Source: Ryuthela nishihirai
Lineage: Eukaryota; Arthropoda; Arachnida; Araneae; Heptathelidae
Reading direction: 5' to 3'
DNA length: 64,000 nucleotides
NCBI GenBank assembly: GCA_038380435.1
Contig: JAWZYU010000007.1
Coordinates: 25,275,001 to 25,339,000 of the forward strand
Numbering within the stretch: the first letter of the stretch is position 1; every line of letters begins with the position of its first letter. Shown here one piece after another: positions 1-64,000 of this stretch. The position numbers and the translations under genes were made by a program. The notes beneath the pieces are model-generated. The model did not search any database, was not told the origin of the DNA, and was given only the letters and a program-made list of their open reading frames with translations.

Positions 1-260
1 GGGGCACCGATGGGCTTGGAAAGGCCGCCGTCCGTCGGATGGGACGTTAAGCCGTGGCCCCGTGTGTGGGAGAGCCATACCCTGTGCACGTTAAAGAACA
101 TGCTGAATGGCCTTGACGGGAGGCTACCATCTGCCTCCCAACAGCTGTTCCAGTGGGTCCCCTCCCCCAACCTTCTCTGAGCCTTCGGGGTCCATGTGAC
201 CTGGCCATTTAGCCCATGGTGTGTAAAAAAGTGCAGCTCAGAGGTAAAACAACCCAACCC
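1..260 (+). repeat. SINE-A copy 1, cut by window edge
   Basis: Body and tail of the common SINE-A family. It starts within the CACCGATGGGCTTGG segment and ends in the family tail GAGGTAAAACAACCCAACCC. The tRNA-like head lies outside the window. Its closeness to the other copies identifies it. Confidence 0.93.
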
Positions 261-295
261 TTTTATAACTTAGAGGCTGGTGTCGTGGTGGAGGG

Positions 296-1140
296 GCGAA
301 TGCCGTTTCTTACTGCGTCACCTATAAATGTATAATTGCGATACGGATTGAACTGCGCCAAATGTAGTGTTTGGCTAGACGATATAAACGATTAAACGCT
401 ATTTAGTGGAGGAGATCGCTTAGTCCCTTAGTTACATTCATCATTACTTAAGTGAATCACAGGTTCACCATTACTTAGGTGAATCACTTACACACGTACC
501 AACGTATGCCTCAGATTTGCTGCGCCAAGTGATGTGCATAAAGATGTCCAACAATTCAAGCACGAGAGACACAATTTATTTACATTCATATACAACTACG
601 TGCTGGGGATGCGCTCGATTCTGTGGGCTTTCGCTGCTTTGCTACTGCACAATATCATGCAATGAGGTAGAAATCTGCGTTTCACAGATTCTCTTTGCAG
701 ACCTCAAACTTGGCGAGAGGATATTTAAACCTTGTCTACTACCTGGTTCACACAGAACCGTACTTTGGTTCACACAGAACCTAACCCTCTCCTTAAGTAT
801 TTTGTTTTTGAGCAAAAGCAGCATCCCTTGATGCGTGTTCAAACGTCCTTTCAGTTTGACAGTGACGCTCAGACTGTTGTTCATTATTGCTTCCATTGTG
901 TCCAGCGCTGACAGTCGCACCAGAGGCTAACTCGCACCAGAGGCACCAGAGGCTAACTCGCACCAGAGGCACCAGAGGCAAAAGTGCTTTCGACTTATGA
1001 GCATGTGCAGTCAGCCAGCTCAGCCCGAAAACAACCCGTGAGTCACATCCCTATCTCAACACTTCCAAAAATGCACGTAATATAGATATGTATTTACAAC
1101 AATAAAAATAACAACAAAAATACAATAATAAATAAAAATG
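296..1140 (+). repeat. Repeat family X, copy 1
   Basis: Interspersed repeat with a second copy at about 57000-58520. Shared landmarks, in order, are GAACTGCGCCAAATGT (about 343), GGAGGAGATCGC, GCTGCGCCAAGTGATG (about 520) and CAGCATCCCTTGATGCG. Both copies hold only short open frames and no recognisable protein. The 914-980 part of this copy is a small tandem repeat built on GCACCAGAGGC that copy 2 lacks. Class is unknown; an LTR fragment or non-autonomous element is possible. Confidence 0.6.
914..981 (+). repeat. Short minisatellite inside family X
   Basis: GCACCAGAGGC recurs five times here, alternating with CTAACTC, giving a period of roughly 26-28 bp. It looks like a local slippage expansion. 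Confidence 0.75.
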
Positions 1141-1340
1141 AATAAATTACTGGACATGTCAGTTGACTAAACAAGAACTTTTATGGATGGATACATGTAT
1201 TGTACTTGGCTGTAGGACCTCTAACGCAGGCCTTGGTCCATTTCGGTGGATATTTGGCCAGATTGGTCAATTCCTAAATAGAGAACTAATTTATCATTGT
1301 GAAACCTGTGACAAAACGATAAACTGTCAGCTAGGTAAAT

Positions 1341-1505
1341 ATAAATAAATAAATAAATACCCCCTCAAGCAGCTGCTTGCCACAGAGGTCTGACAGGAGC
1401 CTGTCAGTTTATATGCCACAGTAGGAGATCTGAGAGGATGGCAGGACCTCAGCAGAAAAACGACACACACATCCATGCCTAATCCGGGGCTCGAACCCAG
1501 GTCCC
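1341..1505 (-). repeat. SINE-B copy, 5'-truncated
   Basis: Reverse-oriented tail and body of SINE-B: an AAATAAATAAATA tail, CCCCTCAAGCAGCTGCTTG, the CTGACAGGAGCCTGTCAG hairpin, then GGGGCTCGAACCCAGG. That last motif is the B box of the tRNA-like head. The rest of the head is missing. Confidence 0.85.
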
Positions 1506-1754
1506 CTTTAAAGACTATTTATTCATTGAGTTTCTTCCCTTTTTCTGTTCCTTGTTCTGCAAAATATATATTTTTCTAATTTTTGTATTTCAGAAACACT
1601 TAATTATGACCTTTGCATTTTGCCTGTAGACAGCCTGGAGTGAGAAAAAAGGAGTGGGCAGTTACTTCTCGGCAACAAGAAAGACAGGAAAGAGTGGTGG
1701 TCGCCCAAAGTAGCGTTTTGCATCTATGCAAAGTGAGGATAGTCTAGTAACAAC

Positions 1755-2290
1755 TGAGATCGATTTTGGAACTCCCCTTAATTTCGCACACAAAAAACAA
1801 TCTCAATTTTCACAATTCACTTGGATTTTACCAAGTCGCTTTGAATTTTGCCAAACTCACTAAGATTTTGCCAAGTTGTCTCGATTTTGTCAACTCTCTT
1901 TAATTTTACATAACCATCTCAATTTTCACAAATCGCCTGGATTTTTCTAAGTTGCTATGAATTTTACCGAGTTGCATCCATTTTTGTCACCCTCAATTTC
2001 AGAAAAACCTCAATTTCTTCAATTCACATGGATTTTATTAAGTCGTTTCAAATTTTGCCAACTCACCAAGAATTTTGCCAAGTTGCCCCGATTTTCCAAA
2101 CTCCCGTTACCTGTATAAAAACAATCTCAATTTTCACAAATCGCTGGATTTTACCAAGTGGCTTTAATTTTACCCAGTTGCCATGCTTTTTGTCAACTCC
2201 CCTTAGTTTTATAAAACTTCTCTATTTTTCACACATGAACTGCATTTTACAAAGTCGCTACGAATTTTGCCAACCCAACTAGGTATTGTC
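1755..2290. repeat. Degenerate minisatellite ladder, copy 1
   Basis: Short blocks alternate between TTTTGCCAA-type, CTCAATTTTCACAA-type and GGATTTTACCAAGT-type segments. The CTCAATTTTCACAA-like block recurs near 1801, 1917, 2010, 2123 and 2218, so a longer cycle of about 95-115 bp is built of subunits of about 22 bp. The same material lies in the opposite orientation at 21105-21450. Open frames here are by-products of the repeat. Confidence 0.75.
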
Positions 2291-3175
2291 AACTTGTGAT
2301 TTCCTTTGGGAGGTGACCATCCCACCTGCTCCTCGCCATGGCTATGCTCCTGCTTATAAGGCCAATGCATGAGACCAAATTCCTCCGTCATGATTAGCCA
2401 ATGATCTAACAAGATGGCGCACTCTTCTGAACTTCAACTGTGTTTTAATCAATGACTAAAAGACGGAAAAACATTTAAAATATTTCGTTCGGTTTAGCCG
2501 GAACGAAATTTTCATTCCAAATTAATATATTTCGCTTTCGTTTTTCGTCAAATGAAAAACTGGCTTTTATAATTGAATCGAAAAACATGGGACACAGACA
2601 TTCCTGAAATATATTTTATAAACATTATATAATATTTATTTTCTGGGAACTTCGTATAAATTTCAATAGAAAAAAATGCTTGTTCGACATGCACTTGAGT
2701 CACTGGAAGCGTAGCAATATTTATTGCAAAGGTCCTTCACAGAATGCTCTTTTGTCTCCACAAGTGAAAAGCAAGAATTGACGTTTTCGATGAAGTACGT
2801 CACACTATGCATTGAATAATAAAATAAAACTATTTGAAAATAAATAACAAAAGGAAGTTATTCAATTATGAGAAATACTTCTACTTCTAATACTATCTTC
2901 TCTCTTTACCGTTGTCTCGTTGTTATAAAATCTTCCGGATTTCATCTCCTGCTGATGTGGGAGCTTCGGATTTTGATGACATTTCTATCTGAATGTTTTC
3001 ATAATTAAAATATTTTCGAACATGTCAAGCATGGGTGATGTATTTCATTGCAGTTTCTACTTCAGCTTCTTTTAATACAACTTTGAATTGAGAATCTACG
3101 AAAAAAGAAAAATACTGTTTAAAAAATATTATTTTTTTACATTTTTTAGTAGTAAACCGAGCGTGAATTCAAAAA
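2291..3175. other. AT-rich sequence, no gene seen
   Basis: No open frame of interest, RNA gene or family repeat recognised. The stretch is AT-rich with short runs such as repeated TTTCGTT near 2480-2550. Confidence 0.5.
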
Positions 3176-3960
3176 TGATGAACAATAAAGTTATAAATGA
3201 ACTAATTTAATTACAAAGGTAATGAGATCACTAATATAATAATTTCAACTAAACACCAATTGTCTTCCATCAGTATGAAGTTAAACCATCTAAAGAATCT
3301 TATACATTTGTTAACAATTTTTACAGATATTTGTATTGCGCAAATCTCACAATCTCTACTCAAGGCGGGGCGGGGGTGCCTCAGTCGGTAGCGCGCCAGG
3401 CTCGTAATCTGTAGTTCCCAGGTTCGAGTCCCAGCTGGGTCAGCGTTGAGATTTTTCTCCGTAAAATTCCCCGCCCTGCTCACGGTCAGTAGGGGACACC
3501 GATGGGCTTGGAAAGGCCGCCGTCCGTCGGATGGGACGTTAAGCCGTGGCCCCGTGTGCGGGAGAGCCATACCCTGTGCACGTTAAAGAACACGCTGGAT
3601 GGCCTTGACGTGAGGCTACCATCTGTCTCCCAACAGCTGTTCCAGTGGGTTCCCTCCCCCAACCTTCTCTGAGCCTTCGAGGTCCATGTGACCTGGCCAT
3701 TTAGCCCATGGTGTGCAAAAAAGTGCCGCTAAGAGGTAAAACAACCCAACCCAACATACCACGACTAGGAAGAAACAGATCAACGTTTTTCCGCTTATTG
3801 TAGACTTCCCAGTTTTTCCCTCATCTCCGTTATTTTTTAAAATCTCTTTCGTTCCAACAGATAAATGACGTAATTCTCACGCTGAGGCATAACACGAGCG
3901 TCAAGCAGCTGTGCTTTTATTGTTGCACGTTTTCCTCTCGTAAAAATATATATGTACGTA
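3176..3960. repeat. Repeat family R, copy 1, split by SINE-A
   Basis: The left part ends in CACAATCTCTACTCAA just before a SINE-A. The right part (about 3756-3960) carries ATGACGTAATTCTCACGCTG. Both landmarks recur in the copies at 32880-33490 and 38590-39640. There is no protein and the class is unknown. The left limit is approximate. Confidence 0.55.
3364..3755 (+). repeat. SINE-A copy 2, full length
   Basis: tRNA-like head with A box (TGCCTCAGTCGGTAGCGC) and B box (GGTTCGAGTCCC), GC-rich body, and tail AAAACAACCCAACCCAAC. It sits inside repeat family R. No clean TSD is visible. Confidence 0.93.
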
Positions 3961-4040
3961 TAATAAAATTTCCATTTATTGTGGCTTATGCGAAGCACGT
4001 ACCCCAAGATTTAGGCCCTGGGGTGGGGTGGGGGTGAATT

Positions 4041-4738
4041 GGGTTGTGTTGTTTTACCTCTGAACGGCACTTTTTTGCACACTATGGGCTAAATGACCAG
4101 GTCACATGGACCCCGAAGGCTTTGTTGTTTGGGTTGTTTTACCTCTGAGCGGCACTTTTTTGCACACCATGGGTTAAATGGCCAGGTCACATGAACCCCG
4201 AATGCTCAGAGAAGGTTGGGGGAGGGGACCCACTGGAACAGCTGTTGGGAGACAGATGGTAGCCTCCCGTCAAGGCCATCCAGCGTGTTCTTTAACGTGC
4301 ACAGGGCATGTCTCTCCCGCACACGGGGCCACGGCTTAACCTCCCATCCGACGGACGGCGGCCTTTCCAAGCCCATCGGTGTCCCCTACTGACCGTGGGC
4401 AGGGCGGGGAATTTTGCGGACCCCGAAGGCTCAGAGAAGGTTGGGGGAGGGGACCCACTGGAACAGTTGTTGGGAGACAGATGGTAACTTCACGTCAAGG
4501 TCATCCAGCGTGTTCTTTAGCGTGCACAGGGTATGTCTCTCCCGCACACGGGGCCACGGCTTAACGTCCCATCAGACGGACAGCGGCCTTTCCAAGCCGA
4601 TCAGTGTCACCTACTGACCGTGGGCAGGGCGAGGAATTTTGCGAAGATAAATCTCCACGCTGACGCAGCTGGGACTCGAACCTGGGAACTGCAGATTACG
4701 AGCCTGGCGCGCTACCGACTGAGCCCCCCGCCCCCCAG
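4041..4738 (-). repeat. Three SINE-A fragments in tandem
   Basis: Reading left to right (the element's 3' to 5'), three partial copies follow one another: a short tail at 4041-4120, a tail plus body at 4131-4420, and a body plus full tRNA-like head at 4420-4738. The second junction joins ATTTTGCGGA to CCCCGAAGG and shares GGA with both parents, a microhomology junction. All three face the same way, so this is a rearranged multimer, not three independent insertions. Confidence 0.85.
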
Positions 4739-5066
4739 GGGGGGGGGTGAGACATAAAGCTTTCTCGTAATATTCTGCGCTGATAATTAAGGCGCGAAGA
4801 CAGTTTCGAGTGTATTACTTTACTAAATGCTTATTAAGATCATATACAAAGGGCAAAATATTTTAGAAAGCAAATATCCGTGTAAAACATTACTTTTATT
4901 ATTTATTCCAATTCGGAGTTTAATGTTTTAGTTTATATATATATTACAGGAATGTTGGTGGGGCTGGCGACTATGGCCACTAATGTGAATCCGCACTACT
5001 CTCTGGTTTTAATCATTACTATAGGTTGCTACCGTTGCTGTGGTGGATTTGTCTCTATATTAATGT

Positions 5067-5258
5067 GGCCTGGTTCGCTTGGCAGTATATCAAAGGCGCA
5101 TGGGTTCGATCCCCGAACAGGTATAAACGTTCATTTTCTGTATTTTCTTTCTGCTGAGGTCTTTCCTTCTTCATAGATTTCCTTTATGGCGTATTAAACT
5201 GACAGGTTCCCGTCAGGCCTCTGTGGCAAACATTTGAGGATTAATTTATTTTTATGGA
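5067..5258 (+). repeat. SINE-B copy, diverged
   Basis: Weak head (GGTTCGCTTGGCAG, then GGGTTCGATCCC as B box). The body has TCTGCTGAGGTC, AAACTGACAGG and CCTCTGTGGCAAAC. The GCAGCTGCTTGAGG end is decayed to ACATTTGAGG. Clearly older than most SINE-B copies here. Confidence 0.6.
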
Positions 5259-5263
5259 TCAGT

Positions 5264-5464
5264 CAGTGGTTCTCAACCTTTATGCTTCATGTATCCCCTG
5301 GAAATGTGTATGTAACTGGCGCACCCCTTGTATAGATAGATAAAACTATAGTTATAGTATAACAATGGTTATTTTTACTTTGTTACTAGATCTATCGACT
5401 TTTGAACTGTCACGGAGTACCCCAAAAATATTTACCGCGTACCCCACGTTGAGAATCCCTATTA
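5264..5464. mobile_element. hAT-type MITE, about 200 bp
   Basis: Left end CAGTGGTTCTCAACC and right end GTTGAGAATCCCTA are near inverted complements, the style of BED/Charlie-like hAT ends. The inside has no coding capacity. The 8-bp TSD cannot be read with confidence. The longer open frame starting at 5365 crosses this element and is not a gene. Confidence 0.65.
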
Positions 5465-6102
5465 TAGAGTATAAGGATGCAATGAAATATTTTATCGGAC
5501 CTGTCTTTCTTGACAATAGTATCGTGTTTTGTAGACGTGAATTACGATTCACCCTGCACGTAAAAATGATAATAAAAAGAGATTACAAGAAAAGAGTTAA
5601 ATTAAAAAAAAAAGCTAATTTCACTGCAAAAAGCAGAAATTCTAATTACTCCTTTTCCTCTAATATTCCCATAACGTTTCACTTACAATTTATTGCTCTG
5701 AAATATTTCCTACTTTCTGATTGCTTTGAAATATTTCCTAATTTCAGATGTTATGAAACCGAACACTCGAAGGCTTTCTTGTTTTCTTATCTAGAAGTTT
5801 CGTCAATGAAAGTGGAAACCGGAATAATGTTGCCCTTGATGACGATGAGGTTGCTTTAGAAATGAGCATCTTCCATAAAGGTAAAAATAATAGAGAGTGA
5901 GTGCAGGATATCTGCTAAAAGCAAATTTAGACCTCTGCTTTTAAGATTGTGCGACTAGAGTGTAATGTTTTCTTCGTAATAGAGTGCTAAGGGAAAGTGA
6001 AATGTTTGAGAAAAAAGAGGTACTTATGAGAAATGGGAGGAAAGTAAACAGGGAATCAAATGAACAGCTGAGAAACTTTTTAAGAAGGGATATAAAGAGA
6101 TG

Positions 6103-6494
6103 GATTGTTTTACTTCTGAGCGGCACGTTTTTTGCACACAATGGGCTAAATGGCCAGGCTACAATGATTTCTAGGGCGCAGAGGAAGTTGACTGGACAAA
6201 CTGGGGACCCACTTAACAGTTGGGGATCTACTGGACAGATGCTAGGAGTCAGATGCTTCAAGGTTATCTAGCGTGTTCTTTAACGTGTGCAGGTTAAGAC
6301 TTTTCTGCACGTGGAGCCACTGCTTTACATACCATTCGATGGACAACTGCGTTTCTGAGTTCATCGGCGTCTTCTACTAAATGAGAGCAGGGTGGGGGTT
6401 TAGCAAGATTAACGCTCGCTCAGGTGAGAACTCGAATTTGGGAACTGTAGATTACGAACCTGTCACCCAAAGAACTGAGTCATTGCCCGCCCCA
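6103..6494 (-). repeat. SINE-A copy, old and diverged
   Basis: Recognisable SINE-A landmarks are in order: GTTTTACTTCTGAGCGGCAC, GGGCTAAATGGCCAGG, GTGTTCTTTAACGTG, and a decayed tRNA-like head ending near CGCCCC. Many substitutions compared with the common copies. Confidence 0.8.
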
Positions 6495-6634
6495 AGCTTT
6501 TAAAGAAAACAGGTGACTGAAGATTGATGTTTACAAGGAGCATCATTTGTCCAGAGGGATGACGATGTAGCTACTATTCATCATGGGACCTGAGCATTTA
6601 AGTAGAGAGTCACCTATACTCACAGGTGTTCAGT

Positions 6635-6998
6635 GGGCTGAGTCGGTAGCGCGCCAGGCTCGTAAATTGCAGTTCCCAGATTCGAGTCCCAGTTGGGCCA
6701 GTGATGAGATTTATCTCTACAAAACTCCTCGCCTTGTCCTAGGTCAGTAGGGACACCCATGGACTTTTGAAAGGCCGCCATTCGTCGGATGGAATATTAA
6801 GCCGTGGTCCCGTATGGAGGAGTGCCATATCCTGCTCACGTTAAAGAATGTGCTGAATGACCTTGATGAGAGGCTACCATCTGCCTCCCAATAGCTGTCC
6901 AGTGGATAATCCCAACCCTCTCCGAGACACTCGGGGTCCTTGTGACCTAGCCATTTAGCCATTGTGTGCAAAAATGTGCTGCTCAGAAGTTAAACCAA
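6635..6998 (+). repeat. SINE-A copy with 14-bp TSD
   Basis: Head GGGCTGAGTCGGTAGCGCG and B box GATTCGAGTCCCAG, through a diverged body to TAAACCAACA. The flanks are CACAGGTGTTCAGT (6621-6634) and CACAGATGTTCAGT (6999-7012), a 14-bp direct repeat with one mismatch, taken as the target-site duplication. Confidence 0.85.
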
Positions 6999-7221
6999 CA
7001 CAGATGTTCAGTCAAGGAATTTTGGACGAGTTCGTGATCGAATTCAATTTCACTGGACACGATAATTTTTTCCAGCTGACTATTCACGAGTCCCATGTTT
7101 ATGTGATATTTCCCATGCTACTCTTCGATTGGATATTGCATGACTACGTACAATCGATATAAGTATTTAAAACATTACAATATTTGCATATAAATATACA
7201 ATTTTGACTTACCGCTTTCAG

Positions 7222-7460
7222 CTAATCACAGTTGTGCTCCACCTTGCAGGCAATACCATCTTGCCACCGTAAACCTGGCCAGCAGTAGCCACAGTTGCAA
7301 AACCCTTTCAGCTGATAATATTTTCCCTGACGGAGCTTGGCCTTCTTTCTTCTCTCAAGAGAAAGTCCGAAAGAGGAATAAAGAGTTTGAACTTCGATTT
7401 TCTCCGCGGTCACTTGAAGAATTCCTCTCACGATGACCAATGTCGTAACGCCACATTGAT
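7222..7460 (-). CDS. Possible host exon, small cysteine-rich protein end
   Basis: Minus-strand frame of 72 codons from its first ATG (7440), open a little further upstream. The last third is cysteine-rich: GFCNCGYCWPG, then GIACKVEHNCD and a stop. Spacing is C-x-C-x2-C-x11-C-x5-C, with one more Cys upstream of the ATG in the same frame. Twelve bases after the stop, on the same strand, is GTAAGT, a good splice-donor match, and CACAGCAGACAG upstream could hold an acceptor. Unlike its surroundings it is not part of any repeat seen here. It could be the last coding exon of a small secreted protein whose 3' UTR is spliced. I do not recognise the family; chance is possible. Confidence 0.33.
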
Positions 7461-7696
7461 TTTTTTCCTGTCTGCTGTGGTTTTATGAATCGTTTATAGT
7501 GTCTTCGCGAAGCATCTTGTGTCCGTTGCTGGTGTTCGTTGGGAAGATAGCATTTTGGTCTTTCCTTAACAAGGGGCTCGCGAGAATCTGATCCTTACAA
7601 TCTTACCAAATCTCGATTTCATACAACATTTGTTCAGTTGCATTAATCATTTAATAACTGTTAGATTGTTTAAACATCATGATGACAATAGGTGTA

Positions 7697-8072
7697 GGGA
7701 CGGGGATGGCGGCTCAGCTGGTAGCGCGCCAGGCTCGTAATCTGCAGTTCTCAGATTCGAGTCCCCACCTGTGCAAAGCGTTGATCCACAAGCGTCTCCA
7801 CAAAACTCCCTTCCTTACCCTCGGACAGTAGGGGACACCGATGGACTTGTATGGGACGTTAAGATGTGGCCCCCGTGTACGGGAGAGTCATACCCTGTAC
7901 ACGTAAAGAACACTCTAGATGGCCTTGACGAGACACTACCATCTGTATTCTAACAGCTGGCCAATGGGTCCCCTTCCCACAACTTTCTCTGATACCTCGG
8001 AGTCCTTGTGACCCGGCCATTTAGTCCATTATGTTCAAAACAGTGATGCACAGAGGTAAAACAATTCAAAAT
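7697..8072 (+). repeat. SINE-A copy, diverged
   Basis: Head GGCTCAGCTGGTAGCGCGCC, anticodon loop CTCGTAA, B box GATTCGAGTCCCC. The body has a deletion after GATGGACTTG; the tail is AGGTAAAACAATTC. Confidence 0.85.
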
Positions 8073-8191
8073 TGGCCGAGGACTGCCTGTATCTTCATTT
8101 TTCATAGAACGAACATAGCCTAGTAGAGTGCGTTTACAACAATAGAGTTACAACAATAGAGGCCAATTAAAAAGCTAGATCGAAAATCTAT

Positions 8192-8790
8192 GCAGCCATG
8201 GGCTACGGAGGTCCTACCAGACTGTGTAATTTTCCTCACCAGATATATCTGTCCTGAGCTACAGTTGGGTTGGGTTGTTTTACCTCTGAGCGGCACTTTT
8301 TTGCACACTATGGGCTAAATGACCAGGTCACATGGACCCCGAAGGCTCAGAGAAGGTTGGGGGAGGGAACCCACTGGAACAACTATTGGGAGACAGACAG
8401 GGTATGGCTCTCCCGCACACGGGGCCACGGCTTAACGTCCCATCCGACGGACGGCGACCTTCCGAAGCCCATCGGTGTCCCTTACTGACCGTGGGCAGGG
8501 AGGGGAATTTTGCGGAGATAAATCTCAACGCTCACCCAGCTGGGACTCGAACCAGGGAACTACAGATTACGAGCCTGGCGCGTTACCGACTGAGCCATCC
8601 CCGCCCCCTGAGCTACAGCTGCCGCATTTAGCCACTGTAGGCCACTTCTAGCAAGTCCTGTTTGACATTGTCTGCTCTTCGCATCTTTGATCTCCCAGCT
8701 TTTCCTAAAGCCTTTAGGCACACGTTCATAATCCTGTTTGCTAATCTGCAGTTACCCATACGGACAACATGGAGAGTCCAATTAATGTGT
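8192..8790 (-). mobile_element. LINE-A 3' end, split by a SINE-A
   Basis: Reverse copy of the LINE-A terminus. Reading leftward on the minus strand one meets the segment for the end of the ORF (a decayed RLANRVMNS region), then GTAGCTCAGGACAG and GTAGCCCATGGCTGC, close to the true 3' end. A SINE-A at 8265-8606 splits it at CCTGAGCTACAG. It is 5'-truncated, with no RT domain. Confidence 0.8.
8265..8606 (-). repeat. SINE-A inserted in LINE-A, 12-bp TSD
   Basis: Complete SINE-A with an internal deletion of about 45 bp around the GGAGACAG/GGGTATGG junction (near 8395). CCTGAGCTACAG flanks it perfectly at 8253-8264 and 8607-8618. The interrupted sequence is the end of a LINE-A, so this SINE is younger than that LINE copy. 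Confidence 0.95.
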
Positions 8791-8798
8791 TTATATAG

Positions 8799-8885
8799 AG
8801 TAAACCCTTGCCGAACGCGGGGGTTACGTCATTAATACATTGCGCGCACGGCAAAATCGCGTTCCGCAAAGCTAACTTTCCATGG
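8799..8885 (-). repeat. Likely terminal repeat of the Tigger element
   Basis: AACCCTTGCCGAACGCGG, followed by further CG-rich short motifs, resembles the GTTATAGCG-style ends of pogo/Tigger elements. It lies about 150 bp beyond the transposase stop, where an end is expected. The partner repeat was not found on the right, where the element is rearranged. Confidence 0.45.
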
Positions 8886-9035
8886 AAAAAATGTGTTAGG
8901 TATAGTTCAAATTAAGAAAGTATGTATAATTTAAACAAACCTAAATATTGTTGCAATTAAAAAGGAAAAATGAAACAAATGTTAATTGAAAGGATTTTTA
9001 TTACTGCTTAGTAAGTAGGTACATGATACAATTAT

Positions 9036-11040
9036 TTTTTTAAGAAGCTGGTGATTTTTGCTTGGGACAATGACTGACGCAACTGTTTAAAAGTATCGCG
9101 GTAAAGAGCGCAGAGTTTTTCAATGCCTCTCATAAAGTGTCCTCTTCTTTCTTCATTTGGGTCAATCTCCATTGCAAAATCAGACAGTTCCTGTGCCTTT
9201 TTCAACAATTCGTTTAACTTCTTCTAAGTTAAAGGCGCTTTATCCTCTTCTTCACTATCGCTGCTTTCACTGTCGGCTGGTGTTACAAGATCATCCAATT
9301 CTTCATTCGTCATTCTCGATTAATTCTTTGACTTCTCCTTCTTCCATAGGGGCGGGGGTGGCTCAGTCGGTAGCGTGCCAGGCTCGTAATCTGTAGTTCC
9401 CAGGTTCGAGTCCCAGCTGGGTCAGCGTTGAGATTTATCTCCGCAAAATTCCCCGCTCTGCCCACGGTCAGTAGGGGACACCGATGGGCTTGGTAAGGCC
9501 GCCGTCCGTCGGATGGGACGTTAAGCCGTGGGCCCCGTGTGCGGGAGAGCCATACCCTGTGCACGTTAAAGAACACGCTGGATGGCCTTGACGGGAGGCT
9601 ACCATCTGTCTCCCAACAGCTGTTCCAGTGGGTCCCCTCCCCCAACCTTCTCTGAGCCTTCGGGGTCCATGTGACCTGGCCATTTAGCCCATGGTGTGCA
9701 AAAAAGTGCCGCTCAGAGGTAAAACAACCCAACCTTCTTCCATATCTGAAAATCCTTCGCCGCCAATTGCTTTTGCAATTTGTACGATTTCTTTGGCTTC
9801 ATTTTCAATCGATGGAAATCCTTTAAAATTGCTGACAACTTCTGGCCAGAGCTGATGCCAGCAAACATTCAATGTTGATGAATTCACTTGTTCCCATGCG
9901 AATTTAATCATTTCTATGCAGTGGCTTATGTTGAATTGCTTCCAAAATGCCATTAGCGTCTCGTGCTTTCCTTCGTCCAGTGCTTTATTTGCAGAGGTAT
10001 AAACATGCCTGACATAATAGGCTTTGAATATTTTTGATCCCTTGATCCATTGGTTGGATTAAGGAAGTGGTGTTAGGTGGGAGGAATAAAACCTCTACAT
10101 TTGGATGCAATGTTGCGAGGGCTTCAGCATCGTGTCCTGGAGCATTATCGAGAATTAGGAGAACTTTAAAGCTAAGGTTTTGCTGTTCTAAATAATGTTT
10201 GACTTCTTTTACGAATGAATTTTCAAACCAGTCATTAAAGAGGGCTTTTGTTACCCAAACTTTTCTATTTCACTTCCACACAACGGGCAATTGCTCAAAA
10301 TGTTTTCCCTGCAATGCACGAGGCGTTTTAGATCGATAAATGAGCAGAGGCTTGCACTTGAAGTCGCCTGATGCATTTCCACAAAAAAAGCAAAGTGAGT
10401 CTATCCTTCAAAGCTTTAAAACCAGGGGCAACTTTTTGTGTCTTTGTGATGTAAGTTCGTTGTCCCATTCGCTTATAAAATAGACCCGTCTCATCCGTAT
10501 TGAAAACTTGTTGCGGAACGTAACCCCTCTCTTCAATGAATTTCAAAAATTGGGGTTTGAATTTCTCTGCTGCTTCTTTATCTGCAGAGCCAGCTTCTGC
10601 CTGAAGCTTTATATTGTGCAAATTAAAACGACGCTTAAAGTTCTCAAGCCAACCTTTGCTTGCTTGAAAGTCAATTTTCTCTGACAATTGGCCATCTTTA
10701 TTTAAAACGAAAGAAAACAAATCTAAAGCTTTGTTTCGAATAGCAACACCATCCACAACTGAGCCTTTTACGTTTACTTGATTGTCAATCCAAGCTATCA
10801 ATATTTTTTCCATCTTTTCCAATTGCGGAATTCTTCTTGAAACTTGAGCAACCTTTGCCGAAGTATCGTCTGAAGCTTTGACACTAGACAGAATCTTTTC
10901 TTCATTCTGCCGTATTGTTCTTATGCTTGATTCGTTTATAGCTAGTTCTCTTGCAAGCGATGAAACACGTGTACCATTTTTCAACTTATCTAAAATTTCA
11001 GTTTTCTGAGTTAGCTGCTTGGAAGCTGCTAACTCAGAAA
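9036..11040 (-). pseudogene. Tigger/pogo-family transposase, broken
   Basis: Cut-and-paste transposase of the CENP-B-like Tigger/pogo group. On the minus strand: N-terminal helix-turn-helix (QLTQKTEILDKL, near 11030), CENP-B/Tc5-type second DNA-binding region (about 10860-10600), then the DDE core with VFNTDETGLFYKRMG (D near 10494), LILDNAPGHD (D near 10148) and LPPNTTSLIQPMDQG (D near 10046). That gives 33 residues between the second and third aspartates, in the pogo range. The acidic C-terminal region follows (about 9900-9040). Breaks: an extra base in an A-run near 10385, a TGA at 10270-10272, a one-base shift near 10030, further shifts after 9200, and a SINE-A at 9349-9732. Upstream of 11040 the coding sequence ends in a local duplication. 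Not active. Confidence 0.9.
9349..9732 (+). repeat. SINE-A inserted in Tigger ORF, 12-bp TSD
   Basis: Full-length, low-divergence SINE-A. CCTTCTTCCATA occurs at 9337-9348 and 9733-9744. Removing the SINE and one TSD copy restores continuity of the transposase C-terminal frame (GGEGFSDMEE running into the acidic tail), which confirms the exact insertion. Confidence 0.97.
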
Positions 11041-11095
11041 GGTGAGCTGCTTGGAAGCTGCTAACTCAGAAAGGTGAGCTGCTTGGAAAGTTTGA
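11008..11095. repeat. Inverted plus tandem duplication at Tigger 5' end
   Basis: TTTCTGAGTTAGC is followed after 12 bases by its exact complement GCTAACTCAGAAA. That segment is then repeated directly with a period of 32 bp (GCTGCTTGGAAGCTGCTAAC begins again). The duplication starts inside the transposase N-terminal codons and ends recognisable Tigger sequence. Confidence 0.8.
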
Positions 11096-11349
11096 GAGAT
11101 GGACTGTTGGTGAAGATGACGAATAAAGGTGAAATTGTAATGGAGGAGTGAGATGTATAAGTTCAGGAGAAAGGAAGTAGCACAAGTTGCTAAGGAGATG
11201 GAAAGGAGAGGTGCTTGAGATGATCATTCTTGGAATGGAGGAGTAGGATGAGGTAATGAGTTGGATGAAAAATTGGATAAGGATAAAAATTACAGATGCA
11301 ATATAGAGTCGAGATTTGCATTCTGATAAATAAGAACTGAGGATATAAT

Positions 11350-12290
11350 GTGAATATACTATAAAGGAAGAGAGGCGAGCAAACGGCTAGTGGCTTAGGG
11401 GAGAGCCCAAACTACAGGTCTGTTGCTTTCAGGGAGAGGAGACTTATGTCCAAGGCACAGACTCCTCTCCCAAATTATCTATTCTTTTTCAGGTTCACTG
11501 GCTATTAATCATTCGGAGATATTAGGTTGAGGTCGTAACTCTTTACTACAGGGGAGGTGGGGAGCCCTTGGTCCTTTGGACATGGACTCCTCTCCTCCCC
11601 CCTTTTTACTTCTCCGATTTCCCGTTTCCGGGTGGATCCTCCCATGGACTTAGCCCGGAAACTACACCCTTCACGTCCAAGGGTGCTGGCCTCACCTCCA
11701 GAAGCTGGACTCAAGGGATGGCACTGGCCATAGGTTGCTGAAATTCAGCAACGCATCTAGTAGGGAATGGCAGGCCAGTTGAACAAGTCAGGATGGGCTC
11801 AGTTTGGGCATCAGGGAGTTTTATCATGGTAGCCACGCCTATGAGTGGCCCACCAGTTTACCATAGGTGGAGACCCGTAATGTGGAAAAGGGGATCCTGG
11901 CGGTTGAGGGTCAGGAAAGCTGGTAACCCAATACACCGTTCTCGGCCCCTGCTTCAATAAAATGGGCGGTCTGAGCTGGCTCACTCAGATCAATCGGTTC
12001 GTGAGGCATCACCTGTCCTACCTCTACGTCCGGGGTGGATCAGGGGTGGTTGCGTGAGCCAACCAGGTGGATGTGATTCCTGACGATAGGGGTTGAGTCC
12101 GGACCAGGACCCGGATCAGTCCAGGACTTGACCTGGATCTTGCTCCGGTCCAAAGGGTGATCTGAAGTCTGGGTATAACCTGGGCGCAGTTCTGAGGAAC
12201 CTCGAGCATTATACTCAAGCTCTGAGTAATCCCCATGTAGGGCTTGGTTGTGGGTGGAGACCGCCTAGGTGGAATACCCTACAAACAACT
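11350..12290 (+). mobile_element. 5' UTR of R1-clade LINE (approximate start)
   Basis: GC-rich, gene-like sequence directly upstream of ORF1 with no conserved frame. Its base composition differs sharply from the AT-rich sequence before about 11340, so I place the element's left end near there. No TSD was identified. Confidence 0.5.
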
Positions 12291-12817
12291 ATGAAGCCGA
12301 CGAATTTAACGACGGAATCAGGTAATACTCGATCGCGACGGACAGGGAAAAAAGACAGCAAGCCCACAGAAGCTGCTGATCTTGAAGTGGTAGTGGAGGA
12401 AGTCCCTGAGACTCCCCCTCCCACCACAAGTAATGAAGGAGATAGAGAAGCGCCTCCAACAAGTTCAGAGTACCCGAGTAAAGGAATTGATAAAGGGTGC
12501 CAAAACACCAAGACGGCCCTGGATAATGAGGTGGAACCCAACGGAAACGAGATGGGTTCGGGGAGGTTGGCTACTGCTGCTAGCTTTCTGGAGGAACTCG
12601 CGGTGGCGATGTTTCAGTCAAAGATAGAAATAGAACTGAAGGATAAAGTAATGGGTGCAGCAAGGAAACTGCACGCCATAATTTGTGAACAGGAACTCCA
12701 GGTAGCGACTATGAGAGGGCTCATCACTGAGAGAGCTGTGTGTCCCCAAGAGTCAAAGGGGAAGCCACCGACTTATGCAAAAGCTGTCGGTGGTCAAGGG
12801 TTAGAAAAGGGAGGTTC

Positions 12818-12875
12818 GGTGGTGGCTAAAAAGTCCACCCCTCTGAGCAGATGGGTGGGCTTTTTAGCCACCACC
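12818..12875. repeat. Inverted repeat within ORF1
   Basis: Arms 12818-12840 and 12853-12875 (23 bp each, one mismatch) around a 12-bp spacer CTCTGAGCAGAT. The left arm begins GGTGGTGGCTAAAAAG. A template switch within a replication or reverse-transcription intermediate would make such a structure. Confidence 0.9.
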
Positions 12876-13307
12876 TTTATCTCTAAGTATAAAGAGAAGA
12901 CAGCCATTGAAGTTAGGGACAGCCTAAAGAACAACGTAAACCCTTCCGAGTTGAATCTCGGGGTGATGACAGTAAAACCGATGAGAACAAACGGTGTCAT
13001 CGTTGAATGTAGCACACCGAGTGACATGGACTGTCTAAAAAAGGCAGTAGACAGCCATGAAGCGCTAAAAGACGTGCTAGAGGCCAAGTCAGCCAAGAGG
13101 CTAATGCCAAAGCTCATAGTCTAGGGAGTCGACAAAGGCATCCGCCGAGAGGACCTTCAGAGGGTTATCCAAACCCAGAATGGGCTAGCCCATGAACACG
13201 CGGATCTAACCCTGTTGTCCTCTTTAAAAGGACGAGTTGAGAATACCATCCACTGGGTAATGGAAGCCAGTAGCTCCTCCTACAGAAAGTTGATTGAAGT
13301 AGGTAAG

Positions 13308-13445
13308 ATAAACGTGATCTGGTCGCGTTGTGACGAATGTGACGAACGCGTTGTGATGAAATCTGGTCGCGTTGTGACGAATGTGACGACGTTGTGACGA
13401 ACGCGTTGTGATGAAATGATAAACGTGATCTGGTCGCGTTGAAAA
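13308..13445. repeat. Short tandem duplication disrupting ORF1
   Basis: CTGGTCGCGTTG, TGTGACGAATGTGACGA and CGCGTTGTGATGAAAT recur in register two to three times. The outermost copies of ACGTGATCTGGTCGCGTTG bracket the insert, so a single segment appears to have been multiplied inside ORF1 ahead of the zinc knuckles. Confidence 0.85.
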
Positions 13446-13717
13446 ATACTAGTTAAAGAGTATATTCAAGTGCTCAGATGCTACAAGCGTTATTCATTTG
13501 GACACATGCAAAAAGATTGTACTGAAAAGACGCAATGGTGTTCACAATGCGGGCAAGCACTCGTACAAGGAGTGTAAGAAGCCCAAGCCGAAGTGCATAG
13601 TATGTAAAGAAGCTAATAAGGAACATGGAGCCAAGTATGACATTGGCCACAGTGCGATGGACAGCAATTGCCCGTCGTACTGTAGAGAGTTGAAGTTGTT
13701 GCACAAGAGCACCGACT

Positions 13718-16700
13718 ATGGGCAGTAGGCCTCCAGGTGGATACAGGGCGAGTCTGAAATTTGTTCAGATAAATTTGAACAGGGCAAGGGCCACAATGAC
13801 CCAACTCAGCCAGGAGATAAAAGAAGAAGGAGTCGATGTTGCTCTAGTGCAAGAACCTTATTGCACAGAGAACATCATTAGGGGGCTCCCTCTGACCAGC
13901 AGGCTATTTTGCATCAAAGGAGCTAAGCCGAAAGCTGGAGTTGTCGTTTTGAACCCCAAAGTGAATGCCATCCTGGGATATCACTCTGATACTATAGTAG
14001 TAGTGGAGATTGGCTGTGGGGGACTATTATTATACGCCATCTCCATCTACTGTCCTCCAAATAACAACATCGAGGACTCATTGACCGAGTTACAAAACGT
14101 CCTGGCTTGAGTCAACTCTAAGAACTTAGTGATAAGTGATGACTTCAATGCGAAGCACTCCTTATGGGGTTCAACTAGGCAAGACATCAGAGGAGATATG
14201 ACTCTACATTTTATCAACTCTTCTGATCTAATTTTATTAAATGATTGGGATACACCAGCTACATTTCATGGCCCTCGAGGTCAGAGCTGGATCGAATTGA
14301 CCCTGGCAACGCCTCGGATGTTTCCTCAGATCCAAGATCGGTGCGTTAGCGACAAGGTCACTAACAGCGACCACAACTATATTGTGTTCCTTGTGGGTGG
14401 AACAACACCTCCCCCACACTATGTTAAGGGGTTTGCGGTGGGCAGGACTCCTGACTGATGTAAACTCGCGCGTTGTGTTGCATCGGGTCTGGCGGAGATC
14501 GGCCAGCATGTCTCTACCATTGGTGATTGTCTAACTCTGAATAACATCCTCAGAGGTCTGACAGAGTGTCTAAGTTCTGGATGGGAGTCAACCGTTGGGT
14601 TTAAGAGGCAACCCAGAGCAGGCAGTAGATCGGTGCCCTGGTGGACACCTGAGCTCAGTGTTAAGAGAAGAAGGGTCAGAGCTCTTAGGAAAAGGTACCA
14701 AAGTTGCCGCAATGGGAACAGAAGTTCCAGAGAGGAAAAGTACAGGAAAGAACAGGCGGAATATAAGCTCGCTATACGCCAAGAACAACTGGCCTCTTGG
14801 CAGAAGTTTTGTAGCGAAGTCTCTGCACAGAACCCATTTACTCTGCAGTATAAGCTGGCTACGGAGAAGGACATAAAACCCCTGGAAATTGAATATGTTT
14901 GCAAAGAAGATGGGTCCAAGACCTCTTCCTTTGGTGAAACAATCCAGGTATTATTAGAGAATCTATTCCCGCCAGATGACAGGAGCTCTGATGACGCCCA
15001 ACGTCAACTCCTACGGGAACATAGCAGGCTACCAGCGGGTACGGAAGATGTTGTTCCGTTCACGGAAGAGGAAGTGGGAGAGGTGATAAGGATATGTCTA
15101 GGGGGTAAAGCTCCGGGATATGATGATCTGACAGAGGAAATAGTGTCACAGGTGTTTAGTGAACACAAAGATCTTTTCACCCAGCTCTTCAACATCTATT
15201 TGAAACTGGGAATTTTCCCACAAGCCTGGAAGTAGGCTGACCTGATCCTATTCAATAAGGCAGGCAGGAATCCGGTAGATGCAAGATCATACAGACCAAT
15301 ATGTCTGCTTCCGGTGCTGGGAAAAATACTAGATAAACTCCTGAAGAACAGGATGTATTTCCATTGCTTTAAGAACGGATTCCTGAACGTTAAGCAATTT
15401 GGGTTCAGGACAGACCAGTCCACCATTGCCGCTATCAAACAAGTGGTGGACATTATTAAGGTAAATAAAATGTACAAGATGCATACCTCTCTCATAGCCT
15501 TGGATGTGATGGGCGCTTTCGACAACGTGTGGTGGGCCTGCAATTCTTAGTAGACTAAAAGAATGTCTTGTTCTAGGAACATCTATGTTCTAGTGGCCAA
15601 TTACCTCAGTGAGAGGGTGGTCAACTATTCCCATGCCAGTGGGACAGCCTCAATAAACTTTGAGAGAGACTTCCCACAGGGTTCGTGAAGCGGACCGTTC
15701 TTCTGGAACTTGGTCGCCAATACTGTCCTGGAGTTGACCCTACCAGAGGGTGTCTGGCTCCAGGCTTATGCTGATGACATGCTGATTGTTATATCGGCAT
15801 CCTCCAGAGCGAGATTGGAGATTGCCGGCAATGCAGCATTGTCTGTACTCGAAGGATGGAGTCTGCGCAAAAAGCTTGGGTTCAGCTTTGTAAAGACAAC
15901 TTCCATGACCGTGGCCAAAGAGGGTGTCCTCAAAAAAAAAGGTACCCGATTTTTAAATTACATGGCAATAATATTCGCCATATGACGACTCTCAAGTACT
16001 TGGGGATCACTCTGGATGAAAGGATGAGCTGGATCCCGCACTTGCAGGACTTAAAGGTAAATGCACAAATGTTATGTGCAAGCTGGGGCGAATGGCTCAC
16101 GTCTCGTGGGGACTCAGAGGTGAAGTCCTCAATGAAATTTATCTCAGGGGCACGGAGAGGATCCTAACTTATGGAGCGGGTGCCACCAGGCCCCTGACGG
16201 ACCACTCCATTATGTGTAGAAAGCTGATTGCAGCCCAACGACTGGCTTTACTGTGAATCACCAGGGCTTATAGGACCACATCCACGGATGCCCTCATGGT
16301 ATTAGCAGGGATCCCTTCGCTATTTTTGATGGTCGGTAAAGAAGCGACCATTTTCAGAGTCCTGCAAGCTAAGGAGAAAGCAACATTCTTTGGAGTCCAG
16401 TATGACCCCGAGGATTACGAAACAGATACCGCTAAGTGGGATATCCATCCCGCTAATAGACTGAGTGTGTCATGGTCTACGGAGTTACCATCAGGATTAG
16501 GAATTGAGATATACACTGATGGTTCCAAGAGAGAGGATGGTGCGGGTTTAGCCTACACTATCTACAATCAAGGAGCCAAAGTGTACGATTATAATAGGAA
16601 AGTTTCTAATAATGGCTCAGCCTTCCAAGCGGAACTGCTCGCTATCAGAGCGGCCCTCAAATGGGCCCTCCATGACGGCGGTCGAAACAGCGACATCCGG

Positions 16701-17345
16701 CTGTAGACAGACAGCCAGGCAGCTCTGCAAGCGCTTGAAGATGTAAACAATAGGCATCAAACTGTTAACGAGATCAAGCGCATCTTGGGTAATAAGAACA
16801 TGCCCAGAATTTCCTTCTCTTGGATCAAGGCACACGTAGGTCATGAGGGGAACGAGCGGGCAGACCAACTGGCAAGCTCAGTAGGTAGTAATACTCAATC
16901 TGTGATAGCGGTAAAGACTTCAAAAACTTCCGTGAAATACATACTATGTCGAAGAGAAATTACTGAGTGGCAGCGGCTCTGGGATACGACTGAGAATGGT
17001 CTTCAAACTAAGACATTCTTGAAAAGGGTCAGTCTATCCCTGATGTCCTCTGACCACTATTTGACGCAGGTCCTGATGGGACATGGGAGTTTCCTTAAAT
17101 ATCTGGAGCGCTTTAAGATCTCTACCCACAGTTACTGCGGCTGTGGGACTCCAGATGCAGATGTCGGGCACTATATTCACAGGTGCCCGATTACGGAAGG
17201 GTTCGCTAACGACCTCAGGAGCTCCCAGGCGATCAATGAGGTAGCAGGCGAGGCGGTCACGGTGTCCATCGAGAGTGCCCAAGTCAGGACACATTTGAGG
17301 GACATGGGCTTACTTGTCTGCAGGCTCCGGGACTCTCTTCTTTGA
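13718..17345 (+). pseudogene. ORF2 (endonuclease-RT-RNase H) of R1-clade LINE, broken
   Basis: Polyprotein that nicks target DNA and reverse-transcribes the element. Its ATG (13718) overlaps the ORF1 stop (13726-13728). Order: APE-type endonuclease (KFVQINLNRARA, VQEPY, NSDHN; 13750-14440); RT with GFRTDQST, LIALDVMGAFD, a damaged PQGS-GP motif and QAYADDM (15760); RNase H with YTDGS (16515), AELLAIRAAL (16630), TDSQ (16707) and KAHVGHEGNERAD (16827); then a C-terminal CGCG...GHYIHRC knuckle (C-x1-C-x8-H-x4-C). VQEPY/INLNRARA endonuclease motifs and the C-terminal knuckle are typical of R1, TRAS and SART. In-frame stops at about 14108, 14456, 15233, 15548, 16253 and 16704; frame shifts near 15540, 15980 and 16080. 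Normal length is about 1100-1200 codons, so little is missing. Inactive. Confidence 0.92.
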
Positions 17346-17640
17346 GACCGGAGCTGCTTTTGCTCTCTTTCTTATCTTCCATTTTCAACCCGGGCTGCAC
17401 TCTGCACCCTCTTTAACACCACCCATACTCCAAGTCCCTACTGGTCTCCCCTGAGACAAACTTCATCTTCTACTTCCAGGCTTCTCTTGCCAAGCACGTG
17501 TAGTGTCGTGAGACGGAATACGTGCTTTCCCCATGGGGGACGGGTCCTTTGGTATCCGCCCCCCACCCCAAAATAAAGAGAGGTGTACTTGCCTTCACTG
17601 CACTGCTTGCCACATCGCATTCCCCTGGAGGTCTGCGAGA
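17346..17640 (+). mobile_element. 3' UTR of the R1-clade LINE
   Basis: GC-richer than what follows. It contains CCAAAATAAAGAG (a polyadenylation-like AATAAA) and ends near TGGAGGTCTGCGAG. After 17640 the sequence is again plain AT-rich DNA. Confidence 0.55.
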
Positions 17641-18989
17641 AAATTGATCTTAAAAATTAAATTACTGGTCGTTTTATAATATAAAAATATTTTACAGAAC
17701 TTATTAGCTCTTATCTTTAACAATAAATGTTTATTTTATTTTCCAAAGTGACGAAGATGTGCTAAAAATGTTATATGAATCTTTTTTTTTGCAATTACGA
17801 TTTAATTCATTTTTGAAGCAAATTGCTTGGGGACCTCACTGCACAATTCAACGATTTTTCAACTTCCGATGTGTTATCTGCAAGGCAAATATTTAAAAAA
17901 ATAAATCAATAGTACAAAATATATATATAACATTTTCAGCACATCGTTATTACTTAAGAAAATAAAACAATTTTATTGTTAAAGAACATAGTTACTAAAT
18001 GCTATAAAACATTATTTTTTTATCAATTACCAGTAATTTTATTTGTAAGAGCAGTTTCTTCAGGAATGGCAAATGTGAAGGCGACTTTTGTCTGCAAGTA
18101 TAATACATATTTATTTGCTTGTGCATCATCACTTTCTTTACTCATCCTTTTATTGCTTCTCCCTTATCATTTATACATTTTGTTACCCATAATCTTATTT
18201 CTTTTCGTTTACCATTTTTGTGCGCAATTTGTGAATATGCCAAAGAAAAAAAAATGTTCTATATTTTTCCAATACGGTGCCTATCATAATGAGTTATGAA
18301 TCAAATGCAGGACTGTGACGAAGGAAATGTCTTAAAAAAAGGAAATAGATAAAAATAAATAATTAAATTACCACCATCATAATTTATGTTCCCCGACGAT
18401 AGTAGAAATATATAACGATTATTGCATTGTATTTTCAGACCTCCTGAGTGTTTTCCAGGGTATACAGAGTATATTAAACGAATATAAGTATACCGAGAGC
18501 ATTCGAAAAGTTGTTGACATGTATCTGTAGACAGGGCCCCCGCAAGCGTGTGTGCGGGGTATGCAAGGCACACGGAAGCAGATTTTAAGAGCGGCCACAG
18601 GGATGCCAGCTTCCTATTCAAACTTTAACATGAAATATTAACAAAAAATTAGATTTTTGTTAACTGTAGAATGATGAAGCAATCGTGAACTGATTTAATA
18701 CACAAGGGCATTTGAATCAGTTACTTGGGTCGGCATAGTTTCGGGTCTCAAAGAATTTGCCTCGAAGCAACTCTCAACAAAAGTCACCCTCCTCATCAGC
18801 TGTCACCTCTCAAACAAATGCAATGATCAGTTCTCAGGGTTGAGCTAAATTTGCCAGTGCCTGGCACTAAAATTGTCATGTACAATTACGACAGTTATGA
18901 AATGAAGTAGAGAGGTTTATCACACTGTAAATGCATTTTCACTTCCAATATGTGATAGCTTAAACACTCTTGAAAAGAACTATGTAGAG
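17641..18989. other. AT-rich spacer, no gene seen
   Basis: Short open frames only, without conserved features. One hydrophobic frame at 17976-18299 is low-complexity. No repeat family recognised. Confidence 0.5.
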
Positions 18990-19168
18990 CAGGGGTTCCC
19001 AAACTGGCGGGCGCGAAGATGTAATTTTTTCGTGTTTATTTTTAATTATGAATTGAAATTGTTGTTAACAGGAGAGTTGGCGGATGATATAGGAGAGGCA
19101 GGGAGGAGAAAAGATTTTTTCAAAAACTAGGATGATGGCGTGATGGCACAGAATTTGGGAACCCTAGC
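18990..19168. mobile_element. hAT-type MITE, about 180 bp
   Basis: Ends CAGGGGTTCCCAAACT and AATTTGGGAACCCTAG are inverted complements over about 14 bases. The 8-bp flanks ATGTAGAG and CTGTAGAT match at six of eight positions. Non-coding inside. Confidence 0.65.
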
Positions 19169-19454
19169 TGTAGATGGTTTTATGGTCTCTCAATCACGGC
19201 ATTGTTCAGTGACAATGGCATCTGACGAAATCCTTTCGCTATAGTGGTTTTCGTTAGTTTAGGCTTTAAATCCTTTAAAAGTTGAATGGTTGAGTGATTT
19301 TACTAACAAGAGCTAAATTTCAGATTCTTGAAAAGGGTTTGCTTGATTATAACTGGTTGATGATGATTGATATTGTATCCTTAAAAGCCATGCAAACACA
19401 CATTAGCGACGACTTGAGTGCTAATTACATATCTTTTGATATGAGAGGCAGTAG

Positions 19455-19792
19455 GAATTTTGATTTGGTGATGTTAGGGAAAGGAGTCTCCAACCTCCTT
19501 TAAGCAGCATATTGTGTAGAGAGAGACTTCGTTGTTTTTGACATGTTTCCCACATTGATAATTATAGATTGGCGAATAGGGTTATGAACAGTGTGCCTAA
19601 AGGCCTCAGAAAGAGGGAGAAACCTAAGATGCGGTGGACAGACAATGTCAAGCAGAACCTTGTTAGAATTGTGTGCAGTGGTCCGATGCAGCAGATGTAG
19701 CTCAGGACAGACTTGCTTGGAGAACTAAATTGCGCAGTCTGGTTGGACCTCCATAGCCCATGGCTGCCTGAGGATGATGATGATGATGATAC
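19455..19792 (+). mobile_element. LINE-A 3' end fragment
   Basis: Starts within the NDEVRQRS-coding segment and runs through the LRWFGHVAR and NRVMNSVPKGLRK segments (frame broken) to CCCATGGCTGCCTGAGG and a (GAT)n tail of about 18 bp. 5'-truncated, as is usual for LINEs. Confidence 0.88.
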
Positions 19793-20738
19793 ATTCCTAC
19801 ACCATATCCCTAGCATTTACTAAACAAAAGCAAACATAGTATATTAATTTTTATTAAACAAAGTATATTAATTTTTTCATAAAATGTTAAAAAATAAACA
19901 GTATAAATAATTTTATCTACATCTATGGATATGATCATCCTAATATAAGGTTTTTATCCAAGTTTTAAATTTTAAGTTTATCGAATTTTAGCAGCTTTTG
20001 TTAAAATTTCAAATTTAGTGCATTAGAGGGCAGTTTAAATTGTGTTAGCTGAACGAACCGTTTTGTTCTCTAACACAGTTCGCAGAACACTCCTGTAGCG
20101 GACGCGTAAAACAAATTGGTATAAAAAATTACTACTGATTTTTATGCAAAATTTACCGTTTTCATAAAATTGTCTTTGTGACAAACATCTCTGATTACTG
20201 TTTTCATAAAATTAATATTTGTAGGATGTGTCGCATGGAAATAGCAGAAATTCGAAATTTCAGACTTAATGACTTGAAGCGATTACGCTGTAGAGTGCAA
20301 AGAGAATTCAATGTCACTGTGAAACCACTTTTTTTCCACTTCAGAGACAGCTGCAAACGTTGTCCTAATCGAAAAGTTCGAGATCGATTTTCCACTTTCG
20401 CAATCGCATGCATTCTTTACAACTTCTTAGGAGAAAGTGAAATGGCACAAACGATCCGAAATTTTGACCATTATTTATAGGCTTTCTGGGAACGAGCGAG
20501 TTTTATGTGTCAGTGTAGACTCGATAGCCTTCGAAATTGTATTCTGAAACAGATAACTAGTACTACGTCAGAGACAATGGCAGAATTTCTGGAATCATCG
20601 GTGAGGGTTTGGAGATGTTCATTCTTTCGCTTTTACTTGGTCTTTTTTTTTATCTGTCCTTGTTTTTTTTATCTTTGCTCTTTGGTGGATTTTGAAAACT
20701 TTACTTAGAACTCGCTGAGTGACAAGTTGGGTTGTAAT
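19793..20738. other. AT-rich spacer with an unassigned frame
   Basis: Contains an open frame at 20178-20480 (100 codons; CRMCRMEI, DSCKRCPNRK, TFAIACILYNFLGE). The last motif faintly recalls the VLHNFL end of PIF/Harbinger transposases, but nothing else supports that. No other feature seen. Confidence 0.35.
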
Positions 20739-20997
20739 CAGGGGCCGGATCTAGGATGGGGAGGGCAAGGGGGCCAGACCCCCTTTTCACAACCAAATTA
20801 TGGTAAAAGAGGCAAAAAAAATTATGAAACTTATTTATATTTCATGCATTTTTGAAAATAAATTAAAGACCTGCAAAAACGGAGGGGGATAATGTTATAT
20901 TGCATTGGAAATCCAGTTTCTTGCCCCTCTTTTACATTTTTTAGGCTCGATGTTTTTTTGTTCCTCCCCCCTCAATTTGTTCCTAGATCTGGACCTA
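20739..20997. mobile_element. hAT-type MITE, about 260 bp
   Basis: Left end CAGGGGCCGGATCTAGGA; right end TCCTAGATCTGGACCTA, its near complement. The flanking octamers GTTGTAAT and GTTGGGAT match at six of eight positions. A related but end-damaged piece (CCGGCTCGATTGCG region) lies at 33650-33770. Confidence 0.7.
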
Positions 20998-21080
20998 GTT
21001 GGGATTATGGCATGAAAAGATTTTACCTTTCGTTGACATAATCCCAACCCAATTTATTTTGTGATGATTATGGTTGACAA

Positions 21081-21120
21081 CAGGGGCGTAGCTATGGCGG
21101 GGGGGGGGGAGACTCCCCCC
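21081..21120 (+). repeat. Orphan hAT-like terminus
   Basis: CAGGGGCGTAGCTATGG is a common hAT terminal motif followed by a G-run. No partner end was found before the minisatellite, so it is likely a solo or truncated end. Confidence 0.4.
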
Positions 21121-21450
21121 AAAGTAACTCGGAGTTGGCAAAATTCGAAGCGACTTTAAAATGTAGGTGAGTTGTGAAAATTTGTAATTTTTTTTTGTAA
21201 AATTACGGGGAGTTGTCAAAATCGTGGCAACTTGGCAAATCTACGGCAGTTTGGAAAATGGAACGAAGGCAAAATTTAGAGCAGTTGCAAAATTCGAAGC
21301 CACTTAATAAAATACAGGTGAGTTGGCAAAATCGGGACAACTTGGCAAAATCTTCTGGAGTTGACAAAATTCGTAGCGACTTGGCAAAATTCCGGTGAGA
21401 TGTAAAAAATCGAGATTTTTTTCTGTAAAATTATGGCGAGTTGGCAAAAT
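21105..21450. repeat. Degenerate minisatellite ladder, copy 2 (reverse)
   Basis: Blocks GAGTTGGCAAAATTCG, GACAACTTGGCAAAATC, GTGAGTTGTGAAAATTTG and similar alternate at about 22-bp spacing. These are the complements of the blocks at 1755-2290. Non-coding. Confidence 0.75.
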
Positions 21451-21506
21451 TAGTGATCTGGCAACCTTCGTGTCACGTGACACGAAGGTTGCCAGATCAC
21501 TAATTT
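21447..21506. repeat. Perfect 60-bp palindrome
   Basis: Left arm 21447-21476 and right arm 21477-21506 are exact complements with no spacer; the centre is GTCACGTGAC. The right arm is the left part of a Tc1-type MITE, so the left arm is an inverted copy of it. Confidence 0.95.
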
Positions 21507-21583
21507 CTAAAAAAATCGTTGCCAGATATTTTTTCTGAATTCTGTAATCAACCATAGTGTTCGGATACTTTTTTGAGCGACTG
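21477..21583 (+). mobile_element. Tc1-type MITE, left end replaced by palindrome
   Basis: Matches the intact MITE at 25247-25401 from CACGAAGG...GCCAGATCAC to TTTTTTGAGCGACTG, followed by TA. The expected left end CAGTCGCTCAAAAAA is absent; the palindrome stands in its place. Confidence 0.8.
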
Positions 21584-21952
21584 TACGTAAGGTAAGATTC
21601 TTCTGCATAAGGAGACATGGTCTGATGGATGGCGGCCTTTCCGAGTCTTTCGTATTTCTCACCCAGGACAAAGCGTGGATTAGCGGAGATAACTGATACG
21701 AGAAGAATATATGATTTACCAAGTAACGATTGAAACTCAGAGGTTTGAACAATTTCCAATAGCACAGGTATTTTTACACAGACCTCATCGATTAACTAAA
21801 CTCTTTAATCACTATCTGGCTGTTAAGAGATACAAAGGAAAAATTCTCTTGAGTGCATTAGAGGAGATAAATTTAAACAGTTGGTATTCGAATCAGGAAA
21901 CTGCAGATTACTAGCCTGGACCACTACTAAGTCAATCTCTCCCCTTTGAATA

Positions 21953-22247
21953 CCGCAAAATTCCCCGCCCTGCCCTCGGTCAGTAGGGGACACCGATGGG
22001 CTTGGAAAGGCCGCCGTCCGTCGGATGGGACGTTAAGCCGTGGGCCCGTGTGCGGGAGAGCCATACCCTGTGCACGTTAAAGAACACGCTGGATGGCCTT
22101 GACGGGAGGCTACCATCTCTCTCCCAACAGCCGTTCCAGTGGGTTCCCTCCCCCAACCTTCTCTGAGCCTTCGGGTCCATGTGACCTGGCCATTTAGCCC
22201 ATGGTGTGCAAAAAAGTGCCGCTCAGAGGTAAAACAACCCAACCCAG
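21953..22247 (+). repeat. SINE-A, 5'-truncated, 12-bp TSD
   Basis: Lacks the tRNA-like head; starts at CCGCAAAATTCCCCGCCC and ends AACCCAG. CCCCTTTGAATA is repeated exactly at 21941-21952 and 22248-22259, so the truncation happened at insertion, as in target-primed reverse transcription. Confidence 0.96.
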
Positions 22248-22259
22248 CCCCTTTGAATA

Positions 22260-22605
22260 GGAACTGATCGAACAACCATCTATTTCCAAGCATGGCTCGA
22301 TTAACTACGCCCTCAAGGAGGACCTTATTATTAGGGCGCAAATTTTTCGCAGGAAATAAAGGTTAAATTCGCGGAGCAATCGCACTCAAAAACGCAAAAA
22401 TTCGCGGGAATTTCGCGGGACAAAATTGCGAAATTCGCGCATTATTTAGATTCAAAAATCATAATTATTGCACATTTGTGGCTTCTACATAAAGAAGACA
22501 ACGACAGTTGAATATAAAATAATAAAATGTAAAAATATTAAATGATTGGCTTTAATTAGATTCTACTCGCTCGTTTCCTATCAAGCATCAACGATGAATT
22601 CTGAT
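22260..22605. other. Spacer, nothing recognised
   Basis: CG-containing stretch with repeated TTCGCG motifs (22340-22440), then AT-rich DNA. No frame or family repeat assigned. Confidence 0.45.
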
Positions 22606-22610
22606 ACAGT

Positions 22611-22822
22611 ATAAATAAAAATAAATAAATACCCCCTCAAGCAGATGCTTGCCACAGAGGTCTGACAGGAGCCTGTCAGTTTATATGCCATAGTAGAAGG
22701 TCTGTGAGGATGGCAGGCCCTCAGCAGAAAAACGACACAAACAGCCATGCCTTAACTGGGATTCGAACCCAGGTCCCTTAGATCAGTTGCCAAGCGCGCT
22801 AACCACTCGGCCATGGGACGGC
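22611..22822 (-). repeat. SINE-B, full length, abutting tRNA-Asp
   Basis: On the minus strand: head GCCGTCCCATGGCCGAGTGG (A box), B box GGGTTCGAATCCCAG, body with CTGACAGGCTCCTGTCAG and GCATCTGCTTGAGG, tail TATTTATTTATTTTTATT. Its head starts one base after the T4 run that ends the tRNA-Asp gene. Confidence 0.93.
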
Positions 22823-22832
22823 TAAAAGAACA

Positions 22833-22904
22833 CTCCCCGGCGGGGAATCGAACCCCGGTCTCCCGCGTGACAGGCGGGGATACTGACCACTATACTACCG
22901 AGGA
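22833..22904 (-). tRNA. tRNA-Asp (anticodon GTC)
   Basis: 72-nt gene on the minus strand. The acceptor stem TCCTCGG pairs with CCGGGGA (one T-G wobble), followed by discriminator G. A box TAGTATAGTGGTCAGTA; anticodon stem CCCGC/GCGGG around loop CTGTCAC, anticodon GTC; T arm CGGGG-TTCGATT-CCCCG. All arms pair, no intron, and no CCA encoded, as expected in a eukaryote. TTTT follows five bases after the 3' end (22824-22827), a minimal Pol III terminator. It looks functional, unlike the many tRNA-like SINE heads around it. Confidence 0.96.
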
Positions 22905-23544
22905 AGTATAATAATACACAGTGAAAATTGCCCCTTTTATACACTGGCGATCATCTCACACAACTGCACTTATTTATATTTAGAAAGAGATTGCTCTGAA
23001 TTAACAATGTTCATTCAGACTGATAAATATGAGAGAGACCATATAGATATTTTTTGAAACAACTAGAAAAGAATCAAATTCTCGGTGTTATTTCATTCTT
23101 TCACAGTTTTTGAGCTTGAACATACTGCTCAAAATTATATTATCAACATCATTCGCAGAAATATTTACGCATTTAAGTTAATTTGGATCGAAAATTTGAC
23201 ATGCTTTATTAAAAAAAGATGTTACGGGCTGATCTGCAAAAAATCTGCAGTTTTTTTGCATCATTGAAACACTGCCCAATTTTTTTTTTCGAACACGAAC
23301 GGAGTGTGTTTTTTGCGACTGTTCGATCACATTATCGGGTTCTTCTGAGTACTTTTACTGCCAAATCGTTCATTTATTCCATTCTACATTTCCCCCAACG
23401 TATTACTCCATTAATGAAAATCATGCAGAGGAGATTTGAAGGAGATTGTCTCCTCCACCTGAGGAGTGAATGTAGGAAGTTTACAGTTTAATCTTGTAGA
23501 AACCAGTTGTTGAGGAAATGTTAAGATCACTAAAGCAAGAATCA
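22905..23544. other. AT-rich spacer, no gene seen
   Basis: Upstream region of tRNA-Asp. Nothing conserved recognised. Confidence 0.45.
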
Positions 23545-23762
23545 CACATCCACATCAGCTTTTCAACACATACGTTTTCATGCTCTCTATAATAACACCG
23601 AGTCATATATGAGAGTTGGTAAAGCATGTAGAAATTGGTTTACCATTTCTTCTGACGTTCGACATCGGCGCATTTCGTCTCCTTTCCTCTTCAGTTTGGT
23701 TATTGATTATGTTATCCGAAATTCACTGCAAGAGAATGATTTTGGGCTTGAATGGTCTAGGG
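23545..23762 (+). mobile_element. LINE-A fragment, left of the hAT insertion
   Basis: Encodes, with frame damage, the RT segment matching NIMKALYNNTESCVRVGKAC through SPFLFSLVIDYV. It stops at GGTCTAG where the hAT begins; the LINE resumes at 26761. Confidence 0.88.
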
Positions 23763-23887
23763 CAGCGGTTTCCAACCTGTGATCCGCGGTAACCTATGAG
23801 GGGGGGGGGGGTCAGCAAGAAATTCACTTTTGAGAAGAAATATTTTATGTTATGAACAGTCTTGATGTGTTACTACAGGCTGTACAG

Positions 23888-24185
23888 ACCGACAACGCAT
23901 TGTGGTACCACGATGTGTGTTCAATGTGTACACCACATATCAGGGTTTCTTTACTGTTTACCGCTCGAATGCATTTCTATCTTTTTCATTGACAGACAGA
24001 AGCATATATATACCTGGATTCGCGCTCGCGCAAGGCTTCCCCCCTGCATAGGCTTCGTCGCACCTTCTCCTTCAGCGCCCTAGCGATAGGGGGAAGCTTT
24101 GTGAGTGCGCGAGCCAAGGCATATATTATGTTCCCGTCTGTACAAATTGAATGTACGCCGAGAGATGTCACAATGCGTTGTCGGT
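23888..24185. repeat. Foldback element in the hAT 5' region
   Basis: ACCGACAACGCATTGTG (23888-23904) pairs exactly with 24169-24185. A second, imperfect inverted pair, GACAGACAGAAGCATATATA at 23991 against its complement around 24140, lies inside. Non-coding. Confidence 0.7.
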
Positions 24186-25246
24186 TTGTAGAGTGGGAAT
24201 TATCGTCAAATTATTCCGAATTTCGAACTTTGAAGCTTGTGACTGCAAGTGGTAGATGATACCTAATTATTGTTTGTTAATGTGCTTTCTGTGGTTGTTT
24301 TTTAAAATGAATATCTGGTACGTTTCTCATGAAAACTATATATTTATTTTGTTTGTAAATTATTTTCGTTTACTGTATTATGTTTTATTTTTCATAGGGT
24401 TAGTAACAATCGATCGCTGGTTGCAATCGTCAAAGTGAAAATGCGAGCCAAAGGAAATACCACAGTCACATTCAAACAAGAAAATTCGTGAATATAGCGA
24501 CGATTATTTGCCTCTTGGTGTTACTTATAATGGTTCCGTTGATAATCAAAACCCACAATGTGCTGCTTATTATGAAACATTATCCAAAATGAATGCACGA
24601 AATCAGCGAAGTTGCGGAGACATTTGGCATGAATGCTGTAAGAATAAAAACACGAATGCTATAAGAATAAGCCCATTGAATGCTTTCAAAATAAACTTCG
24701 AGAAATACGTTCTAGTGAAAAAAGTATAACAAATATTGCAATCAGTAGAAAGAATGATCAGTATCCTTGTTAATTGCAAAAAAAAGTGGGGGGGGGGGAA
24801 CCTCACAATGTAACAGAGGAAATGATTCTGCCAACTGCAAAAAGTGATGGCATCGGCTATGTTGTGAGAAAAGGAGTCAAATAATTTAATACAACCTCAT
24901 TGTCAAAGAATACAGTCAGTCGAAGAATTTAGGAAATGTCACAAAATATGAAAGGACAACTAATTATCAGAGTACGTAACAGTCAATATTATTCTCTACA
25001 ATTAGACGAAAGTGTAGATGTTGAGAATTGTGCAAATCTATTGGCTTTTATTCGCTGTGAATATACTGATAAAATTCAAGATTTTGTATTTGTGAACGAT
25101 TGAAAAAGCACACAACTGCTTTATTTATTAAATTAGATGTTTTTTATTTCTGTAAACGAAAAATCGAGTGGTCAAAATGTACAGGTGGGACTCGTGCAAT
25201 ATCAGGACAGCTTTCTGAGTTGCGAGCACTTGTTCAGGAAATTGTA

Positions 25247-25401
25247 CAGTCGCTCAAAAAACTAACCGAAAAACAATCTAACTGGCAATCTTTGTGACAC
25301 GAAGGATGCCAGATCACTAATTTCTAAAAAAAATCGTTGCCAGATATTGTTTCTGAATTCTGTAATCAACCATAGCGTTCGGATACTTTTTTGAGCGACT
25401 G
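25247..25401 (+). mobile_element. Intact Tc1-type MITE, 155 bp
   Basis: Ends CAGTCGCTCAAAAAA and TTTTTTGAGCGACTG, flanked by TA on both sides (25245-25246 and 25402-25403). It interrupts the hAT transposase between VQEIV and the next conserved block. Same family as 21477-21583. Confidence 0.9.
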
Positions 25402-25640
25402 TACATATGATTTGTTGGAATCACTGCGTCACACACCGATGATCATAGTTGCTAAAAATATGCCCGAAAAATTGAAAACAGTTTTTGATGAAACAGTAAA
25501 GTTGTCAATTACATTAAGGACCTAGCACTAAATTCCCGTATATTCAATGTGCTTTGTCAAGAAATGGGCAGCTATCACAATTAACTTCTCCTACATGCTG
25601 GAGTGCCCAGGTTATCGCGCGGAAAAGTATTGAATCGCGT

Positions 25641-25781
25641 AGTAAAGAATCACAGGATGTGTCCTGTGACATGGAACTCATGAAATAATAAGCTGAAAAA
25701 AAATTGGCTTTGTCATGAGTGGGATTCGAACCCACGTCTCCAGGAAATATGCCTGTTATGCTATCACAACACCACCAATTT
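25641..25781 (-). repeat. Small tRNA-like SINE in the hAT
   Basis: Minus strand starts with a tRNA-like block (25711-25781): A-box region GTTGTGATAGCATAAC, perfect T arm GTGGG-TTCGAAT-CCCAC, then an A-rich-flanked tail. The acceptor stem does not pair, so it is not a tRNA gene. Imperfect flanks TGAATCGCGT and TGATTCACGT (8 of 10) mark the insertion into the transposase frame. Confidence 0.7.
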
Positions 25782-26760
25782 TGATTCACGTGATGAAATT
25801 CGAATTTTTTAATTAATGAATCATTTTCTTTGAGTGATCGTTTGAATGATTTTAAATGGTTGTGTATTGTTGTGTACTTGGCAGATATTTTCGGATACAT
25901 GAATGAACTTACTTTAATAAGCCTACAGTGTGCATCTGTAACAATTAATGTTGAAAACAGTATCGAAGCAATGATAAAGAAATTAGACCTATGGTCCCAT
26001 CATCTTTGCAACAATATTTACTCGAATTATCCGATGTTCAATGATTTTTATAGAAACCACAAAAAGATTACTGATGACATACGAAAAGATTTCATTGAGC
26101 ATTTGAATACATTGAAAAGTAATTTTAGGAAACATTTTCCTTCCCCTGATTCCAATAATAAATGGATTAAAGATCCATTTAATAAAGGTGTAAAAAATCA
26201 TAAAAGGCTTAACAAGTAATGAAGAAAACAGCTTGGTGGAGATTTGTGACAGTTCGTTAAAACTATTGTTTATCAAATATAATTTGACTGACGTTTGGTT
26301 ACATTTACGCTCTGAATATGCAGAACTATCAAACAAGGCGTTGAAACATTTAATGCTATTTGCTACGACTTATTTGTGCGAACGGACTTTTTCAGCACTT
26401 TTATAGAACAAGTAAAAAATATAGAAACAGACTAAATGTGGAACCTGATTTGAGAGTGCATGTTGGCACAATTGAGCCAAACATTTCTGAACTTGTTTCC
26501 GTCAAACATCAACCTTCAACTAAATAAAATATAATGTTGTTTTTAATTTATTGTAACTGCATATTAAAAAAAACGTTGTTGGTATAGATTCTTTTTTCAT
26601 AAAACCTATTCCTTTTTCTAGTATTCCAAGTACAGGATGCAAAAACACAGGGCTATAATTTAAGATAAAACTAGTCAACACCATACCCCTCCACATGGGT
26701 CAGCGGTATTTTTCAAATTAAAATAATGATCCTCCGCTTTCAAAAGGTTGAGGACCACTG

Positions 26761-27573
26761 GTCTAGAGATCTGAAAATTTCTGATTTAGATTATGCTGAT
26801 GATTTATCCCCTTTTGGAAAAGGTGTTGATGAGGTGAACTCTTTCAATAGAGCTGGTAGAGTAGGTTTGATGATAATTAGGGAGAAAATTAAAGTGATGA
26901 AAATATTGGTCAGGCAGGCTGTGGTTCAGTTTATCTGAATGATTGCACTCTTGAGCAAATGTCTGAGTTTAATTATCTTGACAGTTATGTAACAGACACT
27001 GGTGATGTGCGGCATGAGATTGGCAGACGATTAGGGGTTGGCGTTGGAACTTTTAAGAATCTATGCAGAGTGTGGAGAAATAGGCGTACATACCTAAACA
27101 CTAAAATTAGACTGTATAATAATTTGGTTCTTTCTGGAGTTAGTTATGGTAATGAAATTTTGACCCCTTGTAAGCAATATAGCAGAAAAGATGTTTTGGA
27201 TATTAGATGTTTACCCACACTCTTGGCATTAGGTGGTTCGACTTTGTAACTAATGATGAGGTTAGTCAAAGGAGTCGGCATCCTCCTTTAAGCAGCATAT
27301 TGTGCAGAGAGAAACTCTGTTGGTTTGGCCATGTTGCCCGTATGGATAATTATAGATTAGCTAATAGGGTTATGAACAGTGTGCCTAAAAGCTTCAGAAA
27401 GAAGGGGAGACCTAGGATGCGGTGGACCGACAATGTCAAACAGGGCCTTATTAGAATTGGTGTGCAGTGGCCAGATGCAGCAGATGTAGCTCAGGACAGA
27501 CATGCTTGGAAAACTAAATTCCACCGTCTGGTTGAACCTCTGTAGCCCATGGCTGCTTGAGGATGATGATGAC
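26761..27573 (+). mobile_element. LINE-A fragment, right of the hAT insertion
   Basis: Resumes LINE-A: ISDLDYADDL (RT YADD box, about 26775), FNYLDSYVTD, KIRLYNNLVLSGVSYGNE, LCWFGHVARM, RKKGRPRMRWTDNVKQG, then CCCATGGCTGCTTGAGG and (GAT)n ending near 27573. Frames shift at about 26935 and 27210. Confidence 0.92.
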
Positions 27574-28264
27574 GTTTTCATATATTTCAGAAAAAATAGC
27601 ATAAGGAATACGTGAAAAATCGGAAATTTACTCAAACTGACTATTTCCTTGTGTGACTTATCAGAATTTTCTAATCTTCATATTGTTCAAAATACGAAAA
27701 GTCACATAATTTTAGGAGAAAAAAAAAGCAACCATCAAAGTACGGAATCGTGAAAAAAATATTGAAATTCTTGAAAACCTTTCAACTGTAATTTGCGATA
27801 ATTGTCGTGGAAATACGCCCCGCGAAAAATTTACAATCCTACTCATTATTATTAAGAAGTGATGTATTTAGTATTTTTTGGAAAGAACACAATAAAGGAA
27901 AGAAAGAAGCAGAGAGATGATAGAATGACAAATTTAAAGGTAATGAAAGTTTAGACCCCCCCCCCCCGTTATGAATCTCTTATTTCTACAACATACCTAA
28001 TATTATTATTATTTTTTTTAGCGCGACTGTAGATAAAACTAGCTTTGAAACATCTGGAACTCCTTATAATTTAATTAATATCTTTTAACCATGTAAAAAT
28101 ACTGACTTGGTTTTTATATTTCTTGAGTGAAATTATAGATGTAGCTTTAAAGAAAGCAATAAATAAGAAAAATGTTACGTCTGGTAAATAGCTGAAATCT
28201 TTTTCTCCCTCTCACCAAAATATTTAATTTGTAATATTCATTTTGTTGTAAGTAATTGCTCATA
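27574..28264. other. AT-rich spacer, no gene seen
   Basis: Contains a C-run near 27957-27967. No conserved frame or family repeat. Confidence 0.45.
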
Positions 28265-28355
28265 AACCGAAGTGGTCTCTTTCCTCACAGGTTTTCCTAA
28301 AGGAGTATTAAACTGACAGACTCCTGTGAAAAAGAACTTCTTGAGGAAGTATTTT
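28265..28355 (+). repeat. Old SINE-B remnant
   Basis: TTAAACTGACAGACTCCTGT and CTTCTTGAGGAAGTATTTTT line up with the SINE-B body and end. The head is not recognisable. Confidence 0.45.
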
Positions 28356-29590
28356 TTGTTTCTATCAGATAACTTGCCACTGATCGAGGGGGGGGGGAGA
28401 GTCAGGTGTAGATTTCGTCTGGCGCCAAAAAAACTGTTATTTTTGGCCCTGGTCCCAAGAACGACATGCTATGAGTTAAGCCCTCCAATCGAAAACGGCG
28501 GAACAGAAATGTTACTTCGAAATTGCAACGCCTGTAATTCAGTTGATGACATCGCTACACGAAATTTAATCTTAGAATATATTTTTTACTTTTTAATTCC
28601 TAGTGGATGCTATTTGGCGAGGTAAAAATTCAAAGATTTTCGAATGTTATTGAAACACGTTCAGGAACTCGGACGTGACCGGCCTTTTGAAACAGACAAT
28701 TTTGTTCTAAAACTTAATTTTGCGCAAGCCTGATGACATTTCACCTGACACCAGAAACGGACAAAGAAGAGGATAACGCAGCAGACTGCATAAAAGGCAA
28801 AATGTGCCCTTAACTGGCGTAGTGATTAAGGATGTAGCTACTGTTCCGACAGCTAAACATTGTGTTCTTATTACTAGTGTGGATGCACAAATGGATAGGC
28901 AGATAATTAATTAAATTTAATAAATGAATGGAAGTAAAAAAATACACGATTCGTACAGTGCAAAACGAAACACACACAAAAAGAGGGGAGAAGTGTCTAT
29001 ATTTCGTGTAGACAGAATTTCGCGTTAGCAGTATATTGATGAATACGTTGCATTATTGACTCCTAACGCTATTCATCGCTTAGTCGCATTTTGAGAATGA
29101 AGATTAAAAATCTCTCTTTTTTTTGTGCGCATTTTAATGTTAAAGATTAAAAATCTGGTAAGTGAGTCCATCCAGCCTTCATTAGGAATGTTATTCCCAG
29201 TTAAAGATTAAAAAAGATCGACAATCTGAAAGGATTACGAGAAACTATCGTCGTACTCAGCAGATGAAGTTATCAACCTGTGTCTCAGGTGTCGAGTCTG
29301 AAACACAAAAGCGTTTTTACAGCAACGGTTAAATTTCTAATTAGCAAGGAATTTGAGACTTTCAAAATTTATCGAAGAGTGGTTGGGATTACGTCTATCG
29401 ATCCTTTATAAATTTCTTGTTATCTAAAGAATTTTGAATAGGATTTTATTCGTCGAACCCTTGGATACCTATCCAAAGAAATAATACCACAGTATGGATT
29501 AAAACAGGCTGAAAAGAAATATAAAACCCTAAAAAAAACTAATCAGAATCTGCATTTGAGCTCTTTTACTATTAGAAATATGATATAAAA
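28356..29590. other. AT-rich spacer, no gene seen
   Basis: The phrase TTAAAGATTAAAAATC recurs loosely near 29100, 29140 and 29200, and again after 29940, a weak repetition of unknown meaning. No gene recognised. Confidence 0.4.
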
Positions 29591-29793
29591 GAAAAATAAA
29601 CACCCCCTCAAGCAGCTGCTTGCCACAGAGGCGTGACAGGAGCCTGTCACAGTTTATATGCCATAGTAGAAGGTCTGTGAGGATGGCAGGACCTCAGCAG
29701 AAAAAGAGCACGACCATGCCTTATTCGGGGCTTGAACCCAGGTCCCTTAGATCAGTAGCCATGCGCGCTAACCACTCGGCCACGAGACGGCAG
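29591..29793 (-). repeat. SINE-B, full length
   Basis: Reverse copy: AAATAAACACCCCCTCAAGC at the tail, B box GGGCTTGAACCCAGG, head GGCCGAGTGGTTAGCGCGC on the minus strand. A partner 3' end in opposite orientation follows at 29877. Confidence 0.92.
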
Positions 29794-29876
29794 AAATGTA
29801 ATACAGCATAAAAATTAATAAGGATATCAGGACTCTTATTAAATCATTTCCTATTTAAAAACTTGAAAATTAAATA

Positions 29877-29935
29877 CTCAGACCTCTGTGGCAAGCAGCT
29901 GCTTGAGGGGGTATTTATTTTATTCTTTTATCTCT
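29877..29935 (+). repeat. SINE-B 3' end only
   Basis: CAGACCTCTGTGGCAAGCAG, CTGCTTGAGGGGG and a TATTTATTTTATT tail. With the reverse copy just to the left it makes an inverted pair of about 45 bp separated by the rest of that SINE. Confidence 0.85.
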
Positions 29936-31275
29936 CTTCAAAAAAACATATTAAAGATTAAAAAGCCTATTATTTTCACAACAATCACTCCATAAAAGTC
30001 TTTTTCAATAAAAATCGATAACAAAAATTAGAAAATTTCCCATTAAGGGATTTTTTTTCGTATTATTCGTTTCGCATTGAAAGATTATTTAGACATGTAA
30101 AAATATTGTCAACGGAACGGATCAAACATAAGTAACATATCAATTGATATTTCGCCTTATCCGTTTTCGTTTGTACTTTTTGATGATTTGGTTTCCAAAT
30201 AAATGAATGAATGAAACAAATGACCGGAAAGGTGATTCAATGTCATATATGCCAATTATGATGCATATAGACAATATTTAATTAATGAATGATATTTCTT
30301 CCATCTACTTTTTTTGATAAATCTGCATCAAAAAACAAACACAGATTCCTTTTCTTCCTGTCTAGAAAAGCTAGAGAAATCAATTTTCGTTAAATTAAAA
30401 AAATTTCGGAAAGCTGCAAAAAAAAACAATTTTCGTGAAAAAAAAAAGCTTCGAAGGAAATGGAAGTTAACTTGGAAAGGAAGGATAACATGGAAAAGAA
30501 TTTGAGTAGTGTAAAGTTGTTCACAGAGCGACTTGAAATAAATTTAATGTATTGTAAAACAAAAATTGTGCAATTGAACTCTAGAATCCAACTGTCAAGC
30601 TTCGTAAACGTAAGTTTATCTTTGCAAGAATCAGAAAATGACAAGTTTACCAGTTTGAATTGTTGCCTCAAATAAAATGTAAATACAGTTGAGTATTTTA
30701 TATCTTTCGTTGTTTTTTATCACTCAATATTTATGGTTGCTCTTGCGTTTCATTTCTGCGCTATATATTTGATTTGTTTCTTAATATTTTATTATGGATT
30801 TTTTTTTACCGTTTTAATTCTACGGTGCAGAAATTTTACTTCTTTGAAAGAGGCAATAGGACAGTTCTCAAACCTTTACCTAGTGAAGTTAGAAAGCAAG
30901 AAAATAAGTTTTGTATTACATATTCTGTAAAAAAGTTAAAACAGTATAAAAACTATTATATCGAGCACTCCGATTATGTTAACTTTAAAGGAAAATTGGA
31001 AACGGGTAAATATTTTTGACGGAAAAAATAAGTTTAGGCGACATACATTTTTACGAAATTAACATAACTTGAAGAACTGATGTTATGGTGAATTTTTTAC
31101 ATGTGGTCTCTTAGAGCATTTGCAGGAAAATAAATAACACTGGTTTACAAGGTTTTTATAACATGAACAATTACAGCTGCCTTTAACTATTTTTCAGGTG
31201 CTGATTTCAGATCTGTCCTTTAAAAATGGCTAGCACGTCACTTTTTTTGTTATTGGTCATTTTGACTCCTATTAA
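29936..31275. other. AT-rich spacer with low-complexity frames
   Basis: Lys-rich and Phe-rich frames at 30314-31019 have no conserved motif, and I do not regard them as genes. Confidence 0.4.
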
Positions 31276-31277
31276 GA

Positions 31278-31312
31278 TCTTCCTATACCAACACCTCCAG
31301 GCAACTGGGAGG
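31278..31312 (+). repeat. Detached copy of a segment of the downstream gene
   Basis: GATCTTCCTATACCAACACC matches GATCTTCCTATATTAACACC at about 31858, inside the broken gene at 31465-32880, and similarity continues through CAACTG. The small copy lies about 190 bp upstream of that gene's ATG. Confidence 0.65.
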
Positions 31313-31464
31313 ATACTAGATATTTTACTTTTTGTGGCTGGCAACACTGATTGCCAAGTGGGAGAACACTTGTAACTGTAACCTAACCTTACACGCCATT
31401 CTTGTTGTTTTCATTGTAGGAGGAACACGTGCTGTACGTTGAAGAGTGAATTTTGTGCTTTTAA

Positions 31465-32880
31465 ATGGCACAAAGGCAGCGTCGCGGATGTGTTAATGTG
31501 CCGGATAAGATTTGTTATGTGTGTGGAAATCATATTTTAAAATCCAAGGGTCGTTCTCTGACAAAGATTGTGAAGAAAGCCTATAACGTGTATTTTGGAT
31601 GTCATGTTGGAGATCAGGGCAAAAAATGGGCTCCACATGTGTGCTGCATTTCGTGCTTTGTTGGCCTGAGTGAATAGTTGAAAGGTAAGATAAAATCCAT
31701 GCCCTTTGTAGTTCCAATAGTTTGGCGTGAGCCAACAACTCACTTGCATGATTGTTCTTTTTGTTTAACTAAAGTGTTAGGCTTTTCAAAAAAGAACAAA
31801 AGCAAATTACAATATCCAAAAGTGCCTTCAGCCATAAGGCCAGTTCCTCATGGAGAAGATCTTCCTATATTAACACCTCTAACCAACTGAGATGAGTTGG
31901 ATTCACATTCATCAGAGGAAACTTTGAAGTACATACAAATCCTGATCCGACATACACCCCTAAAAAGTAAGACGAGCCTCATGTGATTCAACAAAATGAA
32001 CTAAATGATCTTGTTCCGAGAGCTAGGACTTTCCAAAAAACAAGCTGAGGTTTTAGGTTCAAGACTTCAAGAATGGAATCTTCTGCCCAATGGTTCCAGA
32101 ATTTCTCTGTTCAGAAAGAGAAATTTGGCTTTATCTGCTTATTACGAAATGCAAGATAGTTTGTGTTTCTGCACAGATATTTCAGGGCTGATGGAAGAAA
32201 TTGGAACGACTCTAAGGAATGGCATCTATTTATAGATTCGTCAAAATTCAGCTTAAAATAAGCCCTTTTGCATAAAGGAAACCAGAAACCTTCCATTCCA
32301 GTGACACACGCAGTGGGAATGAAGGAAACTTATGAAAGCTTGGAAAAATACTCACTGCTGTGAAATATGATCAGTTTAAGTGGACAATATGTTGTGACCT
32401 AAAAGTAACATCTTTCTTGCTCGGGCTTCAAGGAGGCTTCACAAAATTTTGCTGTTTTCTGTGTATGTGGGACAGTAGGCCAGAAAGGAACACTATAAAA
32501 CAAAAGACTGGCCGGAAAGATGTTTTTATTTGTGGAAAGAGTAATGCGAGGTATAAGCCTCTAGTTGACCCCTCTGATGTTCTGCTCCCACCACTACACA
32601 TCAAACTGAGGCTCATAAAAAACTTTGTAAAGGCTATGGACAAAACTGGTAAAGGGTTTTTGCACTTGAAGGAAAAATGTCGAAAACTAAGTGATGCCAA
32701 ACTCAAATAAGGGATCTTTGTTGGTCCTGAGATCAGGAAGCTACTGAATGATACTGTCTTCGAAGAAAAACTGAATATGAAGGAGCGCGCTGCATGGAAA
32801 TCCTTCACGTCTGTGGTCCAGGGTAACCCTGGACCTCAGACGGACCCCCTTATTGGACAACCTGGACCCCCTTATTCCTA
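31465..32880 (+). pseudogene. Broken gene of an unnamed Cys-rich family
   Basis: Starts at an ATG (31465) with MAQRQRRGCVNVPDKICYVCG; the N-terminus has paired cysteines (CYVCG, then HVCCISC about 45 residues on; a zinc module is likely). Then MPFVVPIVWREP, HDCSFCLTKVLGF, IRPVPHGEDLP, ELGLSKKQAEVLGSRLQEWN, and in a shifted frame LLGLQGGFTKFCCFLCMWDS, VLLPPLHIKLRLIKNF, KLSDAKLK and GIFVGPEIRKLL. Order and single-exon form resemble a family I have seen repeated in arthropod gene sets, but I cannot give it a function. In-frame stops at about 31675, 31889, 32233 and 32708; one shift near 32250-32330. Repetition plus lack of introns suggests a transposon or retrocopy link (inference). Confidence 0.6.
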
Positions 32881-33490
32881 CAAATAGTATTACAATAGTA
32901 ATAGCATAATTTCTCTATAATTCTTACAATCTCTACTCAAAGAATAAAATAAGGCATTTTATTATACTCAATAAGTGGCATTATCATATTTGCGAATAAA
33001 CCTGTAATCTATCAAGAATAACCTTACCAATTCCTTAAACACGCTAAATATAATTATACACCAAATGACTTTCTCCAGGATTATTGTCATGAAGTACTAT
33101 AAAACCGCAGCTAAGTATACTAGTCTCTCAAAACCAATTCTTTTCAGACATTGATTACTACACATCAGACGATGAATTCTTCCCTTTTCTTACTAGTTTA
33201 CTAACAAGATCCACACTAATAAACTTATTTATCATCCCGCACACCCACCAAATAAAAAACATTTCTTCTTTAGACTATCGTGCACAGACTAAATCAAACT
33301 ACTTTTTCTTTCACACTAATTCTTCCTAAATGCAACTCTCTTAATCTTTGTTTTATTTAAGTTATTGTTCGAGTTGGTTTGTGACGTAATTCTCACGCTG
33401 TACGATACAGCACATCACGGTTTCATTGTTGCTCGTTCATCTGTTGTAACAATAGTGTTGTAACAATAGCTGTACATTCACATAATAGGA
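32881..33490. repeat. Repeat family R, copy 2
   Basis: Shares in order with the 38590-39640 and 55930-56415 copies: AGAATAACCTTACCAATTCC, TTTTCAGACATTGATTACTA, CTATCGTGCACAGA, GTGACGTAATTCTCACGCTG and GCTCGTTCATCTGT. No coding capacity. Confidence 0.8.
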
Positions 33491-33491
33491 A

Positions 33492-33644
33492 AGTGTCCCA
33501 ATAATTAGAGTAATTTGTTCATTCCCTTGGCAAAAAAAAGTGTGGAAGAAAGTTTTAAAAATTTTAAAATCAATAATTTGAGTTTTAAATTTTACTGTAT
33601 ATTGACTATTACAAATTTATAATGCATAATACTATTACAAAGGG
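33492..33644. repeat. Direct duplication, left copy
   Basis: About 150 bp from AATTTGTTCATTCCCTTGGC to AATACTATTACAAAGGG, repeated at 34067-34220 with only a few differences. About 420 bp lie between, including a damaged hAT-MITE-like piece. Confidence 0.9.
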
Positions 33645-34066
33645 GAAAACCTTACACTGAAATGGAAATTTAATCTTTTGCCCCCCCTCCCACCTCCACT
33701 TTACATTTTCCGGCTCGATTGCGTGGCATCCCTCTTGCCCCTTTTTTTGGGGATCTTAGATAAAGTAGTGAATAAATTAAAAATAAATGCAAGTTTTTAG
33801 GATTAGCTTCCAAATAGAGAAGATATAAAAGAGCAACCGTTTATAAACATTTCCTCTTTTTGTGGTAATGAATGAAAGGTGGGTTTTTTTTTATCACACC
33901 TTATCAATCCGCACCTTCTGCTTTGATTGTTTTATATAAACGTTTATCATTAATCTGAAGTTGATGAAATATTATGTTGAATCCAATGTAGTTTCTATGA
34001 GTTTAAAACAAAAAGATAAGTTTTCTGGGTTGAATATTATAAAAAAGCATTTCAAGAATTCGAAAG
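33645..34066. other. Spacer between the duplicated segments
   Basis: 33650-33770 resembles the right half of the hAT-type MITE at 20739-20997 (TTTTGCCCC, TTTACATTTTCCGGCTCGAT). The rest is AT-rich without features. Confidence 0.45.
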
Positions 34067-34220
34067 TGTTCCAATATTTAAAGTAATTTGTTCATTCCCT
34101 TGGCAAAAAAAAAAGAGTCGAAGAAAGTTTTAAAAATTTTAAAATGAATAATTTGAGTTTTAAATTTTACTGTATATTGACTATTACAAATTTATAATGC
34201 ATAATACTATTACAAAGGGT
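34067..34220. repeat. Direct duplication, right copy
   Basis: Near-identical partner of 33492-33644. It is followed directly by a piece of family R (TTTCAGACATTGATTACTAC), so the junction belongs to a rearrangement involving family R. Confidence 0.9.
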
Positions 34221-34254
34221 TTCAGACATTGATTACTACACACTGATGTGTAGT

Positions 34255-34642
34255 TGGGTTGGGTTGTTTTACCTCTGAGCGGCACTTTTTTGCACATTAT
34301 GGGCTAAATGGCCAGGCCACATGGACCCCGAAGGCTCAGAGAAGGTTGGGGGAGGGGACCCACTGGAACAGCTATTGGGAGACAGATGGTAGCCTCCCGT
34401 CAAGGCCATCCAGCGTGTTCTTTAACGTGCACAGGGTATGACTCTCCCGCACACGGAGCCACGGCTTAACGTCCCATCCGACGGACGGCGGCTTTTCCAA
34501 GCCCATCGGTGTCCCCTACTGACCGTGGGCAGGGCGGGGAATTTTGCGGAGATAAATCTCAACGCTGACCCAGCTGGGACTCGAACCTGGGAACTACAGA
34601 TTACGAGCCTGGCGCGCTACCGACTGAGCCACCCCCGCCCCC
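34255..34642 (-). repeat. SINE-A, full length, 12-bp TSD
   Basis: CTGATGTGTAGT flanks it exactly at 34243-34254 and 34643-34654. Both tRNA-like boxes are intact on the minus strand. Its target is family R sequence. Confidence 0.97.
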
Positions 34643-34654
34643 CTGATGTGTAGT

Positions 34655-35455
34655 AATCTATGGATTATGATGAGAGAGAAAAAGTTGGTCTTACGTTATC
34701 CGTAGAAAATCGCACAAAGGAGGATTGAAGGCTTAACGAAGCTTAATAATCTGTTGTGTCAGATCAAAATAAGAACCATAATCGCCTTCCAAAGTAAACA
34801 GGACTTTCTCTGAATTATCTGCTGCAGGTCAGATGTAATAAGTTAATGTGTTTTTAATCTCTATTCTTCCTATGAGCTAATAAATTAAGCAGCTTAAAAT
34901 CTTGATGAGGAAAACAATGAATAATCTCAAATAATAAAATAATCCAAAAGTGACAACAGTTTAATTAAACTATGAAAAACTACCTACCATTTTGCATACG
35001 AAGTGATTAATGCTTTTTTTTTTGCAACATAGGGGCAAAGAATAAGGCAATGTAAGCATTTGTTGTACAGTAGCTGTTCCCAACCACTGATATCCTGATC
35101 CTTAAGGATCTGCGAGTTATTCTCAGTATTTCAGAAAACATTAACCGTGATTTCAAAACGACATTAAGTTTTATTGCTTTTGGCTGGAATTATGCCGATT
35201 CAGTATGGCAACACTGGCCAGCTCATGCTGATCACAAGATATAATTGGCTGTTGATGACATCATAATTTCTGCAGCATGGAATTTGTCCACTGAAATGTT
35301 TAGATTGAAATTACAATTAGAACTACAGATGTAAACCAACCTTTGAGGAGACTGTCTAGTTTTCGGAGTGTTAAGACGTGTTTCATTTTACTCTGAATTA
35401 GGTAGTTAATTTTCTAATTGTTTCAACATGCATTACCTAAACGATAAACGTTTGC
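34655..35455. other. AT-rich spacer, no gene seen
   Basis: No repeat or conserved frame identified. Confidence 0.45.
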
Positions 35456-35480
35456 AATTGTCTTTTAAACTTCGATTAAT

Positions 35481-36300
35481 GTGAAGCATTTTGCTCAAGA
35501 AAATGGAACTGAAAATATTGTCATAGCGCAAAGCCTGAATAATGCCACCACTGTTTTAATTTTTGAGAACGAGGACGGTGCAGATAAATTTGTAGCAACA
35601 CAAGTTTACGAATTGATGGAAAATATGTTACTGTCAGTAGATTGGGTCTGCTTGTTAAAACTGCGATAATTTCAAAGTTACCTTTTTCGTGACTAATGGA
35701 GACATTAAAGAATCTCTTGAGCCTTTTGGTCAACTCAGGATATTAAAGATGAATAACTTAACCTCCTAGGCCTTGAATCCATCATATCTGGTTCTAGAGT
35801 TGCCTCCATTGAAATGAAAATTTCTATTCCTAATTATATTAAAATAGAAATTTTTACTGCTATCATTTCATATCGGAAACTTTGCAGATGGTGCAAATCT
35901 CCCGCACATCTGATTAAAGACTGTGATATTTTTGCCAAGTTCAAGTTGGCTCAGATGGATAGCATTCCTCCAGTGAATTCGAATTCAACTCATAATAAAG
36001 CCAATAATAGTTTAAAACTGTCAAGAAATTTAACCTCAAAAACTCAAGTGAATGAAAACCAACAAGGCCAACTTTCGACTCAAAGATCCTTCCAAAGTCT
36101 CAAGAATCTCCAGCTGCACCAATCACGTCTCATAAGAGAAAAGAAACTTCTCCAAATCAATCATCACTCTCTGGAACGGATGGTTCTGGTTCTTTCCCTA
36201 GAGAGAAATCAGCAAAAAGCTTACTTAAAACCAAACTTATTTCGAAGCTTCAAGAGTTAATCGAGAATTCAGCTTCTGTTCACAGAGAAGATTTAACTTT
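35481..36300 (+). pseudogene. Gag-like ORF1 remnant with one zinc knuckle
   Basis: Broken frame resembling ORF1 of a non-LTR element: an RNA-binding-like N-terminal part (ATTVLIFENEDGADKFVATQ, stop at about 35667, frame damage to 35815), then ISIPNYIKIEIFTAIISYRK and a complete CCHC knuckle CRWCKSPAHLIKDC (C-x2-C-x4-H-x4-C, about 35884-35925), followed by a Ser/Asn/Gln-rich tail. Such ORF1s occur in I, Jockey and related LINEs. No RT was found downstream, so only this part survives. The (GAT)n-tailed end at 37967 might belong to the same element, but that is unproven. Confidence 0.55.
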
Positions 36301-37450
36301 AGATTGTAAGGACATTCAAGAACCTGTAGAAGACGTCACGGACATTCTTCACTATATTGCTAACCCAAAATCTTCAGAGGCAGAGTGGAAGATTTTTTTT
36401 TAATAATCTTTATTCATATTCATGTTAGTTATGCAAGAGTTTAAACAAATGACCCGCAAAGCATCTGCTTATCTGCAGGAGAGAAGAATAATAACGTTAC
36501 ATGAAAATACATAAGATATAGTTTAAAACAATGTCATCGAATTATGTGAATTTCAGTGGAAGCTCCATTGTGGTGGTTAAAATTTTTATTTTAAATTTAG
36601 TGCCTAGAAGAACATTTTTAGTCTTATTTTTGATTTCTTTAAAATTGTTTAATAAAATAATTTTCCTTGGCAGTTGATTGAACACGTAAGGTAATGTATA
36701 TGCCCTTTTACATATAGTTAATAAAAAAGGAAAAATTCTAAAAAATGTATAAAGAACTTACAAAAATGCTCTGAAAGTTTGTCTCCAACAGGATATATTC
36801 TCTGTTTGGGACTGCCTCTCCTGTGTTTGTCACTTATTTCAAAGTTACTGCAATAGGTTAGCTTTATGTTTTACTTCATCTTGTTACTATTGTGATTTCT
36901 TGCTACGAGCTTTTGTTTTTTGTAACGTCTAAATTTAATTAATTTTTACTACTAATTTTCCAGATAGTAATAATTAAATAGTACCATTCTTCTTTCCATT
37001 GTCATATTATGTTATCGTTTTCAGCTCCTGAGCTGAATTTAGTTTATATCATATTAATCACTTTGATTAATTAGCCATTTTCGCGAAACTTTGTTGAATT
37101 GCTGATTTTTTTTAACTTTCACAAGTACTTGATTATTTTAATAACTTTATATAGAACATAATATTGTATTGTTAAGACGTGTCATAAATAAATGTCATTA
37201 ATAAATGGAATAATACCTTTGGGCTGAATTGTATTATTCCATTTATTAACTTTTATTTTACTTCAACCGTTCTCTTCCTAGAGAATTCAAGATACTCCGT
37301 TATTAAAATTACTTTATTTAGGTTTAATAACACTGAACAACATTTTTAAGAATCCTTCTCCTCCTTTTCGAAATTCGAAGCTTTGATTTGTAGTCTTAGC
37401 GAATCAAAATTCGTTGCGATTTCGAATTCTCATTGGCTAATGAACTTATA
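36301..37450. other. AT-rich spacer with a long hairpin
   Basis: A T-run with AATAATCTTTATT at 36396 may be the reversed tail of a LINE. A perfect 18-bp inverted repeat lies at 37198-37249. No gene. Confidence 0.4.
37198..37249. repeat. Perfect inverted repeat, 18-bp arms
   Basis: TTAATAAATGGAATAATA (37198-37215) and its exact complement (37232-37249) around a 16-bp loop. Confidence 0.9.
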
Positions 37451-37660
37451 GCCGTCCCATGGCCGAGTGGTTAGCGCGCTTGGCTACTGATCTAAGGGAG
37501 CTGGGTTCTGAGCCCCGAATAAGGCATAGATGTATGTGTCGTTTTTCTGCTGGGTACCTGCCATCCTATCAGACCTTCTACTTTGGCATATAAACTGACA
37601 GGCTCCTGTCAGACTTCTGTGGCAAGCAGCTGCTTGAGGGGCTATTTATTATTATTTTTT
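37451..37660 (+). repeat. SINE-B, full length, forward reference copy
   Basis: Head GCCGTCCCATGGCCGAGTGG with A box; TTAGCGCGCTTGGCTACTG; B-box region GGTTCTGAGCCCCG (one change from the usual GGTTCGAGCC). Body TTTTTCTGCTGGGTACC; 3' hairpin CTGACAGGCTCCTGTCAG; terminal AAGCAGCTGCTTGAGGGG then TATTTATTATTATT. The head resembles class II (Ser/Leu) tRNA in its A box. Confidence 0.93.
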
Positions 37661-37966
37661 TTATAAAGAACTTATGATGCAATGAACTTCGTGTACTAAA
37701 TTGAACATATTGTTTTAAACTCTATTCATATTAAAATTTTACTATCTCTCCTGAATTTAATATCAACTAATTGTTTTCTTTTGAATTGGCTTAGTGTGTG
37801 TCATTTTATCTTTATTTAAATTATAGTTATATATTAGTTTAATCCTGATTTCAGGAACTTGCATTTAACTGTATTTTCATATTGTATTTAATTTACTCAA
37901 GCTCTGGCGCTTTTGATAGCCTCCCTCCAACTTGGGGAGGGCTTACAGCAGTGCTGACATACAAAA

Positions 37967-37995
<29 letters not shown>
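37967..37995 (+). repeat. (GAT)n microsatellite, probably a LINE tail
   Basis: About ten GAT units preceded by CTTGGGGAGGGCTTACAG and GTGCTGACATACAAAA. The position after a GC-richer block in AT-rich DNA resembles a LINE 3' terminus with a (GAT)n tail, but the block differs from LINE-A. Confidence 0.5.
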
Positions 37996-37997
<2 letters not shown>

Positions 37998-38589
37998 CAA
38001 CCTTCAAGGAATCCCCGTTGCGAGGATCTATATTTTAGTTAAAATATATTAGGTAAAGATGGAAGGAGCTACAGCAGAAAGAACTAGACTCAGTAGGGGT
38101 CGCAGAAAGAATGAGAATTCGTGGAAGGTCTGGAAGCTGAAAATGTTGGGAACATTGGCATAAAGAGATGGAGTCGTGCGTAGATACAGGTACATACTGT
38201 AACTCAGTTATTGAAGCATAATTTTTGAACATCGCTATATTTGGTGCTACTTAGGATGCCGGCCGAAAACTCTTATGCAATTTCTAAAAATATTCGCCGT
38301 TGGTTCAGCAAATGAAAATGGCTTGCCCATGGGATTCATATTTAAACGCTATTATGGAAGTTTCTCGTTTCGTACAGAAATTAGCATTAGGGAATCGTAA
38401 ATTTATTAATAACGAATTGTATAGAATTTAATAATACATTCATTTTGGTTGATATTTGTAAAACGCATGCATTAACATTTTGTTATGAATTTAATGGATG
38501 GAAACTGATCGTGAGTTCAAAAATATAATATTTAGCAACAATAATTCTAAAATAATGTAATTTATTAAAAAAAAGTATGGTTAAATCAT
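37996..38589. other. AT-rich spacer, no gene seen
   Basis: No conserved frame. Short frames on either strand at 38035-38232 lack support. Confidence 0.45.
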
Positions 38590-39640
38590 TTTTATAAACT
38601 CAACTAACATAAATCTATATCAGTATAAAAATAAATCTTCAGAAGAACTTAGCACCTTATTACTATTCCTACAAAGAGTTGTCTGCTCCATAATTCTTAC
38701 TATCTGCACTCAAAGCATAAAATAAGGCTTTTTACATCATTTAACAAGTGGCACAATCATATTTGTGAACAAACCTGCAATCTATCAAGAATAACCTTAC
38801 CATTCCTAAAGAACTAAATAACTATATACCAAATGACTTCTTTCTAAGATTTTAGTCATCAAGTACTCCAAAACTGCAGCTAAGTATAATGGTTCCTCAG
38901 AACCAATTCTTTTCAAATGTTGATCACCATGCAGAAGACGATGAATTTCTTCCTCGTTCACTAACAAGATTCACACTAATAAACTTATTTAACCACCCGC
39001 GAACACACCAAATAAGACATTTCCTCTCTATATTATAGTGCACAGACTAAGACAAATTACGTTTTCCTTGACGCAAATTCTTCCTAATTACAACTCTCTT
39101 ATTCCTTATTTTTAAGTTGATTCAACGTTCGAAGTGGTTGGGCGGGGGTGGCTCAGTAGGTAGCACGCCAGGCTCGTAATCTGTACTTCCCAGGTTCGAG
39201 GTCCCAGCTGGGTCAGCGTTCAGATTTATCTCCGCAAAATTCCCCGCCCTGCCCACGGTCAGTAGGGGACACCGATGGGCTTGGAAATGCCGCCGTCCGT
39301 CGGATGGGACGTTAACCCGTGGCCCGTGTTCGGGAGAGCCATACCCTGTGCACGTTAAAGAACACGCTGGATGGCCTTGAAGGGACGCTACCATCTGTCT
39401 CCCAACAGCTGTTCCAGTGGGTCCCCTCCCCCAACCTTCTCTGAGCCTTCGGTGTCCATGTGACCTGGCCATTTAGCCCATGGTGTGCAAAAAAGTGCCG
39501 CTCAGAGGTAAAACAACCCAACGTTCGAAGTGGTTAGTGACGTAATTCACACGCTGAAGCACATGCGAGCATCAATATGATACATAAAATCACAAGTTCA
39601 TTGTAGCACGTTCATCTGTCGTAACAATATTATTGTGTTG
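38590..39640. repeat. Repeat family R, copy 3, split by SINE-A
   Basis: Best-preserved copy. Left part to 39139 (AGAATAACCTTACC, CTTTTCAAATGTTGATCACC); after the SINE-A it resumes with GTGACGTAATTCACACGCTG and GCACGTTCATCTGTCGTAAC. Non-coding. Confidence 0.8.
39140..39519 (+). repeat. SINE-A in family R, 14-16-bp TSD
   Basis: AACGTTCGAAGTGGTT at 39124-39139 recurs at 39520-39535; two bases of the second copy could also belong to the SINE tail. Full length with minor changes in the head. Confidence 0.96.
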
Positions 39641-40097
39641 ACATATTTATTACGTTGCTAATGAGGAGAAAATTCACTTAGGCAATTGCTGAAATTGTGA
39701 TACAGCAATTGTCTAAAAATTTGTGGTACAATTAAAAATGTATGTATGGGAAAATGTGGTACAATTTCACAAATGTATTGTTCCATATTTAGGAAAGACT
39801 TTAAATTTGATTTAAGTAAATTGCAAAAGGATATAAACGATTAAAGCAAGGTGAGAAATTGAAGGGAGAGAAAAGCACAGTGAAATCGTCCATTTTTGAG
39901 TATTGGTTTCGTTGAGATTCAATATTTGAAAGATCTGTTACGATTTCAAGACGCGGAATTTACGTGCAACCAGGCCCGGTTCAAGCAATCGAGCCGGAAA
40001 AAGGTAAAGAAAAAGGGGAGGGGGTGGGGGTGGGGGGTGGAACTAGATTTCCATTCCAGTGTTACATTTTCATCTTCGTTTTACATACATACATACA
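39641..40097. other. Spacer, no gene seen
   Basis: Purine-rich G-run at 40012-40038 and a CATA microsatellite at 40083-40096. No gene. Confidence 0.45.
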
Positions 40098-42140
40098 AAA
40101 TCCTCAAGGAGCCATGAGCTATGGAGGTCCTACCCGACTGTGCAATTTTGCTCACTGAAGGAAAATCTCACATCTGTTCTAAGCTACAGCTGCTGCATTT
40201 GGTCACTGTAGGCGAATCCTAGCAAGGTCTTATTTGACATCGTCTGCACACTGCATACTAGGTTTCCCCCTCCCCCTCTTTCTGAGCCTTTACGCATACT
40301 GTTGTACTATTCGCCAATATGCAGTTATGCATACTTACAAATGGCCAAATCAACGGAGTCTCTCCACAATAAACTGCTAAAAGGCGGTTTCTGACTCTTC
40401 TAACCTTATCGTTACTTAGAAAATCAAACCAACTAATGCTCAAGATACTGCGTAAGCAATATAATCAAAGGCATCAAAGGCAATAGAATCAAGTTTTCTG
40501 TTAACCTGTCTATAAACGGTCCATATTTCGCTACCATAACTAATCCTACAAAGAACCAACGATCATGCAGACTGATTTTAGTGTTTAGGTGTATATACCT
40601 ATTTTTCCGCACTCTTCATAGATTCTTAAAAATCCCAGCAGCAATTCCTTTTCTTCTGTTTATCTCATGACGCACATCATCAGTTCAACAGATCCCAAGA
40701 AAATTAAACTGGGATACTTGCTGAAGAGCTCAACTGTTCAAAGCAACTGAAGCAGTATCTGATTCACCAATTTTCAACACTTTAGTTTCCTTTCTGTTTA
40801 TCACCAAACCTACTCTACTACCAATCTCATCAACAGTCATAATGTAAGAATTCATCTCATCTACATCATTAGCCAACAGAACAGAATAATCTGCATAATC
40901 TAAATCAGAAAGTTTGAATCTCTAGACCAGTGTCTCGCAAACCTTTTTACTCTGCGGCACACTGAATCTATTTTTTTCCGCGGCACACCGAATCTAATTT
41001 TTTTCCGAGGCACACTGAATCTAATTTTTTTCCGCTGCACACCTAAAAAAGAATTTTTGATGGTTACGTAAAAAGATAAAAATTGAAGTTTCGTTAAAGG
41101 CATTTTATTTAAAATAAATATAATAATAAATATAATTAATCATAACTCGGTGTTTGTTTTAAATACTTGTCCATTCTATGGCTTGAAATAATCAAAAATT
41201 AATACCAAAAATTGGAAAAAGCTTGATAAATACTTACAAGATCCCAATTGATAAAATCTGAAAGATTTTTTGTTAAAGCACGTCGATAGCACTTCGATAT
41301 TAAAGCACGTCGATAACACAAGTCAAGTCAAAATGAAATCTTTGGAATATCTAGTGTCAATTTGAAAATCTCTCGCGGCATACTACTGTGCCGCGGCACA
41401 CAGTTTGCGAGACACTGCTCTAGACCATTTGAGGTCAAAATCTTTCCCTTGCAAAAAGAATTTCGCATAACATAATCAATAATCAACCAAAAGAGAAAAG
41501 GAGACAAAATGCACCCTTGTCTAATTCCACTAGCAAACTGAACCAATTGCGACTAGTCTTACCAACTCTCAAGCACGATTCAGTTTATAAAGAGCTTTCA
41601 TTATGCTAACTAATTTGTCAAGTATGTGATACGATCTCACAATCAACCATAAAGTATGACGATTAACAGAATTAAAAACCTTTTTGAAATATATGAATCT
41701 CGTAACCAAAGGTTTATGAAACTCTAAAATATTTATCAAGAACCTGCTTAAGTGAAAATATTTGATCAGTACATCCCCTACCATTTCTGAATCCACACGT
41801 TCAGCATGCAATTGTCCATCAAACAAATTCCGAATTTTATTAAGCATCATTATGCAAAGAACTTTATCTGGAAGAGAAAGTGAACTAATTCCCCAATAAT
41901 TTCAAAAGAACTGCGATCACGTTTTTAAAAATAAGGATAATAAGATATCTAGTAAAATACTTAAAAACAACACCTTTATCATAAAAAATATTCAAAATTT
42001 CAGTTAGCCAAGTGACAACACAAACATTCCCAGCTTTAAGAATTTCAGTAGTAATTTCATCTATCCCCTGGGATTTATATAGTTTTAATTTAGAGGTAGC
42101 TAAGATAAATATGGTGGTAATACCGTATTTTACGTAAAAT
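40098..42140 (-). mobile_element. LINE-A, reversed, split by a hAT MITE
   Basis: Minus-strand LINE-A covering most of the RT. From the right: KSQGIDEITTEILKAGNVCV (about 42040), a degraded fingers region, FIYFKKVFNSVNRHTLW (about 41670, D lost to N), GIRQGCILSPFLFWLIIDYV (41480-41530), then after the MITE (40928-41417) the YADD region (40880-40920, decayed), GRVGLVINRK-like, FNYLGS-like, and the 3' end TAGCTCATGGCTCCTTGAGG near 40100. Numerous stops. No endonuclease, so 5'-truncated. Confidence 0.85.
40928..41417. mobile_element. hAT MITE 'M', short form, 8-bp TSD
   Basis: Ends CAGTGTCTCGCAAAC and GTTTGCGAGACACTG are exact inverted complements over 15 bp. CTCTAGAC flanks it exactly at 40920-40927 and 41418-41425. 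Near the left end are three to four units of a 27-bp repeat (GCGGCACACTGAATCTA followed by a T-run and CC). Inside is ordinary AT-rich DNA. The partner with the expanded array is at 43371-45010. Confidence 0.95.
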
Positions 42141-42582
42141 ATAATAAAAAGAAAAAAAAATGTAACCAACACTATAAAAATTAATCAAATTAATAGCTCC
42201 CTCCTACTAAGGAAAGCTATTAATTGTTCGTAAGAGGTTCACTTTTTGTACTCTTTGTTTCCGTTTAGTTTTAGCAGTATTTAATTTTAGTTGAAAATAC
42301 AATAAAAGTAGTTGATTTTTGTCATCAGAAAACAGTAAATAGATGCTTTCTTCCACAAGTAATTATTACAGTTTGATGTACAATAATATCATTTCCGATC
42401 CCTTCGTCTGGTAACTCAACCTAGCACAATCACAAATGACATTTACCCAAGTAATGTTTTGCAATTTGTGGACGACTCCTTATGCAAATCATAAACAAAT
42501 CCAATGAAATTTAAAATCCAAACATTAATGTGAAATATAAGTTGATCGAAAAGTCATGCAACCCATTTTCTGAAACGTTCTA
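42141..42582. other. AT-rich spacer, no gene seen
   Basis: No conserved frame or repeat recognised. Confidence 0.45.
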
Positions 42583-42782
42583 ATAAATTCCCCCTCAAGG
42601 AGCTGCTTGCCACAGAGGTCTGACAGGAGCTTGTCAGTTTAATACGCCATAGAGAAGGTCTGATGAGGAAGGCGAGACCTCAGCAGAAAGACAACGCAAA
42701 CATCCATGCCTTACCCGGAACTCGAACCCAAGTCCCTTTGATGAGTAGACAAGCGCGCTAACCACTTGGCCACCAGGACGGC
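42583..42782 (-). repeat. SINE-B, first of a head-to-tail pair
   Basis: Reverse copy with tail AATAAATTCCCCCTCAAGGA, body hairpin, B box GAACTCGAACCCAAG, head GGCCAAGTGGTTAGCGCG on the minus strand. Confidence 0.9.
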
Positions 42783-42784
42783 TA

Positions 42785-42977
42785 AAAATAAATATTCCCT
42801 CAAGCAGCTGCTTGCCATAGAGGTCTGATAGTTTATACGACATAGTAGAAGATCGTGAGGATGACGGTACCTCAGCAGAAAGGCAACAGAAACATCCATG
42901 CATTACCGGATACTTATCGAACCCAGGTCCCTTTGATAAGTAGCGAATCGCGCTAACCACTCGGCCAGGGGACTGCG
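42785..42977 (-). repeat. SINE-B, second of a head-to-tail pair
   Basis: Follows the previous copy after two bases in the same orientation. It lacks about 18 bp of the CTGACAGG hairpin. The two copies differ enough that they look like independent insertions at one site, not a recent duplication. Confidence 0.9.
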
Positions 42978-43370
42978 AAACATATTCTATTGTTAAAAAA
43001 ATAAACACTTTAAAATCAGAAAGTAAAACGCAATATTATATTAAGTGTTGGAAATGTTCACCAAGACCAGCAGTACGTGCATTCACTCTTTTCCTCATGT
43101 TTGAGGCAACCAGATGAAGAGTTTCTTCAGTCATGTAACGGGATATCAAATATTATACTTATCTGAGAAAGATATAACAACATTTCAAGAGCCCCGGAAT
43201 CTGGATATTTACAGTTCATAAATAAAGCAAATTTTTCCGATATCTTTAACCTGCAAGTTATATATTTACAAGTTATATACACACATACACTCAGCACTCA
43301 CTAAATTATGACCACCTTCCTCCATGTTATGTAAGTGAAAGCTAACTTTGAAGTTCTATATCATCTAAAC

Positions 43371-45010
43371 CAGTGTCTCGCAAACTGCGTGCCGGGCACA
43401 GTAGTGTGCCGCGAGAGATTCCAAGTGTGCCGCGAGAGATTTTCAAATTGACACTAGATATTCCAAAGATTTTATTTTGACTTGACTTGTATTATCAATT
43501 TTGTGTATTAAAAGTTTTTTCTCTGTTACCTGTCGACGTGCTTTACTAAAAATCTTTCAGATCTTATCAACTGGGATCTTGTAAGTATTTATCACGCTTT
43601 TTCCAAATTTTGGTATTAATTTTTGATTATTTCAAGCCATAGAATGGACAAACATTTAAAACAAACACCGAGTTATGAATTAAAGAACGAGAGCAAATCT
43701 TCAAGTAAAACCAGGCTGATGACTTCAACAAAGCGCAAATATAATGACGATTATATAGAGTATCGAAATTTTAAATAAAATGCATTTAACGAAACTTCAA
43801 TTTTTCTCTTTTTACTAACCATCAAAAATTCTTTTTTAGGTGTGCCGCGGGAAAAAAAAATTCGATTCAGTGTACCGCGGAAAAAAATTAGATTCAGTGT
43901 GCCATGGAAAAAAAGTAGATTCAGTGTGCCATGGAAAAAATTAGATTCAGTATGCCATGGAAAAAAATTCGATTCAGTGTGCCATGGAAAAAAATTCGAT
44001 TCAGTGTGCCATGGAAAAAAATTCGATTCAGTGTGCCATGGAAAAAAATTCGATTCAGTGTGCCATGGAAAAAAATTAGATTCAGTGTGCCATGGAAAAA
44101 AATTAGATTCAGTGTGCCATGGAAAAAAATTAGATTCAGTGTGCCACGGAAAAAAATTCGATTCAGTGTGCCATGGAAAAAAATTCGATTCAGTGTGCCA
44201 CGGAAAAAAATTCGATTCAGTGTGCCATGGAAAAAAAATTCGATTCAGTGTGCCACGGAAAAAAATTCGATTCAGTGTGCCATGGAAAAAAATTCGATTC
44301 AGTGTGCCATGGAAAAAAATTAGATTCAGTGTGCCATGGAAAAAAATTAGATTCAGTGTGCCATGGAAAAAATTATATTCAGTGTGCCATGGAAAAAAAT
44401 TAGATTCAGTGTGCCATGGAAAAAAATTAGATTCAGTGTGCCATGGAAAAAAATTAGATTCAGTGTGCCATAGAAAAAAATTAGATTCAGTGTGCGATGG
44501 AAAAAAATTAGATTCAGTGTGCCATGGAAAAAAGTTAGATTCAGCGTGCCATGGAAAAAAATTAGATTCAGTGTGCCATGGAAAAAAATTAGATTCAGCG
44601 TGCCATGGAAAAAAATTAGATTCAGTGTGCCATGGAAAAAAATTAGATTCAGCGTGCCATGGAAAAAAATTAGATTCAGTGTGCCATGGAAAAAAATTAG
44701 ATTCAGTGTGCCATGGAAAAAAATTAGATTCAGTGTGCCATGGAAAAAAATTAGATTCAGTGTGCCATGGAAAAAAATTAGATTCAGTGTGCCATAGAAA
44801 AAAATTAGATTCAGTGTGCCATGGAAAAAAATTAGATTCAGTGTGCCATGGAAAAAAATTAGATTCAGTGTGCCATGGAAAAAAATTAGATGCAGTGTGC
44901 CATGGAAAAAAATTAGATTCAGTGTGCCATGGAAAAAAATTAGATTCAGTGTGCCATGGAAAAAAATTAGATTCAGTGTGCCGCAGAGTAAAAAAGTTTG
45001 CGAGACACTG
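43371..45010. mobile_element. hAT MITE 'M', long form with tandem array
   Basis: Ends CAGTGTCTCGCAAACTGCG and AGTTTGCGAGACACTG; flanks ATCTAAAC (43363-43370) and TTCTAAAC (45011-45018), seven of eight identical. Same family as 40928-41417 in opposite orientation, but 1640 bp instead of 490 bp. The extra length is the array at 43841-44985. Confidence 0.95.
43841..44985 (+). repeat. 27-bp tandem array, about 42 units
   Basis: Each unit is CCATGG, about seven A, then TTAGATTCAGTGTG. Outer units read CCGCGG (left) or CCGCAGAG (right) where central units read CCATGG, with CCACGG intermediates near 44145, 44200 and 44255. TTCGATTC units cluster at 43965-44070 and 44155-44310. AGCGTGCC variants fall every second unit near 44543, 44597 and 44651. 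Because 27 is a multiple of three and the unit has no stop, all three forward frames stay open (the longest is 396 codons of a nine-residue repeat such as CHGKKLDSV). This is a repeat artefact, not a protein gene. Confidence 0.97.
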
Positions 45011-45696
45011 TTCTAAACTAAGCGTTTTATAAGAAAATGTAACGGAAGATAAATTAAAGATCTCGATTAAATCTATCTAAGTTTCGATTTTGAATAATGT
45101 TCGCTTTATACTTAAAGAGTTATGGACTTCGAATATTTAACAACAACAATGCTAGTCTTCGTAAAAATTTAAAAATATCGAAATTTCATTTACATTAACT
45201 TTTCAAATATATGTACATCTCTTATATTAAATGGTGTGAAATAATACTTCTTATTCAAGTTATAATTAACTTCTGAGTTGCATTCTAAACGTAAGGCATT
45301 GCTATTGTCAAACTCCCATAACTCTTTAAATATTAAGGAAATATGATTGAAATCGAGATTTAGATAGATTTGATTGAGATCTTTATCTTCCGTTACATTT
45401 TCTCATAAAACGTTTAATTTAGAATTATGGTGCTTCGAAATTAGCTTCTACTGACATAACATGGAGAGAGGCGGTCATAATTTAGAGAGAATTGAGTGTG
45501 TGTGTATATACAGGGTGTCTCAAAAATATAGGTACAAACTTTTAGGGGAGGTAGATAACATCTAAAGGAATGAGAATTACATAGGAACCCATAACCGGAA
45601 ACGTCACTGTAAGTCAATAAGCGGCGCTGTTCATCAGTGCCGTAGAGAGGAAATTTCGGATTTCCTCATTCGAGCGGTAGTCGGCTGACGAAGAGC

Positions 45697-46780
45697 ATGC
45701 AAAAGTATTCGAACAGGGAGCTGGCAGACATGCACTTAGCGTATGAAATAGCTGAGGGCAACGGACGAGCCGCTCAACGAATGTATCAAGAACGCTTCCC
45801 ACACAGACATGTACCGGGTCACCGTTTGTTTGCACGTGCGCATCAAAATTTGTGCGATTATGGGTCATTAAGAGGTAGCAGAACTGAGGGCAGGCAACGA
45901 TCGACGCGTACTCCCGCCATGGAAGAAAGTGTGTTTAATGCCGTGGAGACTAATCCTAGTACCAGCACACGTGCCATTGCCTCTGCCTTAGGAGTGTCTC
46001 GTTGCAGTGTACAGCGAGTTTTGCACGGCGAGTCCTTACACCCCTTTCATCTCCAAAGGGTTCAGTTACTTCTCCCTGCAGATCATCCTGCACATGTGCG
46101 TTTTGCGCAGTGGTATCTCCAAGAAAGTGCCCAAGATGTCACTTATGTTTTGTTACTGATGAAGCCAGTTTCATTCGGGATGGCGTATTCAATCAGCACA
46201 ATGCGCATTTGTGGGCTCACGAGAACCCCCACGGTGTGCACACCCATGCAGCACAATTATCGTTTCGCAGTAAATGTGTGGTCAGGTTTGGTCGGTGACT
46301 GCTTAGTCGGGCCATACCTTTTACCATCTCGCATGACCTCCGCGAAGTATCTGATCTTTCTGGAACAGGTTCTACCAGGCTTACTTGCCCATGTTGCAGC
46401 AAATGTGAGACGCAACTTGTGGTTTCAACATGATGGGGCGCCTCCCCATTATGGAAGGTGTGTTCGTGCGCATTTGAACATGTCTTTTGGGTAACGATGG
46501 ATTGGGCATGCTGGACCAGTTACCTGGCCCTCACGCTGACCTGATTTAACGAGCGTTGATTTCTTTCTGTGGTGGGTCCTCAAAGCTACTGTGTATGAAT
46601 TGCCTGTGGAGTGTGGCATGGATCTCGTGGCAAGGCTCGTCTGCGCTGCTGCTACTATCAAAGAAACTCCAGGTGTGTTCGACCGTATCCGGCAATCAAT
46701 GCTCCTTCGGTGTCACGCATGCATCGCGTCTCATGGTGGAAACTTCGAGCATCTGCTGTAACATTATGAAATGTATCATC
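45697..46780 (+). pseudogene. IS630/Tc1-mariner-type transposase, broken
   Basis: 265 codons open from the ATG at 45697. N-terminal DUF4817-like/HTH region (NRELADMHLAYEIAEGNGRA), second HTH (NPSTSTRAIASALGVSRCSV), then the catalytic core. The first aspartate block, VTDEASFIRDGVFNQHN, is now in another frame (46157-46210), between two compensating shifts near 46150 and 46255. The second block is LWFQHDGAPPHYG (46420). The third, LTSVDFFLWW (about 46548), follows a TGA and is out of frame. Residual C-terminal codons run to about 46780, with an AATAAA near 46810. The architecture matches a family common in ants and other arthropods. Nonfunctional. Confidence 0.88.
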
Positions 46781-46945
46781 TAGTACGCCATTTGTAATAA
46801 TTATGTCCAATAAATGTTTTCCCATTAATCACTGTCTTGTGTCCTTTCAGATCTTGTAAATCTGCTACCATTTTCCCATGACGTTTACGGTTATGGGTTC
46901 CTATGCAATTCTCATTCCTTTACATGTTTTCTACCTCCCCTAAAA

Positions 46946-48784
46946 ATAAGCGTGTAAAAGATCAGTTACCTGCTGATAAGAATCTTTGGCTTGATGGTTT
47001 GGCTGACAAAGCCGAGGAAGCAGTTAGACAGCACAACAGCAGAGAGTTGTACCAGATAGTTAACGTTTTGTGTGATAGAAAACGGACAGGTATACAGGGA
47101 TTGAAGGATAAACAAGGTAAGGTTATAGAAGGGGAGGATTCTGTCATGGCTAGGTGGGCTGAGCATTTCAGTGATGTTCTAAACAATGTAATTAGTTCTA
47201 CTCCCATTGTTTGCAATGATGATAGATGCATTGGTGGCTTTAATGTTGGCCCTATAACACAATCTGAAGTTATTTTGGCTGTTTCTAAACTTTAAACTGC
47301 ATTAATCCCCAGGGGTAGATGAAATTACTACCGAAATGCTTAGAGCTGGGAATGTTTCGGTTACCACTTGGATGACTGAAATTCTGAATATCTTTTATGA
47401 TAAAGGCATGGTTCCTAAGAATTTTACCAGAGCTATTGTTATCCCTATTTTCAAAAAAGGTGATCGCAGTTCTTGTGATAACTATAGGGGTATCAGCCTA
47501 CTCTCTGTTCCAGGTAAAGTTCTTTCCGTGATTGTGCTTAATAGAATTAAGAATCTGGTTGACAGTCAATTGCGTGATGAGCTATGTGGATTCAGAAGTG
47601 GTAGGGGATGTGTGGATCAACTATTTTCACTTAGGCAGATTCTTGAGAAATGTTTCGAGCGTCAGAAACCTTTGGTTGCTAGCTTTGTTGATTTCAAACA
47701 GGCTTTCGACTCTATTGATCGTCAAAATTTGTGGTTGATTGTGAAATCATATGGTATACCAGACAAGTTAGTTAACATAATGAAAGCTCTCTATAATAAC
47801 ACTGAGTCGTGTGTGAGAGTTGGTAAGGCTTGTAGCAATTGGTTTAGCATTACTTCTGGTGTTCGACAAGGATGCATTTTGTCTCCTTTTCTCTTTAGCT
47901 TGGTTATTGATTATGTTATGCGAAATTCACTTCAAGGGAAAGATTTTGGCCTTAAATGGGCTGGAGATACGAAAATTTCTGATTTAGATTATGCTGATGA
48001 TTTAGCCCTTTTAACAAATGATGTTGATGAGATGAACTCTTTCATTCGAGCTGTTGATGAGACTGGTAGTAGAGTAGGTTTGGTTATAAACAGAGAGAAA
48101 ATTAAAGTGATGAAAATTGGCCAGGCAGGCTGTGATTCAGTTCATCTGAATGGTTGCAGTCTTGAGCAGGTGTCACAGTTTAATTATCTTGGGAGCTATG
48201 TAACAGATAATGGTGATGTGCGGCATGAGATTAACAGACGAATAGGGATTGCTGCCGGGACTTTTAAGAATCTATGGAGAGTGTGGAGAAATAGGCGTAT
48301 ACATCTAAAAACTAAAATTAGACTGTATAATAGTTTGGTTCTTTCTAGGGTTAGTTATGGTAGTGAAACTTGGACACTTTGTAAACAAGATAACAGGAAA
48401 CTAGATGCTTTTGATTCCAGATGCTTATGCAGTATCTTGGGCATTAGGTGGTTCAACTTTGTAACTAATGATGAGGTTAGGCAAAGGAGTTTGCAACCTC
48501 CTTTAATCAGCATTTGTGTAGAGAGACTTCGTTGGTTTGGCCATGTTGCTCGTATGAATAATTATAGATTGGCGAATAGGGTTATGAACAGTGTGCTTAA
48601 AGGCCTCAGAAAGAAGGGGAGGCCTAAGATGCGGAGGGCAGACAATGTCAAACAGGACCTTGTTTAGAATTGGTTAGCAGTGGCCAGATGCAGTAGATGT
48701 AGCTCAGGATAGACTTGCTTGGAGAACTAAATTGCACGGTCTGGTTGGACCTCCGTAGCCCATGGCTGCTTGAGGATGATGATG
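46946..48784 (+). mobile_element. LINE-A, best copy, inserted in a transposon end
   Basis: 5'-truncated non-LTR element. It begins inside the linker before RT and ends CCCATGGCTGCTTGAGG plus (GAT)n. AAAA stands at both borders (46942-46945 and 48785-48788), the only possible TSD. The host is the right TIR of the IS630/mariner element. Confidence 0.95.
46960..48667 (+). pseudogene. LINE-A reverse transcriptase, nearly intact
   Basis: Reverse transcriptase of a non-LTR retrotransposon. Pre-RT linker (DKNLWLDGLADKAEEA, ARWAEHFSDVLN) in one frame to a stop near 47295; after a short shift the 443-codon frame from 47336 holds FKKGDRSSCDNYRGISLL, GFRSGRGCVDQ, FVDFKQAFDSIDR, GVRQGCILSPFLFSL, DLDYADDLALL (catalytic YADD, about 47990), GLVINREKIKVM and FNYLGSYV. 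The long C-terminal part has RVSYGSETWTL, LRWFGHVARM and RKKGRPKM. The C-terminal motifs and short tailed 3' end resemble the RTE-like group; clade needs a tree. The endonuclease is missing. The last codons shift at about 48665, so the natural stop is lost. Confidence 0.9.
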
Positions 48785-48819
48785 AAAAGTTTGTACCTAT
48801 ATTTTTGAGACACCCTGTA

Positions 48820-49325
48820 TATAACATTTTATTTCTTATTTTTCGTATATTATTAACAGGCTACTAAATTACTCTAATCGCAATACTATTTCAACTGATT
48901 ACACTAATCTAATTGTTCCACTCTGAATGATTTGGCCATTAGTTACTTGTGTTGAAAGGTTAAGCATAAATACATCCAGTCCCCGACTTTTAGAGAAGGT
49001 CTGGTTTTCGACTAACACGAGTTCTCCACTACTTTCACTATCGTTTAAACGAATTTTTATTATATTTATTATTTATACAGTATTTTTCTTATTGCATTTC
49101 CCACATAAGAAGACACTTTGGATGCTTTCCATGTCTGAACTATTTGACGTATCACTGCTCATAATTTAAGCACTTCAAAAAAAATTCTTTACAGTTACCT
49201 ATACAAATTAGTGTATTTAAACAAATATAACGCGTAATATGTTTGTAACCAATAAAGAACATTTGAATTGTAGCTGACCGATGACAGTGAACATAAATTC
49301 AAATCATTGCTGATTGAGAGAGGAA
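48820..49325. other. AT-rich spacer, no gene seen
   Basis: No conserved frame or repeat recognised. Confidence 0.45.
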
Positions 49326-49726
49326 TGTGTTGCTTAGTCGGCAGCTCGCCAGACTCTTAATATGCAGTTCTCAGCTTTGAGTCCCATCTGATCCAGAGTG
49401 GAGATTTGTCTCCTCAACCCCCCCCCCCCTTCACCCTGCTCTCGGTCAGTAGGGGATACCAATGGGTTTAGAAAGGCTGCAGTCCGCCATATGGGAAGTT
49501 AAGCAGTGGCCACATCTGTCGAAAAGCCATTATTCCTATTTCTCCTGTGCAGCTAAAGAACACGCTAGATGGTCTTGATGGGTGGGTACCATCTGTCTCC
49601 TAACGTATATTCAGTGGGTCTTCTTCTTTCAAACTTCTCTGAGTCATCGGGGTCCTTGTGACCTGGCAATTTAGTCCATTGTGTGCAAAAAAAGTGCCGA
49701 TCAGAGGTAAAATAATCTAACCCAAC
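49326..49726 (+). repeat. SINE-A, old and diverged
   Basis: Head GCTTAGTCGGCAGCTCGCC, decayed B box, C-run at 49420, then recognisable GGTCAGTAGGGGATACC and TAACCCAAC end. One of the most diverged copies here. Confidence 0.85.
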
Positions 49727-50178
49727 GCTCACATAGGGCTTAAAGAGGGGACCACTTTGACGTGGTGTAGGGGGCTTACGGTGCCTCTGTGAAGTAGGGT
49801 GGACTGGCGGTCCTCATGCGTGCAACCTGGCTGGAGATGTCGTGAACGGGAGGGTCTGTTGAAAGGACTTTGAGCACCCGATTAGGCAGACTCATCCTGG
49901 CATCTGAGAAGGGTTCGTTGCAAGCCCCGAAGTGGGTGGCAGCCTGTTCGCTGGGGGCCGTGAGTAGGCTCTGATGGTGAGGTAGAAGTTGAAGGCTTGC
50001 AACTGGGAGTGGGCACCCCGGTCGACGGGCTTATCGATGGACAAGCCAAACTAATAATCTCCACCCCAGGAGCTGAGACAATCTGGATTGCATATCCTTT
50101 TTTGTGGTTAACCAGGGAACAGATTAAATTTAGGTTTTGACCGATGGATGAGCTTTCCTTCTATAGGACTGTTCGCCC
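49727..50178. other. GC-rich block of unknown origin
   Basis: GACCACTTTGACGTGGTG starts a GC-rich stretch unlike the surrounding DNA. No convincing frame on either strand; probably a LINE UTR, but no partner copy is in the window. Confidence 0.4.
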
Positions 50179-50560
50179 TTAGGTAGTCGTGGGGCGAGCT
50201 GAATCTATATGGTGTTGTCTTGCCCTCGACCGTAGGTAGTGGAGATTATGGCATTCTCCCAACAGATGGTGTGCAGACATATGCTGCGGTACATCTGGGA
50301 CTTGCCATTTCTTAATGTATAATGTCCTATGCCTCCAATCATTCAGAATGCTCCTACAAAGCGATGGATCTGTGTATGTTGATTTGACATAATGTTGTTC
50401 CAGACCATCAAACTTCCACCACCATAGTGGTGTCGTTCTCTGATGATAACTAGGTTGGTAATCAGTTCCTTGCTCTCTCCATATCAAAACACGTCTCGAA
50501 TCTGTCTCAAGACTGATGCGTCGGTGAAGAGCACATGCACCTATTGATATAGGGTTCAGT
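50179..50560 (-). pseudogene. Tc1-like transposase remnant
   Basis: Minus strand: SRRVLIWREQGTDYQPSY (about 50500-50440), then in the next frame IIRERHHYGGGSLMVWNNI (50440-50385). WREQGT...YGGGS-MVW is the block that follows the first catalytic Asp in Tc1-type transposases. The Asp itself is damaged, and the sequence to either side is not clearly alignable. Only a fragment survives. Confidence 0.6.
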
Positions 50561-51270
50561 TACGATGTTATCTGCACCATGTTAGTCGGTCTCTACTGTG
50601 GAAGGAACTGATGGAGGGAGGGGATACAAATCGTCGGTTGTCTGCCATAAAGCCCTCTGATGAAACCTTCTGTTAACAGTTTGTCCCCAAAATTATCATT
50701 CCAGTTGTTGCAGAAAGCTGTAAAGAGATTTTCTGGCTAACATCGCCCAATGAAGTCGGGCTGTTAGTATTTGTCTGAACTTTTGTTAATCTTGGAAGAT
50801 CTTGCATACATCTGCAGCTAAAATCTCCTCTCTGCGGGAACCATCTCTAAGTCTTGAAAGCATTAATTGAAGACATCTACCCTGACACCATCTCATCGTC
50901 GTCTGTGTCTGCAGTGAGAGCACGATCTGTGCATTGGCATCACCCGAATAACTGGAGTGGCCATTCAGTAAATTTGCATGTCACTGCGTACAGAGTATGT
51001 AGCGATGTCTTTGAGTACGTTCTGAGGAACATGTGGCAAACCTTTAGCATTCTTCGTTCAATGACGAAAACGAAAGATTCCCCTTAGCCAGAATTCATTT
51101 CGTATGAAGGGTTCGCGAACAATCAAGACACCTGTACAGACAATGCTCTACATCATCTGAAACAGGACTACGTGGACTACTCCGACAGATGAAATGTTTC
51201 ACAAACAGTCCATTCACCTATATCACTACTATCTATCATCTGAACAGAGACTCAGTGTGTTTGTGTGTGT
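50561..51270. other. Unassigned sequence next to the Tc1 remnant
   Basis: May be further decayed transposon sequence. A 77-codon frame at 50854-51087 shows no known motif. Confidence 0.35.
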
Positions 51271-51655
51271 AGGGGGGGGGGGGGGGGGCGCTCAGTCAGT
51301 TGCGTACCAAGATCGTAATCAGCAGTTCCCAGGTTCGAATCCAAGTTGGGTCAGCCTTGAGATTCTCCCTGCCCTGCCTACGGTCAGCAGCGGACATTGA
51401 TGGGTTTTGAAAGGCCGCTGTACATCTCGGATGGGGCATTAAACCGTGACCCGTCTACGCCAGAGCCATAACCTGTGCACGTTAAAGATCACGCTGGATG
51501 GCCTTGATGGGAAGCTATCGTCTATCTCCCAACAGCTGTTCCAGTTGATCCCCTCCCCCAACCTTCTCTGAGCCTTCGAGGTCCTTGTGACCTGGCCATT
51601 TAGCCTATTGTGTGCGAAAAAGCGTCGCTCAGAAGTAAAACAAAACCAACCCAAC
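51271..51655 (+). repeat. SINE-A, diverged
   Basis: Starts after a G-run, with head GCGCTCAGTCAGTTGCGTAC and B box GGTTCGAATCCAAG; tail AAGTAAAACAAAACCAACCC. No clear TSD. Confidence 0.88.
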
Positions 51656-51780
51656 TATTGGACTATTCCTCCAACAGATAAACTAGTTCATGAACAAGTT
51701 CACCATATGTAATAGTTCGCACAAACATCTGTGCTCTTTAACAAGTGAATGGTTTGATAATGAGGTATTATGTACAAGTA

Positions 51781-52097
51781 GTGGACCCCCGATATAACGC
51801 GCATGTCGGGCGGGAAACAACACCCGCGTTATAAGGTGAACCGCATTATACCGACACAATAAATTTCACACGGTAAGGTTTTCTTTTACTCATCATGCAT
51901 ACAATAATTAAACACTATTCAAAATACATGCAGGAACTCAATACATACACAATTACTCAATACGCAGTAACAATAAAATGCGATACTCACTAACGCCGTA
52001 TGGACCTGTATAAACATGTTTGAACTTATCGCGAACATCGCCCGCGCTATAACCGAGTGCGCGGTATAGCGAGCAGCGCTATAACGAAGGTCCACTG
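51781..52097. mobile_element. Pogo/Tigger-type MITE, about 320 bp
   Basis: Left end GTGGACCCCCGATATAACGC and right-end complement CAGTGGACCTTCGTTATAGC are imperfect inverted repeats in pogo style. TA stands at both borders (51779-51780, 52098-52099). Inside are more copies of the GCGTTATA motif and no coding sequence. Confidence 0.8.
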
Positions 52098-52409
52098 TAT
52101 TTATCCCAAAAGTGATTTTTTTTTTTTAAATTTGGCACCGAAAAGTAAGATCGTACAAAAGCAAAAGTGAAGACGACTAACAGAAATGTAGCCAAGTAGT
52201 ATGAAATTCCACTGAATCCTTTATCTGCAATTTTAAAATATAAGGCAGAAATGTTTCTGGAGCAAGCAAATCGAAAGATATATCAAGAAAAATAGATTAG
52301 ATTGTCTTTTTACGCGGATGTTGAATAATCTTTTTTCGTGTGGTTTGTGGGAGCCAGAGCTCAAAATTTACTTCTAAAGCAATCCGCTGCTTCAATCCAA
52401 ACTCAGAAT

Positions 52410-52740
52410 TTAAAAGTAGTTTTAGGCTACGAGATCTTTTATCTGGGTATTGGACTGAAAAGTTGACAATGGCATATGTTGTAAAGACATTTCAGGGAAA
52501 GTTGGTGTAGCGGACACAACTACGGCAAAGGAATGGACATCAAGTATTGAGGGAATTAAGGAAGTTTACTTTTCATCGAACATTTACAATGCTAATGAAA
52601 TAGGACTCTTTATCAGATGCTACTATCAAAAACTTTGCATGTTAGATGTGAATGGCGAATGCAGGTAATCAGAATTGCATTTTTTTGAGTGATTGTAGCG
52701 ATAAACCATGAGTTGTTATTGTCCAAGAATCCTATTTATT
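52410..52740 (+). pseudogene. Second Tigger-type transposase fragment
   Basis: Plus-strand frame TTAKEWTSSIEGIKEVYFSS and NIYNANEIGLFIRCY (about 52516-52620) match the block around the first catalytic Asp of Tigger transposases (usually NADETGLFY). Here Asp is Asn and Thr is Ile, so it is catalytically dead. It lies 300 bp right of the pogo-type MITE and may be part of the same broken element. Confidence 0.6.
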
Positions 52741-52771
52741 GGTAAATACACCAAGCCAAGTTGTTTTAAGT

Positions 52772-53175
52772 AAGGTTGAGCTGTTTTACATCTGAGTGGC
52801 ACTATATTTGCATACAATGGACTAAATGTCCAGGTAACAAGGACCCCGAGAAGATTGGGAAGAATAAGACACTGGACAGCAGTTAGAAGACAGATGATAG
52901 CCTCCTTTCAAGGCCATCCATCCTGTTCTTTAACGTGCACAGGATATGGTTCTTCCTAACACGGGGAACCACGGCTTAACGTCTTTCTGATGGACGACGT
53001 CCTTTCCAAGCCTATCGGTCTTGTGACTGCTTTAGTCACAAGACCGATAGGTTCCCCCATTGTGACTGAGGGCAGGGTGAGGAGTCTTGCAGAGAGAGAT
53101 CTCAGCGCTCGTCCAGCTGGGATTCAAACCAGGGAACTGAAGATTTCGAGCCAGACGTGCTACTGACAGAGCCAC
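52772..53175 (-). repeat. SINE-A, diverged, with internal hairpin
   Basis: Old reverse copy (CTGTTTTACATCTGAGTGGC to AGAGCCACAT). It carries a perfect hairpin at 53011-53051 that no other copy has. Confidence 0.88.
53011..53051. repeat. Perfect hairpin, 18-bp arms
   Basis: CCTATCGGTCTTGTGACT, a 5-base loop GCTTT, then the exact complement. The CCTATCGGT part is native SINE-A sequence; the right arm is an extra inverted copy. Confidence 0.95.
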
Positions 53176-53356
53176 ATATGAAGCAGGGCATTGAACCACC
53201 AAATAATGGGTTCAGGTTCAGTTCGGGTTTCATGATTAAAAAATAGTTGTGTAAAATACATCCTATCGCCATAGCAATCCAATTCATCTGGAGAAATGTT
53301 GCAGAATATTTTATTAGCTTGACAAAATATTGCCTTTTAATTTTACATATTTCTTA

Positions 53357-53740
53357 TGGGGCGGGGGTGGCTCAGTCGGTAGCGTGCCAGGCTCGTAATC
53401 TGTAGTTCCCAGGTTCGAGTCCCAGCTGAGTCAGCGTTGAGATTTATCTCCGCAAAAATTCCCCGCCCTGTCCACGGTCAGTAGGGGACACCGATGGGCT
53501 TGGAAAGGCCGCCGTCCGTCGGATGGGACGTTAGGCCGTGGCCCCGTGTGCGGGAGAGCCATACCCTGTGCACGTTAAAGAACACGCTCGATGGTCTTGA
53601 CGGTAGGCTATCATCTGTCTCCCAACAGCTGTTCCAGTGGGTCCCCTCCCCCAATCTTCTCTGAGCCTTCGGGGTCCATGTGACCTGGCCATTTAGCCCA
53701 TGGTGTGCAAAAAAGTGCAGCTCAGAGGTAAAACAACCCA
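53357..53740 (+). repeat. SINE-A, full length, 12-bp TSD
   Basis: ACATATTTCTTA flanks it exactly at 53345-53356 and 53741-53752. Low divergence. Confidence 0.97.
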
Positions 53741-53930
53741 ACATATTTCTTAAGAAAGTGTAGAATTCAGTTAACGTTTTCCATTGAACATTTAATTAAT
53801 AATTAACTTCATAAATATGTAAGAAATGAAAAAATAATTTACATAATTTTATTGTTTTCATATAAATTGTTTTATAATTGAATTCAAACTCGAAACTTAA
53901 TTAATTTTATTTGTGTATAAATATTTTTAT

Positions 53931-54762
53931 TTAGATTATGCAGATGACTTGGCTTTGTGGCTTTGTTGACTAATGAGGTTGATGAGATGCATCCTTTCAT
54001 TAGGGCTGTTGATGAGACTGGCAGTAGAGTAGGTTTAGTTATAAACAGAGAGAAATTTAGAGTGATGAAAATTGGTCAGGCAGATGGTGCTTTAGTTGCT
54101 TTGAATGGATGCACTCTTGAGTCTCAGTTTAATTATCTTGGGTACTGTTTCTCAGTTTAATTATCTTGGAAGCTGTTTAAGAGATACTGGTTATGTGCGA
54201 ATTGAGATAAAGAGAAGAACACGGATTGCTGCTGGGACGTATAAGAATCTTTGGAGAGTGTGGAGAAATAAGCGTATATACCTAAAGACCAAAATTAGAC
54301 TATGTAATTGTTTGGTCATTTCTAGGATTAGTTATGCTAGTGAAACCTGGACCCCTTGTAAGCAAGATAATAGGAAACTTGGTGCCTTTGATTCTAGATG
54401 CTTGCGCAGTATCTTGGGCATTAGGTGGTTCAACTTTGTAAGTAATAATGAGGTTAGAAGAAGGAGTCATCAACCTCCTTTGAGCAACATTTAATGCAGA
54501 GAGAGAGACTGCGTTGGTTTGGCCATGTTGCCCGTATGCATAGCTGCAGATTGACAAAAAAGATTATGAACAGTATGCCTAAAGACTTCAGGAAAAAGGG
54601 GAGGTCTAAGATAAGACGGACAGACAATGTCAAACAGTACCTTGCTAGAATTTGCCTAGAGTGGTCAAATGCAATAGCTGTAGCTCAGGATTGAGGTGTT
54701 TGGAGAAAAAAAATTGCACAGTGTGGCTGGCCCTGCTTAGTCCATTACTGCATGAGAATTTT
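53931..54762 (+). mobile_element. LINE-A 3' half
   Basis: Starts at the YADD region (DYADDL, 53936) and runs VDETGSRVGLVINREKFRVM, FNYLG, KNLWRVWRNKRIYLKTKIRL, SYASETWTPC, LRWFGHVARM, RKKGRSKIRRTDNVK. It contains a tandem duplication at 54121-54172 that doubles the FNYLG-coding segment. The 3' end is decayed (GTCCATTACTGCATGAG). Confidence 0.9.
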
Positions 54763-55184
54763 GTATGTATGTGTGTTAAGGTTCGGTTTGGGTTTTTAGA
54801 ACAAAAATAAAATTCAATAAGGTTTGAATTTGGATTTAATTATAAAGCAATTTATATGAAAACAATAAATTATATAAATTAATGTTTAAATTTGTTATAT
54901 ATTGTAAAGAAACGATGAAGCCATTACTGTGGTGTCGTGTGACGCTCGAGATTTGCCTCGGAGTGAGCGTTTCGTCACTAGCCAAGAAGAACTTTTAAAT
55001 ATAACGATAGATCAGAGTAATTCTGAAGAATCTGTGGTGAACAGAAAGTTAATTGATTTTTGTCTGTGCTGTTAGTCTAAAGAAGAAAATATTGTTGCAA
55101 ATTAAAATGGATGAGCACTGAGCATGAATTCAAGTAAAAATTAGTCAATGAAAATTACAATACAATGCAATTTATTACATTAAA
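54763..55184. other. AT-rich spacer, no gene seen
   Basis: No conserved frame or repeat recognised. Confidence 0.45.
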
Positions 55185-55757
55185 AAAAACACCCTCTCAA
55201 GCAGCTGCTTGCCACAGAGGTCTGACAGGGTTGGGTTGTTTTACCTCTGAGAGGCACTTTTTTTGCACACCATGGGTTAAATGGCCAGGTCACAAGGGCC
55301 CCGAAGGCTCAGAGTAGGTTGGGGGAGGGGACCCACTGGAACAGCTGTTGGGAGACAGATGGTAGCCTCCCGTCAAGGCCATCCAGCGTGTTCTTTAACG
55401 TGCACAGGGTATGGCTCTCCCGCACACGGGGCCACGGCTTAACGTCCCATCCGACGGACGGCGGTCTTTCCAAGCCCACCGGTGTCCCCTACTGACCGTG
55501 GGCAGGGCGGGGAATTTTGCGGAGATAAATCTCAACGCTGACCCAGCTGGGACTCGAACCTGGGAACTACAGATTACGAGCCTGGCGCGCTACCGACTCA
55601 GCCACCCCCGCCCCGAGATCTGACAGGAGTCAGTTTATATGCCATAGTAGAAGGTCTGAGAGGATTGCAGAACCTCAGCAGAAAAAGAACAGAAACATCC
55701 ATGCCTTACCCGGGACTCGAACTCAGGTCCTGTAAATCAGTAGCCAAGCGTGCTAGA
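55185..55757 (-). repeat. SINE-B, split by a SINE-A
   Basis: Tail and end at 55185-55229 (CACCCTCTCAAGCAGCTGC), body at 55616-55757 (CTGACAGGAGTCAG, GGGACTCGAACTCAGG, GCCAAGCGTGCT). The head is truncated. Confidence 0.92.
55230..55615 (-). repeat. SINE-A nested in SINE-B, 12-bp TSD
   Basis: AGGTCTGACAGG (55218-55229) and AGATCTGACAGG (55616-55627) flank it with one mismatch. A full-length, low-divergence SINE-A has landed in the SINE-B body. Confidence 0.96.
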
Positions 55758-55929
55758 TGAAATTATTTGTAAACAAACTAAGTAAACCGGCACGAAATTC
55801 CATAATAATACAAAGATCAACTTTCAAAAGAATCCATTATCTCAATTCTATTCACATCCAATTCACAAAACAAGACTAAAATCATTCAATGAACAATAAA
55901 ATTATGTTGATAAATGAATTTTCAATCTA

Positions 55930-56415
55930 ACTAGAATCATATATGTGAATACTTGCAATATCTCGAGAATAACCTTACCAATTCCTAAATAATTAAATAA
56001 CTATACACTAAATTATTTCCTTCTTAGGTTTTAATCCTCAAGTACTCCAAAACTGTGGCTAAGTATACCGGTTTCTCAGAACCAGTTCTTTTCAGGCATT
56101 GATCACCACACACAAGACGACAAATTCTTCTTTATCTTTACCAGCTTAACAACACAATCCACACCAAAAACTATTAGACCCCGCGCACAAACCAAATAAA
56201 AACATTAATTCTTTAGACTATCGTGCACAGATAAGGCTATTTATGCCTCCTTTCAGATCTCCACAATTCCAACAACAACTCTATTTCTTCTATTTTTTAG
56301 ATCGGATCTGTATTGCAATTCGTTGTTTAAAATAATCTCTCGCAGAAGCATACACGAGTGTTCATGTCACGTTTTTAATAAACTCATTGCAGCACGTTCA
56401 TCTGTCGTAACAATA
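55930..56415. repeat. Repeat family R, copy 4
   Basis: Landmarks AGAATAACCTTACCAATTCC, TTTTCAGGCATTGATCACCA, CTATCGTGCACAGA and GCACGTTCATCTGTCGTAAC in the same order as copies 2 and 3. Confidence 0.8.
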
Positions 56416-56990
56416 TTTATTGCAGTGTGAGCGGGAGTTGTGAAAATAATTTAATTAGTTATAAGTAGATCACGAAGAAATATTAGAGAGAATTGAGTTA
56501 GTTTTAGCGGAATGATAAGTGCTAATGTAGAAGTGATAAAGTTAATCAAACTTTGAGGTATATAAGCTAAGTATCTGTATTACTGATTGTATTTCTTTGA
56601 AATTGTTATGATTTATGTAATTTCATTGCTTTATTTATTAAACCAATTCTTTATAGTTGGCATATGTTTACTGAATTCACGCTCCAAGCTAGAAATTTGT
56701 AGCAATATATAAAGTTAATAGTTAAATAAATGTTAAATGGCAAACGTAGACTGAATCCTGCATTTTCTTAAGAAATATATAAAATTATAAGGTATGATTT
56801 TGGCAAACCAATAAAATAGGTTGCAATGTTTCTGCAGATAAACTGGATCGCTGTGTCGATAGGACGGATTTTTAATGCATAAAATTAATTTTCTACACTA
56901 ATTTGCTTAGCAGGAACAGCAAGGAGTATTTGATTATTTGAGCTTTGTCGTAATCGGTGGCTAGTGAAAGCCGCAGATTTTTATTTCGTC
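56416..56990. other. AT-rich spacer, no gene seen
   Basis: No conserved frame or repeat recognised. Confidence 0.45.
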
Positions 56991-57154
56991 ATGTGAAATT
57001 AGATATCCTACTTGAACTGCGCCAAATGTGGTGGTCTGTGTTAAGGCAACGGCGAACTTTCTTCTTGTTATCAATGAAATCACGTATGATTAGTTATGGA
57101 ACTGAACTGCGCTGAATGCCGTGGTGTCGTGACTCCAACGACACAAATGTCGCT

Positions 57155-57345
57155 AAACAAGATAACATGAAACTTGATGTTTTTGATTTTAGATACTTTC
57201 GCAGTATCTTGGGTATTCGGTGGTTCAACTTTTTAAGTAATGAGTCCGTTGGTTTGGTATTGTTACCCGTATGGATAATTATAGATTAGCGATAGGTTAT
57301 GAACGGTGGCCTAAAGACCTCAGAAAGAGGAGGAGACCTAGGACC
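57155..57345 (+). mobile_element. LINE-A scrap
   Basis: Short piece matching the KQDNRKLDAFDSR to RKKGRP region, with deletions and frame loss. It lies between two parts of family X. Confidence 0.8.
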
Positions 57346-57472
57346 TAGCAGAGGAGATCGCATAGTCCCTTAATTAGATTCATCATTGTTTAAATGAAAT
57401 AGGTTCGTGGGTTGTTACATCCGTAGCGACGTATGCCTCAGACATGCTGCGCCAAGTGATGTATAGAGATAT

Positions 57473-57890
57473 TAGTTAAAAGCTTCTGAAAAAAAATTCA
57501 TCGCCGAATTTTTTTCAGAAGCTTTTAACTAATGTTTGAAGTCTATCTCTACAGGTAATTTGTGTAATTACTATGGATCGATTTTTTATCATATTTACGC
57601 TTGAGCGTTATCAACTTTTTCATTAGCATATGAAAATCATTAGCAACGATTGGAAAAAGTTGCATCTCCTTGAGTATAGATGGCGCTGTGTCAGCCACAT
57701 CTCAGTGAAAATAAATAAAGTCTTATTTTGAAAAATTTCCTTCTTTGATGCATGGTGTAATGGTAACGTGCTCTGGCATGAATCTGGAAAGTTGCGGGTT
57801 CGATTCCTGCCGTGTCGGCAATGAAATTTTTTCGGAAGCTTTTAACTAATGTTTGGAGTCTGTCTCTACAGGTAATCTGTGTATTTACTA
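57473..57890. mobile_element. 418-bp insertion with tRNA-like block, 13-bp TSD
   Basis: TGTATAGAGATAT flanks it exactly at 57460-57472 and 57891-57903. Inside: a hairpin (57474-57530), a segment at 57512-57573 repeated directly at 57829-57890 (GAAGCTTTTAACTAATGTTT and on), and between them a tRNA-like block at 57750-57820. A retroposed composite is likely; I do not recognise the family. Confidence 0.8.
57750..57820 (+). repeat. tRNA-like block in the insertion
   Basis: A-box-like TGGTGTAATGGTAACGTG and B box GGGTTCGATTCC with T arm GCGGG-TTCGATT-CCTGC (imperfect). The two ends do not form an acceptor stem, so it is a SINE-type head, not a tRNA gene. Confidence 0.7.
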
Positions 57891-58520
57891 TGTATAGAGA
57901 TATGTCCAATAATTCACGCACGAGAGTTGTATAGGGACGACACAGTTTATTCACATTTATATACAATCACGTGCAGGGGATGTGCTCAACTCCGTAGGCC
58001 TTTGCTGCTGCAAACAATTATGCAATTAGGTGGAGAACCGCACTTTGCAGATTATCGCTTTATCGACCTCAAACTCGTCGAAAGGATATCCAACCCTTGC
58101 CTACAACGTGGTTCACATTGATCTCACCTCAGTTCCACAGAACTCTATTTGATTCTCCAAGAACCGAACCTTGACTCTCACATAGAATCGAACCCTCTCC
58201 TTAAGGGTTTTGTTTGAGTAAGAGCGGCATCCCTTGACTCGTGTTGAAACGTCCTTCCTGTTTCACAGAGACGCTCAAGACTGCCGTTATTACCCAGCTC
58301 GTCTCCAGCGCTCTGATCGCGCCCGAGACTGGTCATAAATGGTCTTAAAAAGTATTTCGATTTGTCAGCGTGTGTAGGCAGCCAGCTCAGACACGAAAAC
58401 AACAGCTATGAGTCACATCCCCACAATAGCACTTCCAAAAACACATTTAATACAAAAAAATATTTACAACAGCAAAAATACAATAAAAATACAACAATAA
58501 ATAAAAATAAATACATTAGA

Positions 58521-59403
58521 GGGACGTACAAGCTTCATCATAGAAGAATATGCATTTTACTTTTATATGATTTACAAAACATGGAGCTGAAATTTATTTG
58601 TTTTCCTGAAATGCTATTTATTTTTATTAATGCTATTTGCAGGCTTTTTTTTATCCGTCTTTTTCATTTGTGTCTGGTGATGTGCTTTGGTGGATATCTA
58701 GGTCGAATCTCCATTTTTCATCTTTATGATTTCGAAATAAATTTATGGTATTAATAATTTGCTTTTCGGCTCTTTCCTTTTTAGTTTCGTCTAAAGTTAA
58801 TCTGTAAATCTGTAATCTTAGTAAATTGCCCCTAATAAATCTAATTATTTAGAAAACAAACCTCTTCGTTTTTAATAACATCGGAATGTAAATCCTTCAC
58901 TAGTTATTTATTGTTTTCCTTTATTTCTAATTTACGTCCAGAATTCATAAATATTTCTATCATTGCCAAGGATGTTTCCATCCGGGCTTTCACGTTCCCG
59001 CTCCGCTGTATGCTGTATTAGGCGAGAGCCGTTTGTGACAGAGATGTGATGTCTGCTGCTCTCTTTTACAGCGGGAAGGAATGGTGAAGGGGAGCTCATC
59101 TGGAAGGACGGGAGGAGGGAAGCCCATCGGAAGTGGGGGAGGGGAGCTCATAGAAGAAGAAAGGAACTTCTCTCCTGACCTCCGAATAGGTCGGAAGAAA
59201 GTACAAAGCTGGATTTGGGAGTCAGCATATTTGAAGGACTTTTCATTAAAAGTCGTGTTAGCATTCAGGAAGTGTGTGAGTAGTTGTTCTCGGTAGAACA
59301 GTGGATTAAGGCTGCGCCCAATTGAAATAGTTCTATTTGTTTACATAATATGCTGTAACATTAAACAATATCTAACCTAGAGATACCGAGTGCCTATTTA
59401 GTG
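58521..59403. other. Spacer with one possible exon-like frame
   Basis: CTCTCTTTTACAG at 59058-59070 resembles a splice acceptor, followed by an ATG at 59081 and a 71-codon Gly-rich frame to 59296. No known motif, so I do not call a gene. Confidence 0.3.
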
Positions 59404-59788
59404 TGGGGGCGGGGGTGGCTCAGTTGATAGCGCGCCAGGCTCGTAATCTGTAGTTCCCAGGTTCGAGTCCCAGCTGGGTCAGCGTTGAGAGTTATCTCCG
59501 CAAAATTCCCCGCCTTGCCCACGGTCAGTAGGGGACATCGATGGGCTTGGAAAGGCAGCCGTCCGTCGGATGGGACGTTAAGCCGTGGCCCCTTGTGCGG
59601 GAGAGCCATACCCTGTGCACGTTAAAGAATACGCTGGATGGCCTTGACGGGAGGCTACCATCTGTCTCCCAACAGCTGTTCCAGTGGGTCTCCTCCCCCA
59701 ACCTTCTCTGAGCCTTCGGGGTCCATGTGACCTGGCCATTTAGCCCATGGTGTGCAAAAAAGTGCCGCTCAGAGGTAAAACAACCCAA
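59404..59788 (+). repeat. SINE-A, full length, 11-bp TSD
   Basis: CCTATTTAGTG at 59393-59403 and 59789-59799. Low divergence and intact boxes. Confidence 0.97.
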
Positions 59789-60387
59789 CCTATTTAGTGA
59801 ACTTTTAAGTACGGCTTGAATAAGGTCTCGCAAAGAGCACACAGATTCTCTTGAATAAAGAAGGGAAGTGATAATCATTTGTTCACTTTATAAATTGAGC
59901 GTAGCTTCTTTGGTTTTAAAATATTGTAAACTCTTTGCAAAAATTCCATGCCGAGTCATGTATGTGTAAATAAAAATCCAACAAATCAGGGAGGAATTTT
60001 TAAAAATCTGAATGCTGTTTAAGCGTGTCATACGTTGAGTTCCACTTTGGGACGCAATCGCTAATTGGCTTCTTTAATTCCATCTTTCTTTGTAATGACA
60101 AGTTTATTCCGAACACGCAATTTTTTTGTAAACATTTTTCCTTTCATCGAGTACTCTTTCATTAATAGAAATGAAGAAAGTGTATCATGAACTAATAATA
60201 GCAGAATGTGGGCTGCACATTTAAAGTGGATAATATAAATATAAGTATGCATTTCCTCTAAATGTAGTTCGATTTCATTAGTGCATTTTTAATTTATTAC
60301 TAATTATTATTATGAAAAGAGGTGGTTAAACAAAAAAAAATCTTTAATAATTTCAGCATAAATTTTCTTACGAAACCGAACTAGAAC
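59789..60387. other. AT-rich spacer, no gene seen
   Basis: No conserved frame or repeat recognised. Confidence 0.45.
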
Positions 60388-60470
60388 CTGTCCGGTAGCC
60401 GAGTGGTTAGCGTGCTTATCTACTGATTGCAGAGAACTGAGTTTGAGCCACAGATAAGTATAAATACCGC
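60388..60470 (+). repeat. SINE-B head, diverged
   Basis: CTGTCCGGTAGCCGAGTGG, GTTAGCGTGCTTATCTACTG and a decayed B box GAGTTTGAGCCACAG. Body lost. Confidence 0.65.
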
Positions 60471-60604
60471 CCATTTCCTCATCAACTTAACATTAGAATT
60501 GTTTTGGTAAGTTCTTTAATGCCTACCAAAAACCCTAAAAATATCCACTTTGAAAATCTCTCACGGCAGGTGAATAATGCAAATTTAAAAGGAATTTAAG
60601 AAGT

Positions 60605-61125
60605 TGGTTGTTTGTTTGTTTGAGGTTTAATGGCGCAACGGCAACTAAAGTCATATTGCGCCAAATTTACGACATACAGTAAAAGTAAACAGATGAAAGT
60701 CCCTTAACCAAAGGTTAAAAACAATACACAAAAGGGGAACAGAAACGAAACTATACAAGACAAAACAAGAAGGAAAAATGTATAACAAAAACAATATGTA
60801 TAAACAACAAGTGTAAAACAGAATAAGCAAAAACGGGTGTATAGGATCCATAAAAACAACAAGTCAAAACAATAGAAGGGTAAAAGTATCAAAGACGAGT
60901 AAAATAGCCAATAAAACGTAAAAAATCCGAAAACAGGTGTTAGAAACGATTTATTATATAAAAGGTGGTCGAATGTAAGGGGCTCGCCGTCAAATCACGA
61001 TGTCTAAAATATAAACGACTGTCAAGATTAAAAGCAGTGCAATCGGTTAAAATATGTTTGATCGTTAAAATGGTGTCACAAAACTCGCACTTAGGTTCGT
61101 CGTCCGCCGAAGAAGAAATGAATGT
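60605..61125 (-). mobile_element. 3' end of a third LINE, with a zinc-like block
   Basis: Minus-strand frame PKCEFCDTILTIKHILTDC (about 61098-61042) is the C-x2-C...H...C block found at the C-terminus of Jockey/I/LOA-type LINE ORF2 proteins. It is followed by a 3' UTR and the end TTAAACCTCAAACAAACAAAC near 60612. No RT remains within the copy; it meets LINE-D sequence head-on. Confidence 0.65.
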
Positions 61126-61710
61126 GTACTAGCTCTGTAATACGTGTTAGATTCTTAGAAGATCTAAATGCTATTAAGATTTGATAGTTACCGATTTGTA
61201 TTTTTGTATTTAAATTTTTTTGCTCTGTGATGTTTGTTGGTAATTTTTCTCTGATTCTGTTAAATATATGCAGTGCTATAGCGCATTTTGATGAATTTTT
61301 GACGTACTTGGGTACTTTATAGGAAATACTTATATTAATTATAATGACAGAAATTTGGATCTACTCCTGGGAAGTCACAGAACAAAATAGACTTTACAAG
61401 TGTTTCTCATTTTGTAGGGATGATTACAGATCAGGTGGAGTATTAAGTTATGTTAGCTGTGACATCGATGATATGCAGCAACCAATCACAATGAATTATG
61501 CAGACACTGCGGTTTTAAAACTTGAAATTGAAAACAAAGAGTGGACATTAATGGCTGTATACAGATCTCCTGCTGATAATGCATTTAATTTTATTTCCTA
61601 GTTAAACGGAATTCTAGAATCACTTGATACTCTTAATATACCCTATTTTGGAGATATTAATATTAACTTATTAAATGACAACACAAACACTGATGAATAC
61701 CTAGGACTAC

Positions 61711-61745
61711 GTGTCAGACCTCCTGTGGCAAGCAGCTGCTTGAGG
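61711..61745 (+). repeat. SINE-B 3' end preceding a full SINE-B
   Basis: GTCAGACCTCCTGTGGCAAG and CAGCTGCTTGAGGAG, then a short T-rich spacer before the next head. Either a dimeric SINE or two insertions at one site. Confidence 0.85.
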
Positions 61746-61759
61746 AGATATTTTTGTAG

Positions 61760-61960
61760 CAGTCCTATGGCCGAGTGGCTAGCACGCTTGGCATTGATCT
61801 AAGGGACCTGGGTTCGAGCCTCGGGTAAGGCATGGATGTATGTGTCATATTTGTGCTGAGGTCCTGCCATCCTCTGAGACCTACTCTGGTATATAAACTG
61901 ACAGGCTCCTATCAGACCTCTGTGGCAAGCAGCTGCTTGAGGGGGTATTATTATTATTAG
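61760..61960 (+). repeat. SINE-B, full length, inside LINE-D endonuclease
   Basis: Head GTCCTATGGCCGAGTGGCTA, B box GGTTCGAGCCTCGG, body to GCTGCTTGAGGGGG with tail TATTATTATTATTAG. It separates the DEYL and LAENGL codons of the LINE-D endonuclease. Confidence 0.93.
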
Positions 61961-64000
61961 CTGAAAATGGTTTACTTAATATGATAGAAGAGCCAACCAG
62001 AATTGCGGAGAACTCGTCTACATGTATTGATCATGTCTTTCTTAGAGCCAAAGATTTATATAATTGTAATACCTTTCTGGATGACATTGGAATTACAGTC
62101 ACTGCTTAGTTAAGGTTATATATAGATATTAAAATTGAACAAAAATTAAATATTGATGAAATAAATATGGAGGATTCAAAAAGATTAATGAACTTAATTT
62201 CAAATATAAAATGCAATGATATATATTATATTGACGGCTCTGTTAATGCTTTTTTTAAAAATTTAATTAATACGTTAAGGCATTTAATTGTTGATTCAAC
62301 GAAATTAAAGTAAAAACGTTTTAAGAAAGTTAAACCGTGGATAACAAATTAATTAGTAATTTTAATAAATTATTGTAACACTTTGTATAAAGAAATGAAG
62401 AAAAATCCTTCAGATATATCGATTAAACAGTCATTTTCCCGATACAGAAATTTTGTCACTAGTGCCATAACGGAAACAAAAACCCAATACTTTACTAATA
62501 AATTTTCCAAAGCAGATATAAAACAGAAAAAACAGTGGAATGTAATAAATGAAATATGTGGTAACTTTAAAGAGAAAGAAAACTATCCCCGTATAATTAA
62601 AAGTAAAAACGAGTTAATTAAATATGATGATGACCTTTGTAAATTTGCAAATTTGTTTAACGATTATTTTGCCGGAATTGCACGGAATTTGAACAAAGAT
62701 TTGGTTCAAACAAATGCTGATTCGGAAGGAGACGGAAATGCATCAACTGCGGTAGGTTCTTTTTTCATAACACCAGTAATAGCTAAAGATATTAGGACTC
62801 AAAATATATTTCTATCAAAAACTAAATCTCCAGGTTTTGATGGCTTAACCTCAGAAATAATTCATCTGCTGGGAGCAACATTTATTGAAATACTTGTAAA
62901 TCTATTTAATCTATTCATTGAGCAAGGAATTTTTCCTGATGTTTTGAAAAAAAGCTATTGTTCCTATTTTTAAAGACGGTGACCGAAAGAAATTAGGGAA
63001 TTATAGGCCTATTGCATTACTCTCTGTAATATCTGAACTGTTTGAAAAAATAGTGAAAAATAAATTATATAATATTTGGAAAAGAAATGTTTTCTCGGTA
63101 GCAATCAGTTTGGGTTTAGAGAAAAAAATGGGTATGGATGATACATTATTACAGGTAACAAATACGATTTACACAGCTATGAATAACAGTGATCATGCAT
63201 TAACAATCTTTCTGGACATTAAAAAAGCATTCGATACAGCATAAAAATTAATGCAAAAATTACAAGCTGCTGGAGTTAGAGGACTGGCATTAAATTGGTT
63301 TCGCAGTTATTTAGCTAACAGAATACAAAAAGGTAAAAATAAAAAAAATATATAGTGCTTGGACTAAAGTTGAATATGAAGTGCCCCAGGGATCTGTTCT
63401 GGGTCCCCTATTATTTATTCTTTACATTAATGATTTACATTCCATTAATCTAACAGATAAATTAACATTTTTTGCTGACGACACTTGCCTGACATATACT
63501 GGTTCTGATTCTTCGATTATTTTTAAACAAGCAAATAGTGATCTAGAATTAATTAGAAACTGGATCGCAAGTAATTTTTTAACAATAAATCTGAAAAAGA
63601 CAAATGCAGTTTATTTCTACTAAAAGAAATATAGTTCTGTTACAATTATTTTGCACTGTAACAAATTGAAATATCATGATAGCAATTGTTCATCGAAAAG
63701 TAACTGTAATTGCCTTCAAATTTCTTTTGTGCCGTCAGTGAAATATTTAGGTATTTGGATTCATACATGCTTAACTTGGAACGTGAATGTAACATGGGTA
63801 AAAAGGAAGGTCATCTGTAACCTGGCCCGCTTAGATCTCGTAAGACACTTAGTTACATTTAAATTTATGTGTACACTATATTATGCATTAATTCCTCCTC
63901 AATTAACATATGGCATAAAATCTTGGGGGGCATGAATTTCAATAATTTTAAACAACTTTTAGTACTGCAAAAGAGATTTATTCGCTTATTAACTAAAAAC

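What the first reader, a model, noticed from the sequence alone, without database searches (positions are those of the whole stretch)
43371..45010. A 27-bp tandem array born inside a hAT MITE, with a short-form sibling 2 kb away
Two copies of the same MITE lie in the window with near-identical 15-bp ends and clear 8-bp TSDs. The one at 40928-41417 has three to four units of a 27-bp repeat at one internal position; the one at 43371-45010 has about 42. So the window may show both stages of satellite birth from a transposon. Edge units keep CCGCGG while central units carry CCATGG, exactly what deamination of both CpGs gives, with CCACGG intermediates. This suggests that decayed units were amplified and homogenised after CpG decay.
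Basis: partly seen in the sequence, partly recalled or inferred. Interest (0 to 1): 0.82.

Follow-up and report, generated by a model that had tools for sequence, protein, structure and literature searches.

The report
Tandem repeat inside hAT-like transposon copies
Two defective copies of one cut-and-paste transposon sit 2 kb apart, one with three and one with 42 units of a 27-base repeat, which fits a small repeat expanding inside a mobile element, a process already described in other animals.

Summary
The sequence facts are largely right. Copy A (40928-41417, minus orientation) and copy B (43371-45010) share a perfect 15-bp terminal inverted repeat; their 8-bp duplications match at 8/8 (A) and 7/8 (B) bases. 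A is a real insertion: removing it plus one duplication restores continuous alignment to another LINE copy. A holds 3 complete units and B holds 42, each with a further partial unit fused to the 3' end. The unit looks like the transposon's own 3' subterminal repeat; no free copy lies elsewhere in the window.

The reading needs correction. The copies are differently deleted relatives: B keeps a 44-codon open frame, A 12 codons. CCGCGG survives only at the left edge of B's array. The three CCACGG "intermediates" are spaced exactly two units apart, so probably one variant copied in 54-bp steps, direction unknown. Two of A's three units carry transversions at the same dinucleotides, and A/B differences show no CpG excess. 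Amplification of an altered unit is well supported; CpG deamination as its cause is only compatible.

MITE-borne arrays that seed satellites are known (Tetris, miDNA4, Xstir). The genome search did not complete, so whether B is typical stays open.

The parts
40920..40927 (.). left 8-bp target site duplication of copy A, CTCTAGAC
   Evidence: the right one at 41418-41425 is identical
40928..41417 (-). copy A: 490-bp nonautonomous hAT-like element, inserted in a degenerate LINE reverse transcriptase copy
   Evidence: TIRs; restored LINE alignment through the junction
40963..41042 (-). three complete units (27, 27, 26 bp) in copy A with CAGCGG, CCTCGG and CCGCGG; the TIR-fused partial unit is at 40928-40962
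41418..41425 (.). right 8-bp target site duplication of copy A
43363..43370 (.). left target site duplication of copy B, ATCTAAAC
43371..45010 (+). copy B: 1640-bp nonautonomous hAT-like element carrying the long array
43403..43444 (+). 5' subterminal tandem duplication of a 21-bp unit AGTGTGCCGCGAGAGATTYYM (single, with one difference, in copy A)
   Evidence: alignments, motif positions
43644..43778 (+). 44-codon open frame plus stop, read here as the remnant start of the transposase gene (inferred; no database match)
   Evidence: translation; no hit
43840..43896 (+). two left-edge units that keep CCGCGG (30 and 27 bp)
43897..44975 (+). 40 inner units, mostly CCATGG; alternating variants at 44139-44274 and 44544-44678
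44976..45010 (+). TIR-fused partial unit (CCGCAG) and 3' TIR
45011..45018 (.). right target site duplication of copy B, TTCTAAAC (7 of 8 identical to the left)

Best explanation
A and B are two internally deleted, nonautonomous copies of one hAT-like transposon, both probably once moved by a transposase encoded elsewhere. The 27-bp unit is the transposon's own 3' subterminal repeat, present as a few copies next to the 3' terminus in the ancestor. In the lineage of B, a unit whose CCGCGG had become CCATGG was multiplied to about 40 by unequal exchange or replication/repair slippage, partly in steps of two units (54 bp), leaving the outer left units unaffected. Shown: element boundaries, insertion of A, position and number of units, homogeneous inside against a divergent left edge, two-unit periodicity. 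Inferred: that few units is the ancestral state, the exchange mechanism, and that the subterminal motif binds transposase.
For: Four identical 15-bp TIRs and 8-bp duplications. Removing A plus one duplication turns two LINE alignments (850 and 700 columns) into one of 1540 columns at 77.6% identity, through the junction, to the copy at 47270-48777 (no gap at the junction in the local alignment). The array lies at the same place in both copies, between TTCTTTTTTAG and the 3' TIR. The motif GCGGCACA starts at base 27 from the 3' tip in both copies and at base 24 from the 5' tip of A (GGGCACA in B), so the unit motif is shared by both ends; GTGTGCCGCGG with up to 1 mismatch occurs 14 times in the window, 14 of 14 inside A or B, against 0.21 expected. 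Inner units B02-B41 each differ from the consensus by 0-2 positions, the edge units by 6 and 3, A's units by 3, 3 and 4. Units are most alike at lag 2 (0.842 differences against 1.214 in 5000 shuffles, P=0.0002) and also at lag 1 (P=0.0014); variants at units 11/13/15 and 26/28/30 alternate. Outside A and B the longest match in the window to two joined units is 14 bases.
Against: Only two copies are known, so the ancestral length is not established; A could be a contracted copy. Private substitutions in the inner array (8 in about 1080 bp, counted by hand, indels left out) against half of the A-B divergence (7 in 352) give only P=0.067 for a younger array, 0.17 with three shared variants added, and homogenisation makes this a poor clock. 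The 44-aa frame matched nothing, so the hAT assignment rests on ends and duplications. B's duplications differ at one base and B has no empty-site test. All four combinations of CCGCGG/CCATGG with TTCG/TTAG occur among units, so exchange between units or repeated mutation complicates a single-founder story.
Confidence: 0.7

Rival explanations
1. The array was already long before B last moved: B inserted as a 1.6-kb element and the expansion happened at another locus. (This differs from the best explanation only in timing and place.)
For: Perfect 15-bp ends would allow movement of the long form; nothing in the window dates expansion relative to insertion.
Against: No second long array in the window. 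Private variation in the array is low, but the comparison is not significant (P=0.067).
Confidence: 0.35
2. A pre-existing 27-bp satellite was captured by the transposon (the model reported for miDNA4 in the review PMC12628747).
For: Not excluded, since the genome could not be searched.
Against: The unit carries the motif found near both tips, and a partial unit (GTGTGCCGCAGAGTAAAA) continues into the 3' TIR; no free unit in the window.
Confidence: 0.08
3. A is a contracted copy and a longer array is ancestral.
For: Arrays lose units as easily as they gain them (general knowledge); A has a larger internal deletion than B.
Against: A's three units differ from each other and none has CCATGG; B's left edge also keeps CCGCGG.
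Confidence: 0.12
4. B's copy number is an assembly product (wrong unit number in a collapsed or expanded repeat).
For: Nearly identical 27-bp units are hard to assemble with short reads (general knowledge); no reads are available here.
Against: Distinct variants are ordered along the array (TTCG blocks, alternating pairs, private changes), so a multi-unit array is probably real even if 42 is not exact.
Confidence: 0.08

Closest known systems
Tetris / TIR-220 (foldback transposon, Drosophila virilis; PMC4079207, passages seen)
   Same: Variable-number tandem repeats inside the ends of a nonautonomous DNA transposon; long arrays more homogeneous than short ones; unequal crossing over invoked; the unit shares sequence with the terminal domain; repeats proposed to be extra transposase binding sites.
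   Different: 220-bp unit, foldback structure with long inverted repeats, and satellite-like arrays of up to 66 units reported there; here a 27-bp unit at one end of a hAT-like element, and no array outside the transposon shown.
miDNA4 (Tc1/mariner MITE with internal satellite, Xenopus tropicalis; via reviews PMC12628747 and PMC9659126, passages; original paper not read)
   Same: MITE with an internal monomer or array of variable number, proposed route from transposon to satellite.
   Different: Other superfamily. [quoted passage not shown] here the unit looks native to the transposon end.
Xstir MITE (Xenopus; via review PMC12628747, passages)
   Same: Array units derived from internal MITE sequence.
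   Different: A stem-and-loop mechanism that makes hybrid elements is proposed there; two elements lie close together here too, but hybrids were not tested.
Mar (hAT-Buster MITE, Drosophila willistoni; PMC3517528, passages)
   Same: Nonautonomous hAT copies by internal deletion, 8-bp duplications with central TA.
   Different: Different TIR (CAGRGGTAGGC); the word 'tandem' has 0 occurrences in its main text.

Membership tests
hAT superfamily | 8-bp target site duplication | tested here: met
   A 8 of 8, B 7 of 8; A verified against an uninterrupted LINE copy
hAT superfamily | short terminal inverted repeats (5 to 27 bp according to PMC3517528) | tested here: met
   15 bp, 4 of 4 exact
hAT superfamily | related hAT transposase | tested here: inconclusive
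   Only a 44-codon frame remains; no Pfam, protein or PDB match; the protein search covered only proteins of similar length
Buster family of hAT | duplication consensus nnnTAnnn (PMC3517528, PMC3499496) | tested here: inconclusive
   2 of 2 insertions have TA at positions 4-5, too few to tell from other hAT preferences (the Ac pattern nTnnnnAn is recalled, came from no call, and also fits)
MITE | short element without coding capacity | tested here: inconclusive
   A is 490 bp with a 12-codon stub; B is 1640 bp with a 44-codon open frame
MITE | many nearly uniform copies in the genome | not testable with these tools
   own-genome search did not complete (11 attempts, first, last); two copies seen in the window
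satellite DNA | long arrays outside the transposon | tested here: inconclusive
   none in the 64-kb window; rest of the genome not searched
satellite-seeding transposon (Tetris/miDNA4 type) | tandem array of variable unit number inside copies of one transposon | tested here: met
   3 and 42 complete units at the same internal position; n = 2 copies

The most novel reading that the evidence does not exclude
The unit is a hAT transposase-binding subterminal site (core AGTGTGCCGC, resembling the TIR tip), which the element multiplied at one end only. The array then kept growing after the site itself had decayed to CCATGG, so B would record the switch from a selected binding-site array to a selfish tandem repeat. 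Against it: the Hermes paper argues that exact phasing of subterminal sites matters and that auxiliary binding inside the ends is unlikely to support transposition (PMC10368747, passages).
Probability: 0.1. Interest if true: 0.55.

Novelty: new member of a known kind. Interest (0 to 1): 0.33.

Why it matters
It is a compact, readable case of a tandem array arising from a transposon's subterminal repeat, with a short-array relative 2 kb away as an outgroup for the units. If a genome survey shows a graded series of unit numbers, it would allow dating of when units begin to amplify and whether this depends on the units still being intact end motifs. The general process is already published for other transposons.

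Tried and rejected
Coding origin of the array: 27 is a multiple of 3, so 2 of 6 frames have no stop through it, which follows from the unit length; rejected. Stable hairpins as driver: four stretches folded as DNA had z-scores -1.19, -0.35, 1.05 and -0.76; no support. Relatives in public collections: exact patterns gave 0 matches in viral contigs (2 scans) and 0 in genome contigs (2 scans); these hold viruses and prokaryotes, so this says little about animals. tRNA and Rfam scans gave nothing inside A or B. TIR-like core of the unit: best 9 of 11 bases with the TIR tip, 0.34% of shuffles as good, but 1.7-4.6% at the other three lengths tried, and the best match of the 5' subterminal repeat was on the other strand; treated as a lead only. 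CpG-decay test by A/B differences: no excess. A five-term literature query on hAT MITEs, minisatellites and transposase binding found 0 papers; this is not evidence of absence in print.

Full report
Observation. The window holds two related elements. Copy A, 40928-41417, lies on the minus strand; copy B, 43371-45010, on the plus strand. All four ends read CAGTGTCTCGCAAAC exactly. A is flanked by CTCTAGAC on both sides, B by ATCTAAAC and TTCTAAAC, 7 of 8 alike. TRF finds 3.3 units of period 27 in A and 41.9 in B at 96% matches. Segmented, B has 42 complete units and A has 3, each followed by a partial unit that runs into the 3' TIR.

A is a real insertion. It lies in a decayed LINE reverse-transcriptase copy. 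With A in place, that LINE aligns to the copy at 47270-48777 as two pieces (850 and 700 columns); with A and one 8-bp duplication removed it aligns as one piece of 1540 columns at 77.6% identity that passes the junction, and the local alignment has no gap at the junction. The B flanks gave only short matches (39-69 columns) to dispersed repeats, so B has no such test.

What the elements are. A and B are collinear: 14 differences in 352 aligned bases of five single-copy blocks. I left out of that count the array, the region around the internal deletion, the 21-bp duplication of B, and a stretch of about 50 bp after GACTTGACTTG that does not align well. They are not the same deletion product. 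B has an open frame, ATG at 43644, of 44 codons, MDKHLKQTPSYELKNESKSSSKTRLMTSTKRKYNDDYIEYRNFK; A has a 12-codon frame, 10 of its first 11 residues the same, and then an AT-rich stretch. I read this as the start of the lost transposase gene. That is inference: no family, protein or structure matched, and the protein search covered only proteins of similar length. The hAT assignment therefore rests on the 8-bp duplications and the short TIR. Both insertions have TA in the centre of the duplication, as reported for Buster hATs (PMC3517528 and PMC3499496, passages), but two sites are too few to assign a family.

Where the array comes from. The unit, GTGTGCCGCGG-A7-TTAGATTCA in its CpG-rich form, lies directly inside the 3' TIR in both copies. 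Its motif GCGGCACA begins at base 27 from the 3' tip of both copies and at base 24 from the 5' tip of A (one base changed in B). The 5' side of B has its own 21-bp tandem duplication of AGTGTGCCGCGAGAGATT, single in A. GTGTGCCGCGG with up to one mismatch occurs 14 times in the window, 14 of 14 inside A or B, against 0.21 expected. So the unit looks like a subterminal repeat native to this transposon, and subterminal motifs are duplicated at both ends. Outside A and B the longest match in the window to two joined units is 14 bases.

History inside the array. Against the B consensus, units B02-B41 have 0-2 differences, the left edge units 6 and 3, and A's units 3, 3 and 4. A homogeneous inside with a divergent edge is what unequal exchange is expected to give. 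Units are most alike two apart (0.842 differences against 1.214 in 5000 shuffles, P=0.0002), and also one apart (P=0.0014); lag 4 has P=0.054 and lags 3 and 5-8 have P of 0.20 to 0.39. Two alternating variants stand out, at units 11/13/15 (CCACGG) and 26/28/30 (GCGTG); three of 40 units fall in such a 2,2 spacing with chance 0.0036 for one variant.

The CpG argument. CCGCGG is likely ancestral: it or a one-base variant is in A's units, B's two left units and the 5' subterminal motifs. Of 42 complete units in B 34 have CCATGG, 3 CCACGG, 2 CCGCGG, and the other three are CCATAG twice and CGATGG once. One altered unit amplified is far simpler than dozens of parallel changes. But deamination is only compatible. 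The CCACGG units are probably one variant copied twice, and a T-to-C reversion explains them as well as an intermediate does. A's units include CAGCGG and CCTCGG, which are transversions. Of 14 A/B differences 1 is a CpG transition, with CpG bases making 6.8% of A's sites. Window CpG observed/expected is 0.74 and TpG 1.13, a mild depletion that fits some deamination in this genome. The edge claim holds at the left only.

Time order. Eight private substitutions in about 1080 bp of inner array (counted by hand, indels left out) compare with seven (half of 14) in 352 bp of single-copy sequence, P=0.067; with three shared variants added, P=0.17. So the array may be younger than the A-B split, without significance. 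Whether expansion came before or after B inserted cannot be told.

Function. Hermes, a hAT transposon, has subterminal repeats bound by transposase BED domains, arranged differently at its two ends; the site is given as AAGT, revising an earlier GTGGC (PMC10368747, passages). The same paper argues that exact phasing is crucial and that auxiliary binding further inside the ends is unlikely to support transposition in cells, which speaks against a benefit of a long array. For Tetris the authors propose that terminal tandem repeats add transposase binding sites and raise transposition until arrays grow too long (PMC4079207, passages). By analogy the 27-bp unit may carry a binding site, and CCATGG units may have lost it. 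A weak resemblance of the unit to the TIR tip (9 of 11; 0.34% of shuffles, 1.7-4.6% at the other lengths) fits but does not prove this.

Known or new. Transposons with internal arrays that seed satellites are established: Tetris, miDNA4, Xstir and others in reviews (PMC12628747 and PMC9659126, passages). I ran ten literature searches, saw their listings, and read passages of six papers. In these I noticed no hAT case with a 27-bp subterminal array, but the library omits most subscription papers, and one close title (tandem repeat-containing MITEs in a clam) was not held. I file it as a new member of a known kind.

Limits. The host is unidentified; an animal is my inference from its repeats.

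Noticed in passing
47270-48777, 40100-42108 (around copy A), 53929-54779, 26742-27564: At least four copies of one LINE reverse-transcriptase family, 71-80% alike in DNA to the copy that holds A; the first has a 453-codon open stretch with RVT_1.
   Followed up: partly
12132-17342: Second LINE-like element in several open pieces, with RNase H matches at 16257-17342 (Pfam).
   Followed up: no
10331-11065 (-): 245-aa open frame with a Tc5/CENP-B type transposase DNA-binding domain.
   Followed up: no
45646-46491: 282-aa open frame with weak, below-cutoff matches to helix-turn-helix transposase domains, about 630 bp right of copy B.
   Followed up: no
42917-42980 and six further places: 22763-22826, 37451-37508, 29734-29796, 42722-42790, 61759-61817, 60390-60446: Short dispersed repeat of about 60 bp, 74-88% alike; one copy ends 5 bases before the predicted tRNA-Asp at 22832-22905, so that tRNA call may belong to a SINE.
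   Followed up: no
4044-4643: Adjoining tandem duplications with 85-bp and 225-bp periods at 91-93%.
   Followed up: no
41273-41315 (copy A): TTAAAGCACGTCGATA occurs twice here, in a stretch where B aligns poorly and has the motif once; another small duplication within the family.
   Followed up: no
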